Below are positions 1-64,000 of a DNA stretch of 64,000 nt, in pieces. The translations under genes were made by a program, and so were the position numbers. Under the pieces are notes generated by a model that saw only the letters and a list, made by a program, of their open reading frames with translations, did not search any database and had not been told where the DNA came from. The stretch is taken from NCBI RefSeq assembly GCF_000332195.1, contig NZ_KB235919.1, forward strand, positions 335,038 to 399,037, given 5' to 3'. The stretch is from Pleurocapsa sp. PCC 7319. GTDB lineage: Bacteria > Cyanobacteriota > Cyanobacteriia > Cyanobacteriales > Xenococcaceae. The number at the start of each line of letters is the position of its first letter. Positions within the stretch are counted from its first letter, which is position 1.

Positions 1-328
1 ATCTCAGTAAATCGGCATAACCAAGATATGTTTCATACTGTTGTTGCTTGTCTGGGGGGATTTTATCGAATTCAACTCCTTTACCCCAACGATGAACAGT
101 ATTTGGCTTTATCTTTAATACTTTAGCAATCAGGTTAATACATTTTTCTCGATAGCCATGTTCGGATTCTAGTAAGACGATCTCCTTTTCTGTGTAGCGT
201 GGTCTGCCATTTTCTCTAACATCTTCTAATCCAAACAATCGCCGGCAAAAAATTCTGGGATGCATACTCTGTTCTGAAGCGATACAGGTCTTGATAATTT
301 TGCGATCGATATTTGTGGTAGAAAACAT
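1..328 (-). CDS. Hypothetical helix-turn-helix-like protein, 3' end cut by window edge
   Basis: Reading the minus strand from ATG at 328-326 gives 109 codons without a stop up to the window edge. The product starts MFSTTNIDRKIIKTC. A central stretch, RENGRPRYTEKEIVLLESE, followed by KVLKIKPNTVHRWGKG, looks like a helix-turn-helix with a recognition helix around NTVHRWG. No catalytic domain is visible in the part present. I infer a DNA-binding protein or the N-terminus of a transposase-related protein and do not recognise the family. It is transcribed away from the RiPP island and does not belong to its operon. Confidence 0.55.
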   Translation of the reverse strand, partial: MFSTTNIDRKIIKTCIASEQSMHPRIFCRRLFGLEDVRENGRPRYTEKEIVLLESEHGYREKCINLIAKVLKIKPNTVHRWGKGVEFDKIPPDKQQQYETYLGYADLLR

Positions 329-717
329 AAACGAAATCTCACTGTAACCTCATCAAAAATAAAAAAAACATTGATTTGACTAATATTTCTTTATTGATGT
401 AGTCTATAAAATATTTTTTTTGACTACAATGAATTAAATATTGTGGAAAATAACAATTGTTTAGAAATAAGTTGCTATAAACATCTATACATAAACTACC
501 AATAAAAAGCTAAAATGAAAAAAGTTTACGATCAAATAAAAAAAGTGAGTTGTTTTATTCTCTAGGAATTTTTATAAATTAGATTATAAAGTTTAAATAA
601 ATAAAAGTTATGCTAAACAGTCGTATTTTTTAAATACGAATAATATTAATCAAGAGTTTAGTAATAAGAATTTATTTGGCTTTATAACTAATATCTAAAA
701 CTAGGAATTAAAAGCAA
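329..717. other. AT-rich intergenic region upstream of the first precursor gene
   Basis: This 389-bp gap is very AT-rich and has no ORF of note. It must contain the promoter of the divergently placed precursor at 718 and of the minus-strand gene ending at 328. I could not single out a convincing -10/-35 pair. A weak AGGA lies about 13 bases before the ATG at 718. Confidence 0.5.
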
Positions 718-1083
718 ATGTCAGAACAAAATACTCTCAATCGCAACGAACTTGAAGCGAGAATCATTGCTAAAGCTTGGCAGGATGAAGCTTTTAAGCA
801 AGAGCTATTAAATAACCCTAAAGCCGTATTCAGTCAAGAAATGGGTCAAAGTATTCCCGATGAAATTGAAATTCAAGTAGTAGAAGAAAATCCTACTACT
901 CTGTACATGGTACTACCTACAAAGCCCACTATTGCCGATGAAGAAGAAGTTTCTCAAGAACAATTAGAAGCTGTAGCTGGAGGTGGTTTTATGGATGATT
1001 TTGTTGACGGCTTCACACACACAATTCATAAAGGATTAAAAGGATGCGGAGAAGTGCTTATTAACGGTGAGATGCCAGATTGA
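718..1083 (+). CDS. NHLP-family lanthipeptide precursor 1
   Basis: This is a RiPP precursor with a nitrile-hydratase-like leader (NHLP). Residues 1-89 form the leader: a helical part (ELEARIIAKAWQDEAFKQEL, LNNPKAVF), then the family's PDEIEIQVVEE...LYMVLP segment, ending in the double-glycine site EAVAGG. The predicted core is residues 90-121. It contains Thr100, Thr102 and a single Cys110, so one thioether ring at most is possible per core. The leader is nearly identical to that of the next gene at 1251, so the pair arose by duplication. LanM at 1902 is the obvious modifying enzyme and the C39 transporter at 10768 the likely leader peptidase. The family call is firm; the product structure is inference. 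Confidence 0.9.
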   Translation: MSEQNTLNRNELEARIIAKAWQDEAFKQELLNNPKAVFSQEMGQSIPDEIEIQVVEENPTTLYMVLPTKPTIADEEEVSQEQLEAVAGGGFMDDFVDGFTHTIHKGLKGCGEVLINGEMPD

Positions 1084-1250
1084 TCGGGTATATTAGACAT
1101 TTCTAGCGTATTGCCACCCTATAAGGACGGTGAAGTTTAATTTTCTTTGTGTCTATCTACTTAATCATTGGCAATTTCTTGTCATATTTTCTAACCATAT
1201 AACTTAACGTAAAAAGTCATCACTAACACTTTACCAAGAGATTTCTAAGT

Positions 1251-1583
1251 ATGTCTGAACAAAATACTCTCAATCGCAACGAACTTGAAGCAAAAATTAT
1301 TGCCAAAGCATGGCAAGATGAATTGTTTAAGCAAGAACTACTAAACAATCCTAAAGCTGTATTCAGCCAAGAAACTGGATACAGCATTCCCGAGGAAGTT
1401 GAAATCCAAGTAGTAGAAGAAAGTCCCACTACTCTTTATATGGTACTGCCCGCTAAGCCAGCTATCGTCGATGAAAAAGAAATTTCTCAAGAGCAGTTAG
1501 AAACTGTAGCTGGGGGAACTATCTCGGAGGCGTTTACTTTAATTAAAACAGCTTGGTCGGGGGTAGAAGGTTGCTTTGAATAA
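1251..1583 (+). CDS. NHLP-family lanthipeptide precursor 2
   Basis: This 110-residue protein is a paralog of the precursor at 718. Leader residues 1-89 differ at only a few positions and end in ETVAGG. The core, residues 90-110, is unrelated in most positions but keeps the pattern F-T...G-x-x-G-C near its end. It holds Thr90, Ser92, Thr96, Thr100, Ser103 and one Cys108. One (methyl)lanthionine ring plus several dehydrated residues are possible. The sequence just before the ATG differs from the first copy, so the two may be separately expressed. A conserved leader with a divergent core is the usual pattern for substrates of one tolerant LanM. The ATG is preceded by AAGAGATTTCTAAGT, with only a weak ribosome-binding site. 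Confidence 0.9.
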   Translation: MSEQNTLNRNELEAKIIAKAWQDELFKQELLNNPKAVFSQETGYSIPEEVEIQVVEESPTTLYMVLPAKPAIVDEKEISQEQLETVAGGTISEAFTLIKTAWSGVEGCFE

Positions 1584-1901
1584 AGCCAATCGTTGCTGCT
1601 AGCTTCTGAATCAGAATAGCATTAGCTTTCTTTAGCATCTTCAACTAAGTGGGTAGGTGAAGAAAAAAAATGATATGTTTTTTGTTTTAGGCTGTGCTAT
1701 TTGTCGAGAACTCATCTATAGTTTGTGTATATCTATCCACTTTATTATTTTCAATCGAATATTTACTATAACTACAGCTCATGATAGTAGTTTTGATAAG
1801 TATTCGATTGATTGAAGTAACAATTCAGATAATTTAACTTAGAAATTGGTCTGGCAGCTTTTCAAGAAGCAGACTTAATTGACATAAATAAATTACTATA
1901 A
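1584..1901. other. Intergenic gap between precursor 2 and lanM
   Basis: This 318-bp gap has no supported ORF. It includes a run of seven A after GAAG and a dispersed near-inverted pair, TCAATCGAATATTTACT and AGTATTCGATTGATTGA (about 1753-1817), which could form a hairpin between the precursors and lanM and lower read-through. Function is not shown. Confidence 0.35.
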
Positions 1902-4900
1902 ATGAAAATTTCTCAAGCAGATTTGCTCGCAATTGTCGTACAAGCTAGTACAATTGATGAGCGATTGAGCGATCGCTTTATTCCCGACCCAGAACAAATA
2001 GATGATAAGTTAATTAACTCTCGCATTGAGAAATGGTGTCAAACTGTTGCCAAAGGCGATCTAGAAAAATTTGCCAAACGTCTAGCTTGGTCAGATCTTG
2101 AACTAGAAAAGATTCGTTATGTCTTGGGAAATATTTGTTTAGCTGCTGGACAAACTCTCCCTGACTGGACAAAAACTTTGCAGGAAATATTGCTCAGTGA
2201 GTTAAATATAAAAAATGACCTTACTGACCGTTGTTTTGACCCCAAAAAGCCAATTCCCTTTGAAGAAGTATTTTTGCTATTGATTCGGGTCGCACGTCAA
2301 AAATTATTTTCCCAGACAGACAATAGCTATCAACTAGTTTCAGAAGAAGCTTTTACTAGTCTGGAACGTTCTCTATTAAAACAATTGGTATCTATTTGTC
2401 TTCCATGTCTACAGTCGGAATTTTCAATTTTTCGAGCATTAAAGCAGTCTTCTTTGACCTCTTTGCTAGAGCAACTGCAAGATAGTGTTTCTGACGAGCT
2501 ATACCAAAACTTTGTCAATGGGCTAACCACAGGAAGATTGCTGGCTTTCTTCAAAAAGTATAGCGTTCTAGCTCGTTTAGTATCGGTCACTATAGATTTT
2601 TGGGTAGAAGCAACTTCAGAATTTATTCGACGGTTAAAATCAGATTTACCAATTATTGAACAAACTTTTTTAAAAGATACCGATCAAGTCGTTTCTATTA
2701 AGCCCTGTCTGTCTGACTCTCACAATCAAGGGCGTTATGTAATGGCTCTTACCTTTGCCTCTGGTCTAAATCTGATTTATAAACCAAAAAACTTATCTTT
2801 GGAAGTAGCTTATTTCAAGTTACTAAATTGGTTAAACGCCGAGAAATCTTTATTACCTTTGCGACTACTTAAAGTCATTAATCGCAGCACTCATGGCTGG
2901 ATTGAGTATGTCGAACATTCATCCTGTGAAGATGAAGCAGGGGCAGAGCGATATTATCAGCGTGCTGGAATGCTTTTATGTCTAGTTTATATTCTAGGAG
3001 GAACTGACTGTCATCAGGAAAATTTGATTGCCAGTGGAGAACATCCAGTATTAATAGACATAGAAACTTTACTACATCCTCGCGTAGTTAATTTTGCTTG
3101 TACAGAAGAACAAGCAGGAGCGCAATTTTTAGCCACGCAGCAACTTATTGAGAACTCTGTGCTTAAAGTCGGATTACTGCCGCAATGGGATTTTGATGCG
3201 GATAAACAAGTAGCCTATGATGTCAGCGGTTTGGGGGGAATTGGGAAACAGGAGATTTCTGTAAAGATACCAAAGTGGCGGCATATTAATACTGACAAGA
3301 TGGAACTAGTACACGAACCTGGAACTATGGCAGCCACAATACCAACTCAGACTAATGCACCTTCATTAAATGGCATTACAGTTTCTCCCGATAAATATGT
3401 TGAAAAAATCGTAGATGGATTTGAGCAGATGTATCAATTTCTCATGGAACGAAGCACAAAGCTTCTTCTTTCTGATAGTCCTTTAGCTGCTTTGGCACAT
3501 CAGCGAGTACGATTTGTATTTAGAAGTACTCAAGTCTATGTCAGTATCCTAGCCAAAACTCTACATCCCAACTTTTTACGGCATGGAATAGATCGCAGTA
3601 TCGAGCTAGATATGCTGAAGCAAGGACTATTAGTAGCCGAAACCAAGCCTCCTGCTTGGTCGCTATTGAGATCGGAACAACAAGCTCTAGAACAATTAGA
3701 TATTCCTTATTTCATCGCAGACTCAAGTAGTGATTCTTTGACTGTAAGTTCTGACCTTAGTATTACAGGGTATTTCCAAAAACCTAGTTATAGTGATGTA
3801 ATTACTAATTTACAGCAGCTAAATAAGCAAAGCTTAGTACAGCAAATTTCTCTCATTCGATCTTCTTTATGTCTGCGGTTTGTCGGTAAGCCAAACAAAA
3901 CAGAATCTAGTCAGGATAGCAAGCCCCATCTGAGTTTTGAACCAGTTGTTTCCTTAACGCGATCGCAAATGGTTCAAGAAGCTGTGGCGATCGCCCAAGA
4001 ACTACAACAACGAGCAATTTACGGTACTGACGGTAGTGTTACTTGGATTGGTATGCAGTACATTCCTGGAGCTGAGCAGCTACAACTTCAGCCTTTGACC
4101 GATAGTCTATATGACGGGGTTTGTGGAGTCGCTTTATTTCTAGCAGCATTATCAAAAATAACTGGAAATTCTGATTTTCGAGATTTAGCATTAGGAGCTG
4201 TACAACAAGTCAGAAAAAATTTACAGGACGAAAAGCATAGATCTTACTCAAAAATCATCAAACGAATAGGAATTGGTGGAGCAACTGGAGCGGGATCTAT
4301 CGTTTATGCATTAGTCCGAATCAGTCAATTTTTGAATGAGCCAGATCTATTAGATTCAGCCAGAATTATAGCTTCGGAAATCCACCGAGAAATGATTACC
4401 CAAGATCGTTACTTTGACCTAATGCGAGGAACAGGAGGAGCAATACTAGGTTTGTTAGCCTTATACCAAGCTACTCTCGATCCAGCTATTCTAGAGCAAG
4501 TTACTGCCTGTGGATATCATCTTTTGAATAATCGTGTTGCTAGTAATTCTGCATTTAGGTCTTGGTCAACTTTAGATAATGAATTATTAACGGGCTTTTC
4601 TCATGGTGCAGCAGGTATTGCTTACGCTTTACTACGATTGTACGAAACTACACAAGAGCTATCTTTTCTAAAAGGTGCAGAGGAGGCAATTGCCTATGAG
4701 CAGAGCGTCTTTTCTCCAATTAAAGGCAATTGGCCGGATTTACGTTCATTTACCATTAAAAACGAAAACTCTTATTCGATGAGTAGTTGGTGTCATGGTG
4801 CCACAGGTATTGGTTTAGCGCGTTTAGGGAGTTTGATGGTAATAGATACGGAGGAAATTAGGCAGGATATTGCTGTTGCCTTAAAGACGACACAACGAGT

Positions 4901-5186
4901 TGGAACAAAGCACCTAGACCATCTTTGCTGTGGGAATTTTGGCAGAATAGAGATGTTATTAGTAGCTGCTTCAGAGTTATTGCGTCCAGAATTACAAAAA
5001 ACTGCTCAAAAACAAGCAGCACAAGCTATAGCTAGAGCAAAGCAAACGGGGTCTTTTTGTTTCTTTGCTGGAAATCTCAGGAATGTATATAATCCTGGTT
5101 TTTTTCGAGGTGTTGCTGGAATTGGGTATGAGCTATTGCGTTTAGGTTATCCAGATTCATTGCCCTCGGTATTGTTGTGGAAGTAA
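1902..5186 (+). CDS. lanM: Class II lanthipeptide synthetase LanM, CCG type
   Basis: This bifunctional enzyme dehydrates Ser/Thr in the precursor core and then cyclises Cys onto them. At 1094 residues it has normal LanM length. The N-terminal dehydratase (DUF4135, lipid-kinase-like fold) shows LIYKPKNL around residue 290 and GGTDCHQEN at about 366-374, followed by VLIDIETLLHP. The C-terminal LanC-like cyclase starts near residue 720 and repeats GxxHG/GxxG motifs. Its zinc ligands are Cys964 (WCHGATGIG) and the pair Cys1009-Cys1010 (LCCGNFG). Three cysteines with a CCG motif mark the clade that contains the substrate-tolerant ProcM, as known for that family. The two NHLP precursors upstream are its likely substrates. 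No Shine-Dalgarno is evident before the ATG. Confidence 0.95.
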   Translation: MKISQADLLAIVVQASTIDERLSDRFIPDPEQIDDKLINSRIEKWCQTVAKGDLEKFAKRLAWSDLELEKIRYVLGNICLAAGQTLPDWTKTLQEILLSELNIKNDLTDRCFDPKKPIPFEEVFLLLIRVARQKLFSQTDNSYQLVSEEAFTSLERSLLKQLVSICLPCLQSEFSIFRALKQSSLTSLLEQLQDSVSDELYQNFVNGLTTGRLLAFFKKYSVLARLVSVTIDFWVEATSEFIRRLKSDLPIIEQTFLKDTDQVVSIKPCLSDSHNQGRYVMALTFASGLNLIYKPKNLSLEVAYFKLLNWLNAEKSLLPLRLLKVINRSTHGWIEYVEHSSCEDEAGAERYYQRAGMLLCLVYILGGTDCHQENLIASGEHPVLIDIETLLHPRVVNFACTEEQAGAQFLATQQLIENSVLKVGLLPQWDFDADKQVAYDVSGLGGIGKQEISVKIPKWRHINTDKMELVHEPGTMAATIPTQTNAPSLNGITVSPDKYVEKIVDGFEQMYQFLMERSTKLLLSDSPLAALAHQRVRFVFRSTQVYVSILAKTLHPNFLRHGIDRSIELDMLKQGLLVAETKPPAWSLLRSEQQALEQLDIPYFIADSSSDSLTVSSDLSITGYFQKPSYSDVITNLQQLNKQSLVQQISLIRSSLCLRFVGKPNKTESSQDSKPHLSFEPVVSLTRSQMVQEAVAIAQELQQRAIYGTDGSVTWIGMQYIPGAEQLQLQPLTDSLYDGVCGVALFLAALSKITGNSDFRDLALGAVQQVRKNLQDEKHRSYSKIIKRIGIGGATGAGSIVYALVRISQFLNEPDLLDSARIIASEIHREMITQDRYFDLMRGTGGAILGLLALYQATLDPAILEQVTACGYHLLNNRVASNSAFRSWSTLDNELLTGFSHGAAGIAYALLRLYETTQELSFLKGAEEAIAYEQSVFSPIKGNWPDLRSFTIKNENSYSMSSWCHGATGIGLARLGSLMVIDTEEIRQDIAVALKTTQRVGTKHLDHLCCGNFGRIEMLLVAASELLRPELQKTAQKQAAQAIARAKQTGSFCFFAGNLRNVYNPGFFRGVAGIGYELLRLGYPDSLPSVLLWK

Positions 5187-5215
5187 TAATCATTGAATCA
5201 TTTTAGAGACAAAAT

Positions 5216-5362
5216 ATGTCACAGAAAGAGAATATTGAAAACTGGAAGCGTGTTGAATATTTGTTAATAAAAAAAAATCAGCAGCTAAAGAAAATAAACA
5301 AGAAAGTAGCAAATCAAGAGCAGAAAAAACGACAAATTCTCGAACGTTGTTATCAAAATTAA
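5216..5362 (+). CDS. Small Lys/Gln-rich protein of unknown function
   Basis: A 48-residue ORF starts 29 bases after lanM. It begins MSQKENIENWKRVEYLL and is rich in Lys, Gln and Asn, with a likely single amphipathic helix or coiled coil (QQLKKINKKVANQEQKK). A single Cys lies near the C-terminus and there is no double-glycine motif, so it does not look like a precursor. Its position between lanM and the methyltransferase remnant, on the same strand, suggests co-transcription. It may be a real small gene or a chance ORF in A-rich DNA. Confidence 0.35.
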   Translation: MSQKENIENWKRVEYLLIKKNQQLKKINKKVANQEQKKRQILERCYQN

Positions 5363-5500
5363 TTAACAGGATAGCTCGTATTTATCAAAAAATAATTCCA
5401 GGAGTAAACAATGCAACCCGAATTTTGGCAAAAATCTTGGCAAGAAGGCGGAACCAAGACTAGCTTTCATCGCCGTGATATTCATCCCTATGTTTTAAAT

Positions 5501-7022
5501 GTAAGAATTCAGGTACTAAATTGAGGGATTAAAGAAGGGCGATCGATAACACCGATAGTTGCCAATAAAGCTTGAGTGAAAAAATCCATCACAGAGCGAC
5601 CCTGAAAACGGCAGGTTTGAATCACACTCAATAAATTAGCTGTATCTTGAAATCGTGTCATGCTGCGAGAACCACCACTTATTTTTCGTTTAGTGACTGC
5701 CAATCTTAAAGCACGTTCGGCGAGATTGTTATCAGGCGAAATTTCTGGATGGTCTAAGAAATACCACCATTGGTCTGCTTTTAATTTCAAATTCCGTAAT
5801 AATTTACCAGCTTCATAACCTGCCTTCTCACTCCACTTACTCAAAGCTAAATTGATTTGAGTTTTTAATTGCGTAGTAGAATCGAGATATTGCTGCCGAT
5901 GATTATTTTCACGCCATAATCGATGTTGTCGAAAAGCAGAATCCACAATTTCGGTCAAAGCTAGTCCCATTGATCCATTGTCAATTCCTGGTGTTTTCAT
6001 GAGTCTTTGACAGTGACGACGTAAGTGAGCCTGACATTTTTGTTGTGCTGCGACCGGATAGCCATTGTACACGCTGAAATCATCGGAGATAATGATTCCC
6101 GAATACTGCGCGCCTAGTTGGTCTTCTATTTCTTTTCTCGAACGAGTATCCCCCGCTCGAAATAAGCAAAAATTCGGATTAGCAAACACCCACAACCATT
6201 CTTTTAATCCTCTTACTGACCAAGGTGTTTCATCAATATTTAAGGTTGGATGATTCTGATTAATCCATTCTTCTAGTTCACTAATGCTGGGCTTAATAGC
6301 TGCTGAAATTCTTTGGTTACTGGCAACTAAAGTTCCTAATCCAACTTCAATTTGACCTAACTCCCGCAATAGTTCCTGCTGCTTTTGATAGGGTAGATGC
6401 CCATAGTTTCCTAGCCATCCTAGTAATCCCTGTAACTTAATTCCCAAGTCTTGTCCTGGTACAATCTGATGAGACCATTGTGGCGATGTTATTTCTCCAC
6501 AACACTGACATAGAGAGTGATGACGTTGATACTCAACTATTTCTATTGGTCTTTCTACTAATACTGCTGCTGAGTTGGTTTCAATCTTGATTGATTCTGC
6601 TGAGGCTAACAGTTCTCCACAACTCAAGCACTTTTCTGCTTTGAGTACTTCGCAGCGATCTACTCGCCCAAATCCTTTTCTTGTTTTCCCTTGATGTCCT
6701 AATTGCCCCCCGGGACTTTTTTTCGGTTTTTGAGACGATGACTTTTCTTTTCTTTCTGGTTTTTTGAGTAAATCTGATGATGGAGGCTTTGACGATATTT
6801 TACTGTCTAGGCTTCTGCTTATTTTTAGCTTCTCTATTTCTATTTTTAGCTGCTCGATGATTTCTTGTTGACTCAGTATGAGCTTCACCAGTTCCTTTTT
6901 TGACAACTGGTTGAGTTTTTCTAGTTCGTTTAACTCAGGTTCCTGGTTCATCTTACCGTTACATTACCCAGTTTTCTTAACGAGTGCAACCTTATCTCTC
7001 TTTTTAATACCTGAATCCTTAC
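5501..7022 (-). mobile_element. IS66-family insertion sequence, 1522 bp, with 8-bp target duplication
   Basis: The ends are imperfect inverted repeats: GTAAGAATTCAGGTACTAAA at 5501-5520 matches GTAAGGATTCAGGTATTAAA read from 7022 backwards. The 8-bp TTTTAAAT occurs directly on both sides (5493-5500 and 7023-7030). An 8-bp duplication is the known signature of IS66 transposition. Only one ORF (tnpC-like) is present, without the tnpA/tnpB accessory genes of classical IS66. The clean duplication and intact transposase suggest recent insertion. Confidence 0.9.
5509..6951 (-). CDS. IS66-family transposase (TnpC-like)
   Basis: This 480-residue transposase starts at [13 protein letters not shown], with an N-terminal leucine-rich coiled coil. 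The IS66 hallmark follows: [15 protein letters not shown] and a basic [14 protein letters not shown] segment. Next is a Cys-rich zinc-binding region (CLSCGELL and CQCCGE). The DDE catalytic core includes [22 protein letters not shown] and [12 protein letters not shown], giving the Asp, Asp and Glu positions. No frameshift or stop interrupts it. The stop codon (5509-5511) lies inside the left inverted repeat. Confidence 0.93.
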
Positions 7023-7702
7023 TTTTAAATTACGCACCAGCTTATTTTTTGAGGAGTCAGCGAGTTTTAGTTCCTCTATGTGGTAAAGACAATGCTTTAA
7101 GATGGTTTCGCGATCACGCTGCTCATGTAATTGGCGTAGAATTGGCACAAGAAGCGATCAAACAATTTTTTCAAGAGCAAAACTTACCATATCAAAAAAC
7201 AACTGATGATTGCTATGAAGCGGAAAGAATTACTATTTTTAATCGCAATCTTTTTGATTTGACACCCAGAGAAGTTGGTCACATCGACTTTGTTTATGAC
7301 CGGGCTGCTTTAGTAGCATTACCAATAAATTTACGTCAGCAATATCGTCAAAAAATTGATGAATTAATGTCAGTCGGTTCTAAGTGTTTATTAATTACTC
7401 TGGAATTTCAGCCTTATTTAGGTAATACACCACCGTTTAGTATTACTCCTGAAGAAGTTCAAAGTTATTATGGCGATCGCTACATTATCGACCACATCGA
7501 GCAACCAAAACTGCCAGAACATCGTATGGTAGAAAAGTTTAATCTAGATTTTCTTATAGAACACGGTTTTTTCTTAACTAAAATTGCTGCTAGAAAAAGG
7601 GGAAGCTTTTTGGATACGTTTAAATTTGCTCTAACACCTTGATTAAACTGATTTATTAACAATTTTTAGACTGAGTAGAGCAATCGCAAAGTCTATCTAC
7701 TA

Positions 7703-7823
7703 GGGAGCATCCCACTTTTGCACACCCCTAATTTCTGTTTTTTGTCAAGTGTATAAAAACCTTGGAAAAAAGGTCATTTTAGCAATGAGTATAATTACTT
7801 AATCGAAAAAGTGGGATGCTCCC
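7703..7823. mobile_element. MITE-like element, 121 bp, with 17-bp perfect terminal inverted repeats
   Basis: GGGAGCATCCCACTTTT at 7703-7719 is repeated as its exact reverse complement at 7807-7823. The interior has no coding potential. TCTACTA occurs just left (7696-7702) and, two bases offset, just right (7826-7832), which may be a target duplication. Size, ends and lack of an ORF fit a non-autonomous miniature transposable element. The parent IS family cannot be named from this window. It sits in the 500-bp gap between the broken methyltransferase and the next peptide gene; the rest of that gap is AT-rich with nothing recognisable. Confidence 0.65.
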
Positions 7824-8149
7824 TCTCTACTAATTGCTATTATAGATTTTTATTTTTCAGCATAATGTATTTTCTTGATTATAAATATAAATTGTGATGA
7901 GCTATTATTATATCTTTTTTTTTATTTATAAAATTAATTTAAAAATCCTTTCGTACAACTAAAGATATTAAATTTTAATTCTTAAATAATGCATTACATA
8001 GTAATTAAAAAATTATTATATTAGTTGTATAAGGTTGAATAGTAGATTTTACAAAGTCAATTAAAAACTGAAAAAATCTCGTTTACAAATCACATTTGTA
8101 AATATCAATTCAATCTTTACTATAGTTATTTAAAAAAGGAAACCAAAGT

Positions 8150-8341
8150 ATGTCTGAGAATCAAGCTCGTCAAGAACAAGAATTTGAAGCTAATCAAAAT
8201 CAAACTCCTCAGGAGCCAGAAACTTCTGAAGCCTTATCTGAAGAAGATCTAGAAAATGTAACTGGTGGAGCTTTTACGGGAACAGTATGGCACAAAGATA
8301 AACATGGTAATGTAACATCAAAGAAAGGTACATGGCACTAG
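8150..8341 (+). CDS. Double-glycine leader peptide, putative RiPP/bacteriocin precursor without Cys
   Basis: This 63-residue peptide has a strong ribosome-binding site (AAAAAAGGAAA about 10 bases before ATG). Its acidic, Gln/Glu-rich leader ends in SEEDLENVTGG at residue 41, the consensus for C39-peptidase cleavage. It is not of the NHLP type because it lacks the PDE(I/V)xxxVxE...LYxVLP segment. The predicted core is AFTGTVWHKDKHGNVTSKKG plus TWH: 23 residues, no Cys, five Thr and one Ser, two Trp and three His. Without Cys, LanM could only dehydrate it, so another modification or none may apply. It lies about 400 bp upstream of the exporter genes. Confidence 0.75.
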   Translation: MSENQARQEQEFEANQNQTPQEPETSEALSEEDLENVTGGAFTGTVWHKDKHGNVTSKKGTWH

Positions 8342-8747
8342 CTAGCAGGAGATTATACAAATATCTCAGTAGAAAGAAATTATTGATCTGATACTAGTAG
8401 TTAGATTATCTGAAAGCAATATTTTGCTAAATTACTACTAGTTTTTGTCTCCCTCGCTCTCTAAATATTTTAAATTTAGGGAGCTTTGATGTATCAAACA
8501 TAATTTTGGAACAAAATTTTAGTGACATGACTGAAAAAACTGCATTAATTACCAAAATTTAGTCATTGTTTAGATCTATTTTGTTTTATATAGTTATTGC
8601 AAGTTAGTAATTGATTTGGGCTTATCAAATTTCATTAAAACTATATAAAATATTGTTTAAGTATTCATAAAAACATTGGTTACTGTTTTATCTCCCATCA
8701 ACTAACTAATTAAGCAATAACTATATACGATTAGGTTTAATTTCAAA
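8342..8747. promoter_or_regulatory. Intergenic region with hairpin upstream of the exporter genes
   Basis: This 406-bp AT-rich gap has no supported ORF. At 8456-8484, GCTCTCTAAAT and ATTTAGGGAGC form an imperfect 11-bp stem separated by seven bases. It is not followed by a long T run, so it may be an attenuator or processing site rather than a classic terminator. It separates the small precursor from the adaptor-transporter operon, which fits high precursor and lower transporter expression. Confidence 0.4.
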
Positions 8748-10781
8748 GTGAATAATAACCAGATTGAAGTAAATAATAACTATATAAACTCCTCTACATC
8801 AGATCGTAATGTTTTACATAATCCTAATCTCAATCTAGATGCACCTAATATTCGAGTTTTAATTGTTGATGCTCAACAATCTATATGTCAACATCTACAA
8901 TTGTTACTTGAGCCAGAAGCTGGGTTAGAAGTAGTAGGGACAGCTACTAATGGTGCAGTGGCGATTAACTTAATAGAATCTTTACAGCCAGAGATAGTTT
9001 TACTGGATGTGGAAATACCTGTAATGGATGGGTTCGAAACTATAGAAGTTATAGTGAAGCGCTTTCCTGGTTGCAAAATTCTCGTTCTAAGTTCCTCCGA
9101 TAATAAGGATGATATCAAGAAAGCCTTAAAAGCTGGAGCTCGGGGTTATTTACTTAAAAGTACTTCAATTGAAACGATCGCCGATTCGATTCGTTCTGCT
9201 GGCAAGAGGCACTTTCAACTTAGTCCAGGATTATTTACTAAAATTTTCTTGCCTAAATTGAACGGAGAAACAAAAGAAAATACTCAAACTTCAGAATCGG
9301 CAAAGCCCGAAAAATCTAAACAAAAAGATGGTTCTACTGCCAAAAAAGAAAACAAAATGTTTCGGCAAGAATCATTAGAGCGTTTATCTTCTCCCGAACG
9401 ACTGGATCAATTAATGCGGGTAGTTAATCCTAAAAGTTGGATTCCTCTAGCTACACTAGGAGTTTTGGGAGCATCTGCCTTAACTTGGAGTATTTTTGGA
9501 CGTATTCCCGTCACAATTCAAGGAGCAGGGGTGTTAGTTTATCCCAGTACTGTGGTTCCTGTACAGACAAAAAGTTCGGGACAACTAATAGATTTAAAAG
9601 TTAAAAATGGTGAGCTAGTTGAAAAAGGAGATGTCATAGCTACTATTGATCGTAGCGATCGCCGAGAAGAACTAGAATTAGCCTTGGCTCAATTGGCTCA
9701 ACTAAAAAAGCAAAACACAGAGGCTGAAGGAGTTCAAGATCGACGCAAAAATCAAGATTTACAAGCAATTCAAGAACAACGCCAAACTTTAGAGCAAAGA
9801 TTACAGATTTTAGAAGATTTAACTCCTACTCTAAAAGACAAAGGAGTATCAGCTATTCAACGTCAACGTCAAAACTTACAACAGCGTCAGCAAACTTTAG
9901 AAGAGTTGCGACCGACTTTTAAGCAAAGATTGGAAACTCGGCAAATGCTATTTGAAAGAGGAGCAATTTCTGAAGATGTTTTGCTGGAAGCGAGACAGCA
10001 ATACTACGATAATATCAGTGGCATTGATGAAGTTGAAGCTCAATTAAAAGAGTTGGATGTTCAAGAAGCGGACGCTCTTCAGCAATATCTTTCCAATTTG
10101 AATGAAGTTAAAAATGTCCAAGCTCAAATTCAAGAATTAGACAGTAAAAAAGCCAATTTAGCCCAACAAGACTGGGAAAATTCTACAAATCGTACTAAAG
10201 AAATTCAAGAAGTTGAACGTAAAATTGCTCAAATCCAGCAAGAAATCAACAGTGAAAGTCAAATTGTCAGCCAACATTCAGGAAAAATTCTCGAACTCAC
10301 TGTCAATCAAGGACAAGTCGTAGAAGCAGGAACTCGCCTAGCCAGTATCGATACTGATAATCAAGAGGGCAAACTAGTAGGTGTGACTTATTTCCCTGTT
10401 AAAGATGGTAAAAAAGTTCAACCTGGCATGGAAGTCCAAGTTACGCCTCAAACCATTAAGCGAGAAAGATTTGGTGGCATAGTAGGGACGGTAACTAAAG
10501 TTTCTTCATTCCCCATTACTACTGAAGCTGCCGCCAATGTGGTAGGAAATCCACAAATAATTGCCGGTTTAGTCCCAGAAACTGAACCAGTAGTAATTCA
10601 AATTTCGGCCAAATTAGACTTGAATCCCAGGACTTTTAGTGGTTATGAGTGGTCTTCTTCTGAAGGACCTAAATTGAAAATTTCTTCGGGAACAACCACA
10701 TCTGCCAGAGTCAAAGTAGAAGAAAGAGCACCTATTTCTTTTGTCTTTCCAATTTTGAGGTCTATCAGTGGTATCTACTAA
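8748..10781 (+). CDS. Receiver domain fused to NHLM-type HlyD secretion adaptor
   Basis: This 677-residue protein starts with GTG. Residues 35-155 form a response-regulator receiver domain: RVLIVDAQQ at the start, phosphoacceptor Asp87 in IVLLDVEIPVMDG, SSS at 115-117, Lys137 in GYLLKSTS. The usual acidic pair is reduced to Asp41-Ala42. A charged linker (about 170-210) leads to one membrane helix at 231-250. Then come a lipoyl/barrel-sandwich half, a coiled-coil hairpin rich in Gln (about 310-510) and the second half, SGKILELTVNQGQVVEAGTRLA, ending in a barrel domain. The second part matches membrane fusion proteins of NHLM bacteriocin export systems. The receiver would be cytoplasmic, placed to gate export or be regulated by a kinase. 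It overlaps the next gene by 14 bp. Confidence 0.9.
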   Translation: MNNNQIEVNNNYINSSTSDRNVLHNPNLNLDAPNIRVLIVDAQQSICQHLQLLLEPEAGLEVVGTATNGAVAINLIESLQPEIVLLDVEIPVMDGFETIEVIVKRFPGCKILVLSSSDNKDDIKKALKAGARGYLLKSTSIETIADSIRSAGKRHFQLSPGLFTKIFLPKLNGETKENTQTSESAKPEKSKQKDGSTAKKENKMFRQESLERLSSPERLDQLMRVVNPKSWIPLATLGVLGASALTWSIFGRIPVTIQGAGVLVYPSTVVPVQTKSSGQLIDLKVKNGELVEKGDVIATIDRSDRREELELALAQLAQLKKQNTEAEGVQDRRKNQDLQAIQEQRQTLEQRLQILEDLTPTLKDKGVSAIQRQRQNLQQRQQTLEELRPTFKQRLETRQMLFERGAISEDVLLEARQQYYDNISGIDEVEAQLKELDVQEADALQQYLSNLNEVKNVQAQIQELDSKKANLAQQDWENSTNRTKEIQEVERKIAQIQQEINSESQIVSQHSGKILELTVNQGQVVEAGTRLASIDTDNQEGKLVGVTYFPVKDGKKVQPGMEVQVTPQTIKRERFGGIVGTVTKVSSFPITTEAAANVVGNPQIIAGLVPETEPVVIQISAKLDLNPRTFSGYEWSSSEGPKLKISSGTTTSARVKVEERAPISFVFPILRSISGIY

Positions 10782-13026
10782 TATTTCTCCACCAAAACTC
10801 CAGGATATCTGGCGGTATCTCAAAAAATTGCTGCCTCAACCCAATCAGCGAGTTAAGACACCTACAGTTTTGCAAATGGAAGCAGTCGAGTGTGGTGCAG
10901 CAGCTTTAGGTATCATTCTTGGTTATCATGGTCGTATCGTACCGTTGCCCGAACTACGACAAGAATGTGGTGTTTCTCGCGATGGGAGTAAAGCATCAAA
11001 TGTACTCAAAGCAGGAAGAAGATACGGATTAGAAACCAAAGGTCTGAAAAAAGGCTTAGAAAAACTGCAAGAACTGGCCCCACCCTACATTGTGTTTTGG
11101 CAGTTTAACCATTTCTTAGTGGTAGAGGGACTTGGCGAACAACGAGTTTATCTTAACGATCCTGCCAGTGGACCGAGAAGTGTATCCTGGTCTGAGTTTG
11201 ATGAAGGATATACAGGTGTAGTTCTGGTCATGGAGCCAGGGGTTGAGTTTCGTAAAGGAGGCAAGAAACCTAATGTTTTGGTTTCTTTGCGATCGCGATT
11301 GCAATCTGTAGCTGGCGCTTTGGCTTACTGTATGGCAGCAGGATTGTTGCTGACCCTGGTTAAGTTATTAATTCCTGTATTTAGTCAAATATTTGTCGAT
11401 GAAATTTTAGTCCAGGGAAGAATGGATTGGCTACGTCCATTAATTTTAGCTATGGCAGTTACCGCAGTTTTTCAAGGAGCATTAACTCTACTGCAATTAC
11501 GCTATCTGCGTCGATTACAAATTAAACTTTCAGTGGCAATGTCTGGTAGTTTTCTCTGGCATATTCTTCGTTTACCTATCGGATTTTATGCTCAAAGATT
11601 TGCGGGAGAAATAAGCGATCGCACCCGTTTAAATAACGAAGTAGCAGAGGTTCTTTCGGGACAACTAGCAACCACCATTATTGATACAGCTATGATTGTA
11701 TTTTTTGCCGTAGTTATGTTTCAGTACGATGAAGTACTGACGATTATGGTGATTAGCTTTGCTGCCATCAATATTTTGACCCTTCGCTGGATTTATCGTC
11801 AGCGAGTAGATGCCAACCAAAAACTAATGCAGGATTATGGTAAAGCTGCTGGGGCATCAATTGCAGGACTTCAATATATCGAAACTCTCAAAGCATCGGG
11901 AGTAGAATCAGACTTTTTCTCCAAATGGTCTGGTTATTATGCTAAAGCACTTAATTCCCAACAAGAATTGGGAGTAGCTAATCAGTTTCTTTCCGGATTA
12001 CCCGTACTGTTAACGGCTCTTTCCTCTGCTTTACTGTTAGTAGTTGGAGGTTGGCGAGTTGTTGATGGACATCTTAGTATTGGGATGCTAGTGGCTTTTC
12101 AAGCAATAGTGAAGAATTTCCAAGAACCTGTCAACAATCTGGTCAACTTTGCGGGAACTATACAAGAATTAGAAGGGAATGTCATTCGTTTGGATGATGT
12201 ACTCAATAATCCCACCGAATCCTCTACTAACAATAAAGAAAAACTCTTATTAACTCCGCGAGCAGATAATAGTAAGATCACTCTTCCTATATCTGCTCGT
12301 TTAAAAGGATATATAGAATTAAACAATCTTACTTTTGGTTATAGTCGCCTCGATCCTCCCTTGATTGAAAACTTATCTTTATCCGTTAAACCTGGACAGC
12401 GTATTGCTTTTGTCGGTGGTAGTGGTTCTGGTAAATCTACTGTGGCAAAATTAGTTGCGGGACTCTACCAACCCTGGTCGGGAGAAATTCGCTTTGATAA
12501 TCGACTCAGACAAAAAATTCCTTATCAAATATTAACTAGTTCGATCGCGATGGTAGAACAGGATATTTTTCTGTTTACAGGAACAGTAAGAGATAACTTG
12601 ACTCTATGGGATAAAACTGTCGCCGATAAACATTTAAGACAGGCTTGCCAGGATGCTGCCATTGAAGATGTCGTTAATTCTCTACCAGGGGCTTATAACT
12701 CTGAGTTGCAAGAAGGAGGTGGCAATTTAAGTGGTGGTCAACGACAACGACTAGAAATTGCTCGTGCTTTAGTCAACAATCCTTCAATTCTGGTTATGGA
12801 TGAAGCTACTAGTGCTTTGGATGCAGAAACAGAAAAAATTATTGATGGTAATTTACGAAGACGAGGTTGTACTTGTCTAATCGTTGCCCATCGTCTGAGT
12901 ACGATCCGTGACTGCGACGAAATTATTGTCTTAGAAAGAGGCAAAGTAGTCCAAAGGGGTACCCACGAAGAACTATGGCAACAAGAAGGAGTTTATGCCC
13001 AACTAATTAAAAGTGGAGAAGGATGA
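10768..13026 (+). CDS. NHLM-type peptidase-containing ABC transporter (C39 peptidase, TMD, NBD)
   Basis: This 752-residue exporter should cleave the leader after the double glycine and pump the core out. The N-terminal C39 peptidase shows Gln36 and Cys42 (QMEAVECGAAALG), His115 (FNHFLVVEG) and Asp131 (YLNDPASG), so the catalytic set is complete. Six membrane helices cover about residues 180-450. The ATPase domain has Walker A GGSGSGKST, signature LSGGQRQRLEIARAL, Walker B ILVMDEATSALD and switch His in VAHRLS. It starts at GTG inside the end of the adaptor gene, so the two are translationally coupled. Substrates are probably all double-glycine precursors of the island. Confidence 0.95.
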   Translation: MVSTNISPPKLQDIWRYLKKLLPQPNQRVKTPTVLQMEAVECGAAALGIILGYHGRIVPLPELRQECGVSRDGSKASNVLKAGRRYGLETKGLKKGLEKLQELAPPYIVFWQFNHFLVVEGLGEQRVYLNDPASGPRSVSWSEFDEGYTGVVLVMEPGVEFRKGGKKPNVLVSLRSRLQSVAGALAYCMAAGLLLTLVKLLIPVFSQIFVDEILVQGRMDWLRPLILAMAVTAVFQGALTLLQLRYLRRLQIKLSVAMSGSFLWHILRLPIGFYAQRFAGEISDRTRLNNEVAEVLSGQLATTIIDTAMIVFFAVVMFQYDEVLTIMVISFAAINILTLRWIYRQRVDANQKLMQDYGKAAGASIAGLQYIETLKASGVESDFFSKWSGYYAKALNSQQELGVANQFLSGLPVLLTALSSALLLVVGGWRVVDGHLSIGMLVAFQAIVKNFQEPVNNLVNFAGTIQELEGNVIRLDDVLNNPTESSTNNKEKLLLTPRADNSKITLPISARLKGYIELNNLTFGYSRLDPPLIENLSLSVKPGQRIAFVGGSGSGKSTVAKLVAGLYQPWSGEIRFDNRLRQKIPYQILTSSIAMVEQDIFLFTGTVRDNLTLWDKTVADKHLRQACQDAAIEDVVNSLPGAYNSELQEGGGNLSGGQRQRLEIARALVNNPSILVMDEATSALDAETEKIIDGNLRRRGCTCLIVAHRLSTIRDCDEIIVLERGKVVQRGTHEELWQQEGVYAQLIKSGEG

Positions 13027-13040
13027 ATTTGGGTGGGTAG

Positions 13041-13060
13041 GGGCGAACTGCTGTTCGCCC
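13041..13060. repeat. Short palindrome GGGCGAAC-TGCT-GTTCGCCC
   Basis: This perfect 8-bp stem with a 4-base loop lies between the two ABC transporter genes. A related imperfect palindrome (GGGCGATTCG/CGATTCGCCC) lies between gltB and gltD at 27689-27708. GGGCGAA...TTCGCCC palindromes are common dispersed repeats in cyanobacterial genomes, so this is probably a repeat copy rather than a specific operator. It could also act as a weak transcript-stability element in the operon. Confidence 0.55.
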
Positions 13061-13130
13061 TCACAGAGGTAAGAAGTTTGGAGAATGGAGAAATAAACCG
13101 ATGGTTGTTAATTTTGTATAGATATTGAAA

Positions 13131-16055
13131 ATGGTTAGTTCCGAGAGTCAAGCACAATATCCCGAAAATCTAAAAGTACATACTTTTAATAGCAATGAAC
13201 CAATTCTGCTGAATGACCCACAAACAGTTTGGCAAATTCAATCCGGTTCTGTCTCATTATTTGCTGTCACAGTTAAAGATGGTATGACCGAGGAAAATCG
13301 TCGTTACCTTTTTAGTTGTGAATCTGGAGAAGCTCTTTTTGGTACTATTGCTAATCCCAATGAGATTGACTATCAAATATTAGCAATACCAATGGGGGAA
13401 GTGACTTTACTGAAGCTCAACCCAGAATTACTCCGACCATTAATTACTAATGAAAACTCTAATTTGACAACTTTAATCGATAAATGGTTAAAGAATTTTG
13501 ACACCAATCTTTTTAGTTCTACAGTACCGACTATTCACATCAAAGCAGCAGGAAAAGAAAGCTTTTCGCTTAATAAAGGTCAAACTCTACAACCGATCGC
13601 AGATACTGTTGTTTGGGTGCAACTTCGAGACGGGTTAGTACGATTACTAGGAATTAAAGAATTAATTATCACTGAGCAGATTAAAATTTTACCCATTCCT
13701 CACGATCTCTGGATTGAAGCAAGTTATGATACTCAACTAACTACAGAAATTACTAGTTCGTTGTCAGACATAGATGATTTATTGGAAGGAATATCTTTAT
13801 TTCATCGACACTTTCTGTTTTGTAATCGACTCATCCAAAAACAAGAGCAAAATGATGAATTAAAGCGATTAGCAGCTCTAGATAATCTCAACCAACAAGT
13901 TACGGCAGAAGCTTTAGGGGAGTTAGCATCTCCTTTAGCTTCTCAAAAAGATAACTTGATTATCGGAGATACTCCTCTATTAATAGCTGCTGGAGCAGTA
14001 GGAAGATCGTTGGGCATGAAAATTAGTCCTCCTGGTCAATCAGAAGATCTCAGCAGACTTGAAGATCCTTTACAAGCAGTTGCCAGAGCTTCTCGCTTAC
14101 GAACCAGGCAAGTATTATTACGAGATAATTGGTGGGAGCAAGATTGTGGTCCTTTGATTGGCTATATTCATTCTGAATCCAATAAACAAGCAGTAGCTTT
14201 ACTTCCCAAGGATTCTCATAGCTACGAATTATTAGATCCCGATAATCATACTCGCATTCCTATTGATAGCGATCGTGCCAAGGAAATCGAGCCAGTAGCT
14301 CAGATGTTTTATCGTTCTTTTGCTGATAAAGCCCTTTCTGTTTTCGATATTCTCAAGTTTGCGCTCAAAGGCAGATTTAGAGATATCTTAATTATTATTT
14401 TGACTAGCATTGCCATTACTTTGCTCGGAATGCTCACTCCCCAAGCTACGGCGATTATGATCGATAATTCTATTCCCGACAGCGATCGCTTTTCTTTAAT
14501 TCAAATTGGCTTGGGATTGGTTATTGCTGCTTTTGCCACCGCACTATTTCGTTTAGCTCAAGGATTTGCTCTTTTAAGAATCGAAACGACTTCTGATGCC
14601 TCGACTCAATCGGCAATGTGGGATCGACTACTTAATTTACCAGTCTCTTTTTTCCGTCAATTCACGACAGGAGATCTCTTATCTCGGACTAACTCCGTCA
14701 GTCAAATTCGACGACAACTCGGCAGTACTATCTTAATTAAATTAGTCACCAGTATTTTTGCCTTACTCAATCTAGGGTTACTCTTTTTCTATAGCGTACC
14801 TTTATCATTTATTGCTATTGGTACGGCGATCGTTATTATTGTTTTCACTGTTTTGTCTGGATCGATTTTAGTACGCAAAGTTAGACCTTTACTGGAAATC
14901 GAAGGTAACATTTTTGGGCAGGTTGTTCAGTTAATTAACGGAATCTCTAAATTACGAGTTGCTGGGGCAGAAGAAAGAGCTTTTGCTTTCTGGAGTAAAG
15001 ATTATAGTAAACAAATTAAACTTGAACTTAGTACTCAATTAATTGAAGATATTGTTGCTGTCTTCAATACCGTGATGCCGATACTTACTTCTGGTATCCT
15101 CTTCTGGTTCACAGTCCATTTACTTAAGCAGGCAGAGACAACTGGTAAAGCAGGATTGACAGTGGGAACTTTTTTAGCTTTTAATAGTGCTTTTGCTACC
15201 TTTATCAGTGGTTCAACTGAAGTAAGTAATATAGCTACGGATATCTTACAGGTTATTCCTCAGTGGCAACGAGCGCAGCCCATTGTCGAGACTTTACCTG
15301 AAGTCGATCTTAGTAGAGCAGATCCAGGGCAACTTATTGGCAGAATTAGCATAGATCGGGTATCTTTTCGCTATAGTCCGGATATTCCTTTAACTCTAGA
15401 AAATGTCAGTATTAAAGCTGAACCAGGAGATTTTATTGCTTTAGTTGGTGGCTCTGGCAGTGGGAAGTCAACTATTTTCCGCCTTTTACTGGGATTTGAA
15501 ACTCCTGAAGATGGGAGTATTTATTATGATGGTCAAGATTTATCAGGGCTTGATGTTAGTGCTGTACGTCGACAGTTGGGTGTGGTTTTGCAGAACGGCA
15601 CAATCATGTCTGGTTCAATTTTCGATAATCTGGCTGGAGGAGCTAGAATTACTCTGGATGAAGCTTGGCAAGCATCTCGCATGGCTGGTTTTGATCGTGA
15701 TATTGATAGTATGCCTATGGGGATGCATACAGTTATTAGCGAGGGAGGAGGTAATCTTTCTGGAGGACAGCGACAGCGACTTCTAATTGCCAAAGCTTTA
15801 ATACTAAAACCTCGTATCTTGCTGTTCGATGAAGCTACCAGTGCCTTAGATAATACGACCCAGGCGATCGTCAGTGAAAACTTAGATCGATTGCAAGTAA
15901 CTAGAATTGTGATTGCTCATCGACTGAGTACAATTCGCAATGCCGATCGCATCTATGTATTAGAAACAGGCAGAGTAGTTCAGCAGGGAAGCTTTGAAGA
16001 ACTCGCTACTCAAAAAGGACTATTCTCCAATTTGATGAAAAGACAAACAGCTTAA
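13131..16055 (+). CDS. NHLM-type second ABC transporter (regulatory N-terminus, TMD, NBD)
   Basis: This is the partner ABC protein of NHLM export systems. The N-terminal ~390 residues include cyclic-nucleotide-binding-like segments (IQSGSVSLFAV, CESGEALFGTI) and a C39-like domain lacking the catalytic Cys. Membrane helices lie around residues 420-720. The ATPase domain has GGSGSGKSTIFRL, LSGGQRQRLLIAKAL, ILLFDEATSALD and IAHRLST. An alternative start at TTG 13125 adds two residues; ATG is preferred as neither has a clear ribosome-binding site. The C39 transporter and this protein may act as a pair, with this one in a regulatory or dimer-partner role. Both ATPase sites look intact. Confidence 0.93.
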   Translation: MVSSESQAQYPENLKVHTFNSNEPILLNDPQTVWQIQSGSVSLFAVTVKDGMTEENRRYLFSCESGEALFGTIANPNEIDYQILAIPMGEVTLLKLNPELLRPLITNENSNLTTLIDKWLKNFDTNLFSSTVPTIHIKAAGKESFSLNKGQTLQPIADTVVWVQLRDGLVRLLGIKELIITEQIKILPIPHDLWIEASYDTQLTTEITSSLSDIDDLLEGISLFHRHFLFCNRLIQKQEQNDELKRLAALDNLNQQVTAEALGELASPLASQKDNLIIGDTPLLIAAGAVGRSLGMKISPPGQSEDLSRLEDPLQAVARASRLRTRQVLLRDNWWEQDCGPLIGYIHSESNKQAVALLPKDSHSYELLDPDNHTRIPIDSDRAKEIEPVAQMFYRSFADKALSVFDILKFALKGRFRDILIIILTSIAITLLGMLTPQATAIMIDNSIPDSDRFSLIQIGLGLVIAAFATALFRLAQGFALLRIETTSDASTQSAMWDRLLNLPVSFFRQFTTGDLLSRTNSVSQIRRQLGSTILIKLVTSIFALLNLGLLFFYSVPLSFIAIGTAIVIIVFTVLSGSILVRKVRPLLEIEGNIFGQVVQLINGISKLRVAGAEERAFAFWSKDYSKQIKLELSTQLIEDIVAVFNTVMPILTSGILFWFTVHLLKQAETTGKAGLTVGTFLAFNSAFATFISGSTEVSNIATDILQVIPQWQRAQPIVETLPEVDLSRADPGQLIGRISIDRVSFRYSPDIPLTLENVSIKAEPGDFIALVGGSGSGKSTIFRLLLGFETPEDGSIYYDGQDLSGLDVSAVRRQLGVVLQNGTIMSGSIFDNLAGGARITLDEAWQASRMAGFDRDIDSMPMGMHTVISEGGGNLSGGQRQRLLIAKALILKPRILLFDEATSALDNTTQAIVSENLDRLQVTRIVIAHRLSTIRNADRIYVLETGRVVQQGSFEELATQKGLFSNLMKRQTA

Positions 16056-16359
16056 GAAGTTATTCCTTTGTATTGCTAAAAAAATGTGATTTTTAACTTG
16101 AAAAACAACAACAATCTACTGTTAAAAGTATTCATAATTAAATTATTAATTGGTCAAACAATTTTAGATTTACTCTTTTTATCCAAATAAAAAGAAAAAT
16201 TAAAACAAAACTAATATTCTTATATCTGCTATTGCACTGCATATTAGAAAATTAGTTAATCGGTGAAGAGTATACTTGTTTAGTTTAAGCTAGCAAATCA
16301 TCTAAATAAGACAATTAATTACATCTATTCGTCTAATATCTATTAATTAGGAGTAACCA
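16056..16359. other. AT-rich intergenic region before the truncated precursor
   Basis: About 300 bp with no ORF. A good ribosome-binding site (TTAGGAGTAACC) lies directly before the ATG at 16360, so the downstream gene was a genuine, well-translated precursor. No clear terminator follows the ABC gene. Confidence 0.4.
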
Positions 16360-16560
16360 ATGTCTAATAACTATCAAAATATCATTGAACACCTTTGGGA
16401 AAATCCCACAAGTAAAGAGGATTTTATGACTGAACCCAAGTCATACTTAGCCAAACAAGGAGTAGAAATCCCCGAAAATGTAAAAGTATTTGCCTATGCA
16501 GGCACTTCTAAAGAACTTTACTTAGTCTTACCTCCTCAGGGTAAGCGCAAGAAAATTTAG
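16360..16560 (+). CDS. NHLP-type precursor truncated by ISAs1 insertion
   Basis: Residues 1-59 match an NHLP leader: helical N-terminus, LAKQGVEIPENVKVFAYAG, then SKELYLVLPP, the same segment that reads LYMVLP in the precursors at 718 and 1251. From residue 60 (QGKRKKI) the codons lie inside the terminal repeat of an ISAs1 element that starts at 16537. The double-glycine site and core are therefore missing, and the stop is supplied by the transposon. The strong ribosome-binding site remains, so a leader-only peptide may still be made. It could compete for LanM or the transporter, but more likely it is a remnant. Confidence 0.8.
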   Translation: MSNNYQNIIEHLWENPTSKEDFMTEPKSYLAKQGVEIPENVKVFAYAGTSKELYLVLPPQGKRKKI

Positions 16561-17865
16561 GTATCAGATAGGTTAGACTTTAGGGGAATCGAAGCAGCGA
16601 GAACTTTGAGTAAATAGCCCTGGTCCATGCTGGCTCGCCTCGCTTAGAAACGAGTGCTGCGCTTACAGCTCGTTTCTTGATTAAGTAGATTAATGCTCCA
16701 TCGTTTCAGTAAAGCGATATTTTCAGGAGCATTGCCTGTACGAATACGGCAGGCATCTTCCCCAAAAGTCACATCTAATATCCAATGGAGTTGGTTCTCA
16801 ATTGACCAATGCTGTCGGATTGCTCTGCCCAGTTGTTGAGCATCAGGAGAGAGAGAACTAAGATAGAACATCACCTCACGGGTGGTCTTATTCCATAGAT
16901 GGCGGGTGCGAATAACCATCACGATAGTTTGTAATCCAGACTACTGGGTCTGTTTGTACAAATCCCCCATCTGAGAGATAGAAACAGCCCAAACCTGTCG
17001 TTTTTCACGACGGTGATGTCCTGATTCTACTCGTACATCATAACTGTACTCAATGCTCTCAAAGTTGTACGCTTGGGCGTTTTCAAACCATTGTTGTACC
17101 TGGGTGTGTAAAGTAGGATGATTAGCTTTCAGTGCCAGGACATAGTCAGCACCAAGAGTAACAATGCGATGGGCGATTTTATGTTGAGTTCCCATCGCGT
17201 CAATAGTAATGATGCTTCTGGAAATATCTAATAGTTCCAGAAGGGCTGGAATAGCTGTAATTTCATTACTTTTAGACTCGACTTTAACTTGACCCAGAAA
17301 CAATCGGTGTTTACTGGCCCAAGCACTGACACAATGTAAAGCCGATTGAGAGCCATTGCGGTCGTACGAACCCTTAAGTGTTTTACCATCAATGGGAATG
17401 ACCTCTGCCCCTAAATCAATTACTAAACTGCTCAACCAACCATTGAAACTCTTTTCTAAAGCTTGAGGTGAAATTCTTTCAAATAATCTTCGGTAAGTAT
17501 CGGCACTCGGAATCCCGAAAGGTAAGTTCAAGAAGCTAGATAACCATTCCTCATGACTTACACCGTAAATTTCAATATCTTCCCATCCTTGCGCTCCGCC
17601 AATTGTCGCGAGTAAGGCGATCGTCACAATACTGATAAATGGATGAAGCACACCTTGAGAGCCTCTGGGGTCTTCTAAATCCTCAAAATGCTCTGCTAAT
17701 TGTTGTTGTAATTGTTCGCCATCAATAGCAGGTTTGAGTGACGAGGATTTACTACTTTTCTTTCTGGAGACAGACGCTTCAGCAAAACCTTTAACCATTG
17801 GGAATCCTGATTATGAGATGATTCTCTTAGCATATTACAGCTTTATTTTTCTTGCGCTTACCCTG
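16537..17865 (-). mobile_element. ISAs1-family insertion sequence, 1329 bp, degenerate
   Basis: The terminal inverted repeats are CAGGGTAAGCGCAAGAAAA at 16537-16555 and its reverse complement ending at 17865 (TTTTTCTTGCGCTTACCCTG). The single ORF is an ISAs1-type transposase with two in-frame stops. The 10 bases on the left (CTTACCTCCT) and right (CAATAGCAAT) do not match, so no target duplication is visible. A missing duplication together with a truncated gene on the left and an N-terminally odd ORF on the right suggests that an adjacent deletion accompanied or followed insertion. Confidence 0.85.
16557..17798 (-). pseudogene. ISAs1 transposase with two nonsense codons
   Basis: Translation from 17798 gives ISAs1 motifs: HFEDLEDPRGSQGVLHP, ATIGGAQGWEDIEIYG, VIPIDGKTLKGSYD, IITIDAMGTQHKIA, HWSIENQLHWILDVTFGEDA. 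Frame is kept throughout, but TAG at 16943-16941 (after LYKQTQ, where the family usually has Trp) and TAA at 16646-16644 (after KRSTRF) interrupt it. Past the second stop, the same frame reads MDQGYLLKVLAA, the conserved C-terminus, ending at 16557. There are thus two point nonsense mutations and no frameshift. The element is dead unless complemented in trans. Confidence 0.88.
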
Positions 17866-17873
17866 CAATAGCA

Positions 17874-18236
17874 ATGTGTCAGGCTTTGGCATATTGGGCA
17901 AATTCTGAGCCACTTTTTTTCTTCTACGCGATCGCAATTATCAAACAAAAAGCGAAGCAAAATTGGCAAATTTACCTTGCAGCTTGTGAACGAACTAAAG
18001 TAGATTCTCAATTTCTGACTTTTATTAGAAAATTGACACAGCTCAATCAAGAAAATCAACATCAAAGACTAATACATAGTCTGTTTCAAGAAGTTCCTCA
18101 TTTGGAAGAGGAAACTAAACAGCGATTTAGAGGACAAATTTATCTGTTTATGGAAATGTATCATCATTTCCATAGTGCAATCTGGAATCACTATTCTTCT
18201 ACTCATGATTTGTTGCGATCGGTTTCTCTAATCTAA
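17874..18236 (+). CDS. Hypothetical helical protein, possibly 5'-truncated by the ISAs1 element
   Basis: This 120-residue protein is not recognised. It is rich in aromatic residues and His near the end (FMEMYHHFHSAIWNHYSSTHD) and seems all-helical. The ATG lies only eight bases right of the transposon end, and the frame stays open upstream into the terminal repeat, so the original gene may have been longer and lost its start. No signal peptide or double glycine is present. It precedes the diiron-oxidase gene by 86 bp on the same strand and may have been its partner. Whether it is still expressed is unknown. Confidence 0.5.
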   Translation: MCQALAYWANSEPLFFFYAIAIIKQKAKQNWQIYLAACERTKVDSQFLTFIRKLTQLNQENQHQRLIHSLFQEVPHLEEETKQRFRGQIYLFMEMYHHFHSAIWNHYSSTHDLLRSVSLI

Positions 18237-18246
18237 TCAAATTCTA

Positions 18247-18310
18247 ATCAACAAGTTAACTTCCTAACAAAATAGCTTCTCAACAAGATAGCTTTTCAAC
18301 AAGATAACTT
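18247..18310. repeat. Four tandem 16-bp direct repeats upstream of the diiron-oxidase gene
   Basis: Four imperfect units lie head to tail: ATCAACAAGTTAACTT, CCTAACAAAATAGCTT, CTCAACAAGATAGCTT and TTCAACAAGATAACTT, ending 12 bases before the ATG at 18323. The shared core is CAACAAGATA(A/G)CTT. Spacing of 16 bp is not helical-phase exact. They may be a regulator-binding array, an mRNA element overlapping the 5' UTR, or slippage products. Confidence 0.7.
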
Positions 18311-18322
18311 CCAAGAGAATTT

Positions 18323-19333
18323 ATGTTTTTAATTCAAGACTATAAAAAACCTTTATTTAAAGAGCAAGTCTTTTTTAATTTTAAAGATACTAGTGTTCAA
18401 ATTACCTATGGTACTCAAGAATATTTACTCTCAGTTGAACCAGAAAACCAACCGCAAACAACTAAACTATTAAAATTATTACAGACTGGCAATTTATCAT
18501 TGCCACAATTAGTTCAAGTTTGTCCCGACATTGAGGAACAGATACCTGAATTACTATTAGAGTTTGACCGCTTGGGAATGATCCAAGAAACCCAAGCTCA
18601 AATTGCAATTCAGCCAATGACTGGACTACAGTTCTATCGAGAGATACGACGTTTTTTGCAGCGTTGGCAAAACCAGATTGTTCATCCTTTAGCTTTTCAG
18701 AAGATGACTGAAGGAACGATTACTAGAGAGCAATTAATTGGCTATGCTCTAGAATCCTATCACGTTACTCATTTGTGTCCTCGTCTGTTGGCTGGTTCCT
18801 TAACTAAGCAGGAAACACCTGAGACTTATCAACTCCTTCAAGAATTTTTCGTTTCTGAACTGTATCATGATCGCTTAATCACAAATTCTTTAGCCAGCGT
18901 GGGAATTGAAGAAACACAACTTGAACAGATACAGCCTTTACCGATGACTTTTGCTATTTGTTCTGCTTTAGCTGTTTTTGCTCAACAGCATCCTTTAAGT
19001 TTTAAATTGGCACTATGGTTATTTGAACAAGACGATCCCAAGTTTTTAGAGTTATTCAAACAGTGTTGTCAGGATCGGGATTTGCCGAGGGAATTTTATC
19101 AACCGATTTTGTTACACGCCAAGATTAATGATGAAGGAGAACATGAGCAGATAACCAAGAATTTGCTGGCAGAAGTAGCTTATATTTCCGTTGAAGAACA
19201 GTTGCGGGTCAAGAAGAATATGGCAATTCTTCAAGAGTCAATCATCCTACGCGATCGCCATATTATCGATTATTATGGCAATCCTCATAATATTATTCCT
19301 CGTTATTTCAGCGGTAATATTACAAAAGCTTGA
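18323..19333 (+). CDS. Heme-oxygenase-like diiron oxidase with N-terminal winged-helix-like domain
   Basis: This 336-residue protein has two parts. Residues 1-95 resemble a small winged-helix domain (STR-like strands, then LLKLLQTGNLSLPQLVQ and PELLLEFDRLGMIQE), as in RRE-like or PqqD-like leader readers; this is inference. Residues 100-330 form an all-helical heme-oxygenase/TenA/PqqC-like fold. Candidate metal ligands are Glu144 (ALESYH), Glu179 and His182 (SELYHD), Glu235 (WLFEQ), Asp270 and His274 (NDEGEH). Order and spacing closely follow the UndA-type diiron oxidases as I recall them. These enzymes activate oxygen on small acids, amino acids or peptides. Between a precursor remnant and the tandem-leader precursor, it is a good candidate for a RiPP-tailoring oxidase. 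Confidence 0.75.
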   Translation: MFLIQDYKKPLFKEQVFFNFKDTSVQITYGTQEYLLSVEPENQPQTTKLLKLLQTGNLSLPQLVQVCPDIEEQIPELLLEFDRLGMIQETQAQIAIQPMTGLQFYREIRRFLQRWQNQIVHPLAFQKMTEGTITREQLIGYALESYHVTHLCPRLLAGSLTKQETPETYQLLQEFFVSELYHDRLITNSLASVGIEETQLEQIQPLPMTFAICSALAVFAQQHPLSFKLALWLFEQDDPKFLELFKQCCQDRDLPREFYQPILLHAKINDEGEHEQITKNLLAEVAYISVEEQLRVKKNMAILQESIILRDRHIIDYYGNPHNIIPRYFSGNITKA

Positions 19334-19499
19334 ATTCATTGTGCAATAGTATTTATTTACCAATTAATACTCACTATTGATATGACTTTTATAGCTTTAA
19401 TCTTAATAATTACTAGTTTATCCAAAAATTAATTCATTGTAATTATCTTTTACTTTTCATAAGCTAGTGCATAGAGAAAATATAAAACTAGAAATATAT

Positions 19500-19994
19500 A
19501 TGACTAAAAAAAGTAAAATCTATCAACAAGTTTCTGAGCAATTATTAATAGATAAAAATTTTCAAGAACGGTTTTTAAGCGCTCCAAAATCAGTACTAAA
19601 TGAGATGGGTATAAATATTCCTGATTCAGTTCAAGTTGAGGTTCATGAAGACACGGCGCGGATTAAAAATATTGTGATCCCTGAAAGCCTATTAGAAGAA
19701 GACGAATCAACTGCTTCTAATCCTTTATACAGACAAATAGTTATTAAAGCTTGTGAAGATCAAAACTTTAAAACTCAGTTAATGCAAAACCCTAAAGTGG
19801 CGATCGCACTTTTGACTGGAGAGAGTGTACCAGAAGATCTGGAAATCCGTGTTTATAAGAATACTTCTATCCTCATGCATCTAGTTATCTATCTCGAAGG
19901 AGCAAATGAAGAATTGAGCGAGCAAGAATTGGAAACTGTTGCTGGAGGAAAATCAGTATTATCCAGTGGTAATTGGGCTGGATTGGTCTATTAA
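19500..19994 (+). CDS. Tandem-leader NHLP-type precursor
   Basis: The ATG at 19500 (MTKKSKIYQQVSEQ) is preferred over an upstream GTG at 19467. The 164-residue product holds two NHLP leader domains in series: about residues 5-67 (IYQQVSEQLLIDKNFQERFL, NIPDSVQVEVHED, IVIPESL) and 73-148 (LYRQIVIKACEDQNFKTQLM, VPEDLEIRVYKN, LMHLVIYLEG). Only the second ends in a double glycine (ELSEQELETVAGG). The core is KSVLSSGNWAGLVY, 14 residues with three Ser and no Cys. No thioether is possible, so dehydration or oxidation by the neighbouring diiron enzyme are alternatives. Other NHLP precursors in the island have one leader only. Confidence 0.82.
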   Translation: MTKKSKIYQQVSEQLLIDKNFQERFLSAPKSVLNEMGINIPDSVQVEVHEDTARIKNIVIPESLLEEDESTASNPLYRQIVIKACEDQNFKTQLMQNPKVAIALLTGESVPEDLEIRVYKNTSILMHLVIYLEGANEELSEQELETVAGGKSVLSSGNWAGLVY

Positions 19995-20055
19995 TGAATG
20001 CTTTTTTCTTAATTAAGCAACGCCATATTGTAGCCAGAAAAATAGTTCTACTCTC

Positions 20056-20238
20056 ATGCACTTAGTTATCTATCGCGATTTTGCTATCGAAAAGTTGGGT
20101 AAGAAAGAACTGGAAACTGTTGCTGGAGATTTTATTGAGGGACTTATATCTGCTACTCCCTCCTTCAATGCGTTTAGAAATTGGAAGCAAAAAAATGAAA
20201 AAAAAACCAATGTTATTGGCTCGACAAAGAGCTATTAA
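20056..20238 (+). pseudogene. Degenerate duplicate of the 3' end of the tandem-leader precursor
   Basis: From about 20032, the DNA repeats the end of the preceding gene: ACTCTCATGCACTTAGTTAT copies the stretch coding SILMHLVIY. The 60-residue frame continues ELETVAGD, so the double glycine has become Gly-Asp and the leader lacks everything before MHLVIY. The tail (DFIEGLISATPSFNAFRNW then a Lys-rich end) is unlike the other core. It has no proper ribosome-binding site and overlaps the next gene in another frame. It is probably a duplication scar, although a short translated peptide cannot be excluded. Confidence 0.55.
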
Positions 20239-20836
20239 AGCACGCCAAAAGGCTAGCCTGGGAAACTTTAGTTCTGGTTATGAATTTGGTGGGTGGAAAA
20301 GTTTACTAGATAATCATGTCCAATCTCCAAAACCGAGTCCCAAAAATTTTTCTTTGAACGACTTAGTCAAGCCAGACTTGGAGCAAAACAAAGTTGCTAA
20401 CAAGCGCAAACCTTTTGCCGAAATAACTCTTTGTCCGAGCGCACCAGCAGACTCAGATGAGGCTGTGGTGTTTGGTGTAGTTGAAGGGACAATTGAATCT
20501 CCTCGCATAGCTTATTTAGATGAATCTCAACCTATTACTGAAGAAATTCAAAATTTAGCGTCTCCTGGCAAGCCATCTGAAATGATGCGTATCGCTACCT
20601 CTTGTATAAAAAAAGAATGCTTAAATTTTGATGGTTCGGATTGTCGCTTGGCAAAGAAAATTGTCGAACAGTTACCTAGTGTCACTGAAACCTTACCTGC
20701 TTGCCAAATCCGCTCTAACTGTCGTTGGTGGCAACAAGAAGGGAAATCAGCCTGTCTACGTTGCCCTCAAGTTGTGACAGAAAACTACTATACTTCTCCC
20801 TTGTTTGAGCGAGTATCAGAGCCAAAGACTAACTAA
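20195..20836 (+). CDS. Hypothetical Cys-rich protein of the RiPP island
   Basis: The start at 20195 (MKKKPMLLARQRAIKARQ) has GGAAG seven bases upstream and is preferred over the long upstream extension, which shadows the degenerate precursor. The 213-residue product has a basic N-terminus, a disordered middle and a C-terminal block of seven cysteines: CIKKEC, SDC, PAC, SNC, SAC and LRC, between about residues 145 and 200. The pairs and spacing suggest a zinc or iron-sulfur site or disulfides. I do not recognise the family. It follows two precursors on the same strand and is likely co-expressed with them. Confidence 0.65.
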   Translation: MKKKPMLLARQRAIKARQKASLGNFSSGYEFGGWKSLLDNHVQSPKPSPKNFSLNDLVKPDLEQNKVANKRKPFAEITLCPSAPADSDEAVVFGVVEGTIESPRIAYLDESQPITEEIQNLASPGKPSEMMRIATSCIKKECLNFDGSDCRLAKKIVEQLPSVTETLPACQIRSNCRWWQQEGKSACLRCPQVVTENYYTSPLFERVSEPKTN

Positions 20837-21085
20837 GATACTGCTCTTATTCAGGGTAGTGTTCCCGATGTCAATGAAATTGCACGCAATGATGCCGATG
20901 AAAAGACGGCATCATTTAAATGTGGTATCGATCAGATCCCGTTTCATATAAATGAATAGATGAATCTGATATGGATAAAACCACAAGTTTAAAACCAGTT
21001 AAATTTCAGTATTCTCAGGTCATTCAAGCTTCTAAACGACATCGAACAGGTATTGGTTTTAATTTCCCGATTTAAATTTGATCCT

Positions 21086-24000
21086 ATGAAAAAAATATTA
21101 TCTTGGGTACTCCAGGCGAGTTTTGTAACTTGTTGTTCTCTAATTTCTCAGAGTTTTGTTATGGCACAGCCTATTACCACTGATGGTACACTACCCGAAC
21201 CTACTGAAGTTACTCCCACAGATGCAGGAGTAGAAATTAATGGTGGAACAGTTAAGGGCGATAATCTATTTCATAGTTTTGACAATTTTTCTGTACCAAC
21301 TGGGACAGAAGCCCACTTCAATAACAATACTGATGTAGGAAATATTCTTGGTCGTGTTACAGGGAAAAATATTTCTCATATCGATGGTTTGATTCGAGCC
21401 AATGGTGGTGCGAATTTATTTTTAATTAATCCTGCGGGAATTGTGTTTGGTTCAAATGCCCGCTTGGATATAGGTGGTTCATTTTTTGGTAGTACTGCTG
21501 ATAGTTTGTTATTTGATGAAGGTAGTGAATTTAGTGCAGTCAATCCACAAGTAGAACCGATATTAACTATCAATGCACCTATCGGCTTGAATTTGCGTGA
21601 TAATCCCCAACCAATTAGGAATCAATCTACTGCGAATGATGTCGGATTGGAGGTAAACCCAGGAAAAAACATTACTTTAGTCGGAGGAGAGCTTAATTTT
21701 CATGGTGGACTCTTAACTGCACCAGGAGGCAGAATTGAACTAGGTGGTCTATCTACTGGGGGAGAAATTGGGATTACGTCTAATGGGAGCTTAACTTTTC
21801 CCGACTCCATACCAAGAGCCAATATTACTTTAAATGATGGCGCAGCTGTTAATGTTGCTGCTGATGGAGGAGGATTTATTAATATTCATGCTCGTAATCT
21901 AACCTTATCTAAAGAAAGCCAACTACTGGCGGGTATTACTAAAAACGTTGATATATCCAATGTCCAAGCAGGAGACATTACTATAGACGCTTCTGGCGCG
22001 ATCGCACTGAGAGAATCTAGTAGCATTCAAAACGAAGTCAATCCTAATGGTGTCGGCAATGGTGGAGATATAATTCTTCAAGCCAAATCTATCTCTTTAG
22101 CGAATGAGGCCCAATTGTCTACTGTTGTTTTTCCTGCCTCCGAGGATTCTTTAGGTGGACGAGGTAATGCAGGTAATATCAAGATTCAATCCGAGTCTCT
22201 TACTCTTAGTGAGGGAGCTGGTATTTTTAGTGCCAACTTGGGACAGGGCAATGGAGGAAATATTGAGATCGATATCTTAAAGGGGTTCAGCATCAGGGGA
22301 AAGGGTAGAATCGATCCGACTAATAATAGTCCAGATATTGCGATCGCCAGTATTGTAGAATCATCAACTAAAGCTAATGCAGGCAATATTACAATTAACG
22401 CGGGGTCTTTTTCCTTAACTGATTTTACATCCATAGATGCAACTAATTATTCTGCTGCTGGAGGCAATGCCGGAAATGTATCCATTTACGCTCGGGATAA
22501 TGTTCTGATTTCAGAAAGTGGCATTAATTCTCTTGCCAGTTTAGGTAATGCAGGAAATATTGAGATTAAAGCCAATACTATTAACGCTGAAAATTACTCT
22601 TTTGTAGATTCCAGTAACTTTGGTCAAGGAAATTCTGGAGATATTCTCTTTCAAGCGAACTCTATCTTCATGGGAACTCCATTTATTAGAAGCCAAATTT
22701 TTGAGGGAGAAGCAGGGGATATTAACATATTTGTCCAAGATTCGTTAAAAATCGATGGTATAGGTGCCAGCGCTTCCGGGATAACAGTAGAAAGCTTCGG
22801 TGCTGGTTCGGGAGGTAATATCAATATTCGAGCTAACTCTTTTTCCCTCTCTAACGGTGCCGTGTTAAACGCTGTAGCTAACGACACAGGTGATGGAGGC
22901 AATATTGCGATCGCTGCCAACACAATTGACATTCATCAGGCACTAATCAACGCTACCAGCTTTGAGAGAGGTAGAGGAGGTGATATACAAATTAACGCTA
23001 CAGAATCACTTGAAATTACTGGGTCTGGTTTAACTATTTTGCAGGAAGATGTTATAGCTCCAGCAACTCAGAACTATTCTATTTTTGAGAATTTTAAGCC
23101 TGAGGATGTTCGTAATGCGGGGTTTCAAGGAATTTTAGCTGCAACTATTAGTAGAAAAGGAACAGCCGCAGGAAATATTATTATTGACACTGCCAATTTA
23201 AATATCAAAGAGGGAGGTTTGATTGCCACAGCTACTACTGGAGCGGGAGCAGCAGGCAACATTGTTATTAATAACTCTGGATTACTAAAGGTCAACCAAG
23301 GATTGATTTCAGCTTCCACAATTAATACTGGATCTGCTGGAGATGTAGAACTTAATACTGCCCAACTTTTGGTCGAGGAGGGAGGACAAATTACGGCCTC
23401 TAGTCTCGCTGCTGGAGATGGAGGCAGTTTATCCATCAATGCTACCGAATCTGTAGAGTTAAGAGGAACCGATCCTAGTGGTTTTGTTCCCAGTAGTTTG
23501 GTGGTAGGAAGTCAACTAACCAGTGGAACTGGAAATAGTGGGAACTTGATTCTTACTAGTCCTAAACTAACCATTAGGGATGGAGCAATCATAACTGCTA
23601 GTACCCTCGGAACAGGAACAGGAGGTAATATTCAAATTTATGCTACTGATTCGGTAAATCTTCATAATGGTGCCAAGGTTGTAGTCAATAGTCAAGGTCA
23701 AGGCGATGCTGGAAAATTAAAAATTGCTACTAATTCTCTAACTCTGGAAAGGCAATCTAGTTTATCGGCAGAAACACTTGCCAGTAAGGGAGGCAACATT
23801 CAGTTAGACGTGATGGATTTATTGTTACTCCAAGAAAATAGTACTATTTCCACGACCGCTGGTAGTAAAAGTATTGGAGCAGATGGTGGCAATATTGACA
23901 TCAACGCTGATTTCGTGGTGGCTATGCCTTCGGAGAATAGTGATATTACAGCTAATGCTTTTCAAGGCAAAGGAGGAGAAATTCAAATTAATACTCAAGG

Positions 24001-24520
24001 AATTTTTGGTATAGCTCAAAAAGATCTTGATCCCAAAACTAATGATATTAACGCTAGTTCTAATTTAGGGGTAGATGGCAATATTACAATTATGACTGGC
24101 GTTATTGAAACTTTTCCAGAAATTGCTGAACCCCCAGGCAACATTGTCGAATCAGATGGAGTAGTTGCTCGAATTTGCGATCCTCTAGAAACAGCTGAAG
24201 ATATTTCAGCTGATACGGAAAATACTCTAACTCTCAAAGATCGAGGTGCTGTTCCGCCTCAACCAACTGATCTTTTGACTTCCAATAACGTTTTAATCAA
24301 TACCCAATCTTTACTTGGTAATGAACAAATTAGAGATCTAAAACAAGCAGAGAAACCAGAAAAAGCAGCCAAAAATTCATCGTCACCTATAATAACTGCT
24401 CAAGGTAAAATTTATCCTGCGCGGGGAGTAGTTCAACAAGCTGATGGCACAGTTATCTTAACCTCTTATAATAGCGATCGCCATCAGCGTACTCTCAATC
24501 ATTCGCCTAATTGTGGATAG
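21086..24520 (+). CDS. Two-partner-secretion-type filamentous hemagglutinin-like surface protein
   Basis: The ATG at 21086 gives a classic signal peptide (MKKILSWVLQASFVTCCSLI...SFVMA-QP). Residues 35-160 form a TPS/haemagglutination-activity domain with GNILGRVTG and NLFLINPAGIVFG (NPNGI-like motif). Then come some 800 residues of beta-helix-type repeats marked by G-G-N-I and G-N-I units and Ser/Thr/Asn-rich strands. The cyanobacterial C-terminal segment around GVVARICDPLE follows. At 1144 residues it is a typical cyanobacterial TpsA-like exoprotein. It would need a TpsB/Omp85 pore, which is not in this window. It is not obviously part of the RiPP operon. Confidence 0.9.
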   Translation: MKKILSWVLQASFVTCCSLISQSFVMAQPITTDGTLPEPTEVTPTDAGVEINGGTVKGDNLFHSFDNFSVPTGTEAHFNNNTDVGNILGRVTGKNISHIDGLIRANGGANLFLINPAGIVFGSNARLDIGGSFFGSTADSLLFDEGSEFSAVNPQVEPILTINAPIGLNLRDNPQPIRNQSTANDVGLEVNPGKNITLVGGELNFHGGLLTAPGGRIELGGLSTGGEIGITSNGSLTFPDSIPRANITLNDGAAVNVAADGGGFINIHARNLTLSKESQLLAGITKNVDISNVQAGDITIDASGAIALRESSSIQNEVNPNGVGNGGDIILQAKSISLANEAQLSTVVFPASEDSLGGRGNAGNIKIQSESLTLSEGAGIFSANLGQGNGGNIEIDILKGFSIRGKGRIDPTNNSPDIAIASIVESSTKANAGNITINAGSFSLTDFTSIDATNYSAAGGNAGNVSIYARDNVLISESGINSLASLGNAGNIEIKANTINAENYSFVDSSNFGQGNSGDILFQANSIFMGTPFIRSQIFEGEAGDINIFVQDSLKIDGIGASASGITVESFGAGSGGNINIRANSFSLSNGAVLNAVANDTGDGGNIAIAANTIDIHQALINATSFERGRGGDIQINATESLEITGSGLTILQEDVIAPATQNYSIFENFKPEDVRNAGFQGILAATISRKGTAAGNIIIDTANLNIKEGGLIATATTGAGAAGNIVINNSGLLKVNQGLISASTINTGSAGDVELNTAQLLVEEGGQITASSLAAGDGGSLSINATESVELRGTDPSGFVPSSLVVGSQLTSGTGNSGNLILTSPKLTIRDGAIITASTLGTGTGGNIQIYATDSVNLHNGAKVVVNSQGQGDAGKLKIATNSLTLERQSSLSAETLASKGGNIQLDVMDLLLLQENSTISTTAGSKSIGADGGNIDINADFVVAMPSENSDITANAFQGKGGEIQINTQGIFGIAQKDLDPKTNDINASSNLGVDGNITIMTGVIETFPEIAEPPGNIVESDGVVARICDPLETAEDISADTENTLTLKDRGAVPPQPTDLLTSNNVLINTQSLLGNEQIRDLKQAEKPEKAAKNSSSPIITAQGKIYPARGVVQQADGTVILTSYNSDRHQRTLNHSPNCG

Positions 24521-24550
24521 TCTGACCGTCTGAAGCCATCATTGTATTGA

Positions 24551-24690
24551 CATTCCTACGCATGAATGACGTGGGTTTTCACCTTCTATAAAACTTTCTT
24601 GAAACTCTAGCTACACTAAATTAGTGACATCCTCCCAACACTGAATTATTTTATCGCTTTCGCTCTAAAATTATTACAGTGTGGGCTTCC
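24551..24690 (-). ncRNA. Putative omega-RNA / right end of the TnpB element
   Basis: Downstream of tnpB on the minus strand, the DNA holds a stem-forming pair, CACACTGTAAT and ATTCAGTGTTGGGAG, across the tnpB stop. Further on lies a terminal hairpin CATTC-ATGCGTAG-GAATG (24568-24551) followed at once by TCAA (24550-24547). A hairpin followed by TCAA resembles the right-end cleavage site of some IS200/IS605 elements. TnpB guide RNAs come from this region, with the guide just beyond the element end. A related ACACTG...CAGTGT stretch recurs at 36360-36405. Boundaries and expression are inference. Confidence 0.45.
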
Positions 24691-25944
24691 ATTATCGCTA
24701 ATGGATCTTGCTCCCCTACTATCCAAAGATAGGTTGCGCCACTTATCTACAACCAAGTTGCCCGACAGTACGACTTGAGAGCCAATTTCTTGCTTTTCGG
24801 GAGTCCCCCGATACGTTTCTCTACCTCGGTTACAGATTTCCTGACCAGAGGCAATATCCCTGTTGACAACATAATTACATTCATGACACTCACTTAGTCG
24901 AACCCTTAGATCCTTTCTGACTTCAGAGCGACAATTAGGGCAAACCTGGCTAGTGCCACGATGATCAACCCGACCGACAAAGACATCTCGTTTCTGGGCT
25001 ACATATTCTAATATGTCTCGCAATTTTCCCCAACCAGCGTCTATCGTATGCTTACCTAACATCCCTTTTGCCATAATACGAAAGTCACAATCTTCAACGT
25101 AGATTGTATCTGCCATATCACACAGTTTATGGGCAAGTTTGAACTGATAGTCAGATCGCCTGAATGCTATGTAGTTATGTTGTTTAGCTACTTTTAGTTG
25201 AGCTTTTTCATAGTTTTTCCCTCGTTTCTTTTTTCTTGACAGACGCTTTTGTAGCACTTTCAGCCGACGATAGGCTGTCTTGAAAAACTTGGGTCGCTTC
25301 TCTATATATCCATCGCTTGTTGCCACGTAGGACAACAAGCCGACATCAACACCGATTGCGTGACCATGAGGTACGGGACTAGGAAGCTCAATATCTGATT
25401 CTATCGCTACCACTGCAAACCAACCTATTGCCTTTTTCAGTACTCTGACTTGCTTGATAACAAAACTTTCAGGGATTGGTCTATGTAGGTTGATTTGTAC
25501 TTTTCCTAATTTAGGTAGTTGAATTTGCCAATCACTCACTGGGTTGGTTTTGAACTGAGGAAACAACATTGACTTCATTTGTCCATACTTCTTAAAGCGT
25601 GGGAAGCCATAACCTCTAGCTTGGAATGAATCCCAACTATCATGCAATCGTCTAATATTGGTTTGCAATACTTGTGACGGTACAGCTTGGAGTCGTGAAA
25701 ATTTCTTCTTGGCTTTTGGTAAGTTGTTTTGCTGTTGGTGGTAGCTAGGGAACGGATAATCCGCAGCCATCATATATTCTGATTCTAAACTACACCTATC
25801 GAGAGAACATTTTCGACTGGCTATCCAATCTTTTAGTTCTCTGAGAGCGTAGTTATAGCTGACACGGCAAGTTTCCAGCCACTCATCGAGTAGCTCAACT
25901 TGTTCATTATCAGGATAGATGCGATAGCGATAGTTGAGAATCAT
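24646..25944 (-). CDS. tnpB: IS200/IS605-family TnpB (RNA-guided nuclease)
   Basis: This 432-residue protein starts at MILNYRYRIYPDNEQ, the usual TnpB N-terminus. The split RuvC core is intact: Asp200 (IGVDVGL), Glu284 (YVEDCDF) and Asp363 (VNRDIASG). The zinc finger is complete at Cys335, Cys338, Cys353 and Cys356. It therefore looks able to act as an omega-RNA-guided DNA nuclease. No TnpA transposase gene is adjacent, so the element depends on a TnpA elsewhere or is stranded. It lies immediately after gltD, in the same direction. Confidence 0.93.
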   Translation of the reverse strand: MILNYRYRIYPDNEQVELLDEWLETCRVSYNYALRELKDWIASRKCSLDRCSLESEYMMAADYPFPSYHQQQNNLPKAKKKFSRLQAVPSQVLQTNIRRLHDSWDSFQARGYGFPRFKKYGQMKSMLFPQFKTNPVSDWQIQLPKLGKVQINLHRPIPESFVIKQVRVLKKAIGWFAVVAIESDIELPSPVPHGHAIGVDVGLLSYVATSDGYIEKRPKFFKTAYRRLKVLQKRLSRKKKRGKNYEKAQLKVAKQHNYIAFRRSDYQFKLAHKLCDMADTIYVEDCDFRIMAKGMLGKHTIDAGWGKLRDILEYVAQKRDVFVGRVDHRGTSQVCPNCRSEVRKDLRVRLSECHECNYVVNRDIASGQEICNRGRETYRGTPEKQEIGSQVVLSGNLVVDKWRNLSLDSRGARSISDNGSPHCNNFRAKAIK

Positions 25945-26055
25945 CTGACTATTCTACCACTATCTCTTAGCAATGGTAAACCTGTCCCACTGACCCGCTC
26001 AGTTCGCTTTCATGAGGGGCTGTCGCCTGTGGTTTCCCAGGCGTTTATAAGCTCC

Positions 26056-26125
26056 GTCCCAACGCTAAGTGCTATATGCGAAGCGGTATCCCTTTAGGGA
26101 CATCCTTGGCACTATAGCGTGGGAC
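26056..26125. repeat. Nested palindromic repeat
   Basis: GTCCCAACGCTAAGTGC (26056-26072) pairs with GCACTATAGCGTGGGAC (26109-26125) with a small bulge. Inside the 36-bp loop, TCCCTTTAGGGA forms a second hairpin next to GCGAAGCGG. The GCGAAGCGGTATCCCTTTAGGGA motif resembles dispersed cyanobacterial repeats. The structure lies in the 217-bp gap between the tnpB start and the gltD stop. It may be the left end of the tnpB element, a terminator of gltBD, or a repeat inserted into one. Confidence 0.55.
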
Positions 26126-26161
26126 TTTCCGCTCACAGGTGTTAAAAACTTGCCATCCCCC

Positions 26162-27640
26162 TTAAGGTAAGTCTGTGGCTCCCATTAAATAGCGATCGCA
26201 TTCACGAGCCACACCACGACCTTCGTTAAATGCCCAAACTACGAGGCTTTGTCCCCGACGACAATCCCCTGCTGCGAATATACCAGGAATATTAGTAGTA
26301 TACTTTTCATGCTCTGCTTTGATATTGTTACGGGCATCTTTTTCTAGACCGAAAGCATCAAGCAGGGGTTGTTCAGGACTAACAAATCCCATTGCCAAGA
26401 GAACTAGTTGAGCCGGTATAACTTTTTCTGTCCCGGGGATAGGTTGGGGTATAAAGCGACCATTAGCATCTCTTTCCCATTGAATTTTAGCGGTATGGAC
26501 GGCTTTAATATGTCCTTGTTCGTCTCCCTCAAACTTGGTTGTAGTAGTTAGATAGCCACGAGGATCGTCACCAAATTTGGCAGCAGCTTCTTCCTGTCCA
26601 TAATCAAGACGATAAACTTTAGGCCACTCTGGCCAGGGGTTATTAGGAGCGCGTTCGAGGGGGGGTTGGGGCATAATTTCTAGTTGTTCTAGGCTTCGGC
26701 AACCGTGACGCACCGATGTACCTACGCAGTCGGTTCCCGTGTCCCCACCACCAATAATGACCACATCTTTATTTCGTGCAGATATAGGGGTATCCTTGCC
26801 GTCTAGCAGTGCTTGAGTATTGGCAGTCAGAAACTCCATCGCAAAGTGAATGCCTTTTAAAGAACGACCTTCAACGGGCAAATCTCTGGGTTTGGTCGAA
26901 CCAGTACAAAGTATCACTGAATCATATTCCGATCGCAATTGTTCGGCTGATATATCTTTGCCAATTTCGGTATTGCAGGTAAATGTTACTCCTTCTTGTT
27001 CTAAGAGTTTAATGCGACGCATGACAATTTCTTGCTTGTCCAATTTCATATTGGGAATACCATACATTAGCAATCCTCCTGGACGATCTGCTCGCTCAAA
27101 GACAGTTACCCAATGACCTGCTTTATTGAGTTGAGCCGCAGCAGAAAGACCCGCAGGTCCAGAACCTACTACAGCAACTTTTTTACCGGTGCGTTTTTGT
27201 GGTGGCTCGGGCTTGACCCAACCTGCTTCCCAACCTTTTTCAATTATTGAATATTCAATATTTTTAATTGTTACTGGAGGATTATGAATTCCCAAAACGC
27301 AAGAACCTTCACAGGGTGCGGGACATACGCGACCAGTAAATTCAGGAAAATTATTAGTTTTGTGTAAGCGTTCTAAAGCCTCTTGCCATAGTCCGCGATA
27401 AATGAGGTCGTTCCATTCGGGAATAAGGTTGTTAATTGGGCAACCACTAGCCATTCTATTAATGGTGATACCCGTATGGCAAAAGGGCGTGCCACAGTCC
27501 ATACACCTAGCAGCTTGGGTTTTGAGATTGTCCTCTGGCATAGGCAGATGGAATTCGTCCCAGTTGCGAATGCGATCGCCTGGTGATAATTCAGAAGGTT
27601 CTTCGCGGAGATATTCAATAAAGCCTGTTGGTTTTCCCAT
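26162..27640 (-). CDS. gltD: Glutamate synthase small subunit (NAD(P)H-dependent)
   Basis: This 492-residue subunit passes electrons from NAD(P)H via FAD and two [4Fe-4S] clusters to GltB. The N-terminal Cys clusters are visible ([13 protein letters not shown]...[20 protein letters not shown]). The FAD-binding motif is [17 protein letters not shown] and the NAD(P)H motif [13 protein letters not shown]. It lies 85 bp downstream of gltB on the same strand, in one operon. Length and motifs are standard. No oddity is visible apart from a palindromic repeat in the gltB-gltD gap and the transposon remnant after the stop. Confidence 0.96.
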
Positions 27641-27688
27641 TGTTGTGTCGTCTATTATGTTGGTTCAGATCAAGAAATTATTTGGTAA

Positions 27689-27708
27689 GGGCGATTCGCG
27701 ATTCGCCC
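27689..27708. repeat. Imperfect palindrome in the gltB-gltD gap
   Basis: GGGCGATTCG and CGATTCGCCC form an imperfect inverted repeat, related to the perfect palindrome GGGCGAAC/GTTCGCCC at 13041-13060. It is probably a dispersed repeat copy. In an operon gap it could tune GltD expression. Confidence 0.5.
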
Positions 27709-27725
27709 CAGCGGTTAACAAAAAA

Positions 27726-30700
27726 TTAGCTTCCACTTATGCGGGCAGCATCACGAGCATTGGCTTCAAAGGCAGCAGTTAGGGCATCGTCCCCACTTAA
27801 ACCTTCAGCGATCGCTTTTTGAATAGCTTGTAATACTCGCTTGTAGTCTCTGGGCATCACTTTGACAAATTTTGTTGCTGTCTCTTGCCAGTTGGCTAGC
27901 ACTTTTGCTGCTTTTTGACTGTTGGTATAGTCGAGGTGTTTTTGAATCATCTGGTAAACAGTTTCGCGATCTTCTTCATCTAGAGGTTCAATATCTGCCA
28001 TTTGCGTGTTACAACGAGTTGCAAAGTCTCCTTGCTCATCAAGAATGTATGCGACTCCACCACTCATGCCTGCGGCAAAATTTCGTCCCGTTGAGCCGAG
28101 AATTACAACTTTGCCACCAGTCATGTATTCGCAACCATGGTCGCCGACTGCTTCAACTACAGCATGAACCCCAGAGTTACGAACGCAGAATCGCTCTCCT
28201 GCCATACCGTATATATAGGCTTCTCCCCCAGTTGCTCCATAAAATGCCACATTACCAATGATAATATTTTCCTCTGGTACAAAGGTGGAACTTTCTGGAG
28301 GATAAACAATTATTTTGCCTCCACTTAAACCTTTACCCAAATAATCGTTGGCATCACCTTCTAATTCTAAAGTTACGCCTTGGGGTACAAAGGCCCCGAA
28401 ACTTTGACCAGCGCTCCCCTGAAAATGTAGATGTACCGTATCTTCTGGCAGACCTTGCCAGTGACGTTTGGTGATTTCATTGCCCAAAATTGTCCCTACT
28501 ACTCGATTAGTATTCCTAATTGGCAGAGTAGCTTTAACTTTTTCTCCTTTTTCAATCGCTGGCCGACAGAGATCTAATAAGACACTTAAATCTAAAGATT
28601 TATCCAACCCGTGATCCTGGGGAATTTGGCAATAGCGACCTACCTCGGGGTCTACCTCTGGCTGATAAAGAATTTTTGAGAGATCAAGCCCTTTAGCTTT
28701 CCAATGATCGACAGCCTTCTTAGCTTCAAGGACATCGGTACGCCCGACCATTTCATTGAGGGTACGGAAGCCCAAACTTGCCATAATTTCACGAACTTCT
28801 TGGGCGATAAACCGCATAAAGTTGACGGTGTAATCTGGATCGCCAATGAAATTTTTACGTAGTTGTGGATCTTGAGTAGCTACTCCTGCGGGACAGGTAT
28901 TCATGTGACAGACGCGCATCATGATACAGCCCAGGGTAACTAAAGGAGCAGTGGAAAAACCGAATTCTTCAGCACCAAGCAGAGTAGCGATCGCCACGTC
29001 TCGACCAGTTTTCATCTGACCGTCAGTTTCTACTGCAATACGACTGCGAAGATTATTTAAGACTAAGGTTTGGTGGGTTTCGGCTAAACCAAGCTCCCAG
29101 GGAAGTCCAGCATGTTTTATTGAGGTTTGAGGAGAGGCTCCAGTCCCACCATCAAAACCAGAGATTAACACGACATCGGCATGAGCTTTTGCCACCCCAG
29201 CAGCAATCGTACCTACCCCAACTTCCGAGACTAATTTAACGCTAATTCGAGCTTCTCGGTTGGCATTTTTCAAGTCATGAATTAACTCAGCTAAATCTTC
29301 GATCGAGTAAATATCGTGATGGGGTGGGGGGGAAATTAAACCTACTCCCGGGGTAGAATGGCGAACTTTGGCAATCCAAGGATAGACTTTTTTCCCTGGT
29401 AATTGTCCCCCTTCTCCTGGTTTTGCTCCCTGCGCCATTTTGATCTGAAGTTCTTTGGCTTGGGATAAATATAAACTGGTGACACCAAAACGACCTGATG
29501 CTACTTGTTTAATAGCACTATTTTTGGAGTCGCCTTGTTCGTTGCTCCAGGTATAACGTTCGGGATCTTCTCCCCCTTCTCCCGTATTGGATTTACCGCC
29601 AATTCGATTCATGGCGATCGCCAGAGACTCATGAGCTTCTTTAGAAATTGAGCCGTAACTCATTGCCCCGGTCTTGAACCGCTTCATAATTTCTTCGACT
29701 GGTTCTACCTCTTCCAAGGGAATTGGCTCGCGCTCTTTATATTCTAAAAGTCCCCTAAGGGTAAATCGTTGCTGATTCTGCTCGTTGATTAGCTGGGAAT
29801 ATTGTTTATAAAGTTCATAATCTCCAGTTCTGACTGCTTGTTGCAGAGTATGAATAGTTTGAGGACTAAACAAATGAGCCTCGCCGTCTTTACGCCATTG
29901 ATATTCACCTCCAACATCAAGGGTATGCACATTGACATCACGGTCAGGAAAAGCACGACTGTGTCGCAAGATAGTTTCCTTAGCGATCGCTTCAAGATCT
30001 GCTCCTTCGATTCTGGATGCTGTCCAGGTAAAGTAACGGTCTATCACAGAATGGTTCAGTCCAATCGCTTCAAAAATTTGCGCTCCCCGATAACTTTGTA
30101 AAGTAGAAATCCCGATCTTAGAAGCGATCTTAATGGTACCTTTAGTTACCGCTTTAATATAGTTCTTGCAAGCAGTTTGATAATCAACATCGACCAGTAT
30201 TCCCTGGTGAATCATATCTTCAAGAGTGGCAAAAGCGAGATAAGGATTGATTGCTCCACAACCATAGCCAAGGAGAACAGCGTAATGATGTACTTCTCTA
30301 GGTTCCCCTGATTCTAAGACGATCCCTACTCTGGTGCGAGTGCCATGACGAATTAAATGATGATGTAAACCTGATACCGCCAATAAAGCCGGAATTGCCG
30401 CACGCTCTTGACTGAGACCGCGATCGCTTAAGATGATAATGCTAATGCCATTAGCGATCGCTTGATCCGCCTGGGTACAAATTTGCTTAATTTTTGCTTC
30501 CAAGCCCTGCACATCCTCTTGAGGGTTGAATAAAATCGGCAGGGTAATAGACCTAAAATCTCCATCAAGGTGTTTGAGCTTTGCCAGTTCCGCATTAGTA
30601 ATGATTGGAGTTTTTAACTTAATCAGATGGCAACTTTCTGGTTGAGGATCTAGTAAGTTTCGTTCAGCACCGATGGTAGTTACTGGAGAAGTAACAATCT

Positions 30701-32324
30701 CTTCCCTAATAGAATCAATTGGAGGATTAGTTACTTGGGCAAACAATTGTTGGAAATAATCATAAAGTAGCTTGGGACGCTCTGACAGCACTGCCAAAGG
30801 CGTATCTGTACCCATGGAACCAATTGCCTCAACTCCATTAAGCGCCATCGGTTTAAGTAACATCCGCAGCTCTTCAAAGGTATAACCAAAGGTCATCTGT
30901 CTTTGGAGAATTGTACTAGAATCAGCTAAGGAATCAGGTGATGAACCGTTAGATAAATTCGCTTCAGGTAAGGATGCTAAATCTACTAAATTATCTTTTA
31001 ACCATTGACGATACGGCTTTTCAGTAATAATTGACTGTTTGATTTCCTCATCAGCAACAATTCGCCCCTCTTCCATGTTGACCAGGAACATCCGACCTGG
31101 CTCCAAACGTCCCTTAATGGCTACCTGTTCTGGGGGAATGGGCAGTACCCCTGCTTCTGATGCCATAATTACTAGGTCATCTTTAGTTACGTAATAACGA
31201 GAGGGACGTAACCCATTGCGATCTAGAACGGCTCCGACCATAGTGCCATCAGTAAAAGCGATCGAAGCAGGACCATCCCAAGGTTCCATCAAACAAGAAT
31301 GATACTCATAAAAAGCTTTCTTCTCGTCACTCATCGACTCGTGAGCTGACCAAGGTTCGGGAATCATCATCATTACCGCGTGAGGTAGTGATCGCCCGGC
31401 TAAGACCAATAATTCTAAGGTGTTATCGAAAATACTTGAATCACTACCATCTATATTGATCAAATTTTGCACCTTTTTCATGTCATCGCCAAATAGCTCC
31501 GACTCTAATAAAGATTGCCGAGCGTGCATCCAGTTAATATTGCCTCTTAGAGTATTAATTTCACCATTATGGGCAATATAGCGATAAGGATGAGATCTTT
31601 CCCAACTAGGGAAGGTATTGGTACTAAAACGAGAATGTACCAGAGCGAGGGCACTTTCAAGATCGGGATCGTGCAGTTCAGGATAATATTCCCCTACCTG
31701 CATTGGCATCAACATTCCTTTGTAGACAATCGTACGACAAGAAACACTGGATTCGTACCAAAATGAATCTCCTAGCTCTCTGCGAATTTCTTTGTGAGTT
31801 TTCTTACGAATTACAAAGAGTTTCCGTTCAAAGGCAGCTTCATCTAAGTTGGTCGCCCGTTGGATAAACACTTGCTGCATGAAAGGTTCGCTCGATTTAG
31901 CAGTGTTACCCAAAGATGAATTATCTGTTGGTACATCACGCCAGCCCAAAACCTTTTGTCCTTCTTCAGCGACAATCTTGGCAAATATTTTTCTTCCTTG
32001 TTCTCGAAGCGCGGGTTCCGGGGAAGAATAAATCATGCCAACGCCATATTGCCCTAATTCTGGCAAAGTAATATTTTCCTGGGCTGCCACCTTCTTCAAG
32101 AATTTATGAGGAAGCTGCATCAAAATTCCTGCCCCATCACCTGTATTTGTCTCAGCACCACAAGCACCCCTATGTTCGAGGTTGACAAGAATTGTTAATG
32201 CCTGCTCCACAAGTTCGTGAGATTTCTTGCCATTCATGTGGACAATAAAACCAACGCCGCAGGCATCGTGTTCGAAGCGAGGATCGTAAAGACCCTGTTG
32301 TAGTGGCAGTTGATTATTGTTCAT
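27726..32324 (-). CDS. gltB: Glutamate synthase large subunit
   Basis: This subunit transfers the amide of glutamine to 2-oxoglutarate, making two glutamates. At 1532 residues it is full length. The N-terminal glutamine amidotransferase nucleophile is Cys22 ([12 protein letters not shown]), probably exposed by propeptide removal. The FMN/TIM-barrel synthase domain includes [16 protein letters not shown] and [10 protein letters not shown]. The [3Fe-4S] ligands lie in [18 protein letters not shown]. The C-terminal beta-helix carries GGxxxGxAY-type repeats ([20 protein letters not shown]). Pairing with gltD shows the pyridine-nucleotide type. No frameshift is seen. Confidence 0.96.
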
Positions 32325-32720
32325 TGTGATAAACTCAATAACGTTGACAAAGACAAATAAAATAAGGTTTTACTTGAGCCATTAATATAGCCTAAGTCAA
32401 TTGGCTTAAACTATTTAATGGTTATTTAATTTTACCGGGAAAGGCTAACGTGTCATATTTCTTTAGCAAATGATCACAATCAGATTATATTGATTAGCGT
32501 TTGGTTTTGATAGAGCTATTTACCAAGCTTTAAGCAGTAATAATTGTTTTTTTGCTCATTTTTGCTTATTTAACCCGAATTTGTCTATCTTCAGATAGAT
32601 GTAGATTAAGTTGATAAGTTTTTTATTTCTTACTTAGGAATGATTCTTGCTCAAGACAACCTTGATATTTTGGATAAGTAAGTATCTTAGTCAAATAAAA
32701 AAATTCGAGGTCAATTTGCG
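32325..32720. promoter_or_regulatory. Divergent promoter region of gltB and the coiled-coil stress gene
   Basis: This 396-bp gap separates the divergent genes at 32324 (minus) and 32721 (plus), so both promoters lie here. I looked for an NtcA box (GTA-N8-TAC), expected for nitrogen control of gltB, and saw none. No ORF is present. Confidence 0.5.
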
Positions 32721-33020
32721 ATGACAAATCAAGCTGATACCAAACAAGCGTATCAAGAAAAAGTTAAAGCGCAGCTTGATAAATTAAATGCTCAGATAGA
32801 TGAACTCAAAGCCAAGAGCGAGCAAGTAAAAGCTGATGCAAAAATAGAGTATCAGGACAAATTGGCAGAACTTTATACTAAAAGAGATGCTGCCCAATCT
32901 AAATTTCAAGAATTACAGCAAAGTACTGAAGAAGCTTGGACAGAAATGCAAAAAGGTTTTGAAAAAGCTTGGACAGAGCTTAATAGTGCTTGGGAAAGTG
33001 CTTTAACTAAGTTTCAATAG
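32721..33020 (+). CDS. Coiled-coil stress-response protein (Sll1863-like)
   Basis: This 99-residue protein is almost entirely charged helix: heptads of Lys/Glu/Ala/Leu (KVKAQLDKLNAQIDELKAK), then repeats of W-T-E (EEAWTEMQKGFEKAWTEL, SAWESAL). It matches the cyanobacterial Sll1863 family, whose members are associated with stress. No membrane segment or signal peptide is present. It is followed by a Pmp3-type membrane peptide and an MscS-type channel on the same strand, a set that fits osmotic or envelope stress. Confidence 0.75.
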   Translation: MTNQADTKQAYQEKVKAQLDKLNAQIDELKAKSEQVKADAKIEYQDKLAELYTKRDAAQSKFQELQQSTEEAWTEMQKGFEKAWTELNSAWESALTKFQ

Positions 33021-33079
33021 CAAGTTTTAATAGCAAAACTTGTACGTTAAGTAAAATTACCAGAAAACTAACTAGAAAA

Positions 33080-33238
33080 ATGGACATTGTCAGAATTATT
33101 TGTGCTATATTCTTGCCTCCCCTAGGTGTATTTTTACAGACAGGGTTTAGCGCCCAATTAGCAATTAATATCTTACTTACCTTATTAGGATATATTCCTG
33201 GTATAGTTCACGCAATATGGATAATTGCTAAAGAGTAA
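33080..33238 (+). CDS. YqaE/Pmp3-family membrane peptide
   Basis: A 52-residue peptide, MDIVRIICAIFLPPLGVFLQ followed by a second hydrophobic helix, INILLTLLGYIPGIVHAIWI. Two membrane helices with the conserved FLPPLGVFL and LGYIPG(I/V)xHA motifs define the Pmp3/UPF0057 family. These proteins are linked to salt and cold stress and membrane potential in plants, yeast and bacteria. It lies 59 bp after the coiled-coil gene and 84 bp before the MscS-type gene. Confidence 0.9.
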   Translation: MDIVRIICAIFLPPLGVFLQTGFSAQLAINILLTLLGYIPGIVHAIWIIAKE

Positions 33239-33322
33239 AACTTAGGATAACTGACATTTTATCCTGTCACTTATTATCCCTTGACATTTAAATAATCAAA
33301 GATAAAATTCGCTTTTAACTGA

Positions 33323-34258
33323 ATGAGCCAAACTATAGATACTGTTGTCAACAGCTTACAAGATTTACTGGGTAATGCAATCAAAGTTTTGCCAGATCTA
33401 ATTGCCGCTTTGGTTATTATTATGCTGACTCGCTATGCGGCTCAGTTTACTAGAAGAATTGCCGACAAAATAGGCAAACAAACTTTAGGTAGTAAATCAT
33501 TGCGGTTATTACTATGTAAAACTGCTTATATTACCACGTGGATAGTAGGAGTTGTATTGGCTTGTGTGGTGGCTTTTCCCGGGTTACGTTTAGGAGATAT
33601 TATTGCCACTTTGGGACTAGGTTCTGTCGCTGTTGGTTTCGCTTTTCAAGATATTTTCAAAAACTTCTTATCGGGAATTCTAATTTTAATTCAGCAACCA
33701 TTTCAAATTGACGATCAAATAGTTGTTGGTGATTATGAAGGTACGGTAGATAAGATCGATATTCGTGCTACTAAACTTCGTACTTATGATGGTGAAAGAA
33801 TTTTAATACCTAATTCAGAAGTATTTACCAGTGCTGTTAGAGTAAGAACGGCTTTCGATCAACGTCGTACCGATTTAGCAGTTGGTGTAGACTACAATGC
33901 TTCTTTACCCGAAGCTAAACATATTTTACAAAAAACTATTGAAGGTGTTGAAGGAGTTTTAGAAAACAAAGCTCCAGAGATAGACTTAGTTGGGTTTGGT
34001 GACAGTTCAATCGATTTTATTGTTCGTTATTGGACTCATCCCAGACAACCACAGGTGAGACAGGTACAATCTAGGGCCATTATGGCAATAAAAGAAGCAT
34101 TAGATGCAGCTAATATTGGGATTCCTTATCCTATTCGCACGCTTTATTTTTATAACCAAGATAAGTACAACGATTTTATGCCTGATAATACTAATAAAAA
34201 TGCAAGTAGTAAAAGCAGCGATCGCTCCTATACAAGTTCTACCAAGTCTAGTAGTTAG
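33323..34258 (+). CDS. MscS-family mechanosensitive ion channel
   Basis: This 311-residue protein has three N-terminal membrane helices (about 22-40, 65-90, 92-110). The third is the glycine/alanine-rich pore helix (ATLGLGSVAVGFAFQDIFKN). The MscS beta domain follows: PFQIDDQIVVGDYEGTVDKI and DGERILIPNSEVFTSAV. The C-terminus is a short Ser/Lys-rich tail. Length and motifs fit small MscS/YnaI-like channels that release solutes on hypo-osmotic shock. The context of stress peptides upstream agrees. Confidence 0.92.
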   Translation: MSQTIDTVVNSLQDLLGNAIKVLPDLIAALVIIMLTRYAAQFTRRIADKIGKQTLGSKSLRLLLCKTAYITTWIVGVVLACVVAFPGLRLGDIIATLGLGSVAVGFAFQDIFKNFLSGILILIQQPFQIDDQIVVGDYEGTVDKIDIRATKLRTYDGERILIPNSEVFTSAVRVRTAFDQRRTDLAVGVDYNASLPEAKHILQKTIEGVEGVLENKAPEIDLVGFGDSSIDFIVRYWTHPRQPQVRQVQSRAIMAIKEALDAANIGIPYPIRTLYFYNQDKYNDFMPDNTNKNASSKSSDRSYTSSTKSSS

Positions 34259-34617
34259 CTAGAAGGGTTTTGACTGATGAAAATAGAGATTTGAGAGAAT
34301 CAATCAGAAATTTGGGTTATATAGCAATATTTTTATATAACATAGAAAACATTAATGAAGATATAAAATTGAGGGCGTGATGTTGGAGGTTGTCGGTTGC
34401 CTCCGACATTTTAGTTGTTCGTATAAATGCAATATATAATACTAAATCCGATTCCTAAAGTACTTTTTTATTAATAAGGATTTGATATAAATATTGAATT
34501 TTCTTGACAATTAAAACTTCGACTCAATCTCTTGATAGATGTTTTTAAATTGTTTTGCTGAATATACTTTCATCCATAACCTAAATATTTTTAACTATTT
34601 TTCAAGGAAGTTTTAAT
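34259..34617. other. Intergenic region with a short hairpin after the channel gene
   Basis: A small stem TGTCGG-TTGCCT-CCGACA at 34391-34408 is followed by TTTTAG and may be a terminator for the channel operon. The rest is AT-rich with no ORF. AAGGAAG lies 8 bases before the ATG at 34618. Confidence 0.45.
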
Positions 34618-36267
34618 ATGGCTAATTTGATAGAATTTAAATTATTCGCTCCGTATAATCAAGAAGCCGCAGTTATTGGTTCTTTTTCTGATTGGCAGCC
34701 TGTAGTTATGGAAAAGGGTGATGATGGTCATTTTAGAACTAAAATTGAGCTAGAAGATGGAGAATACGAGTATAAGTTTCGCGTTCGTTCTTTAAGTTGG
34801 TTTTTGGAAAAAAATGAATGGGTCGAGGTAGTAGATCCCTATGCGGTAAATATTGCACCAGAAAGTCAAAACGGTACTATTACGATTAAAGATGGTGTAA
34901 AGATTGTTGATACTTATGTCTGGCAACATGACGACGTTCCCTTACCTGCAGACCATGAACTAGTTATTTACGAACTGCATATTGGCGACTTTTCGGGTGC
35001 TGAAGATGATTCTAAAAAACGGGGTAAATACCAGCACGTAATTGAGAAGTTAGACTATTTATTGGACTTAGGAATCAACGCAATTGAATTGATGCCAGTT
35101 AAAGAAAATGCTGGTACTTATAGTTGGGGTTATAGTCCACAACATTTCTTTGCTGCTGAGTCTAACTACGGTACTACCTATGAATTGAAACATCTAATTG
35201 ATGAATGTCATGGTAAAGGTATTCGTGTATTAATGGACGGAATTTATAACCATTCCAATACTGAATGTCCTTTAACACAAATCGATCACGATTATTGGTT
35301 TCACCATTCTCCTACCGATCCAGATAATAGCTGGGGTCCCGAATTTAACTACGAAAAATATGATGAAAATTTAGATGTTAAACCTGCTTGGAAATATGTT
35401 GGAGACACCGTAGATTTTTGGACTAAAGAGTATCATATCGATGGTATTCGCTATGATGCAGCCAGACAAATTGATAACTATGACTTTATGCACTGGGTTG
35501 TTGATAAAGCTAAAGAAAATGCAGGGATGAAGCCTTTTATCAACATTGCTGAGCATATTCCTGAAGATCCAGCAATTACCAACTTAGAAGGTCCAATGGA
35601 TGGCTGCTGGCACTACAGCTTTTACCATACTGTCATCGAACACATTTGTGGCGATCGCTATGAACCAGAAGAACTTAAAAACGTCATTGACTGCAAACGT
35701 CAAGGCTATATGGGTACAACTAATGTAGTCAACTACATTACCAATCACGATCATGAGAGAGTAATGGTAGAGTTGGGCAACCGCAATATTGTCGATGAAG
35801 CAGCTTTTAAACGAGCAAAACTAGCTGTGGTTTTATTGATGACCGCGGTCGGTATTCCCATGGTATGGATGGGCGAAGAGTTTGGCGACTATCAACCTCT
35901 AGATCAAGAAGCCAGCAAAATTGATTGGACTTTATTAGCAGGAGAAAATAACAAACATCTATTTGCGCATTACAAAGGTTTAATTAACTTACGCAAAGAA
36001 AATCACGCTCTGTATACAGAAAACATCGAATTCTTCCATGAAGATCCAGAATCCAAAGTAATTGCTTATACTCGCTGGAATGACGAAGGTTCTCGTGTAG
36101 TAGTTGTGGCTAACTTTTCTGACCAATATTTAGCTGGTTACGCTGTTCCTAATTTTCCTGCCGATGGTACTTGGCATGAATGGACTGGTAACTATGATGT
36201 TGAAGCAGGAGAAAGTCAAATTTTAATTGATTTACCTGAATATGAAGCGCAGGTATTTGTTAAATAA
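34618..36267 (+). CDS. GH13 alpha-amylase-family glycoside hydrolase with CBM48-like N-terminus
   Basis: This 549-residue enzyme has an N-terminal starch-binding/early-set domain (residues 1-95: FAPYNQEAAVIGSFSDWQPV, GEYEYKFRV), then the GH13 TIM barrel. Catalytic residues are Asp280 (GIRYDAARQ), Glu312 (NIAEHIPED) and Asp378 (ITNHDHERV), with the usual MDGIYNHS region before them. It acts on alpha-glucans, probably cytoplasmic since no signal peptide is seen. Domain order resembles branching/debranching enzymes and TreZ. The exact specificity (alpha-amylase, branching or maltooligosyltrehalose hydrolase) cannot be decided here. Confidence 0.88.
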   Translation: MANLIEFKLFAPYNQEAAVIGSFSDWQPVVMEKGDDGHFRTKIELEDGEYEYKFRVRSLSWFLEKNEWVEVVDPYAVNIAPESQNGTITIKDGVKIVDTYVWQHDDVPLPADHELVIYELHIGDFSGAEDDSKKRGKYQHVIEKLDYLLDLGINAIELMPVKENAGTYSWGYSPQHFFAAESNYGTTYELKHLIDECHGKGIRVLMDGIYNHSNTECPLTQIDHDYWFHHSPTDPDNSWGPEFNYEKYDENLDVKPAWKYVGDTVDFWTKEYHIDGIRYDAARQIDNYDFMHWVVDKAKENAGMKPFINIAEHIPEDPAITNLEGPMDGCWHYSFYHTVIEHICGDRYEPEELKNVIDCKRQGYMGTTNVVNYITNHDHERVMVELGNRNIVDEAAFKRAKLAVVLLMTAVGIPMVWMGEEFGDYQPLDQEASKIDWTLLAGENNKHLFAHYKGLINLRKENHALYTENIEFFHEDPESKVIAYTRWNDEGSRVVVVANFSDQYLAGYAVPNFPADGTWHEWTGNYDVEAGESQILIDLPEYEAQVFVK

Positions 36268-36359
36268 TAAATAAGGGAATAGGGCGAGCGATTAAGCCGT
36301 TTCCATTCCTTACCTATTTTCTCGAAAGTAATAACCTCTGATAAAAGGATAAATATGTG

Positions 36360-36479
36360 ACGTTCTCCTAACACTGAATCAAAGATTACAGTGTGGGCTT
36401 CCCTAGACTCGCGACTAGGTATTCCTGCGTTGCACTTACCTAGATATACGACAAGTCGCAAATCCCTGGCAGTACGCAC
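36360..36479 (-). mobile_element. Relic of a tnpB 3' end (IS200/IS605-type scar)
   Basis: On the minus strand, the region contains GAAGCCCACACTGTAAT and ATTCAGTGTTAGGAG, matching the DNA around the tnpB stop at 24620-24690 (GAAGCCCACACTGTAAT; ATTCAGTGTTGGGAG). A translated fragment (RLVVYLGKCNAGIPSRE) resembles TnpB C-terminal tails. The rest of tnpB is gone. The surviving part is the omega-RNA-like stem, placed between the glycosidase stop and its terminator. Confidence 0.6.
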
Positions 36480-36480
36480 T

Positions 36481-36520
36481 AAAAAAGGACGTTTGTTATA
36501 TTATTACAAAGTCCTTTTTT
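36481..36520. terminator. Bidirectional intrinsic terminator
   Basis: AAAAAAGGAC (36481-36490) and GTCCTTTTTT (36511-36520) form a stem with A-run and T-run on the two sides, so it can end transcription in both directions. It lies between the convergent glycosidase gene (+) and the gene at 36606 (-). The tnpB relic separates it from the glycosidase stop. Confidence 0.8.
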
Positions 36521-36559
36521 AACTAGTATTTAATAAAATGGGGTTTGGGGCGGAATTCT

Positions 36560-36580
36560 CCGACCTCGGCAACAGGTCGG
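36560..36580. repeat. Hairpin CCGACCT-N7-AGGTCGG
   Basis: A perfect 7-bp stem with loop CGGCAAC lies just past the terminator, flanked by GGGGCGGAATTCT and GGGATGGGTAG. Such GC-rich hairpins with a GCAAC loop occur at IS200/IS605 ends, so it may be another part of the relic at 36360. The hairpin ACCAAGGC/GCCTTGGT at 52295 is similar in style. Confidence 0.5.
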
Positions 36581-36605
36581 GGATGGGTAGCTCACACTGT
36601 TAACT

Positions 36606-37121
36606 TCAGCGTTTGCGTAACCATTTTGCTGCTACCACACCTAGGGCTGCACCGACCAAAGGATTACTAAGGAACTTAAGTAATGCTGGTTGATCTGCCA
36701 TTACCTCTTGGAAAATATCAGGATGGGAATGATAGGCAAAGCTAGCTAACTTACCAACATCATCTGCGTTCATGCGACGGGCATGATGAGTAGACAAGCC
36801 TAGCTGTCTTTCTAGGTCTTTTTCACTTAACCCTCTTTCTTTTAGGTGTTTAAAAAATTCTCTGGCTACATCATCTCGCTCATTAGGTTTGATCTGGGCG
36901 ATCGCATTTTTTAATTCAGGTTCCATCTGCTGCGGGGGAACATTATCATGATGAAAAGCTTGACGGAATAAACCATGTCTTTCTTCTCTACTACTACGTT
37001 GAGCAAAATCATCAAAATTATCGTAATTTTCAGTATTTACAGGCTCTCCGTCAAGAGATTCAACATTACCACCTGCAAGGTCATTCATTATTTGTCTTTT
37101 ATATCTGTCACTACTGGACAT
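36606..37121 (-). CDS. Hypothetical protein with C-terminal membrane-like segment
   Basis: This 171-residue protein starts MSSSDRYKRQIMNDLAGGN. It has an acidic/polar first half, a helical middle (IKPNERDDVAREFFKHLKER, GLSEKDLERQLGLSTHHARR) and a Gly/Ala/Val-rich C-terminus (LSNPLVGAALGVVAAKWLRKR) that could insert in a membrane. I know no function for it. It is followed on the same strand direction by CsbD and lipoprotein genes upstream, a small group of stress or envelope proteins. Confidence 0.7.
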   Translation of the reverse strand: MSSSDRYKRQIMNDLAGGNVESLDGEPVNTENYDNFDDFAQRSSREERHGLFRQAFHHDNVPPQQMEPELKNAIAQIKPNERDDVAREFFKHLKERGLSEKDLERQLGLSTHHARRMNADDVGKLASFAYHSHPDIFQEVMADQPALLKFLSNPLVGAALGVVAAKWLRKR

Positions 37122-37138
37122 ATTTTTTGCTCCTGAAA

Positions 37139-37225
37139 TCAGTAATCAGTAATCAGTTCTTACGAAGTTTGCTCAAGTCGGGGAACCCGCCCAACGCAAC
37201 TTCGCGCTAATCAGTAATCAGTATT
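37139..37225. repeat. Heptamer AGTAATC repeats split by a 52-bp REP-like palindrome
   Basis: Copies of AGTAATC flank 37157-37208, a 52-bp sequence from TTCTTACGAAGTTTGC to GCAACTTCGCGCT. Its ends pair (CGAAGTTTGC with GCAACTTCG, one bulge) and an inner stem CGGG/CCCG lies within. A near-identical element lies at 53851-53902 inside a different heptamer repeat (TATTCCC). The pair therefore behaves like a mobile palindromic unit. Confidence 0.75.
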
Positions 37226-37229
37226 ACCT

Positions 37230-37667
37230 TTACCCTTGGTACTCAATATTGTTAGACTGCACATCGTATTTAGCAGTCAAGATTCTTTCCTTATCTGGTG
37301 CATACATCAAAATCGTTAGATCCTGGTCAGGGAAATTTTGATGAAAACCCATAGTTAAGGCTTTAGCTAAAGTCTTAACTTCTGTTGGCTTCACTTGCTC
37401 TGAAATGACTACACCCAGTTTGTTATTATCCCGTACGTAGGAATCGCTGATTAATCCGTGGCTAGTGCTAACTACCCAATCGCCAAATTTTTGACCAGCT
37501 AAACTGTTGCCTCTCTCTAACTGAGAATAAGTTTCAGTTCTATCTGTAGTGGGATTAGGGAGAGTAGCAGTGGTGCCTGAAGAACAAGCAACGGTAGTGG
37601 TAGCAACTATTAAAACTAATAGCGAAGTCACAATAAAACGGCGGACTTTACTAAAATTAATTTCCAT
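37230..37667 (-). CDS. Putative lipoprotein of unknown function
   Basis: With the start at 37667 (MEINFSKVRRFIVTSLLVLI), the product has 145 residues: a basic N-region, a hydrophobic core and a lipobox VACS, so Cys should be lipidated after signal peptidase II cleavage. A TTTAT-rich upstream extension is unlikely. The mature part is small and soluble (LAGQKFGDWVVSTSHG, VVISEQVKPTEVKTLAKAL). No family is recognised. It is probably anchored to the plasma or outer membrane. Confidence 0.7.
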   Translation of the reverse strand: MEINFSKVRRFIVTSLLVLIVATTTVACSSGTTATLPNPTTDRTETYSQLERGNSLAGQKFGDWVVSTSHGLISDSYVRDNNKLGVVISEQVKPTEVKTLAKALTMGFHQNFPDQDLTILMYAPDKERILTAKYDVQSNNIEYQG

Positions 37668-37767
37668 AAATACAACTCCAAAGAACATCAATGATGCAAT
37701 AATTTAATAGTAAAAAAGAGAGAAAGAAAAATTTTTCCTTCTCTACAGGAACAGATATAACTATTTA

Positions 37768-37950
37768 TTAGTCAACTGCATCTTTTACTGCATCTTTAGT
37801 ATCTTCAACAGCGTGTTGAGCAGATGCTTCAGCCTGCTTAGCTTTACCTTCAGCTTGATCTGCTTTATCGCCAGTGACTTTACCCATTGCTTCTTGAGCT
37901 TTACCTTCAATATTTTTAGCTGTAGCTTTTACTCTATCTTCAGTACTCAT
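37768..37950 (-). CDS. CsbD-family stress protein
   Basis: This 60-residue hydrophilic protein, MSTEDRVKATAKNIEGKAQE and then AMGKVTGDKADQAEGKAKQ, matches the CsbD family (KNxxGKxQExxGKxTGDK). CsbD-like proteins are general stress proteins of unknown mechanism. A good ribosome-binding site (AAGGAGTAAATTCTT on the coding strand) precedes the ATG. It is likely monocistronic. Confidence 0.92.
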   Translation of the reverse strand: MSTEDRVKATAKNIEGKAQEAMGKVTGDKADQAEGKAKQAEASAQHAVEDTKDAVKDAVD

Positions 37951-38323
37951 AAGAATTTACTCCTTGATTTTTAGTATTTGTTGTTACTAAATACAATAAT
38001 AAAAACTAGACTTGTATTCAATCTATCAAAAGAGATAATTACTAATAGTTTTCCAAAAGCTTGTTAAAGAGCTACTTAAATTTTTAATATTCTTAAAATT
38101 CTAACTTCTAATTTATAGGAATAATTGCAATTTATAACTTTTGCGTAGTGACACCGATGATTTTTAAGTTTGTCACTCAACATTACCTATCTCAAGAAAG
38201 ATGACTTATAAAGTTGGATGAACTAACCTATGGAAATCAATGTATTATCTAGGCTGAAATTATTGAAAATTCATTCTGTTTGTTTTTGTTCGTGAAGATT
38301 GACTATTAAAAGGAAAAATAATC
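37951..38323. promoter_or_regulatory. Divergent promoter region between csbD-like and the repeat membrane protein
   Basis: A 373-bp AT-rich gap between divergent genes. AAAAGGAAAAA lies about 10 bases before the GTG at 38324, supporting that start. No ORF, and no clear operator is visible. Confidence 0.45.
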
Positions 38324-41300
38324 GTGTTCTATAACGAAGTAATGCTATTTGCACAAATATTGGTCGAGACTGAGCAAGATTTAGAAGCTATACAAGATGC
38401 TTCTTTTATGTTTAATGGACCTCAATTTTTTGCCGCATTGTTAGCAGGTGTGGTGCTAGCTTTTGCTTTTCAATTACTATTTACTAATTTAGGTGTTGCT
38501 GCAGGTATTTCTCTAGCTGGCGGTAGCTCCAATTCTTCTCAAAATGACGATAACTCGGGAGGATTGGGTAGCACTATCAAGAAAGTAGGAATGGCAGTAG
38601 GTTTAGGGACTCTTATTAGTGTCACCTTAGCTTTATTTATTGCTAGCCTTTTGGCAGTAAAACTGGGCTTATTTGTTGCTCCTCTTTCAGGAGCAATTGT
38701 GGGCTTAGTTATTTGGGCAGCTTTTTTTGCTTTAATGATGCTATTTAGCTCTAGAGCAATAGGTTCATTATTGGGTTCAGTAGCCAATACAGCTACCTCC
38801 GGTATGCAAGCAATTTTTGGTACGGCGACAGCTGCTTTGGGTGCCGGTGCAGCCAGTAAACAAGTTATTAATACAGCTGAGGCAGCAGCAGCAGCAGTAA
38901 AAAGAGAGCTGGGTATGGCAATCGATCCTGTATCCATGCGCGAGAATGTAGAAGATTTCCTACAGTCTGTTAAACCTGCCGGAATCGATTTAGACAGAAT
39001 TGCTCAAGATTTTGAGCAATTACTAGATGATGAAAATTTACAGGAAATTATCGATAGCGATAGTATTCGTAATGTTGATCGTCAGACCTTTGTTCAATTA
39101 GTTAGCGATCGCTCTGACTTATCAAAGAAAGATGCAGAACGTATTGCTACTAAGCTAGAGTCTGTTTGGAATAAGACCACTAACAAGTTATCACCATCAG
39201 GCAATCCTCTAGAAAACTTCGCTGGCTACCTCAAAACGGCTACTAAAGAACAGCTTACAGGCACAGATTTTGGTGGTAAGTTGGATTCACTAGTTGGGGA
39301 GATGGCAAAAGGTCGACGTTCCCAAACTACTAACCCCATGATTAAAGCTGCTACCTCCTTTGGTGCCAGTAGTCTAGCCAATATAGTTATGGGTCGCACC
39401 GACTTATCTGATTTTGACGTTGATAAAATACTCGATCAGCTACAGCAAGTGGGAGGACAAATAGGCGAGCAAACCGATAAGGTGGCATCACAAGTTGGAT
39501 TGAAAAATAGTCCTGAAACTACTGTTAAGAAAGACATTAGAAATTATTTGGCTAATGCCTATCCTTGGCAACTTAAACAATCTAATTTAGATCGAGAATT
39601 TCGTGACCTAATCTACGACCCTGCTGCCGATCCTCAAGCGGTGGCTAGCGATCTTCGACAAATTAACCGTTCTGATTTTGTGGAGCTGCTGAAACAAAAG
39701 GGTATGTTATCTCAATATCAGATTCGCAGTACCGCCAATATTTTAGAAGCTATTCGTTTAGAAGTATTAACTACAGCTGAAGCAGCTCATTCTAGAGAAA
39801 AAAATATTGAGTTAATGGTAGAAGTAGAAAATTATTTGACTACTACTCCTAAAGAAAACCTGACTCCTGACAAAATTCAAATTGAGTTCAAGCCTATATT
39901 AGAGGATTTTGATGCTAGTTATGAAGAGTTAAGTACTCGTCTAGCAGTATTAGATCGTCCAACTTTAGAAAGAATGCTACAGTTGCGTAGCGACATGGAT
40001 GCAATTGAAGCTTCGGCAATTACTGGGGAATTAGAGATAGCTCGGAATCAAGTTCTCGAAGATAACCGCCAAAATGTTGGTCAGGCTAAAGCAGTTGCTG
40101 AAAGACAATGGTTAAAGGTGCAATCTTACCTTCGAGATACAGGTAAGGGAGAACTAAATCCCAACGGGATCAAGCGAGAATTGGAACTGTTACTCAGAGA
40201 TCCTCAAGCAGGAAGTTCAGCGCTGAGAGCAAGATTAGAGCGTTTTGATCGCGATACCTTAGTTCAACTGTTATCCCAGCGTCAAGATTTAACTGAAGAA
40301 CAGATCGAAGATACATTAGATACTGTGGAAGGGATCTGGATGCGAGTTACCAATGCACCCCAGAGATTAGCTGGTAAAGCACAAGAACAGTATGATCAAG
40401 CAACTTCGGCGATCACTAGTTATCTCCGTCGCACTGGGAAGCCTGAACTTAATCCCAGAGGTATTGAGCGAGATTTAACACTTTTGCTAGATAACCCCAA
40501 ACTCGGCTCTAAAGCTATTCGTCAGCGATTAGCAGCAATGGATCGTGATACCTTGGTTCAATTACTCGCACAACGTCGAGACTTAAGCCAAGACGACGTA
40601 AATCGTGTAATTGATGATGTACAGTCTACTCTTCGTAGTATTGCTAAAGCACCTCGTCGTGCAGCCATTCGTACTCAAGAAAAAATCCAAGATTTCCAAA
40701 GTGCGATCGCCGATTATCTCCGTTCTACTGATAAGAGTGAATTGAATCCCTCTGGTATCAAACGAGATATGGAATTACTGTTAAATGATCCTCGTGCTGG
40801 TGCCGAAAGTCTTAAAGACAGATTGGCAAAATTTGATCGTGATACTTTAGTCGCACTATTAACCCAGCGAGGAGATATCTCAGAGGGAGATGTTAATCAA
40901 GTGGTAGATCAGGTTTTAGAAGTAAGAGATAATGTCTTAGCACAGCTACAAATTGTGCAAGATAAAATCAAATCTACACTTGACCGAATCTTGGCAAAAA
41001 TTAAAGCTTATCTTAATAGCTTAGATCGTCCTGAATTGGCTTATGAAGGCATCAAGCGAGATATCAATATTTTATTTGATGATCCCCAAGCTGGATTTGA
41101 AGCTCTAAAAGATCGCTTTTCCAGTGTCGACCGCAATACCCTAGTTGCTGTGATGAGTTCTCGTGATGATATTTCCCAAGCTGATGCTGACCGAATTATT
41201 AGTCAGGTAGAGAGAACACGAGATCGTGCTCTACAACGTGCTGAACGTATTCAAACCGAAGCTGCTATGCGTTTAGAATCGGCTAAGAAACAAGCTGCTA

Positions 41301-41416
41301 TGCAGGTCGAAGAAACTCGGAAAGCGGCTGCTACTGCTTCCTGGTGGTTATTCTTTACTGCTTTAATTTCGGCGATCGCCTCTGCTGCCGCTGGCGCTTT
41401 GGGAGTTGTAGGCTAA
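38324..41416 (+). CDS. Large membrane protein with about eight ~95-residue helical repeats
   Basis: This 1030-residue protein starts with GTG. The N-terminus (about 25-155) has three to four Gly/Ala-rich membrane helices. From about residue 200 there are roughly eight repeats. The four clearest start near residues 599, 697, 797 and 893 and follow the pattern YLRxTGKxELNPxGIKR, then LLLxDPxxG, then FDRDTLVQLLxQRxDLxxxD. Earlier ones are more divergent (YLANAYPWQLK, YLTTTPKENLT). A final membrane segment (WWLFFTALISAIASAAAGA) ends the chain. No enzyme motif is seen. Possible roles are membrane scaffolding or a tether; the function is unknown. Confidence 0.82.
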   Translation: MFYNEVMLFAQILVETEQDLEAIQDASFMFNGPQFFAALLAGVVLAFAFQLLFTNLGVAAGISLAGGSSNSSQNDDNSGGLGSTIKKVGMAVGLGTLISVTLALFIASLLAVKLGLFVAPLSGAIVGLVIWAAFFALMMLFSSRAIGSLLGSVANTATSGMQAIFGTATAALGAGAASKQVINTAEAAAAAVKRELGMAIDPVSMRENVEDFLQSVKPAGIDLDRIAQDFEQLLDDENLQEIIDSDSIRNVDRQTFVQLVSDRSDLSKKDAERIATKLESVWNKTTNKLSPSGNPLENFAGYLKTATKEQLTGTDFGGKLDSLVGEMAKGRRSQTTNPMIKAATSFGASSLANIVMGRTDLSDFDVDKILDQLQQVGGQIGEQTDKVASQVGLKNSPETTVKKDIRNYLANAYPWQLKQSNLDREFRDLIYDPAADPQAVASDLRQINRSDFVELLKQKGMLSQYQIRSTANILEAIRLEVLTTAEAAHSREKNIELMVEVENYLTTTPKENLTPDKIQIEFKPILEDFDASYEELSTRLAVLDRPTLERMLQLRSDMDAIEASAITGELEIARNQVLEDNRQNVGQAKAVAERQWLKVQSYLRDTGKGELNPNGIKRELELLLRDPQAGSSALRARLERFDRDTLVQLLSQRQDLTEEQIEDTLDTVEGIWMRVTNAPQRLAGKAQEQYDQATSAITSYLRRTGKPELNPRGIERDLTLLLDNPKLGSKAIRQRLAAMDRDTLVQLLAQRRDLSQDDVNRVIDDVQSTLRSIAKAPRRAAIRTQEKIQDFQSAIADYLRSTDKSELNPSGIKRDMELLLNDPRAGAESLKDRLAKFDRDTLVALLTQRGDISEGDVNQVVDQVLEVRDNVLAQLQIVQDKIKSTLDRILAKIKAYLNSLDRPELAYEGIKRDINILFDDPQAGFEALKDRFSSVDRNTLVAVMSSRDDISQADADRIISQVERTRDRALQRAERIQTEAAMRLESAKKQAAMQVEETRKAAATASWWLFFTALISAIASAAAGALGVVG

Positions 41417-41455
41417 GTAAGATACGGTTAAAAACCAAAAGTATCAATTTTCCTG

Positions 41456-41485
41456 GACGTAGTTACTCATTGCTACGTCTTTTTT
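41456..41485 (+). terminator. Intrinsic terminator
   Basis: GACGTAG (41456-41462) and CTACGTC (41473-41479) form a 7-bp stem with a 10-base loop followed by six T. It lies 40 bp after the stop of the repeat membrane protein and before the convergent kinase gene. Confidence 0.8.
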
Positions 41486-41561
41486 CTGATTTTAATGGAT
41501 TTTAGTATTAGCTCCTTTTTTGCTTCAATTTTTCTTGTCGAACTCAGGTTAATTATTCCAG

Positions 41562-42884
41562 TCAGACAGATGGTAAACAAACTAACACATAACTACCTTT
41601 TCCCAACTGACTTGTAACTTCGAGTTGACCTCCATGTTGCTCAATCACGGCTCGGGCAATGGTCAACCCTAATCCCGAACCCTCTGCTACCTTCAGCTTG
41701 GCTGCTTCCCCTCGCCAAAAATATTGATAGATATGAGGTAACTCTTCGGGGCTGATCCCCATTCCGGTGTCTCTAATGGAGATGATGACCTCCTCCCCTC
41801 GTAATTTCCCTAATACCACTACCTTTCCTCCCGCTTCGGTATACTCAAAGGCATTCTCTAAAAGATTGTTCAATACTTTCGTTAATTTGTTGCTATTGCC
41901 CTTGACTGTTAGTTTCTGCTCAATTCTGACTTGAAAATCAATTGACTTTTTGGCTGCTGTGATTTGATACTTCCCTCTCAAATTTTGCAGCAGCAGATTC
42001 AACGACACATCCGAAAATTGCAACTCTTCTAAATTTGCCGTTAAGTCTAATCTGATTAAAAATAATAAATCTTCGATTAAACTTCTGAGTTGTTCGACCG
42101 CATCATTGATTATTTTCAGTTTTCTCGTATCTGAGGGTTGTATTTTGTCAGTGTGGGTCAACAATATTTCCGTCGCCATGCTGATTCTGGTTAAGGGGGT
42201 TCTCAGTTGATGTGATACGTCTGTCGTCATCTGCTTTAACTTGCGAAAACCTTGTTTGACCGGCATAATAGCTTGTTGCGTCAAATAGATGCTGCTCATA
42301 CTAATGAGTATTAGAGCTAAACTACCTCCCAAAGCCAATCCTAGCTGCAAATTATTACGGATTTGGTCCATTTCCTCGGTCGATTCACTCGCCCGAATAT
42401 ACCCCTCTAACACTACTGTCTGATTCTGTTGACTATCTCCATACATGGCAATCGTTACTGTGCGCACCTGACCCTGGCGTTTAAATAAGGGAAAGTCCTC
42501 TGATTTGACCTGCTCACTGATAGTTGTCTTTAACGGGGCTTCCAAAAAGTTCTGTCCTTCTCTAGCCAACAACCGACCCTGACTGTCAAACCACTCTAAA
42601 CTCTGTTTATGTTCGGCGAACAGCTCTCGCCACGATAATTGTTTCTCGATATTTTCTAGTCCTTCTGTCTTGACGATCCCTAAACTTGGTGCCGCTATTT
42701 CCACTAAACTCAGTAGCTCTTGATTTGATTCTTGATCGAGATTACGAATAATAAAAAAATATAAGAATATTTCAGATATACTAATGATTGAGATGGCTAC
42801 GGTCAAATAAATTATGATTAAACGCCTTGGTGGTAGTGGAAAACCTCTCCTGAGAAGTTGTACGGAAATAGTTATTAATGACAT
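41562..42884 (-). CDS. Sensor histidine kinase (paralog of the next kinase)
   Basis: ATG at 42884 (MSLITISVQLLRRGFPLPPR) is preferred to a TTG two codons earlier. Of 440 residues, an N-terminal membrane helix (about 20-42) and a second (about 180-205) enclose a periplasmic sensor domain with LSWRELFAEHKQSLEWFD. The H-box is VSHQLRTPLTR, followed by N, G1 (DTGMGISPEEL) and G2 (GSGLGLTIAR) boxes. The full set of kinase motifs is intact. It is a tandem paralog of the gene at 43276-44655 (shared sensor wording SLEWF, GYIRASESTEEM). The cognate regulator is probably the OmpR-type protein at 44585. Sensor and signal are unknown. Confidence 0.88.
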   Translation of the reverse strand: MSLITISVQLLRRGFPLPPRRLIIIYLTVAISIISISEIFLYFFIIRNLDQESNQELLSLVEIAAPSLGIVKTEGLENIEKQLSWRELFAEHKQSLEWFDSQGRLLAREGQNFLEAPLKTTISEQVKSEDFPLFKRQGQVRTVTIAMYGDSQQNQTVVLEGYIRASESTEEMDQIRNNLQLGLALGGSLALILISMSSIYLTQQAIMPVKQGFRKLKQMTTDVSHQLRTPLTRISMATEILLTHTDKIQPSDTRKLKIINDAVEQLRSLIEDLLFLIRLDLTANLEELQFSDVSLNLLLQNLRGKYQITAAKKSIDFQVRIEQKLTVKGNSNKLTKVLNNLLENAFEYTEAGGKVVVLGKLRGEEVIISIRDTGMGISPEELPHIYQYFWRGEAAKLKVAEGSGLGLTIARAVIEQHGGQLEVTSQLGKGSYVLVCLPSV

Positions 42885-43275
42885 AATCAAGATTCAGCTA
42901 CTGAATGCTCACGTTTTAAACAGATATCACATCTTTTTATTTATTCTTACCACCATAGATGAAACATAGTTACAAACTCGGAACTAAATCTCGATTAGGG
43001 TCACACTTTGGGCAGGCTTGAGCTGTATATTACAGCCGTACCAAGTTGTATTAGGACAAGTTTATTTAATTGCTCGTCAGTAATCAGTAATCAGTAATCA
43101 GTAATCAGTAATCAGTAATCAGTAATCAGTAATCAGTAATCAGTAATCAGTAATCAGTAATCAGTAATCAGTAATCAGTAATCAGTAATCAGTAATCAGT
43201 AATCAGTGTCCTCATGTAAGTCCGTATTGCTATACCTTGACTACCAATGGTCTTGACTGGCTCTGGTTTTTTTTC
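42885..43275. other. Gap between paralogous kinases containing a heptamer array
   Basis: About 390 bp with no ORF. Apart from the tandem heptamers at 43078-43207, nothing recognisable is seen. Confidence 0.5.
43078..43207. repeat. Tandem heptamer array (AGTAATC), about 18.6 copies
   Basis: The period CAGTAAT is unbroken from 43078 to 43207 (130 bp, no substitution seen). The same unit occurs in short runs at 37141-37222. Such perfect arrays are typical slippage-prone cyanobacterial short tandem repeats, seen in noncoding DNA. It lies between two paralogous kinases. Confidence 0.95.
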
Positions 43276-44655
43276 TTAGCTACTGACTCTTTCTTTCCTT
43301 TCTTTCTCTTTGACTAAGGGTAAGTACACCTTAAAGCACGTCCCCAGCCCCAGCTCACTCTCGACGGTGATTTTTCCTTGATGTTTTTTGACAATCGTTT
43401 TGGCGATCGCCAATCCTAATCCTGAACCTTCTGTCTTTTGTTTCCTGACTCTTTCATCTCGCCAAAACCTTTGAAACACATAGCTTAAATTTTCCCGCGC
43501 GATGCCGATTCCTGTATCCTGAATCGCGATAACTGCATTCTGCTTCGATTTGGCCAACGACAGATTTACTTCTCCCCCTCTTTCGGTATACTTAATCGCA
43601 TTGCCTAACAGGTTGGAAAACAATCTATTTAGTTGTGATGCATCTCCTTTGACTAGCAACCGACAATCGAGTTCACATTTAAGCTCTATTTCTTTACTCG
43701 ATGCTACTGCCATCAATGGCTCTACTAGCTGCGGCAATAGTTGATCGATTCTAATTTCGGCTTTTTCGCTGTAGCTCAGACTGGTATTGGCATCGGTGCG
43801 GGCTAAAAATAACAAATCATCTAACAGATATTTCATTTGCTCTGTCGCCCGATTGATGATTTCTAATTTCTTTTTTCCTCCTGAGCTGGCTATCTGTTCG
43901 GGATAATTCAACAGTATTTCTGTGGCAAAGCTAATCTTGGTCAGTGGATTGCCTAATTCGTGAGAGGCATCGGCGGCAAACCGCTTCAGCTGCTGAAAGC
44001 TCTGTAGGGTCGGTTTGAACGCTTGATGAGTCAGATACACACTACTGAGCCCAATCAGCATGATTCCGGTCACTCCTCCTAACCACAACCCTAATTGCAG
44101 TTGATTTAAGGTCGCTTTTAGCTCTCTGGTCGATTCACTTGCCCTGATATAACCTTTCAGCTTTAAGACACTACCTTGGGCTTCATCGGCATAGACCGCG
44201 ATCGTCACACTCCTGATATTATCTTCGTCTTGGAATAAGAGTGAATTTCTACTCGATGGCGAGGTTAACAGCTTTTTGTAAAACGGTGCTTGAGGAAAAA
44301 AATCCCCCACTCGATTCAACGTCTTGCCATCGACTTCAAACCATTCTAAACTCTGTTTCTTGCGCGAAAACAGTTCTTGCCACGCTAGTTCTCGGTCTAA
44401 ATCTTGTTTTCCTTCTTCTTTGACTATGTCCAGACTCGGCGCTGCCGCATGAGCTAAGGTGATCAGTTCTTGGTTTAACTGTTGCTCGAGACTTCTGGCA
44501 AAGAATAGATACAATGATGTTGCCGACACGCCAAATATGGCCGCCATGACTGCCAAGTAACCCAGCATTAGGCGTCGGCGTATTTCAGGAAAATCCTGGT
44601 TGGAGATTTTGTTTGAGACGGTAACCCAATCCATAAACGGTTTCAATAAAATCAT
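43276..44655 (-). CDS. Sensor histidine kinase with variant H-box
   Basis: This 459-residue kinase overlaps the regulator upstream by 71 bp if started at 44655 (MILLKPFMDWVTV). A later start, ATG 44634 (MDWVTVSNK), would reduce this. Membrane helices lie near 30-55 and 190-215, around a sensor domain with LAWQELFSRKKQSLEWFE. The H-box reads ASHELGNPLTK, where most kinases have ELRTPLT, but the His and Glu are kept. ATPase boxes DTGIGIARENL and GSGLGLAIAK are intact. It is the more regulator-proximal of two paralogs. Confidence 0.9.
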   Translation of the reverse strand: MILLKPFMDWVTVSNKISNQDFPEIRRRLMLGYLAVMAAIFGVSATSLYLFFARSLEQQLNQELITLAHAAAPSLDIVKEEGKQDLDRELAWQELFSRKKQSLEWFEVDGKTLNRVGDFFPQAPFYKKLLTSPSSRNSLLFQDEDNIRSVTIAVYADEAQGSVLKLKGYIRASESTRELKATLNQLQLGLWLGGVTGIMLIGLSSVYLTHQAFKPTLQSFQQLKRFAADASHELGNPLTKISFATEILLNYPEQIASSGGKKKLEIINRATEQMKYLLDDLLFLARTDANTSLSYSEKAEIRIDQLLPQLVEPLMAVASSKEIELKCELDCRLLVKGDASQLNRLFSNLLGNAIKYTERGGEVNLSLAKSKQNAVIAIQDTGIGIARENLSYVFQRFWRDERVRKQKTEGSGLGLAIAKTIVKKHQGKITVESELGLGTCFKVYLPLVKEKERKERVSS

Positions 44656-45277
44656 CCGCAGCTCCAGCTTTCGACAGTTTCTTTCTCAAACGTCTCATGT
44701 GAGCCTTAACTGTATTTTCATCCGGTGGCTCCTCAAATGACCAGAGATTATCTAAGATCTTGCTCCGACTCAATAAATTACCACCGTTGCGCAGAAACAG
44801 CTCTAATAAACCGTATTCTTTAGGAGTTAGTTTTAATCCTTTACCCCCATATGACACTTTACAGGTATTGGAATCGAGGCACAAGTCTCCCCACTGTAAT
44901 ATTGGCGATACAGAGATGGTTTTCCGCCTTAATAAGGCTCTGATTCTGGCGAGTAATTCGCCTAATTTATAGGGTTTGACGACATAGTCATCGGCTCCGG
45001 CATCGAGACCGTCGATTTGATCTTCGGTGGCATCTTTGGCGGTTAACATCATCACCGGCATTTGATATTTTTTGGCTCTCAATTGCCGACACAGCTCCAC
45101 ACCATTTAGTTTCGGTAACATCACATCGAGCAATACTAAGTCGTAATCACACGATTCGACAAAATCTCTTCCTTCTTCGCCGTCGCTGGCGACATCGACT
45201 AGATATTGTTCGTCACTCAATACTTCGCTGAGTAATTCACTTATTTCGCGATCGTCTTCGACTAACAACAGTTTCAT
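44585..45277 (-). CDS. OmpR-family response regulator
   Basis: This 230-residue regulator has a receiver domain with Asp-Asp (LLLVEDDREI), phosphoacceptor Asp in LVLLDVMLPKLNG, Thr in MMLTAKD and Lys in DYVVKPY. A winged-helix DNA-binding domain ends the protein (LTPKEYGLLELFL, NTVKAHMRRLRKKL, TVYGLGYRL). It is first in a minus-strand unit with two kinases. The arrangement resembles the RppA/NrsR regulators of cyanobacteria, but the identity is not established. Confidence 0.92.
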   Translation of the reverse strand: MKLLLVEDDREISELLSEVLSDEQYLVDVASDGEEGRDFVESCDYDLVLLDVMLPKLNGVELCRQLRAKKYQMPVMMLTAKDATEDQIDGLDAGADDYVVKPYKLGELLARIRALLRRKTISVSPILQWGDLCLDSNTCKVSYGGKGLKLTPKEYGLLELFLRNGGNLLSRSKILDNLWSFEEPPDENTVKAHMRRLRKKLSKAGAADDFIETVYGLGYRLKQNLQPGFS

Positions 45278-45997
45278 GATTTATCTCTTTTTTTCTTAAC
45301 TACACTACGAGGGACAAACTGATCTTCAATTGGTGTTATGTCTGCTACTTGCTTCTCAAATAGTCGCTTGTTTACTTTACGGTAATCTTTGGCCTGTTCT
45401 CAGCAGCTCACTCTATAACAACAATTTTTGGAGAGGCTCTGATTCCAACTGCTCATTTTAAGTCAGAAAGCTGCAATCTCATTCATCGCCTTATTCACAA
45501 GACGATTAAATTGAACCAACGAGACGACTTTCCCTTTACGCTGAAACTTAAACTATATCAGTCATTGATGGAAAACATCTCGTCAAGCCAAGTACGAGAG
45601 CAGTTTTAGATTATGATTTAATTGTAAAAAACTCGATAACTATAATTAACTATCATTAATTTCATCAATTATTAGTTATTTTTTGCCTTCTTTCTCTCAT
45701 GATTATCGTTTTTAACCTTCCTGAGGAGACAGTTTTTATATTTTAAGTAAGTAGGCAAAATAATCTATAAAATCTGATAGCGAAATTTTTCCCCAAATCC
45801 TCAATTTCAGTTTTGCCATTTTATATTCAATTTCAACCAGTTACCTGTCTTTAAGATTATCTGCCTGACATTTTTACCAGTTTGTTACTTTTTTGTTCCG
45901 AGTTCGTTACTTTGATCGGTTTATTCTAAAGACGGAAATTAATTTCCACTGCGTCTATCCCTATTGCTATCTAGTCTAGAGGAATAATTTTTTGGTT
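45278..45997. promoter_or_regulatory. Long divergent intergenic region
   Basis: This 720-bp gap separates the regulator (-) and the small gene at 45998 (+), so both promoters lie here. A frame without start codon stays open at about 45363-45609 (ending MENISSSQVREQF), but it has no recognisable similarity and may be chance or a decayed gene. AGAGGAA lies about 14 bases before the ATG at 45998. TAAGTAGGCAAAATAATCTA near 45747 resembles a stretch near 53783. Confidence 0.4.
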
Positions 45998-46306
45998 ATG
46001 ACTTCTTCTTTATCTCAACTCACTAACTCCCAAAACCATTCTCACTCTATTCCCCATTACCGCCATCGCTCAATCATGACTCAAATTGCTAACGGTCGTC
46101 ATGTTGTTGCTGGTGCCATTATTAACTCTCAAGTCACCGCTAACTGTTTACCCTCTGTTAATTCTGTTCAGCGCCGTAGACGCTCCAAGGCTGCTCGTCA
46201 AAAACTGTTTAATGGTAATTTTCTCTCTGTCGTTACCACTACCTCTTCCACTACTACTCAAAATAATAAAAATCATATTGTGGCCGATAGTTATCTCGCT
46301 GCCTGA
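45998..46306 (+). CDS. Hypothetical Ser/Thr/Asn-rich small protein
   Basis: Started at ATG 45998 (MTSSLSQLTNSQNHSHSIPH), this 102-residue protein is rich in Ser, Thr, Asn and His and has a basic patch (VQRRRRSKAARQKLF). No signal peptide, membrane helix or known domain is seen. It lies 72 bp upstream of pcxA on the same strand, so the two may be co-transcribed. The function is unknown. Confidence 0.5.
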   Translation: MTSSLSQLTNSQNHSHSIPHYRHRSIMTQIANGRHVVAGAIINSQVTANCLPSVNSVQRRRRSKAARQKLFNGNFLSVVTTTSSTTTQNNKNHIVADSYLAA

Positions 46307-46378
46307 AGCATAACCAGCTTGTTTTTAATAGCGATTTTTTCCCTTTAATTGTAATTTAATCTAACTTTTACCAACATA

Positions 46379-47653
46379 ATGTCATCTGGCTTTTTCCAAC
46401 GTAAATCTCCTTTGAGCCAACTCAAAGACCAATTTTTTGGCAACCCTGAGCAATCTCTCAAGACTGCTTATGAGGCTGCTTCTAAAATTAAGACGATTGA
46501 AAACCACTATTTCAGTGGCTATCGTGTCCCCATTGAATCTCTACAAAATGACCGCTTACAGGCTGAGGTCCTAGAAAATCTGGAGATTTTGCAAGCTGGA
46601 GTGGACCAATTCAACTCTAGCAGTTCCGCCTCGGGCAAACTCGGTTCCAATCATCTCGAGAAACTGATTTTTGCTGAAGGGATTTTAGCTAACTATAATC
46701 AATCTGGCTCTCCTGCTGCCTTGGTTCCCCTCTCTGAGCCTCCGACATCTGGCTCCTCCTTATCTACTAATCAGGTAGTCGATGTCCCCTCCAGCACTAC
46801 CCCCATCTCTCCACCCCGAGCCCGCACTCAGCAGCCTCGTAATGTTTCTAACCCGGTTAATAACTTTTTAAACACTGGCTCGGTTGGTAAAACTTTTGAC
46901 AAGATTAAAAATGACTTCAATCCCAAGTCTGAGCAAGAGGTGGTCAATGAGTTTCGCCGTTCTCGTGCCATGACTAAAGTCGCAGTGCGGCTATTAGCCT
47001 TACTGATTGTGATCCCGATTTTGACTCAGCAAGTCTCCAAGCATTTTGTGATTGCACCTATCGTCCAGGAGTATCGTGGTGACACTCCGGTTTCTCTCGA
47101 TGAGTTAAATTCCGAATGGCGCGAAGAAGCACTCATGGAGCTTAATGCCTATGAAGAAGAGCTAAAGATGGAGCATATGTTCAAAGGTGTTCCTCCTATT
47201 GCTCCTGAAGTTCTCGAAGAGAAAGTTCAAGAGGAAGCTAATGAAATTGCTACTACTTACCATCGTAAAAATATCAATTCCATTAGTAATGTCTTCGCTG
47301 ATTTTGTCGGTCTATTTGCCTTTGCCCTGGTGCTCTTAATTCGGCGCCGAGATATTGAGACTCTCAAGTCCTTTGTGGACAATATTATCTACGGTTTGAG
47401 TGATAGTGCCAAAGCCTTTGCCATTATTCTGTTTACCGATATGTTTGTCGGTTTCCACTCTCCTCATGGTTGGGAAGTTCTCTTGGAGAGTATGGCTAAT
47501 CACTTAGGTGTTGCCGCTAATCATAGTGCTATTTCCCTGTTTATTGCGACGGTGCCGGTGGTGATGGATACTATTGTCAAGTACTGGATCTTTAGATATC
47601 TCAGTCAAATGTCTGCTTCCACTGTTGCTACTCTCAAGGAAATGGATGATTAA
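46379..47653 (+). CDS. pcxA: Proton extrusion protein PcxA (CemA/CotA family)
   Basis: This 424-residue protein has a variable, hydrophilic N-terminal half (Ser/Pro-rich linker at about 110-165) and a C-terminal CemA-type membrane domain. Helices include VRLLALLIVIPILTQQVS, VFADFVGLFAFALVLLI and AISLFIATVPVVMDTIVKYW. The conserved FVGFHSPHGWEVLLE motif identifies the family, which is needed for light-driven proton release across the plasma membrane in cyanobacteria. The paralog PcxL has the same C-terminus, so the exact subfamily is less certain than the family. An intrinsic terminator follows at 47756. Confidence 0.88.
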   Translation: MSSGFFQRKSPLSQLKDQFFGNPEQSLKTAYEAASKIKTIENHYFSGYRVPIESLQNDRLQAEVLENLEILQAGVDQFNSSSSASGKLGSNHLEKLIFAEGILANYNQSGSPAALVPLSEPPTSGSSLSTNQVVDVPSSTTPISPPRARTQQPRNVSNPVNNFLNTGSVGKTFDKIKNDFNPKSEQEVVNEFRRSRAMTKVAVRLLALLIVIPILTQQVSKHFVIAPIVQEYRGDTPVSLDELNSEWREEALMELNAYEEELKMEHMFKGVPPIAPEVLEEKVQEEANEIATTYHRKNINSISNVFADFVGLFAFALVLLIRRRDIETLKSFVDNIIYGLSDSAKAFAIILFTDMFVGFHSPHGWEVLLESMANHLGVAANHSAISLFIATVPVVMDTIVKYWIFRYLSQMSASTVATLKEMDD

Positions 47654-47755
47654 TTTTGTTCCATCTTTCTTCAATTGCTTTCTCTCAAGTGGTTACTAGT
47701 AGATTAATAATTTAGATCGGCAACGTTTTAAAGTTAACTTGATAGAATAGCGTAG

Positions 47756-47782
47756 GCGATTCATTAACGAATCGCTTTTTTA
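47756..47782. terminator. Intrinsic terminator between convergent genes
   Basis: GCGATTC (47756-47762) and GAATCGC (47769-47775) form a stem with loop ATTAAC, followed by six T. It ends transcription of pcxA. The T run touches the stop region of the convergent DUF3102 gene. Confidence 0.82.
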
Positions 47783-48892
47783 CTTAGCTAAAGCCATAGT
47801 TTCTACATCTCCACCAGTTTGTTTCCAAGCTTGAATTACAGCTTCACAACGTTCGAGATCTGATTCTGCGAGAAAGCATTGGCAGTCAAGACTCTCTGCT
47901 AGTAGAAGAAATGCAGGATCGGGAACAAAAGCCATAAATACTATTTCTTTACTTTCAGTATAAAGTTCTAAAGCATTACGTAATAATTCTCGTAATAGCC
48001 TTAAATCAATATCTTTATAACTACTAGAAAGAGTTAGAGAAGAATTTATTTTTCGCTCGATTTTTCCCCAATGCCAATTATGGTTAGGTGGAAAAGCAAC
48101 AGCCAAAGCAATTTTCTGAGGTAATTGATTTTGAAACTGCTGTGAATTAGGTTCTCCATAGTAAAGCTTATGATTACCTAATCGCCACCACTTCTCATAT
48201 TGCAGCGATTTGGAATCAGTAGATAAGGATAGATTTACAGTTTTTTGAGTAGTAGTTCTTGTAGGTTTCTCAGATAAGGGAGAATAAACTTCAAGAACTT
48301 TCTGCTGATTAAGTCGTTGCGACAAGATATGTGAATCTACTACATTAGTAGGTAGCACATGAGAATCTTTGGTGCTTTCTTTTCTATCTGTTATAACCAA
48401 CTGAGATTTCCCAGATGATAAAGGCTGTTCAGTAGACTCTGATTTTAACTTAGCCAACTTATTTTGATGCTTTTGCTTAATCTGTTTAGAAACTGTGTAA
48501 CTTATTTTTTTGCCAGCTTTAGCTAAAATAATTGCCTCTTTTCTAGCAGCCTCAGGGGTTGAAGGAGCTGCTAGCTCGTAAAGTGCCGAAGGTGCAAAGG
48601 TGTCCAAATTTTGGACATCAGAAAACTGTTTGGCGACATTTTCAAAAGAATTTGCTGTTGATTTACCCCAATTAAATTCAGCCTCAATCCACTTTCTGTA
48701 TTGCCCATGACCCAAGCACTTTTTAACTTTGATTAACCTTTGACCGATCTCAATAATATCCTGAGCTGTTCGCTTCATCAGCGAACGGATTTCTCCAGTT
48801 TGCAGCTGTACAAAACTCAAGGTTTCAGGATCCAAGTTGGAATAATCGAAACTTTCATGAGATAAGACTTTGATCGATAAATTGGAAGACAT
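47780..48892 (-). CDS. DUF3102-type protein
   Basis: This 370-residue protein shows the DUF3102 region at about residues 25-110 (EIGQRLIKVKKCLGHGQYRK, WIEAEFNWGKSTANSFENVA). Members are often plasmid- or phage-linked and thought to have a DNA-related role; the function is unknown. A helical, Lys-rich middle (SKQIKQKHQNKLAKLK) and a globular C-terminus (HNWHWGKIERKI, SLDCQCFLAESDLERCEA) follow. No membrane segment is present. It probably stands alone. Confidence 0.8.
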   Translation of the reverse strand: MSSNLSIKVLSHESFDYSNLDPETLSFVQLQTGEIRSLMKRTAQDIIEIGQRLIKVKKCLGHGQYRKWIEAEFNWGKSTANSFENVAKQFSDVQNLDTFAPSALYELAAPSTPEAARKEAIILAKAGKKISYTVSKQIKQKHQNKLAKLKSESTEQPLSSGKSQLVITDRKESTKDSHVLPTNVVDSHILSQRLNQQKVLEVYSPLSEKPTRTTTQKTVNLSLSTDSKSLQYEKWWRLGNHKLYYGEPNSQQFQNQLPQKIALAVAFPPNHNWHWGKIERKINSSLTLSSSYKDIDLRLLRELLRNALELYTESKEIVFMAFVPDPAFLLLAESLDCQCFLAESDLERCEAVIQAWKQTGGDVETMALAK

Positions 48893-49473
48893 AAAACTTG
48901 ATTATGCTATCGAAACCAATGTAACTATGTAAGCAAAAATACGTATTGGATTGCTAGACATCTATCAGCATAACTGCTTAACATCTTTTATGGTTAATTA
49001 TGGGAATCTAATCAATGCCCATAGTTTTATTTTTGTGATCCAAAAAGCAAAAAGTTATAGGATCAACTATGAGCATATTGCTAATATATCTGTTACTGAT
49101 ACTGGCTCAGAACCTTCCAGAGTCATCATATGCAGTATCTTTAGACCCTGTAACAGTAAATATCCCTAAAATCCATTTTAATTGGCTTATAAAAGACTTA
49201 GTTCCTGATTTTTGTGGCATATTGACTTATTGAACCTAAAAACAAAAATTTGTGAGCTAGATTTTGATAATGTCGAAATGTTAATTTTTATTACTATTAA
49301 AAACAATTGTTTGAAATATTAAAAGTTAAAAAATGAATAAATATAGTTTTGAATCTGCCATCCGCCAACTTCAGAAAAAGCTTCACTTAGTACCGATAGC
49401 CAATTCATTTTTAAACATAATAGCGAAGAATTAATGATTAATTGAGAATTGCCCAGGTCGCGAGAACTAAAAT
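48893..49473. other. Intergenic region with one weak small ORF
   Basis: 581 bp between two minus-strand genes. Only the 54-residue ORF at 49069 has some support. A 33-codon frame at 49333-49434 (MNKYSFESAIRQLQKKLHL) lacks a ribosome-binding site and was not accepted. The rest is AT-rich. Confidence 0.4.
49069..49233 (+). CDS. Possible small secreted or membrane peptide
   Basis: A 54-residue ORF starts at 49069 with AGGA six bases upstream. The first 20 residues (MSILLIYLLLILAQNLPESS) look like a signal peptide or membrane anchor. The rest, YAVSLDPVTVNIPKIHFNWL and a short tail, is soluble. No family is known. Support is only the ribosome-binding site and the hydrophobic N-terminus, so it may be chance. 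Confidence 0.28.
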   Translation: MSILLIYLLLILAQNLPESSYAVSLDPVTVNIPKIHFNWLIKDLVPDFCGILTY

Positions 49474-52185
49474 TCAATCATCTCCTTTGCTTACAAATAA
49501 ATCTTCTAACATAGTGTACAGAACAGGAACCAGAATGAGACTAAGTAGGCTAGAAGTAATTAAACCACCAATAATGGTGACTGCCATTGGTTGACGTAAT
49601 TCTGATCCTGCCCCCCAACCCAAAGCGATAGGCATCATTCCTAAAATTGTCGAAGCAGTAGTCATTAAAATGGGTCTTAGACGTACCATTCCCGTCTCTA
49701 AAATTGCTTTAGTGCGACTTAAACCCGATTTACGTAGCTGATTGGTATAGTCCATCAGTAACAGGGCATTTTTATCTAATAAACCTAGGAGAAAAATAAC
49801 CCCAATTAAAGATATCATGCCAAAATCACTTTGAGTTAATAACAGAGCCAATACTGCGCCGATAATAGATAAAGGCAAACATAGACCTACTACTATTGGT
49901 TCTAATATTCTACCGAAAGGTAAGATTAACAATAACAACATACTGATAACAGATAAACTCAATGTACCAGCAAAATCTTGTAAAATATCACTACTGAGAG
50001 CAGAATCTCCTGATAATTCTATTTTTACTCCTTCTGGAATTATTGAACGTGCTATGGCTACTACTTCTGCCGTACCATCTCCAATAGCCTTGCCTTGACT
50101 AAGATTGGCATTAAGATAAACTACTCTTTGGCCGTGAAAATGTTCAATTTTGGCAGGTAAAGCGCCATTAATTTCTGACCCTGTAATCGTAACATCAACA
50201 AATTCTGGTAACTGTTGAACACGATCTTTTAAGATTTGAGCAGAGTCATTAAGGCTAACTAGATCTTTTCCTACCAAGGCAATTTGTAAGTTTTGTTGGT
50301 TTTCTATTTCTATAAAGGGAATATTTTCGACGCTTATAACTGCTTGAGGTATATCAGCTAAAGCAATTCGTAATTTTTCTTGTACTTGAGCAGTGTTGAG
50401 CAAGCGATCGCTTTTGAGCTTGACATAAAATTTGCCTTGATTAGGTTCGCCTTTAATTCCCACAATATTGTAGGTGGACTCTACTTCTGGTAGAGATAAG
50501 ATGATTGGTTCAATTTGTTCTCCAACTCTTAAAGTTCTTCGGAGTAGTATTTTTTCTGGCGATCGCGCAAGATCACTTAACCAGGTAAAATTCTTTGATT
50601 TCTGACGAGCTGAATTTTGTCTGTTTACAGCATTATTCACTGGAGAGCTTGATGAGAGTTTCGGTAACGGAGTTCTATAAATGACGTTAAACTCTCCTCG
50701 GTCCAATTGAGGAATAAAACCCTTGGGAACATAGGGGATTAAAGCAATACCAATAGCAAAACTAGTTACGGCTATTCCTAAAACAATTTGTCGATGAGAT
50801 AAAGACCAGTTGAGTAATCGACGATAGTAAATAGAAAATAAACCAAAAAGATGAGGAGTTTTAGGTTGTATTTCTTGGTTATTGATGTCTTCTCGCTTTT
50901 TTTTCTTAGTTTTTCTCAGCCAATAAACAGCTAAAACAGGAGTAAGAGTACGAGCAACCAATAAAGAAGTAATAACTGCGACAGAAACAGTCAAACCAAA
51001 GGGTTTGAAAAACTGTCCTACATCGTTGTTCATTAGTGCTATGGGCAAAAAAACAGCAACAATGGTTAAGGTAGAAACAGAAACAGTAAAGCCAATTTCG
51101 CGAGTAGCCAGAATAACAGCTTCCTTTACTGGATATCCAGTATCAAGATAGCGGACAATGTTTTCTACTTCTACGATCGCATCGTCAACTATGATACCAA
51201 TAGTTAAGGCTAAAGCGAGTAAGGTAATTGTTTCTAAGTTAAACCCTGCTATTGCCATAACGATAAAAGTACCTAACAAGGAGATCGGAATAGCTAAAGC
51301 AGTAATTAGAGTCGCCGTAAAACTACGTAAAAAACCAAAGATGACAATAATAGCCAGTAAAATTGCTAACCACAGCACATCTATAGTTGCTTGGGTTGCT
51401 TCGCGAATATAATCTGCTTGAGTTTGAGCTAAGTTTATTTGTACTTCGGGTAGTTTTTCTTGCCAAGATTGAATCGCAATCTCTACGTGTTCAACAATCT
51501 CCAGAGTATTAGCTTGACTATCTTTGACTATCTCAATGGCTATAGCATTTTTTTGCTCAAAACTTACTAAAGTAGGAAAATCAATTTTTTGTTCTTTAGC
51601 AATACCAGTAGAATCGCCCAAAAGATTTACTTTTAAGACCCCTTCGAGTTGATTCAGAGAGGGAATTATTTTCGTTTTGGCAATTTGATTGAGCTCAGCT
51701 AAAGTTTTACTATCACTGGTTAGAGTGTAACTAACAGCCTTCGATTCATTTAAGTTAAACGGAATAATCTCCCAAGTAGTTGCAGCAGGAAGATTTGCTT
51801 GCTTAACTATCTCTCGGGTATCTTTGGTGGCTAATTCTAGATTAATACCGGGATCGAATATCGCCGTAACAATGCTTTGTTTTGCATAGGTAGAAGAAAT
51901 AAACTCATCTAGTCCTGACAGAGATTGTAAAGACCTCTCCAAAGGAATTGTTACTTGTTCTTCTGTAGCGATAATCGTTTCTAAAGGTGCTTGCACTTTG
52001 ACCAACACTACAGGAAAAGTGATATCAGGAAAAAGAGCATACTTAAGTGAAGTAAAAGCTAATATACCTGTGACAACAACCGCTAACCAAAAACTTAAGG
52101 TAAGACGAGGATGAGCAATTGCAAATAGAGATAAATTGAAACGATCTCTGAGAAATACTAACCTACGTGACTTGACTATGGGCAT
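49474..52185 (-). CDS. RND-family efflux permease (AcrB/MMPL-like), short form
   Basis: This 903-residue inner-membrane pump uses proton import to drive export. Typical RND segments are visible: N-terminal helix LSFWLAVVVTGILAF, the porter domain, helices IDVLWLAILLAIIVIFGFLR and TLLALALTIGIIVDDAIVEVENI (with the Asp-Asp pair of the proton relay), a second set ending LIGVIFLLGLLDKNALLLMD, and LRPILMTTASTILGMMPIAL. It is about 130 residues shorter than AcrB, mostly in the periplasmic loops. No adaptor (HlyD-like) gene flanks it, unlike most such operons. Substrate unknown. Confidence 0.9.
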   Translation of the reverse strand: MPIVKSRRLVFLRDRFNLSLFAIAHPRLTLSFWLAVVVTGILAFTSLKYALFPDITFPVVLVKVQAPLETIIATEEQVTIPLERSLQSLSGLDEFISSTYAKQSIVTAIFDPGINLELATKDTREIVKQANLPAATTWEIIPFNLNESKAVSYTLTSDSKTLAELNQIAKTKIIPSLNQLEGVLKVNLLGDSTGIAKEQKIDFPTLVSFEQKNAIAIEIVKDSQANTLEIVEHVEIAIQSWQEKLPEVQINLAQTQADYIREATQATIDVLWLAILLAIIVIFGFLRSFTATLITALAIPISLLGTFIVMAIAGFNLETITLLALALTIGIIVDDAIVEVENIVRYLDTGYPVKEAVILATREIGFTVSVSTLTIVAVFLPIALMNNDVGQFFKPFGLTVSVAVITSLLVARTLTPVLAVYWLRKTKKKKREDINNQEIQPKTPHLFGLFSIYYRRLLNWSLSHRQIVLGIAVTSFAIGIALIPYVPKGFIPQLDRGEFNVIYRTPLPKLSSSSPVNNAVNRQNSARQKSKNFTWLSDLARSPEKILLRRTLRVGEQIEPIILSLPEVESTYNIVGIKGEPNQGKFYVKLKSDRLLNTAQVQEKLRIALADIPQAVISVENIPFIEIENQQNLQIALVGKDLVSLNDSAQILKDRVQQLPEFVDVTITGSEINGALPAKIEHFHGQRVVYLNANLSQGKAIGDGTAEVVAIARSIIPEGVKIELSGDSALSSDILQDFAGTLSLSVISMLLLLILPFGRILEPIVVGLCLPLSIIGAVLALLLTQSDFGMISLIGVIFLLGLLDKNALLLMDYTNQLRKSGLSRTKAILETGMVRLRPILMTTASTILGMMPIALGWGAGSELRQPMAVTIIGGLITSSLLSLILVPVLYTMLEDLFVSKGDD

Positions 52186-52294
52186 AAACTAAATGAGCTT
52201 AAGTTTAGAGATTCTATCTTTAAGCTAAAATTTTACTCTTTAATACACTTCTTACTTTCTACATCCTAATTCAGTTTTTAAAGTTTTTTCGTTC

Positions 52295-52412
52295 ACCAAG
52301 GCTGTTGCCTTGGTCTGAAGCCCAGTCTTTCAAGACGGAATGAGTTTGGGAGAGGTTTAAATCCTCGCACCATTCTTGTCACTATTCCCTATTCCCTATT
52401 CCCTGTTCCCTT
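52295..52412. repeat. Hairpin and TATTCCC heptamer repeats
   Basis: An 8-bp stem ACCAAGGC-TGTT-GCCTTGGT lies at 52295-52314, followed by a GC-poor stretch and then TATTCCC heptamers at about 52381-52412 (CTATTCCCTATTCCCTATTC...TGTTCCC). GGTTTAAATCCTCGCACCA in between looks superficially like a tRNA T-arm and 3' end, but no tRNA body precedes it. The whole 349-bp gap holds no ORF. Confidence 0.55.
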
Positions 52413-52534
52413 TAAACTTGTTTGGGGACTGAAACAAAAACTAATTACTATAGTTTCGGACATTACTACTCTTGATAGAGTCAAGAATTCTTAAAATTTA
52501 TTTACAATATAGATAAATCAAGGAGATAGTAGTT

Positions 52535-52747
52535 ATGGATAGCTTAGAAAACAATCTTTCTATAGAGCAAGAGTTGAATCACAGAATATTTAGCGATCGC
52601 GCGAAACAATTATCCCGTGAAGATGCTCAAGAATTGCTAATACAGATGCATAAACAAATGATGTTTAAAGATAATCTCTATAAAGAATTATTTTTAAGCC
52701 AGGAAAAAGATATTGTCGATGCTCTGTTTGGGGCAAAGAAGAATTGA
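52535..52747 (+). CDS. nblA: Phycobilisome degradation protein NblA
   Basis: This 70-residue protein has the NblA/Ycf18 pattern LSIEQELNHRIFSDRAKQLS, then REDAQELLIQMHKQMMFKDN and LYKELF. NblA binds phycobiliproteins and recruits the Clp protease under nutrient starvation. A strong ribosome-binding site (AAGGAG) lies 12 bases before the ATG. It is probably monocistronic and starvation-induced, although no NtcA box was found nearby. Confidence 0.9.
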   Translation: MDSLENNLSIEQELNHRIFSDRAKQLSREDAQELLIQMHKQMMFKDNLYKELFLSQEKDIVDALFGAKKN

Positions 52748-52896
52748 ATAGTCTTGATCTTGCGTCCGTACTTAAACTTCTTTCACCCAAGGAAGAAGTT
52801 TATTTTTATAGCTACAGAAAGATGCGTGCTGTCCTTTTAAGTTGCTAAATATAACTAGGTAATAAAAAATTTCACCAAATCAAAAATTCAAATAGA

Positions 52897-53706
52897 ATGA
52901 AGGGATTAAAGGGTAAAAACGTATTGGTTACGGGGGCAACTTCCGGTATTGGACAAGCGATCGCCGCCTATTTTGCTCAAGAAGGTGCTAATGTAGCTCT
53001 AAACTATCGTAATGATCCAGATAAGCTTGACGATACAAAAGAGTTAATCGATCAAATGTGTAATCAAGTTAAGGGTTGCGGTGGAAAGGAATTACCAGTT
53101 GAAGGAGATGTCTCGAAAGAAGCAGACATTATTAGAATGTGCAATGAGGTTATAGAAAAACTGGGTAGCCTCGACATTTTAATTAACAATGCAGGCATTC
53201 AAACCGCAGCTCCTTCTCATGAATTAGAAACTTCTGATTTTGATAAAGTAATCGAAGTTAATCTGCGAGGTGCTTATCTTTGTGCTAGAGAAACCATCAA
53301 ACATTTTATAAATCGAGGTCATAGTGGTATTATTATTAATGTTTCTAGCGTTCATGAAATTATTCCTAGACCTAACTATGTAAGTTATTCTATGAGTAAA
53401 GGTGCAATGGAAAATATGACCAAAACCTTAGCTTTAGAATACGCACCTCATGGTATTCGGATTAATGCAATTGCTCCTGGTGCTACTGCCACACCAATTA
53501 ATAGCTGGACAGATAATCCTCAAAAAAGAAAAGAAGTAGAAAGTCATATTCCGATGGGTAGAGCAGGGACTCCCGAAGAAATGGCAGCAATTACAGCCTT
53601 TTTGGCCTCTGATGATGCGGCATATATCACTGGTCAAACTCTATTTGTTGATGGAGGTCTTACTCTATATCCAGACTTTCTTAAACCTTGGTCTGCGGGA
53701 GAATAA
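52897..53706 (+). CDS. SDR oxidoreductase, glucose 1-dehydrogenase-like
   Basis: This 269-residue classical short-chain dehydrogenase has the cofactor motif TGATSGIG at residues 12-19, NNAG at 97-100, and catalytic Ser151, Tyr164 and Lys168 (YSMSK). The C-terminal pattern SDDAAYITGQTLFVDGGLTL is typical. The closest subfamily is glucose/ribitol 1-dehydrogenase. The real substrate is not certain. It lies in a starvation/stress neighbourhood (NblA, sigma factor). Confidence 0.85.
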   Translation: MKGLKGKNVLVTGATSGIGQAIAAYFAQEGANVALNYRNDPDKLDDTKELIDQMCNQVKGCGGKELPVEGDVSKEADIIRMCNEVIEKLGSLDILINNAGIQTAAPSHELETSDFDKVIEVNLRGAYLCARETIKHFINRGHSGIIINVSSVHEIIPRPNYVSYSMSKGAMENMTKTLALEYAPHGIRINAIAPGATATPINSWTDNPQKRKEVESHIPMGRAGTPEEMAAITAFLASDDAAYITGQTLFVDGGLTLYPDFLKPWSAGE

Positions 53707-53823
53707 TTTTTAGGAAACTAAGCAAGTAGGACTCCATTATCTTTTGAATCTAACTCCAATATTTAGCAGCAAAAAGTATAAGTAGGTAGGCAGAATAATC
53801 TATAAAACCATACTATTAAGCTG

Positions 53824-53925
53824 TTTCTCTATTCCCTATTTCCTGTTCCCTTCTTACGAAGTTTGCTCAAGCGGGGGAACCCCGCCACCGCAACTTCGCG
53901 CTGTTCCCTATTCTCTTGCCGTAGG
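53824..53925. repeat. TATTCCC heptamers split by a REP-like palindrome (second copy)
   Basis: Heptamers of TTCCCTA type flank a 52-bp palindromic unit at 53851-53902, running from TTCTTACGAAGTTTGC to GCAACTTCGCGCT. Its inner stem is GCGGGG/CCCCGC. The other copy lies at 37157-37208 within AGTAATC heptamers. The two units differ at only a few positions, in the inner stem, while the host repeats are unrelated. Confidence 0.8.
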
Positions 53926-54014
53926 CATTTTATATTTAATTGTACCTACCTACTTATTTCCATATCAATAAATACAAATTACTCAAATATACAAATATAG
54001 AAACAAAACATATT

Positions 54015-54902
54015 ATGGCAAGTAACTCTAATAACACTGTCCGAAACTATTTAAAAGAAATTGCTCGTACCCCTTTATTGTCAGCGGAAGAAGAAGTCAA
54101 GCTTGCTAATCAAATTCAAGCAATGTTAGCTTTGCAAGATAAAAAAGATTTAACTCCCGAAGAGAGGAAAATTATTTACCAAGGGGAAAAAGCAAAACAA
54201 AAAATGGTGCAAGCCAATTTACGTTTAGTAGTTTCTATTGCTAAAAAATATCACAATCGTGGTTTATCAATGCTCGATTTAATTCAAGAAGGTAGTATTG
54301 GTTTGATGAGAGCAGCAGAAAAGTTTGATGCCACTAAGGGTTATAAGTTTTCAACCTACAGCTATTGGTGGATTAGACAAGCGATGACTAGAGCAATTGC
54401 TAATCACGCCAGGACGATTCGTTTACCAATTCATATTACTCAAGATCTAAATAAAATTAAGAAAGTAACTCGTCAACTATCGCAAGATTTGGGTCGAAAA
54501 CCCAATGATCTCGAAATTTCCCAAGAGCTAGGTATAGATCTCAAAAAGCTAAGATCTCTGGCGCAATCGGCTAGAATTACTAGACCCAAAAGTCTGAATA
54601 TTACTATTGATGAGAATCAGACTGAGTTAGGACAAATTTTAGCTGATGATTCTACCTCTCCTTCAGATTTTATAATCAATCAAGAAGTTAACTCACAAAT
54701 TCAAAAACTATTAAATAGCCTATCCCCCAAACAAAGAAATATCATTACTCTACGCTATGGCTTAAATGACGGTAAAACCATGACCTATGAACAAATAGGC
54801 GAACTCTGCGGTGTTAGCCGTGAGAGAGTTAGGCAAATTACAAATAAAGCTATGAAATTACTTAAGAAAAGAGCGTTGCAACAGTCAATTTTGGCAGGAT
54901 AA
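54015..54902 (+). CDS. Group 2 RNA polymerase sigma-70 factor
   Basis: With the start at ATG 54015 ([19 protein letters not shown]), the protein has 295 residues. Region 1.2 ([20 protein letters not shown]), region 2 ([50 protein letters not shown]), region 3 and region 4 ([20 protein letters not shown]) are all present. It lacks the long N-terminal region 1.1 of the primary sigma, so it is a nonessential group 2 (SigB/C/D/E-like) factor, usually used in stress, light-dark or nitrogen responses. The exact paralog is not assignable. Confidence 0.92.
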
Positions 54903-55069
54903 TTTAACAATGATTCAATTTAATGCTATTCTCCATTGGTAAAATCATCAAGCATCTAAAGTTATCTTGATTTTGATTTTAGTTATTTCTCTAGTTTGAG
55001 ATAATTAAACTAAGAGGGGTGCTTAGTATAGCGAAAATATATTTAAACTAAGGCAACAATCTAAAAATT

Positions 55070-55507
55070 ATGAACCATGAAGATTTTATACGCGAAGCAC
55101 TTATAGAGGCTAAAAAAGGTGACTTGCCCTATGGTGCTGTGATAGTTAAAGGGAATAAAATTGTGATTCGTAGTTACAATACAGCCCAGACAGACAATGA
55201 TGTTTCGGCACATGGAGAGATAAATGCTTTGCGAGCTTTTACTAAGAAATATGGTTATTCGTTAGACGCACTGGAAAACCATACTCTTTATACTACTTGT
55301 GAACCATGTCCTATGTGTGCGGCAGCCTGTGTTTGGGCAGGAGTTTCTCAAATAGTTTTTGGTGCATCTACAGAACAACTGCTCGATTTAGGTACAAAAC
55401 AAATTGATCTAGCTTGTAAAACTGTCGTTGAGAAAAGTTTTCAGAATATAGAGGTAATTGGTGGGATCATGGCTGATGACTGTTTAAAACTATTTAAACA
55501 ACTTTAG
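55070..55507 (+). CDS. Zinc-dependent nucleoside/nucleobase deaminase
   Basis: This 145-residue enzyme has the cytidine/dCMP deaminase fold. Zinc ligands are His48 (AHGEINAL, with catalytic Glu50) and Cys80/Cys83 in CEPCPMCAAAC. The family includes guanine deaminase and tRNA-adenosine deaminase TadA. The C-terminus and the absence of tRNA-binding features fit a guanine or other nucleobase deaminase, but the substrate is uncertain. It stands alone, with a terminator downstream. Confidence 0.88.
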   Translation: MNHEDFIREALIEAKKGDLPYGAVIVKGNKIVIRSYNTAQTDNDVSAHGEINALRAFTKKYGYSLDALENHTLYTTCEPCPMCAAACVWAGVSQIVFGASTEQLLDLGTKQIDLACKTVVEKSFQNIEVIGGIMADDCLKLFKQL

Positions 55508-55547
55508 AAGAGAATAAAGTCATTGCTAATTTTAGTGCTATAAACAA

Positions 55548-55588
55548 AATAATATAGCTCTAAAAACCTATTTTAAAGCTATATTATT
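55548..55588. terminator. Bidirectional terminator between convergent genes
   Basis: AATAATATAGCT (55548-55559) and AGCTATATTATT (55577-55588) form a 12-bp AT-rich stem between the deaminase (+) stop at 55507 and the gene ending at 55611 (-). The T-rich flank CTTTCT follows on the right. Confidence 0.6.
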
Positions 55589-55610
55589 CTTTCTGATATT
55601 AATTTTAAGC

Positions 55611-55892
55611 TTAGATTACACCAGGACCTTTGCCACCAGGAGTATTCACTTCTTCAATTTCTTTAGCACGCTGCTCTTTTTCCGCCTCTAAAATTTCTTT
55701 GCGATCGCCTGGTTCTTCATAATACATTTCAGGCTCGACTGCATAATTGTTAGCCAGCCCTTCTTTATCTACTGTTTGACCAGGATTAGAGGCTTGCTTA
55801 AAGTCTTCCCCTTCTCTTTCCATCCTGGCAGCAGTTTCTGCTGAGGTAATGGCACGATCATAATTAGCATCGTCGGGTGTTTTATTTTCCAT
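55611..55892 (-). CDS. Hypothetical acidic small protein
   Basis: With the start at 55892 (MENKTPDDANYDRAITSAE), the protein has 93 residues. GGAG eight bases upstream supports this start over a TTG five codons earlier. It is very hydrophilic (Glu, Lys, Asn, Pro) and ends in NTPGGKGPGVI. No domain is recognised. It is probably intrinsically disordered. It may share a transcript with the small membrane protein gene upstream. Confidence 0.6.
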   Translation of the reverse strand: MENKTPDDANYDRAITSAETAARMEREGEDFKQASNPGQTVDKEGLANNYAVEPEMYYEEPGDRKEILEAEKEQRAKEIEEVNTPGGKGPGVI

Positions 55893-55942
55893 TATTTTTA
55901 TCTCCAAAGTAAAGGTATAAATACTGACTTAAAACAGAATAA

Positions 55943-56125
55943 TTACTTATCAATATCGGGAACAATATCGGGGCGTTCTTTATTTTCCCAACCAGCAGGA
56001 CGTTTAGAGTTATACCATGCAATAGAGCCAATAGTAACCGCTGCAATAAAGCCTAATCCTAAAACCGCTGTTGCTGCATAGGGGAAATGAGGTTCATTGC
56101 TGGCAATTTGTAATAGGAGATTCAT
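55943..56125 (-). CDS. Single-helix membrane protein, possibly Psb35
   Basis: This 60-residue protein has a short N-terminus (MNLLLQIASNEPHFPYAAT), one membrane helix (AVLGLGFIAAVTIGSIAWY) and NSKRPAGWENKERPDIVPDI at the end. The AWYNSKRPxGWExxERP pattern matches, as I recall, the photosystem II assembly protein Psb35 (Ssl2148 family), which stabilises a CP47 subcomplex. I am only moderately sure. It lies upstream of the acidic protein on the same strand. Confidence 0.6.
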   Translation of the reverse strand: MNLLLQIASNEPHFPYAATAVLGLGFIAAVTIGSIAWYNSKRPAGWENKERPDIVPDIDK

Positions 56126-56534
56126 AAATTTGCTTTTTCTTTTTCTTAACTACATATAAGCTTACCCCTTAAACTATATCTGTCGCATCTCTCTTACTAT
56201 AGATAAGTAAGTATATCCAAAGATAGATAATTAAGAAAGTTAGAAGTACAAGCTTTTTTCAAAAATCAGTTACTATTATTAATTACATTAATTAGTGTAA
56301 TTATATCTATTGGCAGATAGAAAATACTTTGGTTGATTGATAGCTTAGGTATAAGATAAATATAATTAAAAACTTTTTTTAATGTGAAAACATAAGAGTT
56401 AATGTAAGTAGTAACTCAGATTATAACTGGCTAAAACTACTTTAATTTGAAGTAACTTTTAAATTTTCACTATTGTTCGTAACCTGTAATTAATACAGCT
56501 TATAAGTAGTAGTCTAGATTTTGAGAATAAAGAA
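56126..56534. promoter_or_regulatory. Divergent AT-rich intergenic region
   Basis: 409 bp between the divergent small membrane gene (-) and the DUF2294 gene (+). It must contain both promoters. No ORF or clear repeat is present. Confidence 0.4.
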
Positions 56535-56930
56535 ATGGATGATAATGTACCAACTCGCGGACAACTAGAAAGAAAACTTTCGCAAAAAATTCAAGCATTC
56601 TATCGCCAAAGTTTAGGACATCAACCTTCTAAAGTAACTTGTCAATTTTTTAATACTAAATTAGCACTAGTTATTGAAGATTCAATAACTAGTGCCGAGC
56701 AAATTTTATTAGAAGAAGGTAAAAACGATTTGGCTAAAAAAGTGCGTTCAAACTTAGACGATGCTATCCAGCCAGAACTAAAACAGTTGATTGAAGAAGT
56801 CACTGGCACTGGAGTAGTTGATATTCTGAGCGATGCTACTTTGAATACTGGTCGAACTGGAATCATTATTGTTCTAGATCAAATTCCCAAAGTGCGTAAT
56901 CCACAGAGTATTCCTAAAGCTAAAATTTAG
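56535..56930 (+). CDS. DUF2294-family protein 1
   Basis: This 131-residue protein shows the DUF2294 pattern: LERKLSQKIQAFYRQSLGHQ, an internal VIEDSITSAEQILLEEG, and a C-terminus with GTGVVDILSDATLNTGRTGI. The family is found in cyanobacteria and bacilli; the function is unknown. A paralog follows at 57048 on the same strand, 117 bp downstream. Confidence 0.85.
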   Translation: MDDNVPTRGQLERKLSQKIQAFYRQSLGHQPSKVTCQFFNTKLALVIEDSITSAEQILLEEGKNDLAKKVRSNLDDAIQPELKQLIEEVTGTGVVDILSDATLNTGRTGIIIVLDQIPKVRNPQSIPKAKI

Positions 56931-57047
56931 TTTTCTAGGAAAAAAATCAAGAAATTTAATAACGCTCTCAAGAAAGTATCGTTCTCTATAATAGTTGCTA
57001 GTTTTAGTATTGCATATATTTTTTAAAACCTTTATAGAGATAAAATC

Positions 57048-57431
57048 ATGAATGAAGAAGCTTTAAAAATCAAAAAAATTGACTCATTACTTTCTCAGAA
57101 AATAAGAGATGTCTACAAATATAAATTAGAACATCAGCTAGACAACATTTCCTATCAATTATCTGGGCACACTTTAGTTATAGTGCTGGAAGGTATAATT
57201 ACTACTCCAGAAAAGCTACTAACAGATAATGATAATATTTATTTAGCACAACAAGTAAGAGCAGAAATTGATAATGTAATTCATCTTCAAATTCAAAAAA
57301 TCGTTGAAGAAATATTAGATGTTAAGATAATGGATTTTATAAGTGATACTAGCATTCATCGCAATTTGACAGGAGCGATCGCCGTTCTTGAATTTAAATC
57401 AAATTACACTTTAGATGATTATAAATCTTAA
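57048..57431 (+). CDS. DUF2294-family protein 2
   Basis: This 127-residue paralog of the previous gene has IDSLLSQKIRDVYKYKLEHQ, VLEGIITTPEKLLTDN and DVKIMDFISDTSIHRNLTGA. Its 3' end overlaps the convergent receiver gene (57394-57816) by 38 bp. The pair is near signalling genes, so a sensory or stress role is possible but not shown. Confidence 0.8.
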   Translation: MNEEALKIKKIDSLLSQKIRDVYKYKLEHQLDNISYQLSGHTLVIVLEGIITTPEKLLTDNDNIYLAQQVRAEIDNVIHLQIQKIVEEILDVKIMDFISDTSIHRNLTGAIAVLEFKSNYTLDDYKS

Positions 57432-57816
57432 ATTCTAGTTCTTCAATCATATACGGTTTGCAAAGATAATCATCAAATCCTGCCGCATTAAGCCTAGTCT
57501 TATCTTCTGTACTAGTTAACCCCGTAACAGCAATAATTGGAATTTGAGAGAAGTTTCTATTCTGTTTGATTAAATTAGCAATTTCTAACCCGTTAAGTTT
57601 AGGCATTACGATATCCAGTAAAATAATATCTGGTAATAGTTTAGATACTAAACTAAAACATTCCTCGGCATCTTTGGTAGTAATAAAATACATTCCCAAA
57701 GACTCAATTACACAACTTGCAAACAACAAATTATCGCGATCATTATCGACAATCAAAATTAAAGGTCGATAATCTTTTGACTGCTTCTCGAATTCTTTTT
57801 TCAATGTAGAATACAT
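57394..57816 (-). CDS. Stand-alone response-regulator receiver protein
   Basis: With ATG 57816 (MYSTLKKEFEKQSKDYRPL), the protein has 140 residues and one receiver domain: ILIVDNDRDN, phosphoacceptor in DIILLDIVMPKLNG, Thr in IAVTGLT and Lys in YLCKPY. The usual second acidic residue is Asn (Asp-Asn), so metal binding may be weaker. No output domain is present, so it may act by protein contact like CheY. Its 3' end is antisense to the DUF2294 gene. Confidence 0.82.
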   Translation of the reverse strand: MYSTLKKEFEKQSKDYRPLILIVDNDRDNLLFASCVIESLGMYFITTKDAEECFSLVSKLLPDIILLDIVMPKLNGLEIANLIKQNRNFSQIPIIAVTGLTSTEDKTRLNAAGFDDYLCKPYMIEELEFKIYNHLKCNLI

Positions 57817-57849
57817 TCTTCTGCAACATATTTGTGTTAACAGAGGCAC

Positions 57850-58118
57850 TCTAAAAGCGGAGATATACGCCTATAGTAAATTGGCTCTTAAAATAAATAA
57901 ACTAAGTCAATAATCTTAATCTTTGCTCAATTGAGGAAAGTAGATTTTAAGTTAGAAAGTTATGCTTATAAATAAGCTATAAGTATCGTACTTTAAATAT
58001 TCAGAACTTTCAATATATCTTAATAATTTTAATAACTTTTAAAAAGTGGACAGTTTGGAGAAAAAGTGCGGTGGCTATTTCTCTGTTACATTCCCCAGAT
58101 AACTAACACATTTATTTA
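57850..58118. other. Intergenic AT-rich gap
   Basis: About 270 bp between the receiver and NarL-type regulator genes, both on the minus strand. Nothing recognisable. Confidence 0.4.
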
Positions 58119-58862
58119 TTACTTAACTAATCCCGCCCGCAGAGCTCTAACTGCTGCTTGAGTGCGATCGTCAGCACATAACTTGTTGAGAATATGGCAA
58201 ACATGAGTTTTGACTGTTCCCACAGTAATATATAGCTTTTTAGATATGTCTGCATTGCTACAACCAGCTACAATTAACTCCAGAACTTCCAATTCTCTGT
58301 CAGTTAAAGGATAAGTTTCGATTAGCTGCTGGTATTCTTCGGCTACAGCTGTAATTGCTTGAGTTTCATCATCTTCCGTGGTTGAAGAGATATTGACATT
58401 TACTGGGGTAGAAGTTGCCTTACTAGATTGAGCTTGCTTGAGTACGATACGGGCGATCGCAGGATCGATCCAAGCATTCCCCTCATGAGTATTGCGTATT
58501 GCTTGAACCAAATTATCCATGCTGACATCTTTAAGACTATACGAATCAGCACCAGCCGCAAATGCAGCCATAACTGAATCTTCGCTATCGTGCATAGTAA
58601 GCATTAAAATCTTGGTCTTAAAATCTTGTTGATCTGCTTGATATTGTTTGAGTTGCTGAGTAACTTCAATACCGTCTATGTCAGGTAAACCAATATCCAC
58701 TAAAGCAACATCAGGTTGATGAGTTTTGACTTTATGCAGGCCATCATTGCCATTAGCAGCGTTATCGATAACTTCGACATCTTCATACTGTTTTAAAGCA
58801 GCACATAAGCCAATTCGACTTAGATCGTGGTCTTCAATTAAAACAACGCTAATTTTACTCAT
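58119..58862 (-). CDS. NarL/LuxR-family response regulator
   Basis: With ATG 58862 (MSKISVVLIEDHDLSRIGL), the protein has 247 residues. The receiver has Asp in VALVDIGLPDIDG and Thr in LMLTMHD. A C-terminal LuxR-type helix-turn-helix follows: LTDRELEVLELIVAGCSNAD and LYITVGTVKTHVCHILNKL. A TTG three codons earlier is a poorer start. It is divergent from the ethylene-receptor-like kinase 170 bp away, which is a candidate partner. Confidence 0.9.
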   Translation of the reverse strand: MSKISVVLIEDHDLSRIGLCAALKQYEDVEVIDNAANGNDGLHKVKTHQPDVALVDIGLPDIDGIEVTQQLKQYQADQQDFKTKILMLTMHDSEDSVMAAFAAGADSYSLKDVSMDNLVQAIRNTHEGNAWIDPAIARIVLKQAQSSKATSTPVNVNISSTTEDDETQAITAVAEEYQQLIETYPLTDRELEVLELIVAGCSNADISKKLYITVGTVKTHVCHILNKLCADDRTQAAVRALRAGLVK

Positions 58863-59032
58863 CGCTACCAATACAACTGTTATTTAAACTAATTATTCAT
58901 ATACTTTAATTATCTAATCTTCGGTTTTTTATTTCATCGTCCTTAAGATGTATATTGATTAGTTGTCAGTTATCGATTATCAGTGTTGAAAGATAATTTA
59001 TTATAGATATAAATTTTAGGTCTTGTGGTTAG

Positions 59033-61015
59033 ATGAACGAGTTGGCTACGATTGCTTCTTTTATGCCTCACGGGATGTGCTATCTATGGAAGCCTGGGCT
59101 AGTAGGTTTACATCTGGTTGGCGATGGGATTATTGCTTTATCATATTTTTCTATTCCGATTACCTTGATGTATATCTTGCGTAAGAGAACAGATATTCCT
59201 TTTAATAGTATTTTTTGGTTATTTGCAGCCTTTATTCTATTTTGCGGTGCGGGTCATGCTTTTAATATTTGGACGCTGTGGCACCCTGATTATTGGATAT
59301 CAGGTGTGATTAGACTATTGACTGGTTTAGTTTCTCTAGCAACTGCAATTGTATTAATAATCAAAATTCCTCAAATACTAACCTTACCTTCACCAAAGCA
59401 AATAAATAGGATCAATCAAAAGCTACAGGAGAAAATTGTTGAATTAGAACAGCAAAAATCGATTATTCGTCAGCAAGAAGAATTTCTTCGTAGTATCTAC
59501 GATAATGTTCAAGAGGCAATTTTTGTAGTTGATATGGAAGCAGATGGGATATTTCGCTATCAAGGATTCAACTCTGCTGCTAAGAGATTAACCGGTATTG
59601 AAGATGTCAATAAGAAAACTCCCTCAGAGCTATTTCCTTCGGCAATAGCTGCCGTAGTTGAACAGCACTATCGCGAATGTCTAGACTCAAAAACAACTAT
59701 TTCTTACGAAGAATGTTTGCCCTTTTGCGGAGAAGAAACCTGGTGGTTAACTACTATCAATCCCATTCCAGATAAGACAGGCAAAATAAACCGCATCGTT
59801 GGAACCAGCTTAAACATCACTGAGCGCAAACAAGCTGAAACAGAATTAGATCGGGAAAAAAACTTTTTGCAAGCACTACTAGATAATTTATCTGACGGGA
59901 TTGTTAGTTGTGATGAAAATGGCTTTTTAACTCTGTTTAATAAGGCTACTCAAAAATTACATGGATTACCACACCAAGCTATACCTGCAAATGAATGGGC
60001 AAAATACTATGATCTGTATCTGCCAGATGGTAAAGCCATCATGTCCCAAGACGATATTCCCCTATTTCGAGCATTACAAGGAGAATCGGTTAGGGACGTA
60101 GAGATGATGATCATTCCCAAACAGGGAAAACCCCGAATTATATTAGCTAACGGAGATCCAATTGTCGATCGCCATGGTAAAAAAATTGGTGCGCTTGCAG
60201 CTATGCGGGATATTACCGAACGCCGTCAAGCAGAAAAGGCTTTAGCCCAATTAAATGATGATTTGGAAGCTAGAGTAAAACAACGTACTATCCAATTAGA
60301 ACAAGTTAATGCCAAATTGTTAACTATCACTGCTCAGTTAGAGAAACGCAATCAAGAACTAGATCAGTTTGCCTATGTAACTTCTCACGATCTCAAAGCA
60401 CCTCTTAGAGCGATCGCCAATCTTTCTGAATGGATTGAAGAAGACTTAGAAGACAAACTAGATGAAGATACTAGATATAACATGAGCCTTTTGCGGGGCA
60501 GAGTTCGTCGCTTAGAAAATCTGATTAATGGATTACTTGATTATTCTCGTGTAGGTAGATTACACTCTGAACCTCAATCTATAAATGTCGGAGAAATGCT
60601 GGCTGAAATAATTGATCTGCTAAATGTTCCTGCAGATTATACGATTGAAATCCAGGGAAATATGCCAACTCTTATCACCGAGTTAATCCCGTTACAGCAA
60701 GTATTTCACAATCTAATTAGTAATGCTATTAAGCATAGCGATCGCCAAAATAGTAAAATTACAATCTCAGTAAGAGAGCAGGATAATTTCTACGAGTTTG
60801 CTGTAGCTGACAACGGTAAAGGAATTGACCCCCAGTATCATGAACGCATCTTTAGTATTTTTCAAACTTTGGAAGCGCGAGATAACCAAGAAAGCACAGG
60901 AATTGGTTTGGCAATAGTGAAAAAAGCTGTTGAGAATCAAGGTGGCAAAATTGCAATTGAATCTCAAATTAATCAAGGAACAACCTTTTACTTTACTTGG
61001 CTCAGAAAAAAATAG
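59033..61015 (+). CDS. Ethylene-receptor-like sensor histidine kinase (ETR1-type membrane domain, PAS, kinase)
   Basis: This 660-residue kinase has an N-terminal three-helix domain (residues 1-110) that matches the ETR1 ethylene-binding domain. Asp31, Pro42, Cys71 and His75 (FCGAGH) have the same spacing as Asp25, Pro36, Cys65 and His69 of ETR1; the Cys/His pair binds copper in that family. Two PAS-type domains follow (about 145-270 and 275-405), each ending in a TERK/TERR motif, then a coiled coil, H-box HDLKAPLRA at about 452 and ATPase boxes (DNGKGIDPQY, GIGLAIVKKA). No GAF domain is seen, unlike Synechocystis Etr1. The H-box type usually pairs with Rcp1-like receivers such as the one at 61191. 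Confidence 0.9.
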   Translation: MNELATIASFMPHGMCYLWKPGLVGLHLVGDGIIALSYFSIPITLMYILRKRTDIPFNSIFWLFAAFILFCGAGHAFNIWTLWHPDYWISGVIRLLTGLVSLATAIVLIIKIPQILTLPSPKQINRINQKLQEKIVELEQQKSIIRQQEEFLRSIYDNVQEAIFVVDMEADGIFRYQGFNSAAKRLTGIEDVNKKTPSELFPSAIAAVVEQHYRECLDSKTTISYEECLPFCGEETWWLTTINPIPDKTGKINRIVGTSLNITERKQAETELDREKNFLQALLDNLSDGIVSCDENGFLTLFNKATQKLHGLPHQAIPANEWAKYYDLYLPDGKAIMSQDDIPLFRALQGESVRDVEMMIIPKQGKPRIILANGDPIVDRHGKKIGALAAMRDITERRQAEKALAQLNDDLEARVKQRTIQLEQVNAKLLTITAQLEKRNQELDQFAYVTSHDLKAPLRAIANLSEWIEEDLEDKLDEDTRYNMSLLRGRVRRLENLINGLLDYSRVGRLHSEPQSINVGEMLAEIIDLLNVPADYTIEIQGNMPTLITELIPLQQVFHNLISNAIKHSDRQNSKITISVREQDNFYEFAVADNGKGIDPQYHERIFSIFQTLEARDNQESTGIGLAIVKKAVENQGGKIAIESQINQGTTFYFTWLRKK

Positions 61016-61190
61016 CTTATAAGTAGATACTAAATAAATATATTCTCAATATTTTGTAGATTATAAATCTAACTTTTAGGTGAGGCTTCATTAAATATAT
61101 AAGTGGTATCGTAATACTATACATTGAGAAATATCTAGTATTATTAGCCCATTTATACTAACTAGATTCTAAATTACAAGTAGATTAATT

Positions 61191-61622
61191 ATGGCAGAAA
61201 GAATAATTAATATTTTATTAGTAGAGGATGATGAAGTTGATGTAATGAACGTCAAACGGGCATTTAAAAAATATAAAATAACAAATCCTCTATACATAGC
61301 AGGAAATGGTATAGAAGCCTTAGCAATGTTGAGTTCGCAAAATGGGCAACGTCCGGAAGTACCAGAAGACAGACGATTAATTTTATTAGATCTCAATATG
61401 CCCAAAATGAATGGTTTAGAGTTTCTCCATGAATTGAGAAAAGACGAAACTCTAAAACGTACCCCTGTAATTGTTCTTACTACTTCCGATGAAGATAGAG
61501 ATAGAATTGAAGCATATAACCTAAACGTAGCAGGATATATTCTCAAACCAGTTACCTTTACTAATTTTGCCGAAGTAATGGTGGCATTGAATAAATATTG
61601 GACTCTGTGTGAAATGCCTTAA
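61191..61622 (+). CDS. Rcp1-like response regulator (receiver only)
   Basis: This 143-residue receiver begins INILLVEDDEVDVMNVKRAF and has phosphoacceptor Asp in LILLDLNMPKMNG, Thr in VLTTSDE and Lys in YILKPVTF. The long insertion after the second helix (SSQNGQRPEVPEDRR) is typical of Rcp1-type regulators that accept phosphate from phytochrome-like kinases. It lies 175 bp downstream of the ethylene-receptor-like kinase on the same strand, so the two likely form a pair. Confidence 0.92.
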   Translation: MAERIINILLVEDDEVDVMNVKRAFKKYKITNPLYIAGNGIEALAMLSSQNGQRPEVPEDRRLILLDLNMPKMNGLEFLHELRKDETLKRTPVIVLTTSDEDRDRIEAYNLNVAGYILKPVTFTNFAEVMVALNKYWTLCEMP

Positions 61623-61623
61623 T

Positions 61624-61665
61624 TAATGAGTAATGAGTAATGAGTGAGGAGTAATGAGTGAGGAG
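61624..61665. repeat. Six heptamers across the start codon of the next gene
   Basis: Units TAATGAG (three times), TGAGGAG, TAATGAG and TGAGGAG run from 61624 to 61665. The ATG at 61654 lies in the fifth unit, so the repeat codes for the first residues (MSEE). The TGAGGAG units are Shine-Dalgarno-like. Earlier ATGs in the array lead to quick stops. Copy-number change would shift these relations. Confidence 0.8.
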
Positions 61666-62928
61666 CAGTTTTCAATATTGTTAGTTGATGATGATGAAGT
61701 TGATCGCCTGACGGTCAAGCGAGCATTAAAAAAAGCTGGTCTCCGTGCTTTATTGATTGAGGCTAAAAAGGGTGCAGAGGCGATCACCAAACTTCAACCA
61801 AGTGGAAATAATTTAGTTCCCGTTCCAGACACTAATTACTCTTCCCAGACAGTTGATTCTACTAATCACATTTTTGACTTAATCTTACTTGATTATCGCC
61901 TACCAGATATTGATGGTCTACATTTAATTGCCAAGATTAAAGAGTTAAATCTAGATTTACCTTTAATTGTCTTAACTGGGCAAGGAGATGAAGAGCTCGC
62001 TGTCGAGATAATGAAAGCTGGAGCAGCCGACTATCTCTCAAAAGCTAAAATTGAACCGAAAAGTTTGGCTAAAGCAATTGAGAATGCTATTCGTATCCAC
62101 AGAGCAGAACAAGCAGTACGTTTAGCTAACCAGCGTCTCCGCGCCAGTAATGAATTATTGGTGCTAAAAAACCAGGAATTAGAAAGACAACAGCAGCAAA
62201 TTAAACTACAGAATATTAAATTACAAGAATCTTATAATTTAAAGTCAGAGTTTTTAGCAACCATGTCTCATGAACTACGAACTCCGATGAATGCGATTAT
62301 GGGTTTTTCTCAACTGCTATTACGCCAATATCCCGATCCTCTCACTGAGCAACAGCAGAATCTTGTGCGGCGAATTTTTAATAATAGTAAAAGTTTGCTC
62401 GATATGATCAATGAAATGTTAGATTTTTCTAAAATTGAAGCGGGAAAACTAGAAGTAAATTCACAAAAGTTTGATTTAAATTATTTAGTTAAGTTGACCG
62501 TAGAAGAATTACGTTCTTTAGCTATCCAAAAACATCTTAATTTAGCTGTCGATATTCAATTAGAAGATCAATTCATTATTCAAGACTTAAACTTTGTTAA
62601 ACGAACTTTAATTAACTTAGTATCTAATGCTATTAAGTTTACCGAAGCTGGAGAAGTAAAGGTAAAAGTTTGGTCAACAGATGAAACTAAAGTTGCAATT
62701 TCTGTTACTGATACGGGTATAGGAATTGCACCAGAAGATCACGAAAAAATTTTTCAAGCTTTTCGTCAAGGAGATCAAAGTTTCACTCGAAAACACTCAG
62801 GAACTGGTTTGGGTTTAGCAATTACTCAATCCTTAGTCAAAATGATGGGAGGCAAAATTTCATTAGATAGCGAATTGGGCAAAGGAGCGACTTTCACTGT
62901 AGAAATCCCTCGTAAGTATGATGTATAA
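61654..62928 (+). CDS. Receiver-histidine kinase hybrid
   Basis: This 424-residue protein has an N-terminal receiver (FSILLVDDDEVDRL, LILLDYRLPDIDG, LTGQGDE, YLSKAKI), a coiled coil (about 150-195), and a kinase core with H-box ATMSHELRTPMNAIMGFS and ATPase boxes DTGIGIAPEDHEK and GTGLGLAITQS. No membrane segment is present, so it is cytoplasmic. It follows the Rcp1-like gene by 31 bp and may be co-transcribed. The start codon lies inside a heptamer repeat. Confidence 0.92.
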   Translation: MSEEQFSILLVDDDEVDRLTVKRALKKAGLRALLIEAKKGAEAITKLQPSGNNLVPVPDTNYSSQTVDSTNHIFDLILLDYRLPDIDGLHLIAKIKELNLDLPLIVLTGQGDEELAVEIMKAGAADYLSKAKIEPKSLAKAIENAIRIHRAEQAVRLANQRLRASNELLVLKNQELERQQQQIKLQNIKLQESYNLKSEFLATMSHELRTPMNAIMGFSQLLLRQYPDPLTEQQQNLVRRIFNNSKSLLDMINEMLDFSKIEAGKLEVNSQKFDLNYLVKLTVEELRSLAIQKHLNLAVDIQLEDQFIIQDLNFVKRTLINLVSNAIKFTEAGEVKVKVWSTDETKVAISVTDTGIGIAPEDHEKIFQAFRQGDQSFTRKHSGTGLGLAITQSLVKMMGGKISLDSELGKGATFTVEIPRKYDV

Positions 62929-62978
62929 ATATATCAATATTATTTAATATAATTTGTATTTAAACTCTCCTTATAAAA

Positions 62979-64000
62979 ATGCCTGTTACGAAACTCATTA
63001 AAGATAATTATATTCTGGCAGTTGATGATATTCCTGACAATCTTTTATTAGTTCAATTGGCTCTCGAACAAGAGGGTCATCAGGTCGTCTTGGCTCATAA
63101 TGGAGAAACAGCATTAAAGCAAGTTAAACAAGCACCTCCTAGTTTGATTTTATTGGATGTGATGATGCCTGGAATGGATGGCTACGAAGTTACACGTCGT
63201 ATTCGTCAAGACAAAAATATTCCTTTTATTCCCATACTTTTAGTTACTGCGCGAGCAGAATCTAGTCTGGTAGAAGGATTAGATGCAGGAGCAGATGAAT
63301 TTGTCCGCAAACCATTTCAAATTGATGAATTACAAGCTAGAGTGCGTTCAATGTTACGTCTCAAGGAAACTATCGATCAAAGAGAAAATTTTGTCTCTTG
63401 TCTAACTCATGACTTACGTACTCCCTTGGTAGCTGCTAATCGAATGCTAGATCTAATTACTCAACAGGCTTTTGGTGAAGTTACCTGTGAGCAGGAAGAA
63501 GCGATCGCCAATATTGTCAGCAGCAATCAAAATATGCTAAAAATGCTCAACACTTTGTTAGAGACTCATCACTACGAGTTAGGACAAAAAAGTCTTAGTT
63601 TTATTCCTGTGGATATGCAACAGCTTATTTCTGAGGTCGTTACCGAACTCGAACCTTTAGCCATAGATAAAAATATTGAGTTACAACACAATTTAGAACA
63701 TGATGTAGCTGAAATTCAGGGCGATCGCTTAGAGTTACGTCGGGTAATTACTAATTTAATTGGTAATGCGATCAAGTTTACCGACACCGGAAGTGTCAAG
63801 GTATCTCTATCCCAAAATGAGACAGAGATTTTAATTCAAGTGGTAGATTCAGGAATTGGGATCTCTCCCCAAGAACAAAAAACTATTTTTCAACGATATC
63901 ATCAAGGCAATCACAGGCGATCGGGAAAAGGCTTAGGTTTATATCTTTGTCAGCAAATTATTAATGCTCATCATGGGGAAATTAAAGTGCGATCGCGAAT
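62979..64000 (+). CDS. Receiver-histidine kinase hybrid, 3' end cut by window edge
   Basis: Reading from ATG 62979 (MPVTKLIKDNYILAVDDIPD), the frame is open to the window end (340 codons). It has a receiver (LILLDVMMPGMDGYEV, VTARAE, FVRKPFQ), a kinase H-box (SCLTHDLRTPLVAANRM) and ATPase boxes (DSGIGISPQEQK, GKGLGLYLCQQI). It is the second hybrid in a row, 50 bp after the first, in a run of signalling genes. The C-terminus is not in this window. Confidence 0.88.
   Translation, partial: MPVTKLIKDNYILAVDDIPDNLLLVQLALEQEGHQVVLAHNGETALKQVKQAPPSLILLDVMMPGMDGYEVTRRIRQDKNIPFIPILLVTARAESSLVEGLDAGADEFVRKPFQIDELQARVRSMLRLKETIDQRENFVSCLTHDLRTPLVAANRMLDLITQQAFGEVTCEQEEAIANIVSSNQNMLKMLNTLLETHHYELGQKSLSFIPVDMQQLISEVVTELEPLAIDKNIELQHNLEHDVAEIQGDRLELRRVITNLIGNAIKFTDTGSVKVSLSQNETEILIQVVDSGIGISPQEQKTIFQRYHQGNHRRSGKGLGLYLCQQIINAHHGEIKVRSR

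Follow-up and report, generated by a model that had tools for sequence, protein, structure and literature searches.

A predicted two-subunit oxidase pairing RRE-type and heme-oxygenase-like domains, the C-terminal motif of its neighboring peptides, and a broken copy in Pleurocapsa sp. PCC 7319

HDO-B (P0001) is encoded in a 64,000-nucleotide stretch of the Pleurocapsa sp. PCC 7319 genome (the window) and joins an RRE-type domain to a domain resembling the heme-oxygenase-like diiron oxidases (HDOs). Comparison with its relatives makes it moderately probable that HDO-B is the catalytic member of a two-subunit RiPP-tailoring oxidase, composed of A and B proteins, which would oxidize the last residue of a peptide. 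The copy in the window is probably a stranded, non-functional subunit of such a pair. The features of the window are listed in Table 1.

Table 1. Features of the window, with positions counted from its first nucleotide
Feature	Position	Strand	Basis
Two ORFs with NHLP-like leaders, at the window start	718-1083, 1251-1583		
LanM-type class II lanthipeptide synthetase (DUF4135 + LANC_like)	1902..5186	+	domain scan
Receiver domain fused to NHLP-type HlyD adaptor	8748..10781	+	domain scan
NHLM ABC1 peptidase/exporter (C39 peptidase)	10768..13026	+	domain scan
NHLM ABC2 exporter	13125..16055	+	domain scan
First leader half of a Hyella-type double-leader NHLP precursor (remnant)	16360..16536	+	match to L003:7585-8109, 8267-8773
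IS element, 1,329 bp, with 19-bp perfect terminal inverted repeats	16537..17865	.	repeat ends
Transposase split in two ORFs	16941-17798, 16644-16922	both -	DDE_Tnp_1_assoc and DDE_Tnp_1 domains
HDO-A remnant, residues 245-367 (ORF 17874-18236)	17866..18236	+	tblastn of Hyella A, 85% identity
HDO-B (P0001), RRE-HDO fusion, 336 aa	18323..19333	+	ORF list, Pfam
Residues 1-97 of HDO-B, predicted RRE-type winged helix, three strands then helices	18323..18613	+	AF2 model, PDB fold matches
Predicted metal-site residues E179, H182 (D183), E235, H265, N269/D270, H274	18857..19144	+	conservation in 30 B; alignment to MboA chain
Intact NHLP precursor with two NHLP-like halves, end ...GGKSVLSSGNWAGLVY	19467..19994	+	NCBIfam leader_NHLP E 5.3e-32

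The reading frame named in a preliminary description of this DNA is real and exact in its coordinates, strand, and length, and the Pleurocapsa genome has a single full copy plus a fragment of a relative. The best Pfam match of HDO-B is TENA_THI-4 (E 4.4e-9, residues 113 to 295), and Haem_oxygenas_2 scores slightly below the cut-off (E 4.8e-6). Built from five sequences, a full-length AF2 model reaches pLDDT 64 and pTM 0.55, a modest quality, and has the heme-oxygenase-like helical fold of the HDO superfamily; the underlying alignment, A4, includes both A and B rows. The joint A-B alignments A1 and A6 misplace the RRE strands, and A6 was kept out of the structure work. In Foldseek the nearest PDB folds to the model are CtCADD (E 5.7e-5), FlcD, and 3dde. 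In VIA the same model (pLDDT 64) scores Z 17.0 against 3dde (rmsd 3.5, 220 aligned); heme oxygenase reaches 15.3, and HrmI, CADD, and a TenA each reach 14.5. Heme oxygenase thus fits no worse than the HDOs, and the fold by itself cannot choose among them.

Sequence profiles give a similar set of relatives. Searched against PDB sequences, a profile of 17 members (15 B and 2 A) finds 3dde (E 8.3e-7), CtCADD (E 1.8e-5), and MboA (E 0.006), and the MboA alignment with B places E, H, E, H, and H in register. The heme-oxygenase-like fold with a metal-site motif is thus upheld by Pfam, Foldseek, VIA, ligand conservation, and the profile alignment to MboA. The special tie to UndA claimed in the preliminary description is not supported and looks too specific. 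The best matches are 3dde, CtCADD, and FlcD, with MboA added by the profile search; in Foldseek UndA comes only 26th (E 2.3e-3), and it is absent from the 29 PDB-sequence matches of the profile at E values up to 10.

The extra N-terminal region of about 95 residues is a real domain, and its fold matches point to a winged helix of the RRE type. Residues 1 to 97 modeled alone (AF2, pLDDT 75.6) are predicted to form a three-strand, three-helix winged helix of the PqqD type, with weak Foldseek E values (best 0.006, none below 0.001). Structural Z scores are 8.8 for ThcOx, 7.7 for TbiB1, 7.4 for PbtF, and 6.0 for PqqD. RiPP enzymes account for 20 of the best 22 fold matches and include ThcOx, the PbtF RRE, lasso B1 proteins, heterocyclases, MccB, McbBCD, and PqqD, most of which presumably carry an RRE; for PbtF this is given in the title of the structure. 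The other two, MINA53 and BmdC, are non-RiPP enzymes and were taken as similar in fold only. Further, a profile of 13 A N-terminal domains searched against PDB sequences ranks the PbtF RRE first (E 0.0023), and Pfam and NCBIfam return weak, scattered matches for these domains, several of them winged helices and one of them ocin_ThiF_like (E 0.037). The PbtF RRE is described in a co-crystal with a leader fragment (PMC12710340). The idea that the N-terminal domain binds a leader is therefore partly supported, in that it holds as a predicted RRE-type fold.

The proposed metal site is conserved across the B proteins. We tabulated ligand positions in 29 A and 30 B sequences, leaving the third HDO-like proteins of the Robbsia and Tistrella loci (below) outside the table. 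In all 30 B sequences E144, E179, H182, D183, E235, H265, N269, and H274 are invariant, whereas position 270 carries an acidic residue (D or E) in 29 sequences, the exception being a T in the L058 copy, which is damaged. The six residues singled out in the preliminary description (Glu144, Glu179, His182, Glu235, Asp270, and His274) are thus correct as letters, and five are invariant, which exceeds chance; D270 varies, and H265, the third histidine of the site, had been missed. The superfamily motif is described as E-H-E-H-(D/E)-H (PMC11363339), and E144 falls outside it as mapped.

The ligands reported for MboA are Glu86, His89, Glu143, His172, Asp176, and His181, with Asp90 as an alternative ligand in one crystal chain (PMC13185094). 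By spacing and profile alignment Glu86 and His89 correspond to B residues E179 and H182, Glu143 to E235, His172 to H265, and His181 to H274; in the profile alignment Asp90 corresponds to D183, and the canonical aspartate Asp176 to N269, with D/E270 adjacent. Five of the six motif positions therefore match, and motif position five is Asn followed by Asp or Glu. N269 is also found in the three A proteins that keep their ligands. As strict alignment gives Asn at the fifth ligand position in the whole family, the predicted metal site may be non-canonical.

Searches for relatives covered overlapping sets of genomes. Among 386 cyanobacterial genomes four had a match, including a doubtful one with nine stops in G171; relatives were also found in 16 of 388 genomes of the order with fragments and weak matches counted, and in 13/217, 6/27, and 3/20 genomes of three families; a partner (A) profile search of the class gave 6 of 388 genomes. 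The non-cyanobacterial relatives come from plasmid records. The plasmid collection yielded four matching records, three of which carry A-B pairs: Robbsia andropogonis p4 (L045), Tistrella mobilis pTM3 (L046), and Rhodococcus gordoniae pDND3A (L047). Among viral contigs, 41 pattern matches contained no relative. Several loci were dropped: L013 and L049 as copies of L004 and L003, L059 and L060 as B fragments in G488 and G498, L086, L007, L048, G517, and G532 as distant or doubtful HDO matches, and L061 in G612. The last encodes a distant, single RRE-HDO-like protein without a partner and counts against the pair model. The L048 cluster (3523-9125), on an Enterobacter chuandaensis plasmid, contains two more iron-containing redox enzymes, an M14 peptidase, and an MFS protein, with an aminotransferase immediately upstream. 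The resulting survey set comprises 31 loci from cyanobacteria, Robbsia, Tistrella, and Rhodococcus, which are related, so that counts over them are non-independent.

At 27 of the 31 loci an intact B is preceded by, or fused to, an RRE-HDO protein A. The A and B profiles match each other with 99.2% probability, and in a tree excluding A_L085 and B_L058 they form two groups (100/100), with some long branches. A and B are a single ORF in Tistrella and in two cyanobacteria (L098 and L099), which argues for a physical partnership. H182, E235, and H265 are missing in all 25 full-length cyanobacterial A proteins, and H274 in 24 of them, whereas the A proteins of Robbsia, Tistrella, and Rhodococcus keep E179, H182, E235, H265, and H274; the degeneration of A therefore seems to have taken place within cyanobacteria. 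The pair is visibly damaged at three loci: L085, where A is only 135 aa long, L058, with an in-frame stop in B, and the window, with its IS element and deletion. L101 ends at a contig end with A alone visible. After the pair, Robbsia and Tistrella encode a third HDO-like protein of larger size (L045 9008-10498 and L046 11005-12603). At two other loci the spaces between Nif11-type precursors contain short copies of the HDO-B gene's 3' end (one in L079, two in L080), as though a precursor had been tandemly duplicated together with the tail of B.

Beside every one of the 27 intact pairs lies a peptide gene whose product ends in [V/I/A/M]-x-Leu, often P-V-I-L. With L101, 28 of the 31 loci have at least one such adjacent peptide, and the loci without one are the three with a damaged pair. 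In Robbsia, Rhodococcus, and Tistrella it is a small ORF upstream of A with a ribosome-binding site recognized by eye: 27 aa ending RPVLIPVHL in Robbsia; a 46-aa ORF ending AVAVHL in Rhodococcus, reduced to 17 aa by an inner ATG of our choice; and a 60-aa ORF ending EKPVLIAVHL in Tistrella. The cyanobacterial neighbors are mostly Gly-Gly-leader peptides, with ends including LPYTIVIL, GPYSPVIL, LPHTAVIL, LPWCAVVL, VWCPVIL, PYEPVIL, and FCPVHL; their leader types differ while their ends are similar. Beside the intact pair of L084 (G797; 6056-8479), four precursors end VNH, VGH, VFH, and SAH and a fifth ends PVHL; judging from these sequences, that pair perhaps accepts a C-terminal His.

Across the 31 loci the pattern [PA]V[IVH]L ends 26 of 912 same-strand ORFs within 3 kb upstream, 2 of 438 within 1.5 kb downstream, both of them Gly-Gly-leader precursors, and 1 of 10,454 other ORFs, that one a precursor too. 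Fisher's test of upstream against other ORFs gives p 6e-28, a value that is overstated because the loci are related and the pattern was chosen post hoc, being fixed after most peptides had been inspected by eye. Peptides that were new to us and were found by the pattern are those of Tistrella, L083, and L099 and one of L098. The ends were also counted by leader type. Precursors with 'ELFxDSE' leaders end in [VIAM]xL in 18 of 23 cases upstream of the pair, 2 of 5 downstream, and 0 of 11 far from it; four of the five upstream exceptions end in His (all in L084) and one in Trp (L077). For 'IENLxxLQE' leaders the counts are 13 of 14 upstream and 1 of 3 far, the three far precursors lying farther up the L051 locus and all ending in Leu. 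NHLP leaders (0/1 downstream, 0/5 far) and Nif11-type leaders (0/6 downstream, 2/4 far) complete the set. The absence of the motif far from the pair among 'ELFxDSE' precursors favors the link to the pair, whereas the His and Trp ends, the Tyr end of the intact precursor in the window, the low downstream counts, and the two far Nif11-type precursors with the motif speak against it. A RiPP-cluster setting is indicated by the NHLP precursor and NHLM exporters of the window and by the motif-bearing precursors beside the pairs. The genes of a class II/V lanthipeptide cluster are confirmed in L050 alone (LanM, an APH-like kinase, and HopA1, E 1.9e-63); lanthipeptide contexts at other loci come from reading ORF listings by eye, and the Robbsia and Rhodococcus stretches have no annotated LanM or kinase plus HopA1-type protein.

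Five characterized HDOs (MboA, AetD, UndA, HrmI, and PolF) are reported to bind the substrate carboxylate at Fe1 (PMC13185094), and by this analogy the pair most likely oxidizes the C-terminal residue of a peptide. A free C-terminal V-x-L beside an RRE-HDO pair in three phyla, where the other cluster genes differ, fits this carboxylate-anchoring mode. Each subunit joins an RRE-type domain to a heme-oxygenase-like domain. In the mechanism that we propose, B would hold the metal site and pair with A as a heterodimer, and the cyanobacterial A, its site lost, would probably serve in pairing and peptide binding. The RREs of A and B would bind the leader or body of the precursor, and the C-terminal motif (often -P-V-[I/H/V/T]-L) would enter the active site of B with its free carboxylate on the metal. 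With O2 activated, the last residue would be oxidized, Leu as a rule and His as well in one genome; the site and the type of reaction are our proposal. The outcome might be a desaturation, as by MboA on a C-terminal Arg and apparently by VarO on a RiPP Arg, or an oxidative decarboxylation, as by UndA on a fatty acid. The C-terminal motif could also be a recognition tag or the site of another enzyme. The Robbsia cluster encodes a class III aminotransferase and a GNAT, and the Rhodococcus cluster an MFS exporter and a GNAT; by analogy with the daptides, these would suit a carbonyl or amine end. We put forward only tentatively a more far-reaching version: a new RiPP class in cyanobacteria, Proteobacteria, and Actinomycetota would be defined by the RRE-HDO pair, one half of it dead in cyanobacteria, with an Asn-for-Asp iron site, and the C-terminal Leu of -P-V-[I/H]-L would be decarboxylated to leave an enamide or carbonyl end, which the class III aminotransferase and the GNAT enzyme of Robbsia could process further.

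In the window the pair is broken. HDO-B indeed lies in a RiPP-cluster setting, with NHLP export genes on its 5' side and an NHLP precursor on its 3' side. The receiver-adaptor fusion has a counterpart in a distant cyanobacterium (L100, 15064-17070, response-regulator receiver). The Hyella patelloides locus (L003), whose B is 87% identical to HDO-B, matches the window at 16211-16543, with the first part of a double-leader NHLP precursor, and at 17871-18263, with the end of A. The reading frame of the precursor remnant runs into the IS element as far as 16560, and the A remnant lacks its first 244 residues, with which the RRE and part of the HDO domain (about two thirds of A) are gone. Taking the nearer of two Hyella precursors as the counterpart of the remnant, about 1.15 kb are missing, comprising the precursor's core and second leader half and residues 1 to 244 of A. 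On this alignment, the IS element plus a deletion removed most of A together with the matching precursor's core; since both pair and precursor were cut, the window copy is probably vestigial.

The preliminary description had considered a Cys-free NHLP core, here the peptide downstream of HDO-B, as a substrate. That now appears unlikely, as the peptide ends in GLVY, with a C-terminal Tyr outside the family motif, whereas the precursors of relatives end in V/I/A/M-x-L, and the partner and matching precursor have been cut away at the IS element. The same peptide has a frame-broken relative in the Hyella locus (DNA match at L003 6861-7141, a stretch with stops). Precursors with tandem NHLP-like leader halves (L003 7585-8773, window 19467-19994) are present at loci where a pair of RRE-bearing subunits would act, a match in number that may be chance. 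At 20056-20238 the window has a decayed NHLP precursor-like ORF (ELETVAGD..., ending STKSY), overlapping an ORF for a Cys-rich protein (C...C...CRWW...C..CPQV, by eye) of a kind that occurs near three clusters (window 20081-20836, L012 7597-8052, and L057 16808-17074). The window and L012 copies have no Pfam match; a role as redox partner for the oxidase is conceivable.

Other explanations can be set against oxidation of the last residue. An enzyme pair that oxidizes an inner core residue (e.g., Tyr, Trp, Cys, or Thr, 3 to 6 before the end), with V-x-L serving only as a docking tag, is unlikely: an aromatic residue and Cys, Thr, or Ser do often precede the motif (PYCYAIL, PWCAVVL, LPYTIVIL), but the Robbsia (LIPVHL), Tistrella (LIAVHL), and Rhodococcus (AVAVHL) peptides keep V-H-L without the aromatic-Cys part, and the carboxylate anchoring described for other HDOs (PMC13185094) also speaks against it. 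We consider it highly improbable that HDO-B is a metal-free enzyme of the PqqC/TenA type or a pure binding protein. Despite its best Pfam match, TENA_THI-4, and the Asn at ligand position five, three histidines and two glutamates (E179, H182, E235, H265, and H274) are invariant in the 30 B proteins from Cyanobacteria, Proteobacteria, and Rhodococcus. These five predicted ligands, in the HDO motif, argue that HDO-B is not a plain metal-free PqqC/TenA protein, in line with the diiron-oxidase reading of the preliminary description.

It is distinctly unlikely that the HDO-B of the window remains active on the downstream NHLP peptide with its GLVY end, whether by itself or together with the A remnant. 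The gene is intact with its ligands kept, and relative to Hyella dN is 0.064 and dS 0.344 (0.079 and 0.358 for the A remnant). Nor is there a clear speed-up: relative-rate tests of B with seven outgroups give 11 to 16 window-specific against 5 to 8 Hyella-specific changes (p 0.03 to 0.50), from which the break may be recent. However, the RRE of A is gone along with part of its HDO domain, the family motif is missing from the peptide, and dN/dS mostly mirrors the time before the break; no second A was found in the Pleurocapsa genome among the candidates scored (4/4; 5/13 in the partner-profile search). Oxidation of the C-terminal residue by an intact A-B pair is our preferred reading for the family.

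We found no description of the RRE-HDO pair or of the -PVIL precursors in the open-access literature searched, which is no proof of absence. HDOs are said to number more than 10,000 sequences with about a dozen characterized, mostly on fatty or amino acids (PMC13108848). This family combines a built-in RRE-type domain, a sister subunit without a metal site in one phylum, and a predicted substrate end, so that enzyme, partner, and substrate are testable together. If the proposal is true, the pair would offer a genome-mining handle for C-terminally oxidized RiPPs, a natural experiment in how a dead HDO subunit aids a live one, and a possible route to altering peptide C termini.

Among known systems, the mangotoxin acetylenase MboA (PDB 9ypi) is an HDO like B, with ExxHD...E...H...H in register, and is reported to act on the side chain of a tripeptide's C-terminal Arg with the carboxylate at Fe1 (PMC13185094). 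It differs in that its substrate is made by a pathway with ATP-grasp amino-acid ligases and is no ribosomal precursor, in that it aligns to the HDO part of B alone, and in having Asp where B has Asn269. VarO is a heme-oxygenase-like protein already known in a RiPP pathway and is described as required for a double bond between C-beta and C-gamma of Arg in the thiovarsolins, whose peptides are APR and GPR (PMC6511847). Because VarO is already tied to a RiPP, the expectation of chemistry new to RiPPs is weakened. Unlike HDO-B, VarO belongs to a YcaO-TfuA cluster with a repeat precursor, a comparison drawn from its published description (PMC6511847). The N-terminal domain of FlcD and SznF is termed a superhelical linker and not an RRE (PMC11363339). 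CtCADD, UndA, FlcD, and HrmI resemble HDO-B in fold and in much of the ligand pattern; unlike it, they act on small molecules or, in the case of CADD, on a tyrosine of the protein itself.

PQQ derives from a peptide, and in the PqqC-PqqD fusion PqqCD (PDB 5vrd, 5vrc, 5sxy) a heme-oxygenase-like and an RRE-type domain are joined, as in HDO-B. In PqqCD, unlike HDO-B, the domain order is reversed and the chemistry is described as metal independent (PMC13108848). Like the daptide systems, the Robbsia cluster includes an aminotransferase, of class III. The Rhodococcus layout (tiny peptide, RRE enzyme, MFS, and GNAT) also resembles that of microcin C. The text of the daptide paper does not contain the term 'heme oxygenase' (PMC10036551). 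It describes how MpaB/MpaC, with delivery by an RRE, oxidatively decarboxylate a conserved residue at the C terminus, after which an aminotransferase acts; unlike HDO-B, the daptide enzyme is of the alcohol dehydrogenase type, and the residue is a C-terminal Thr (PMC10036551).
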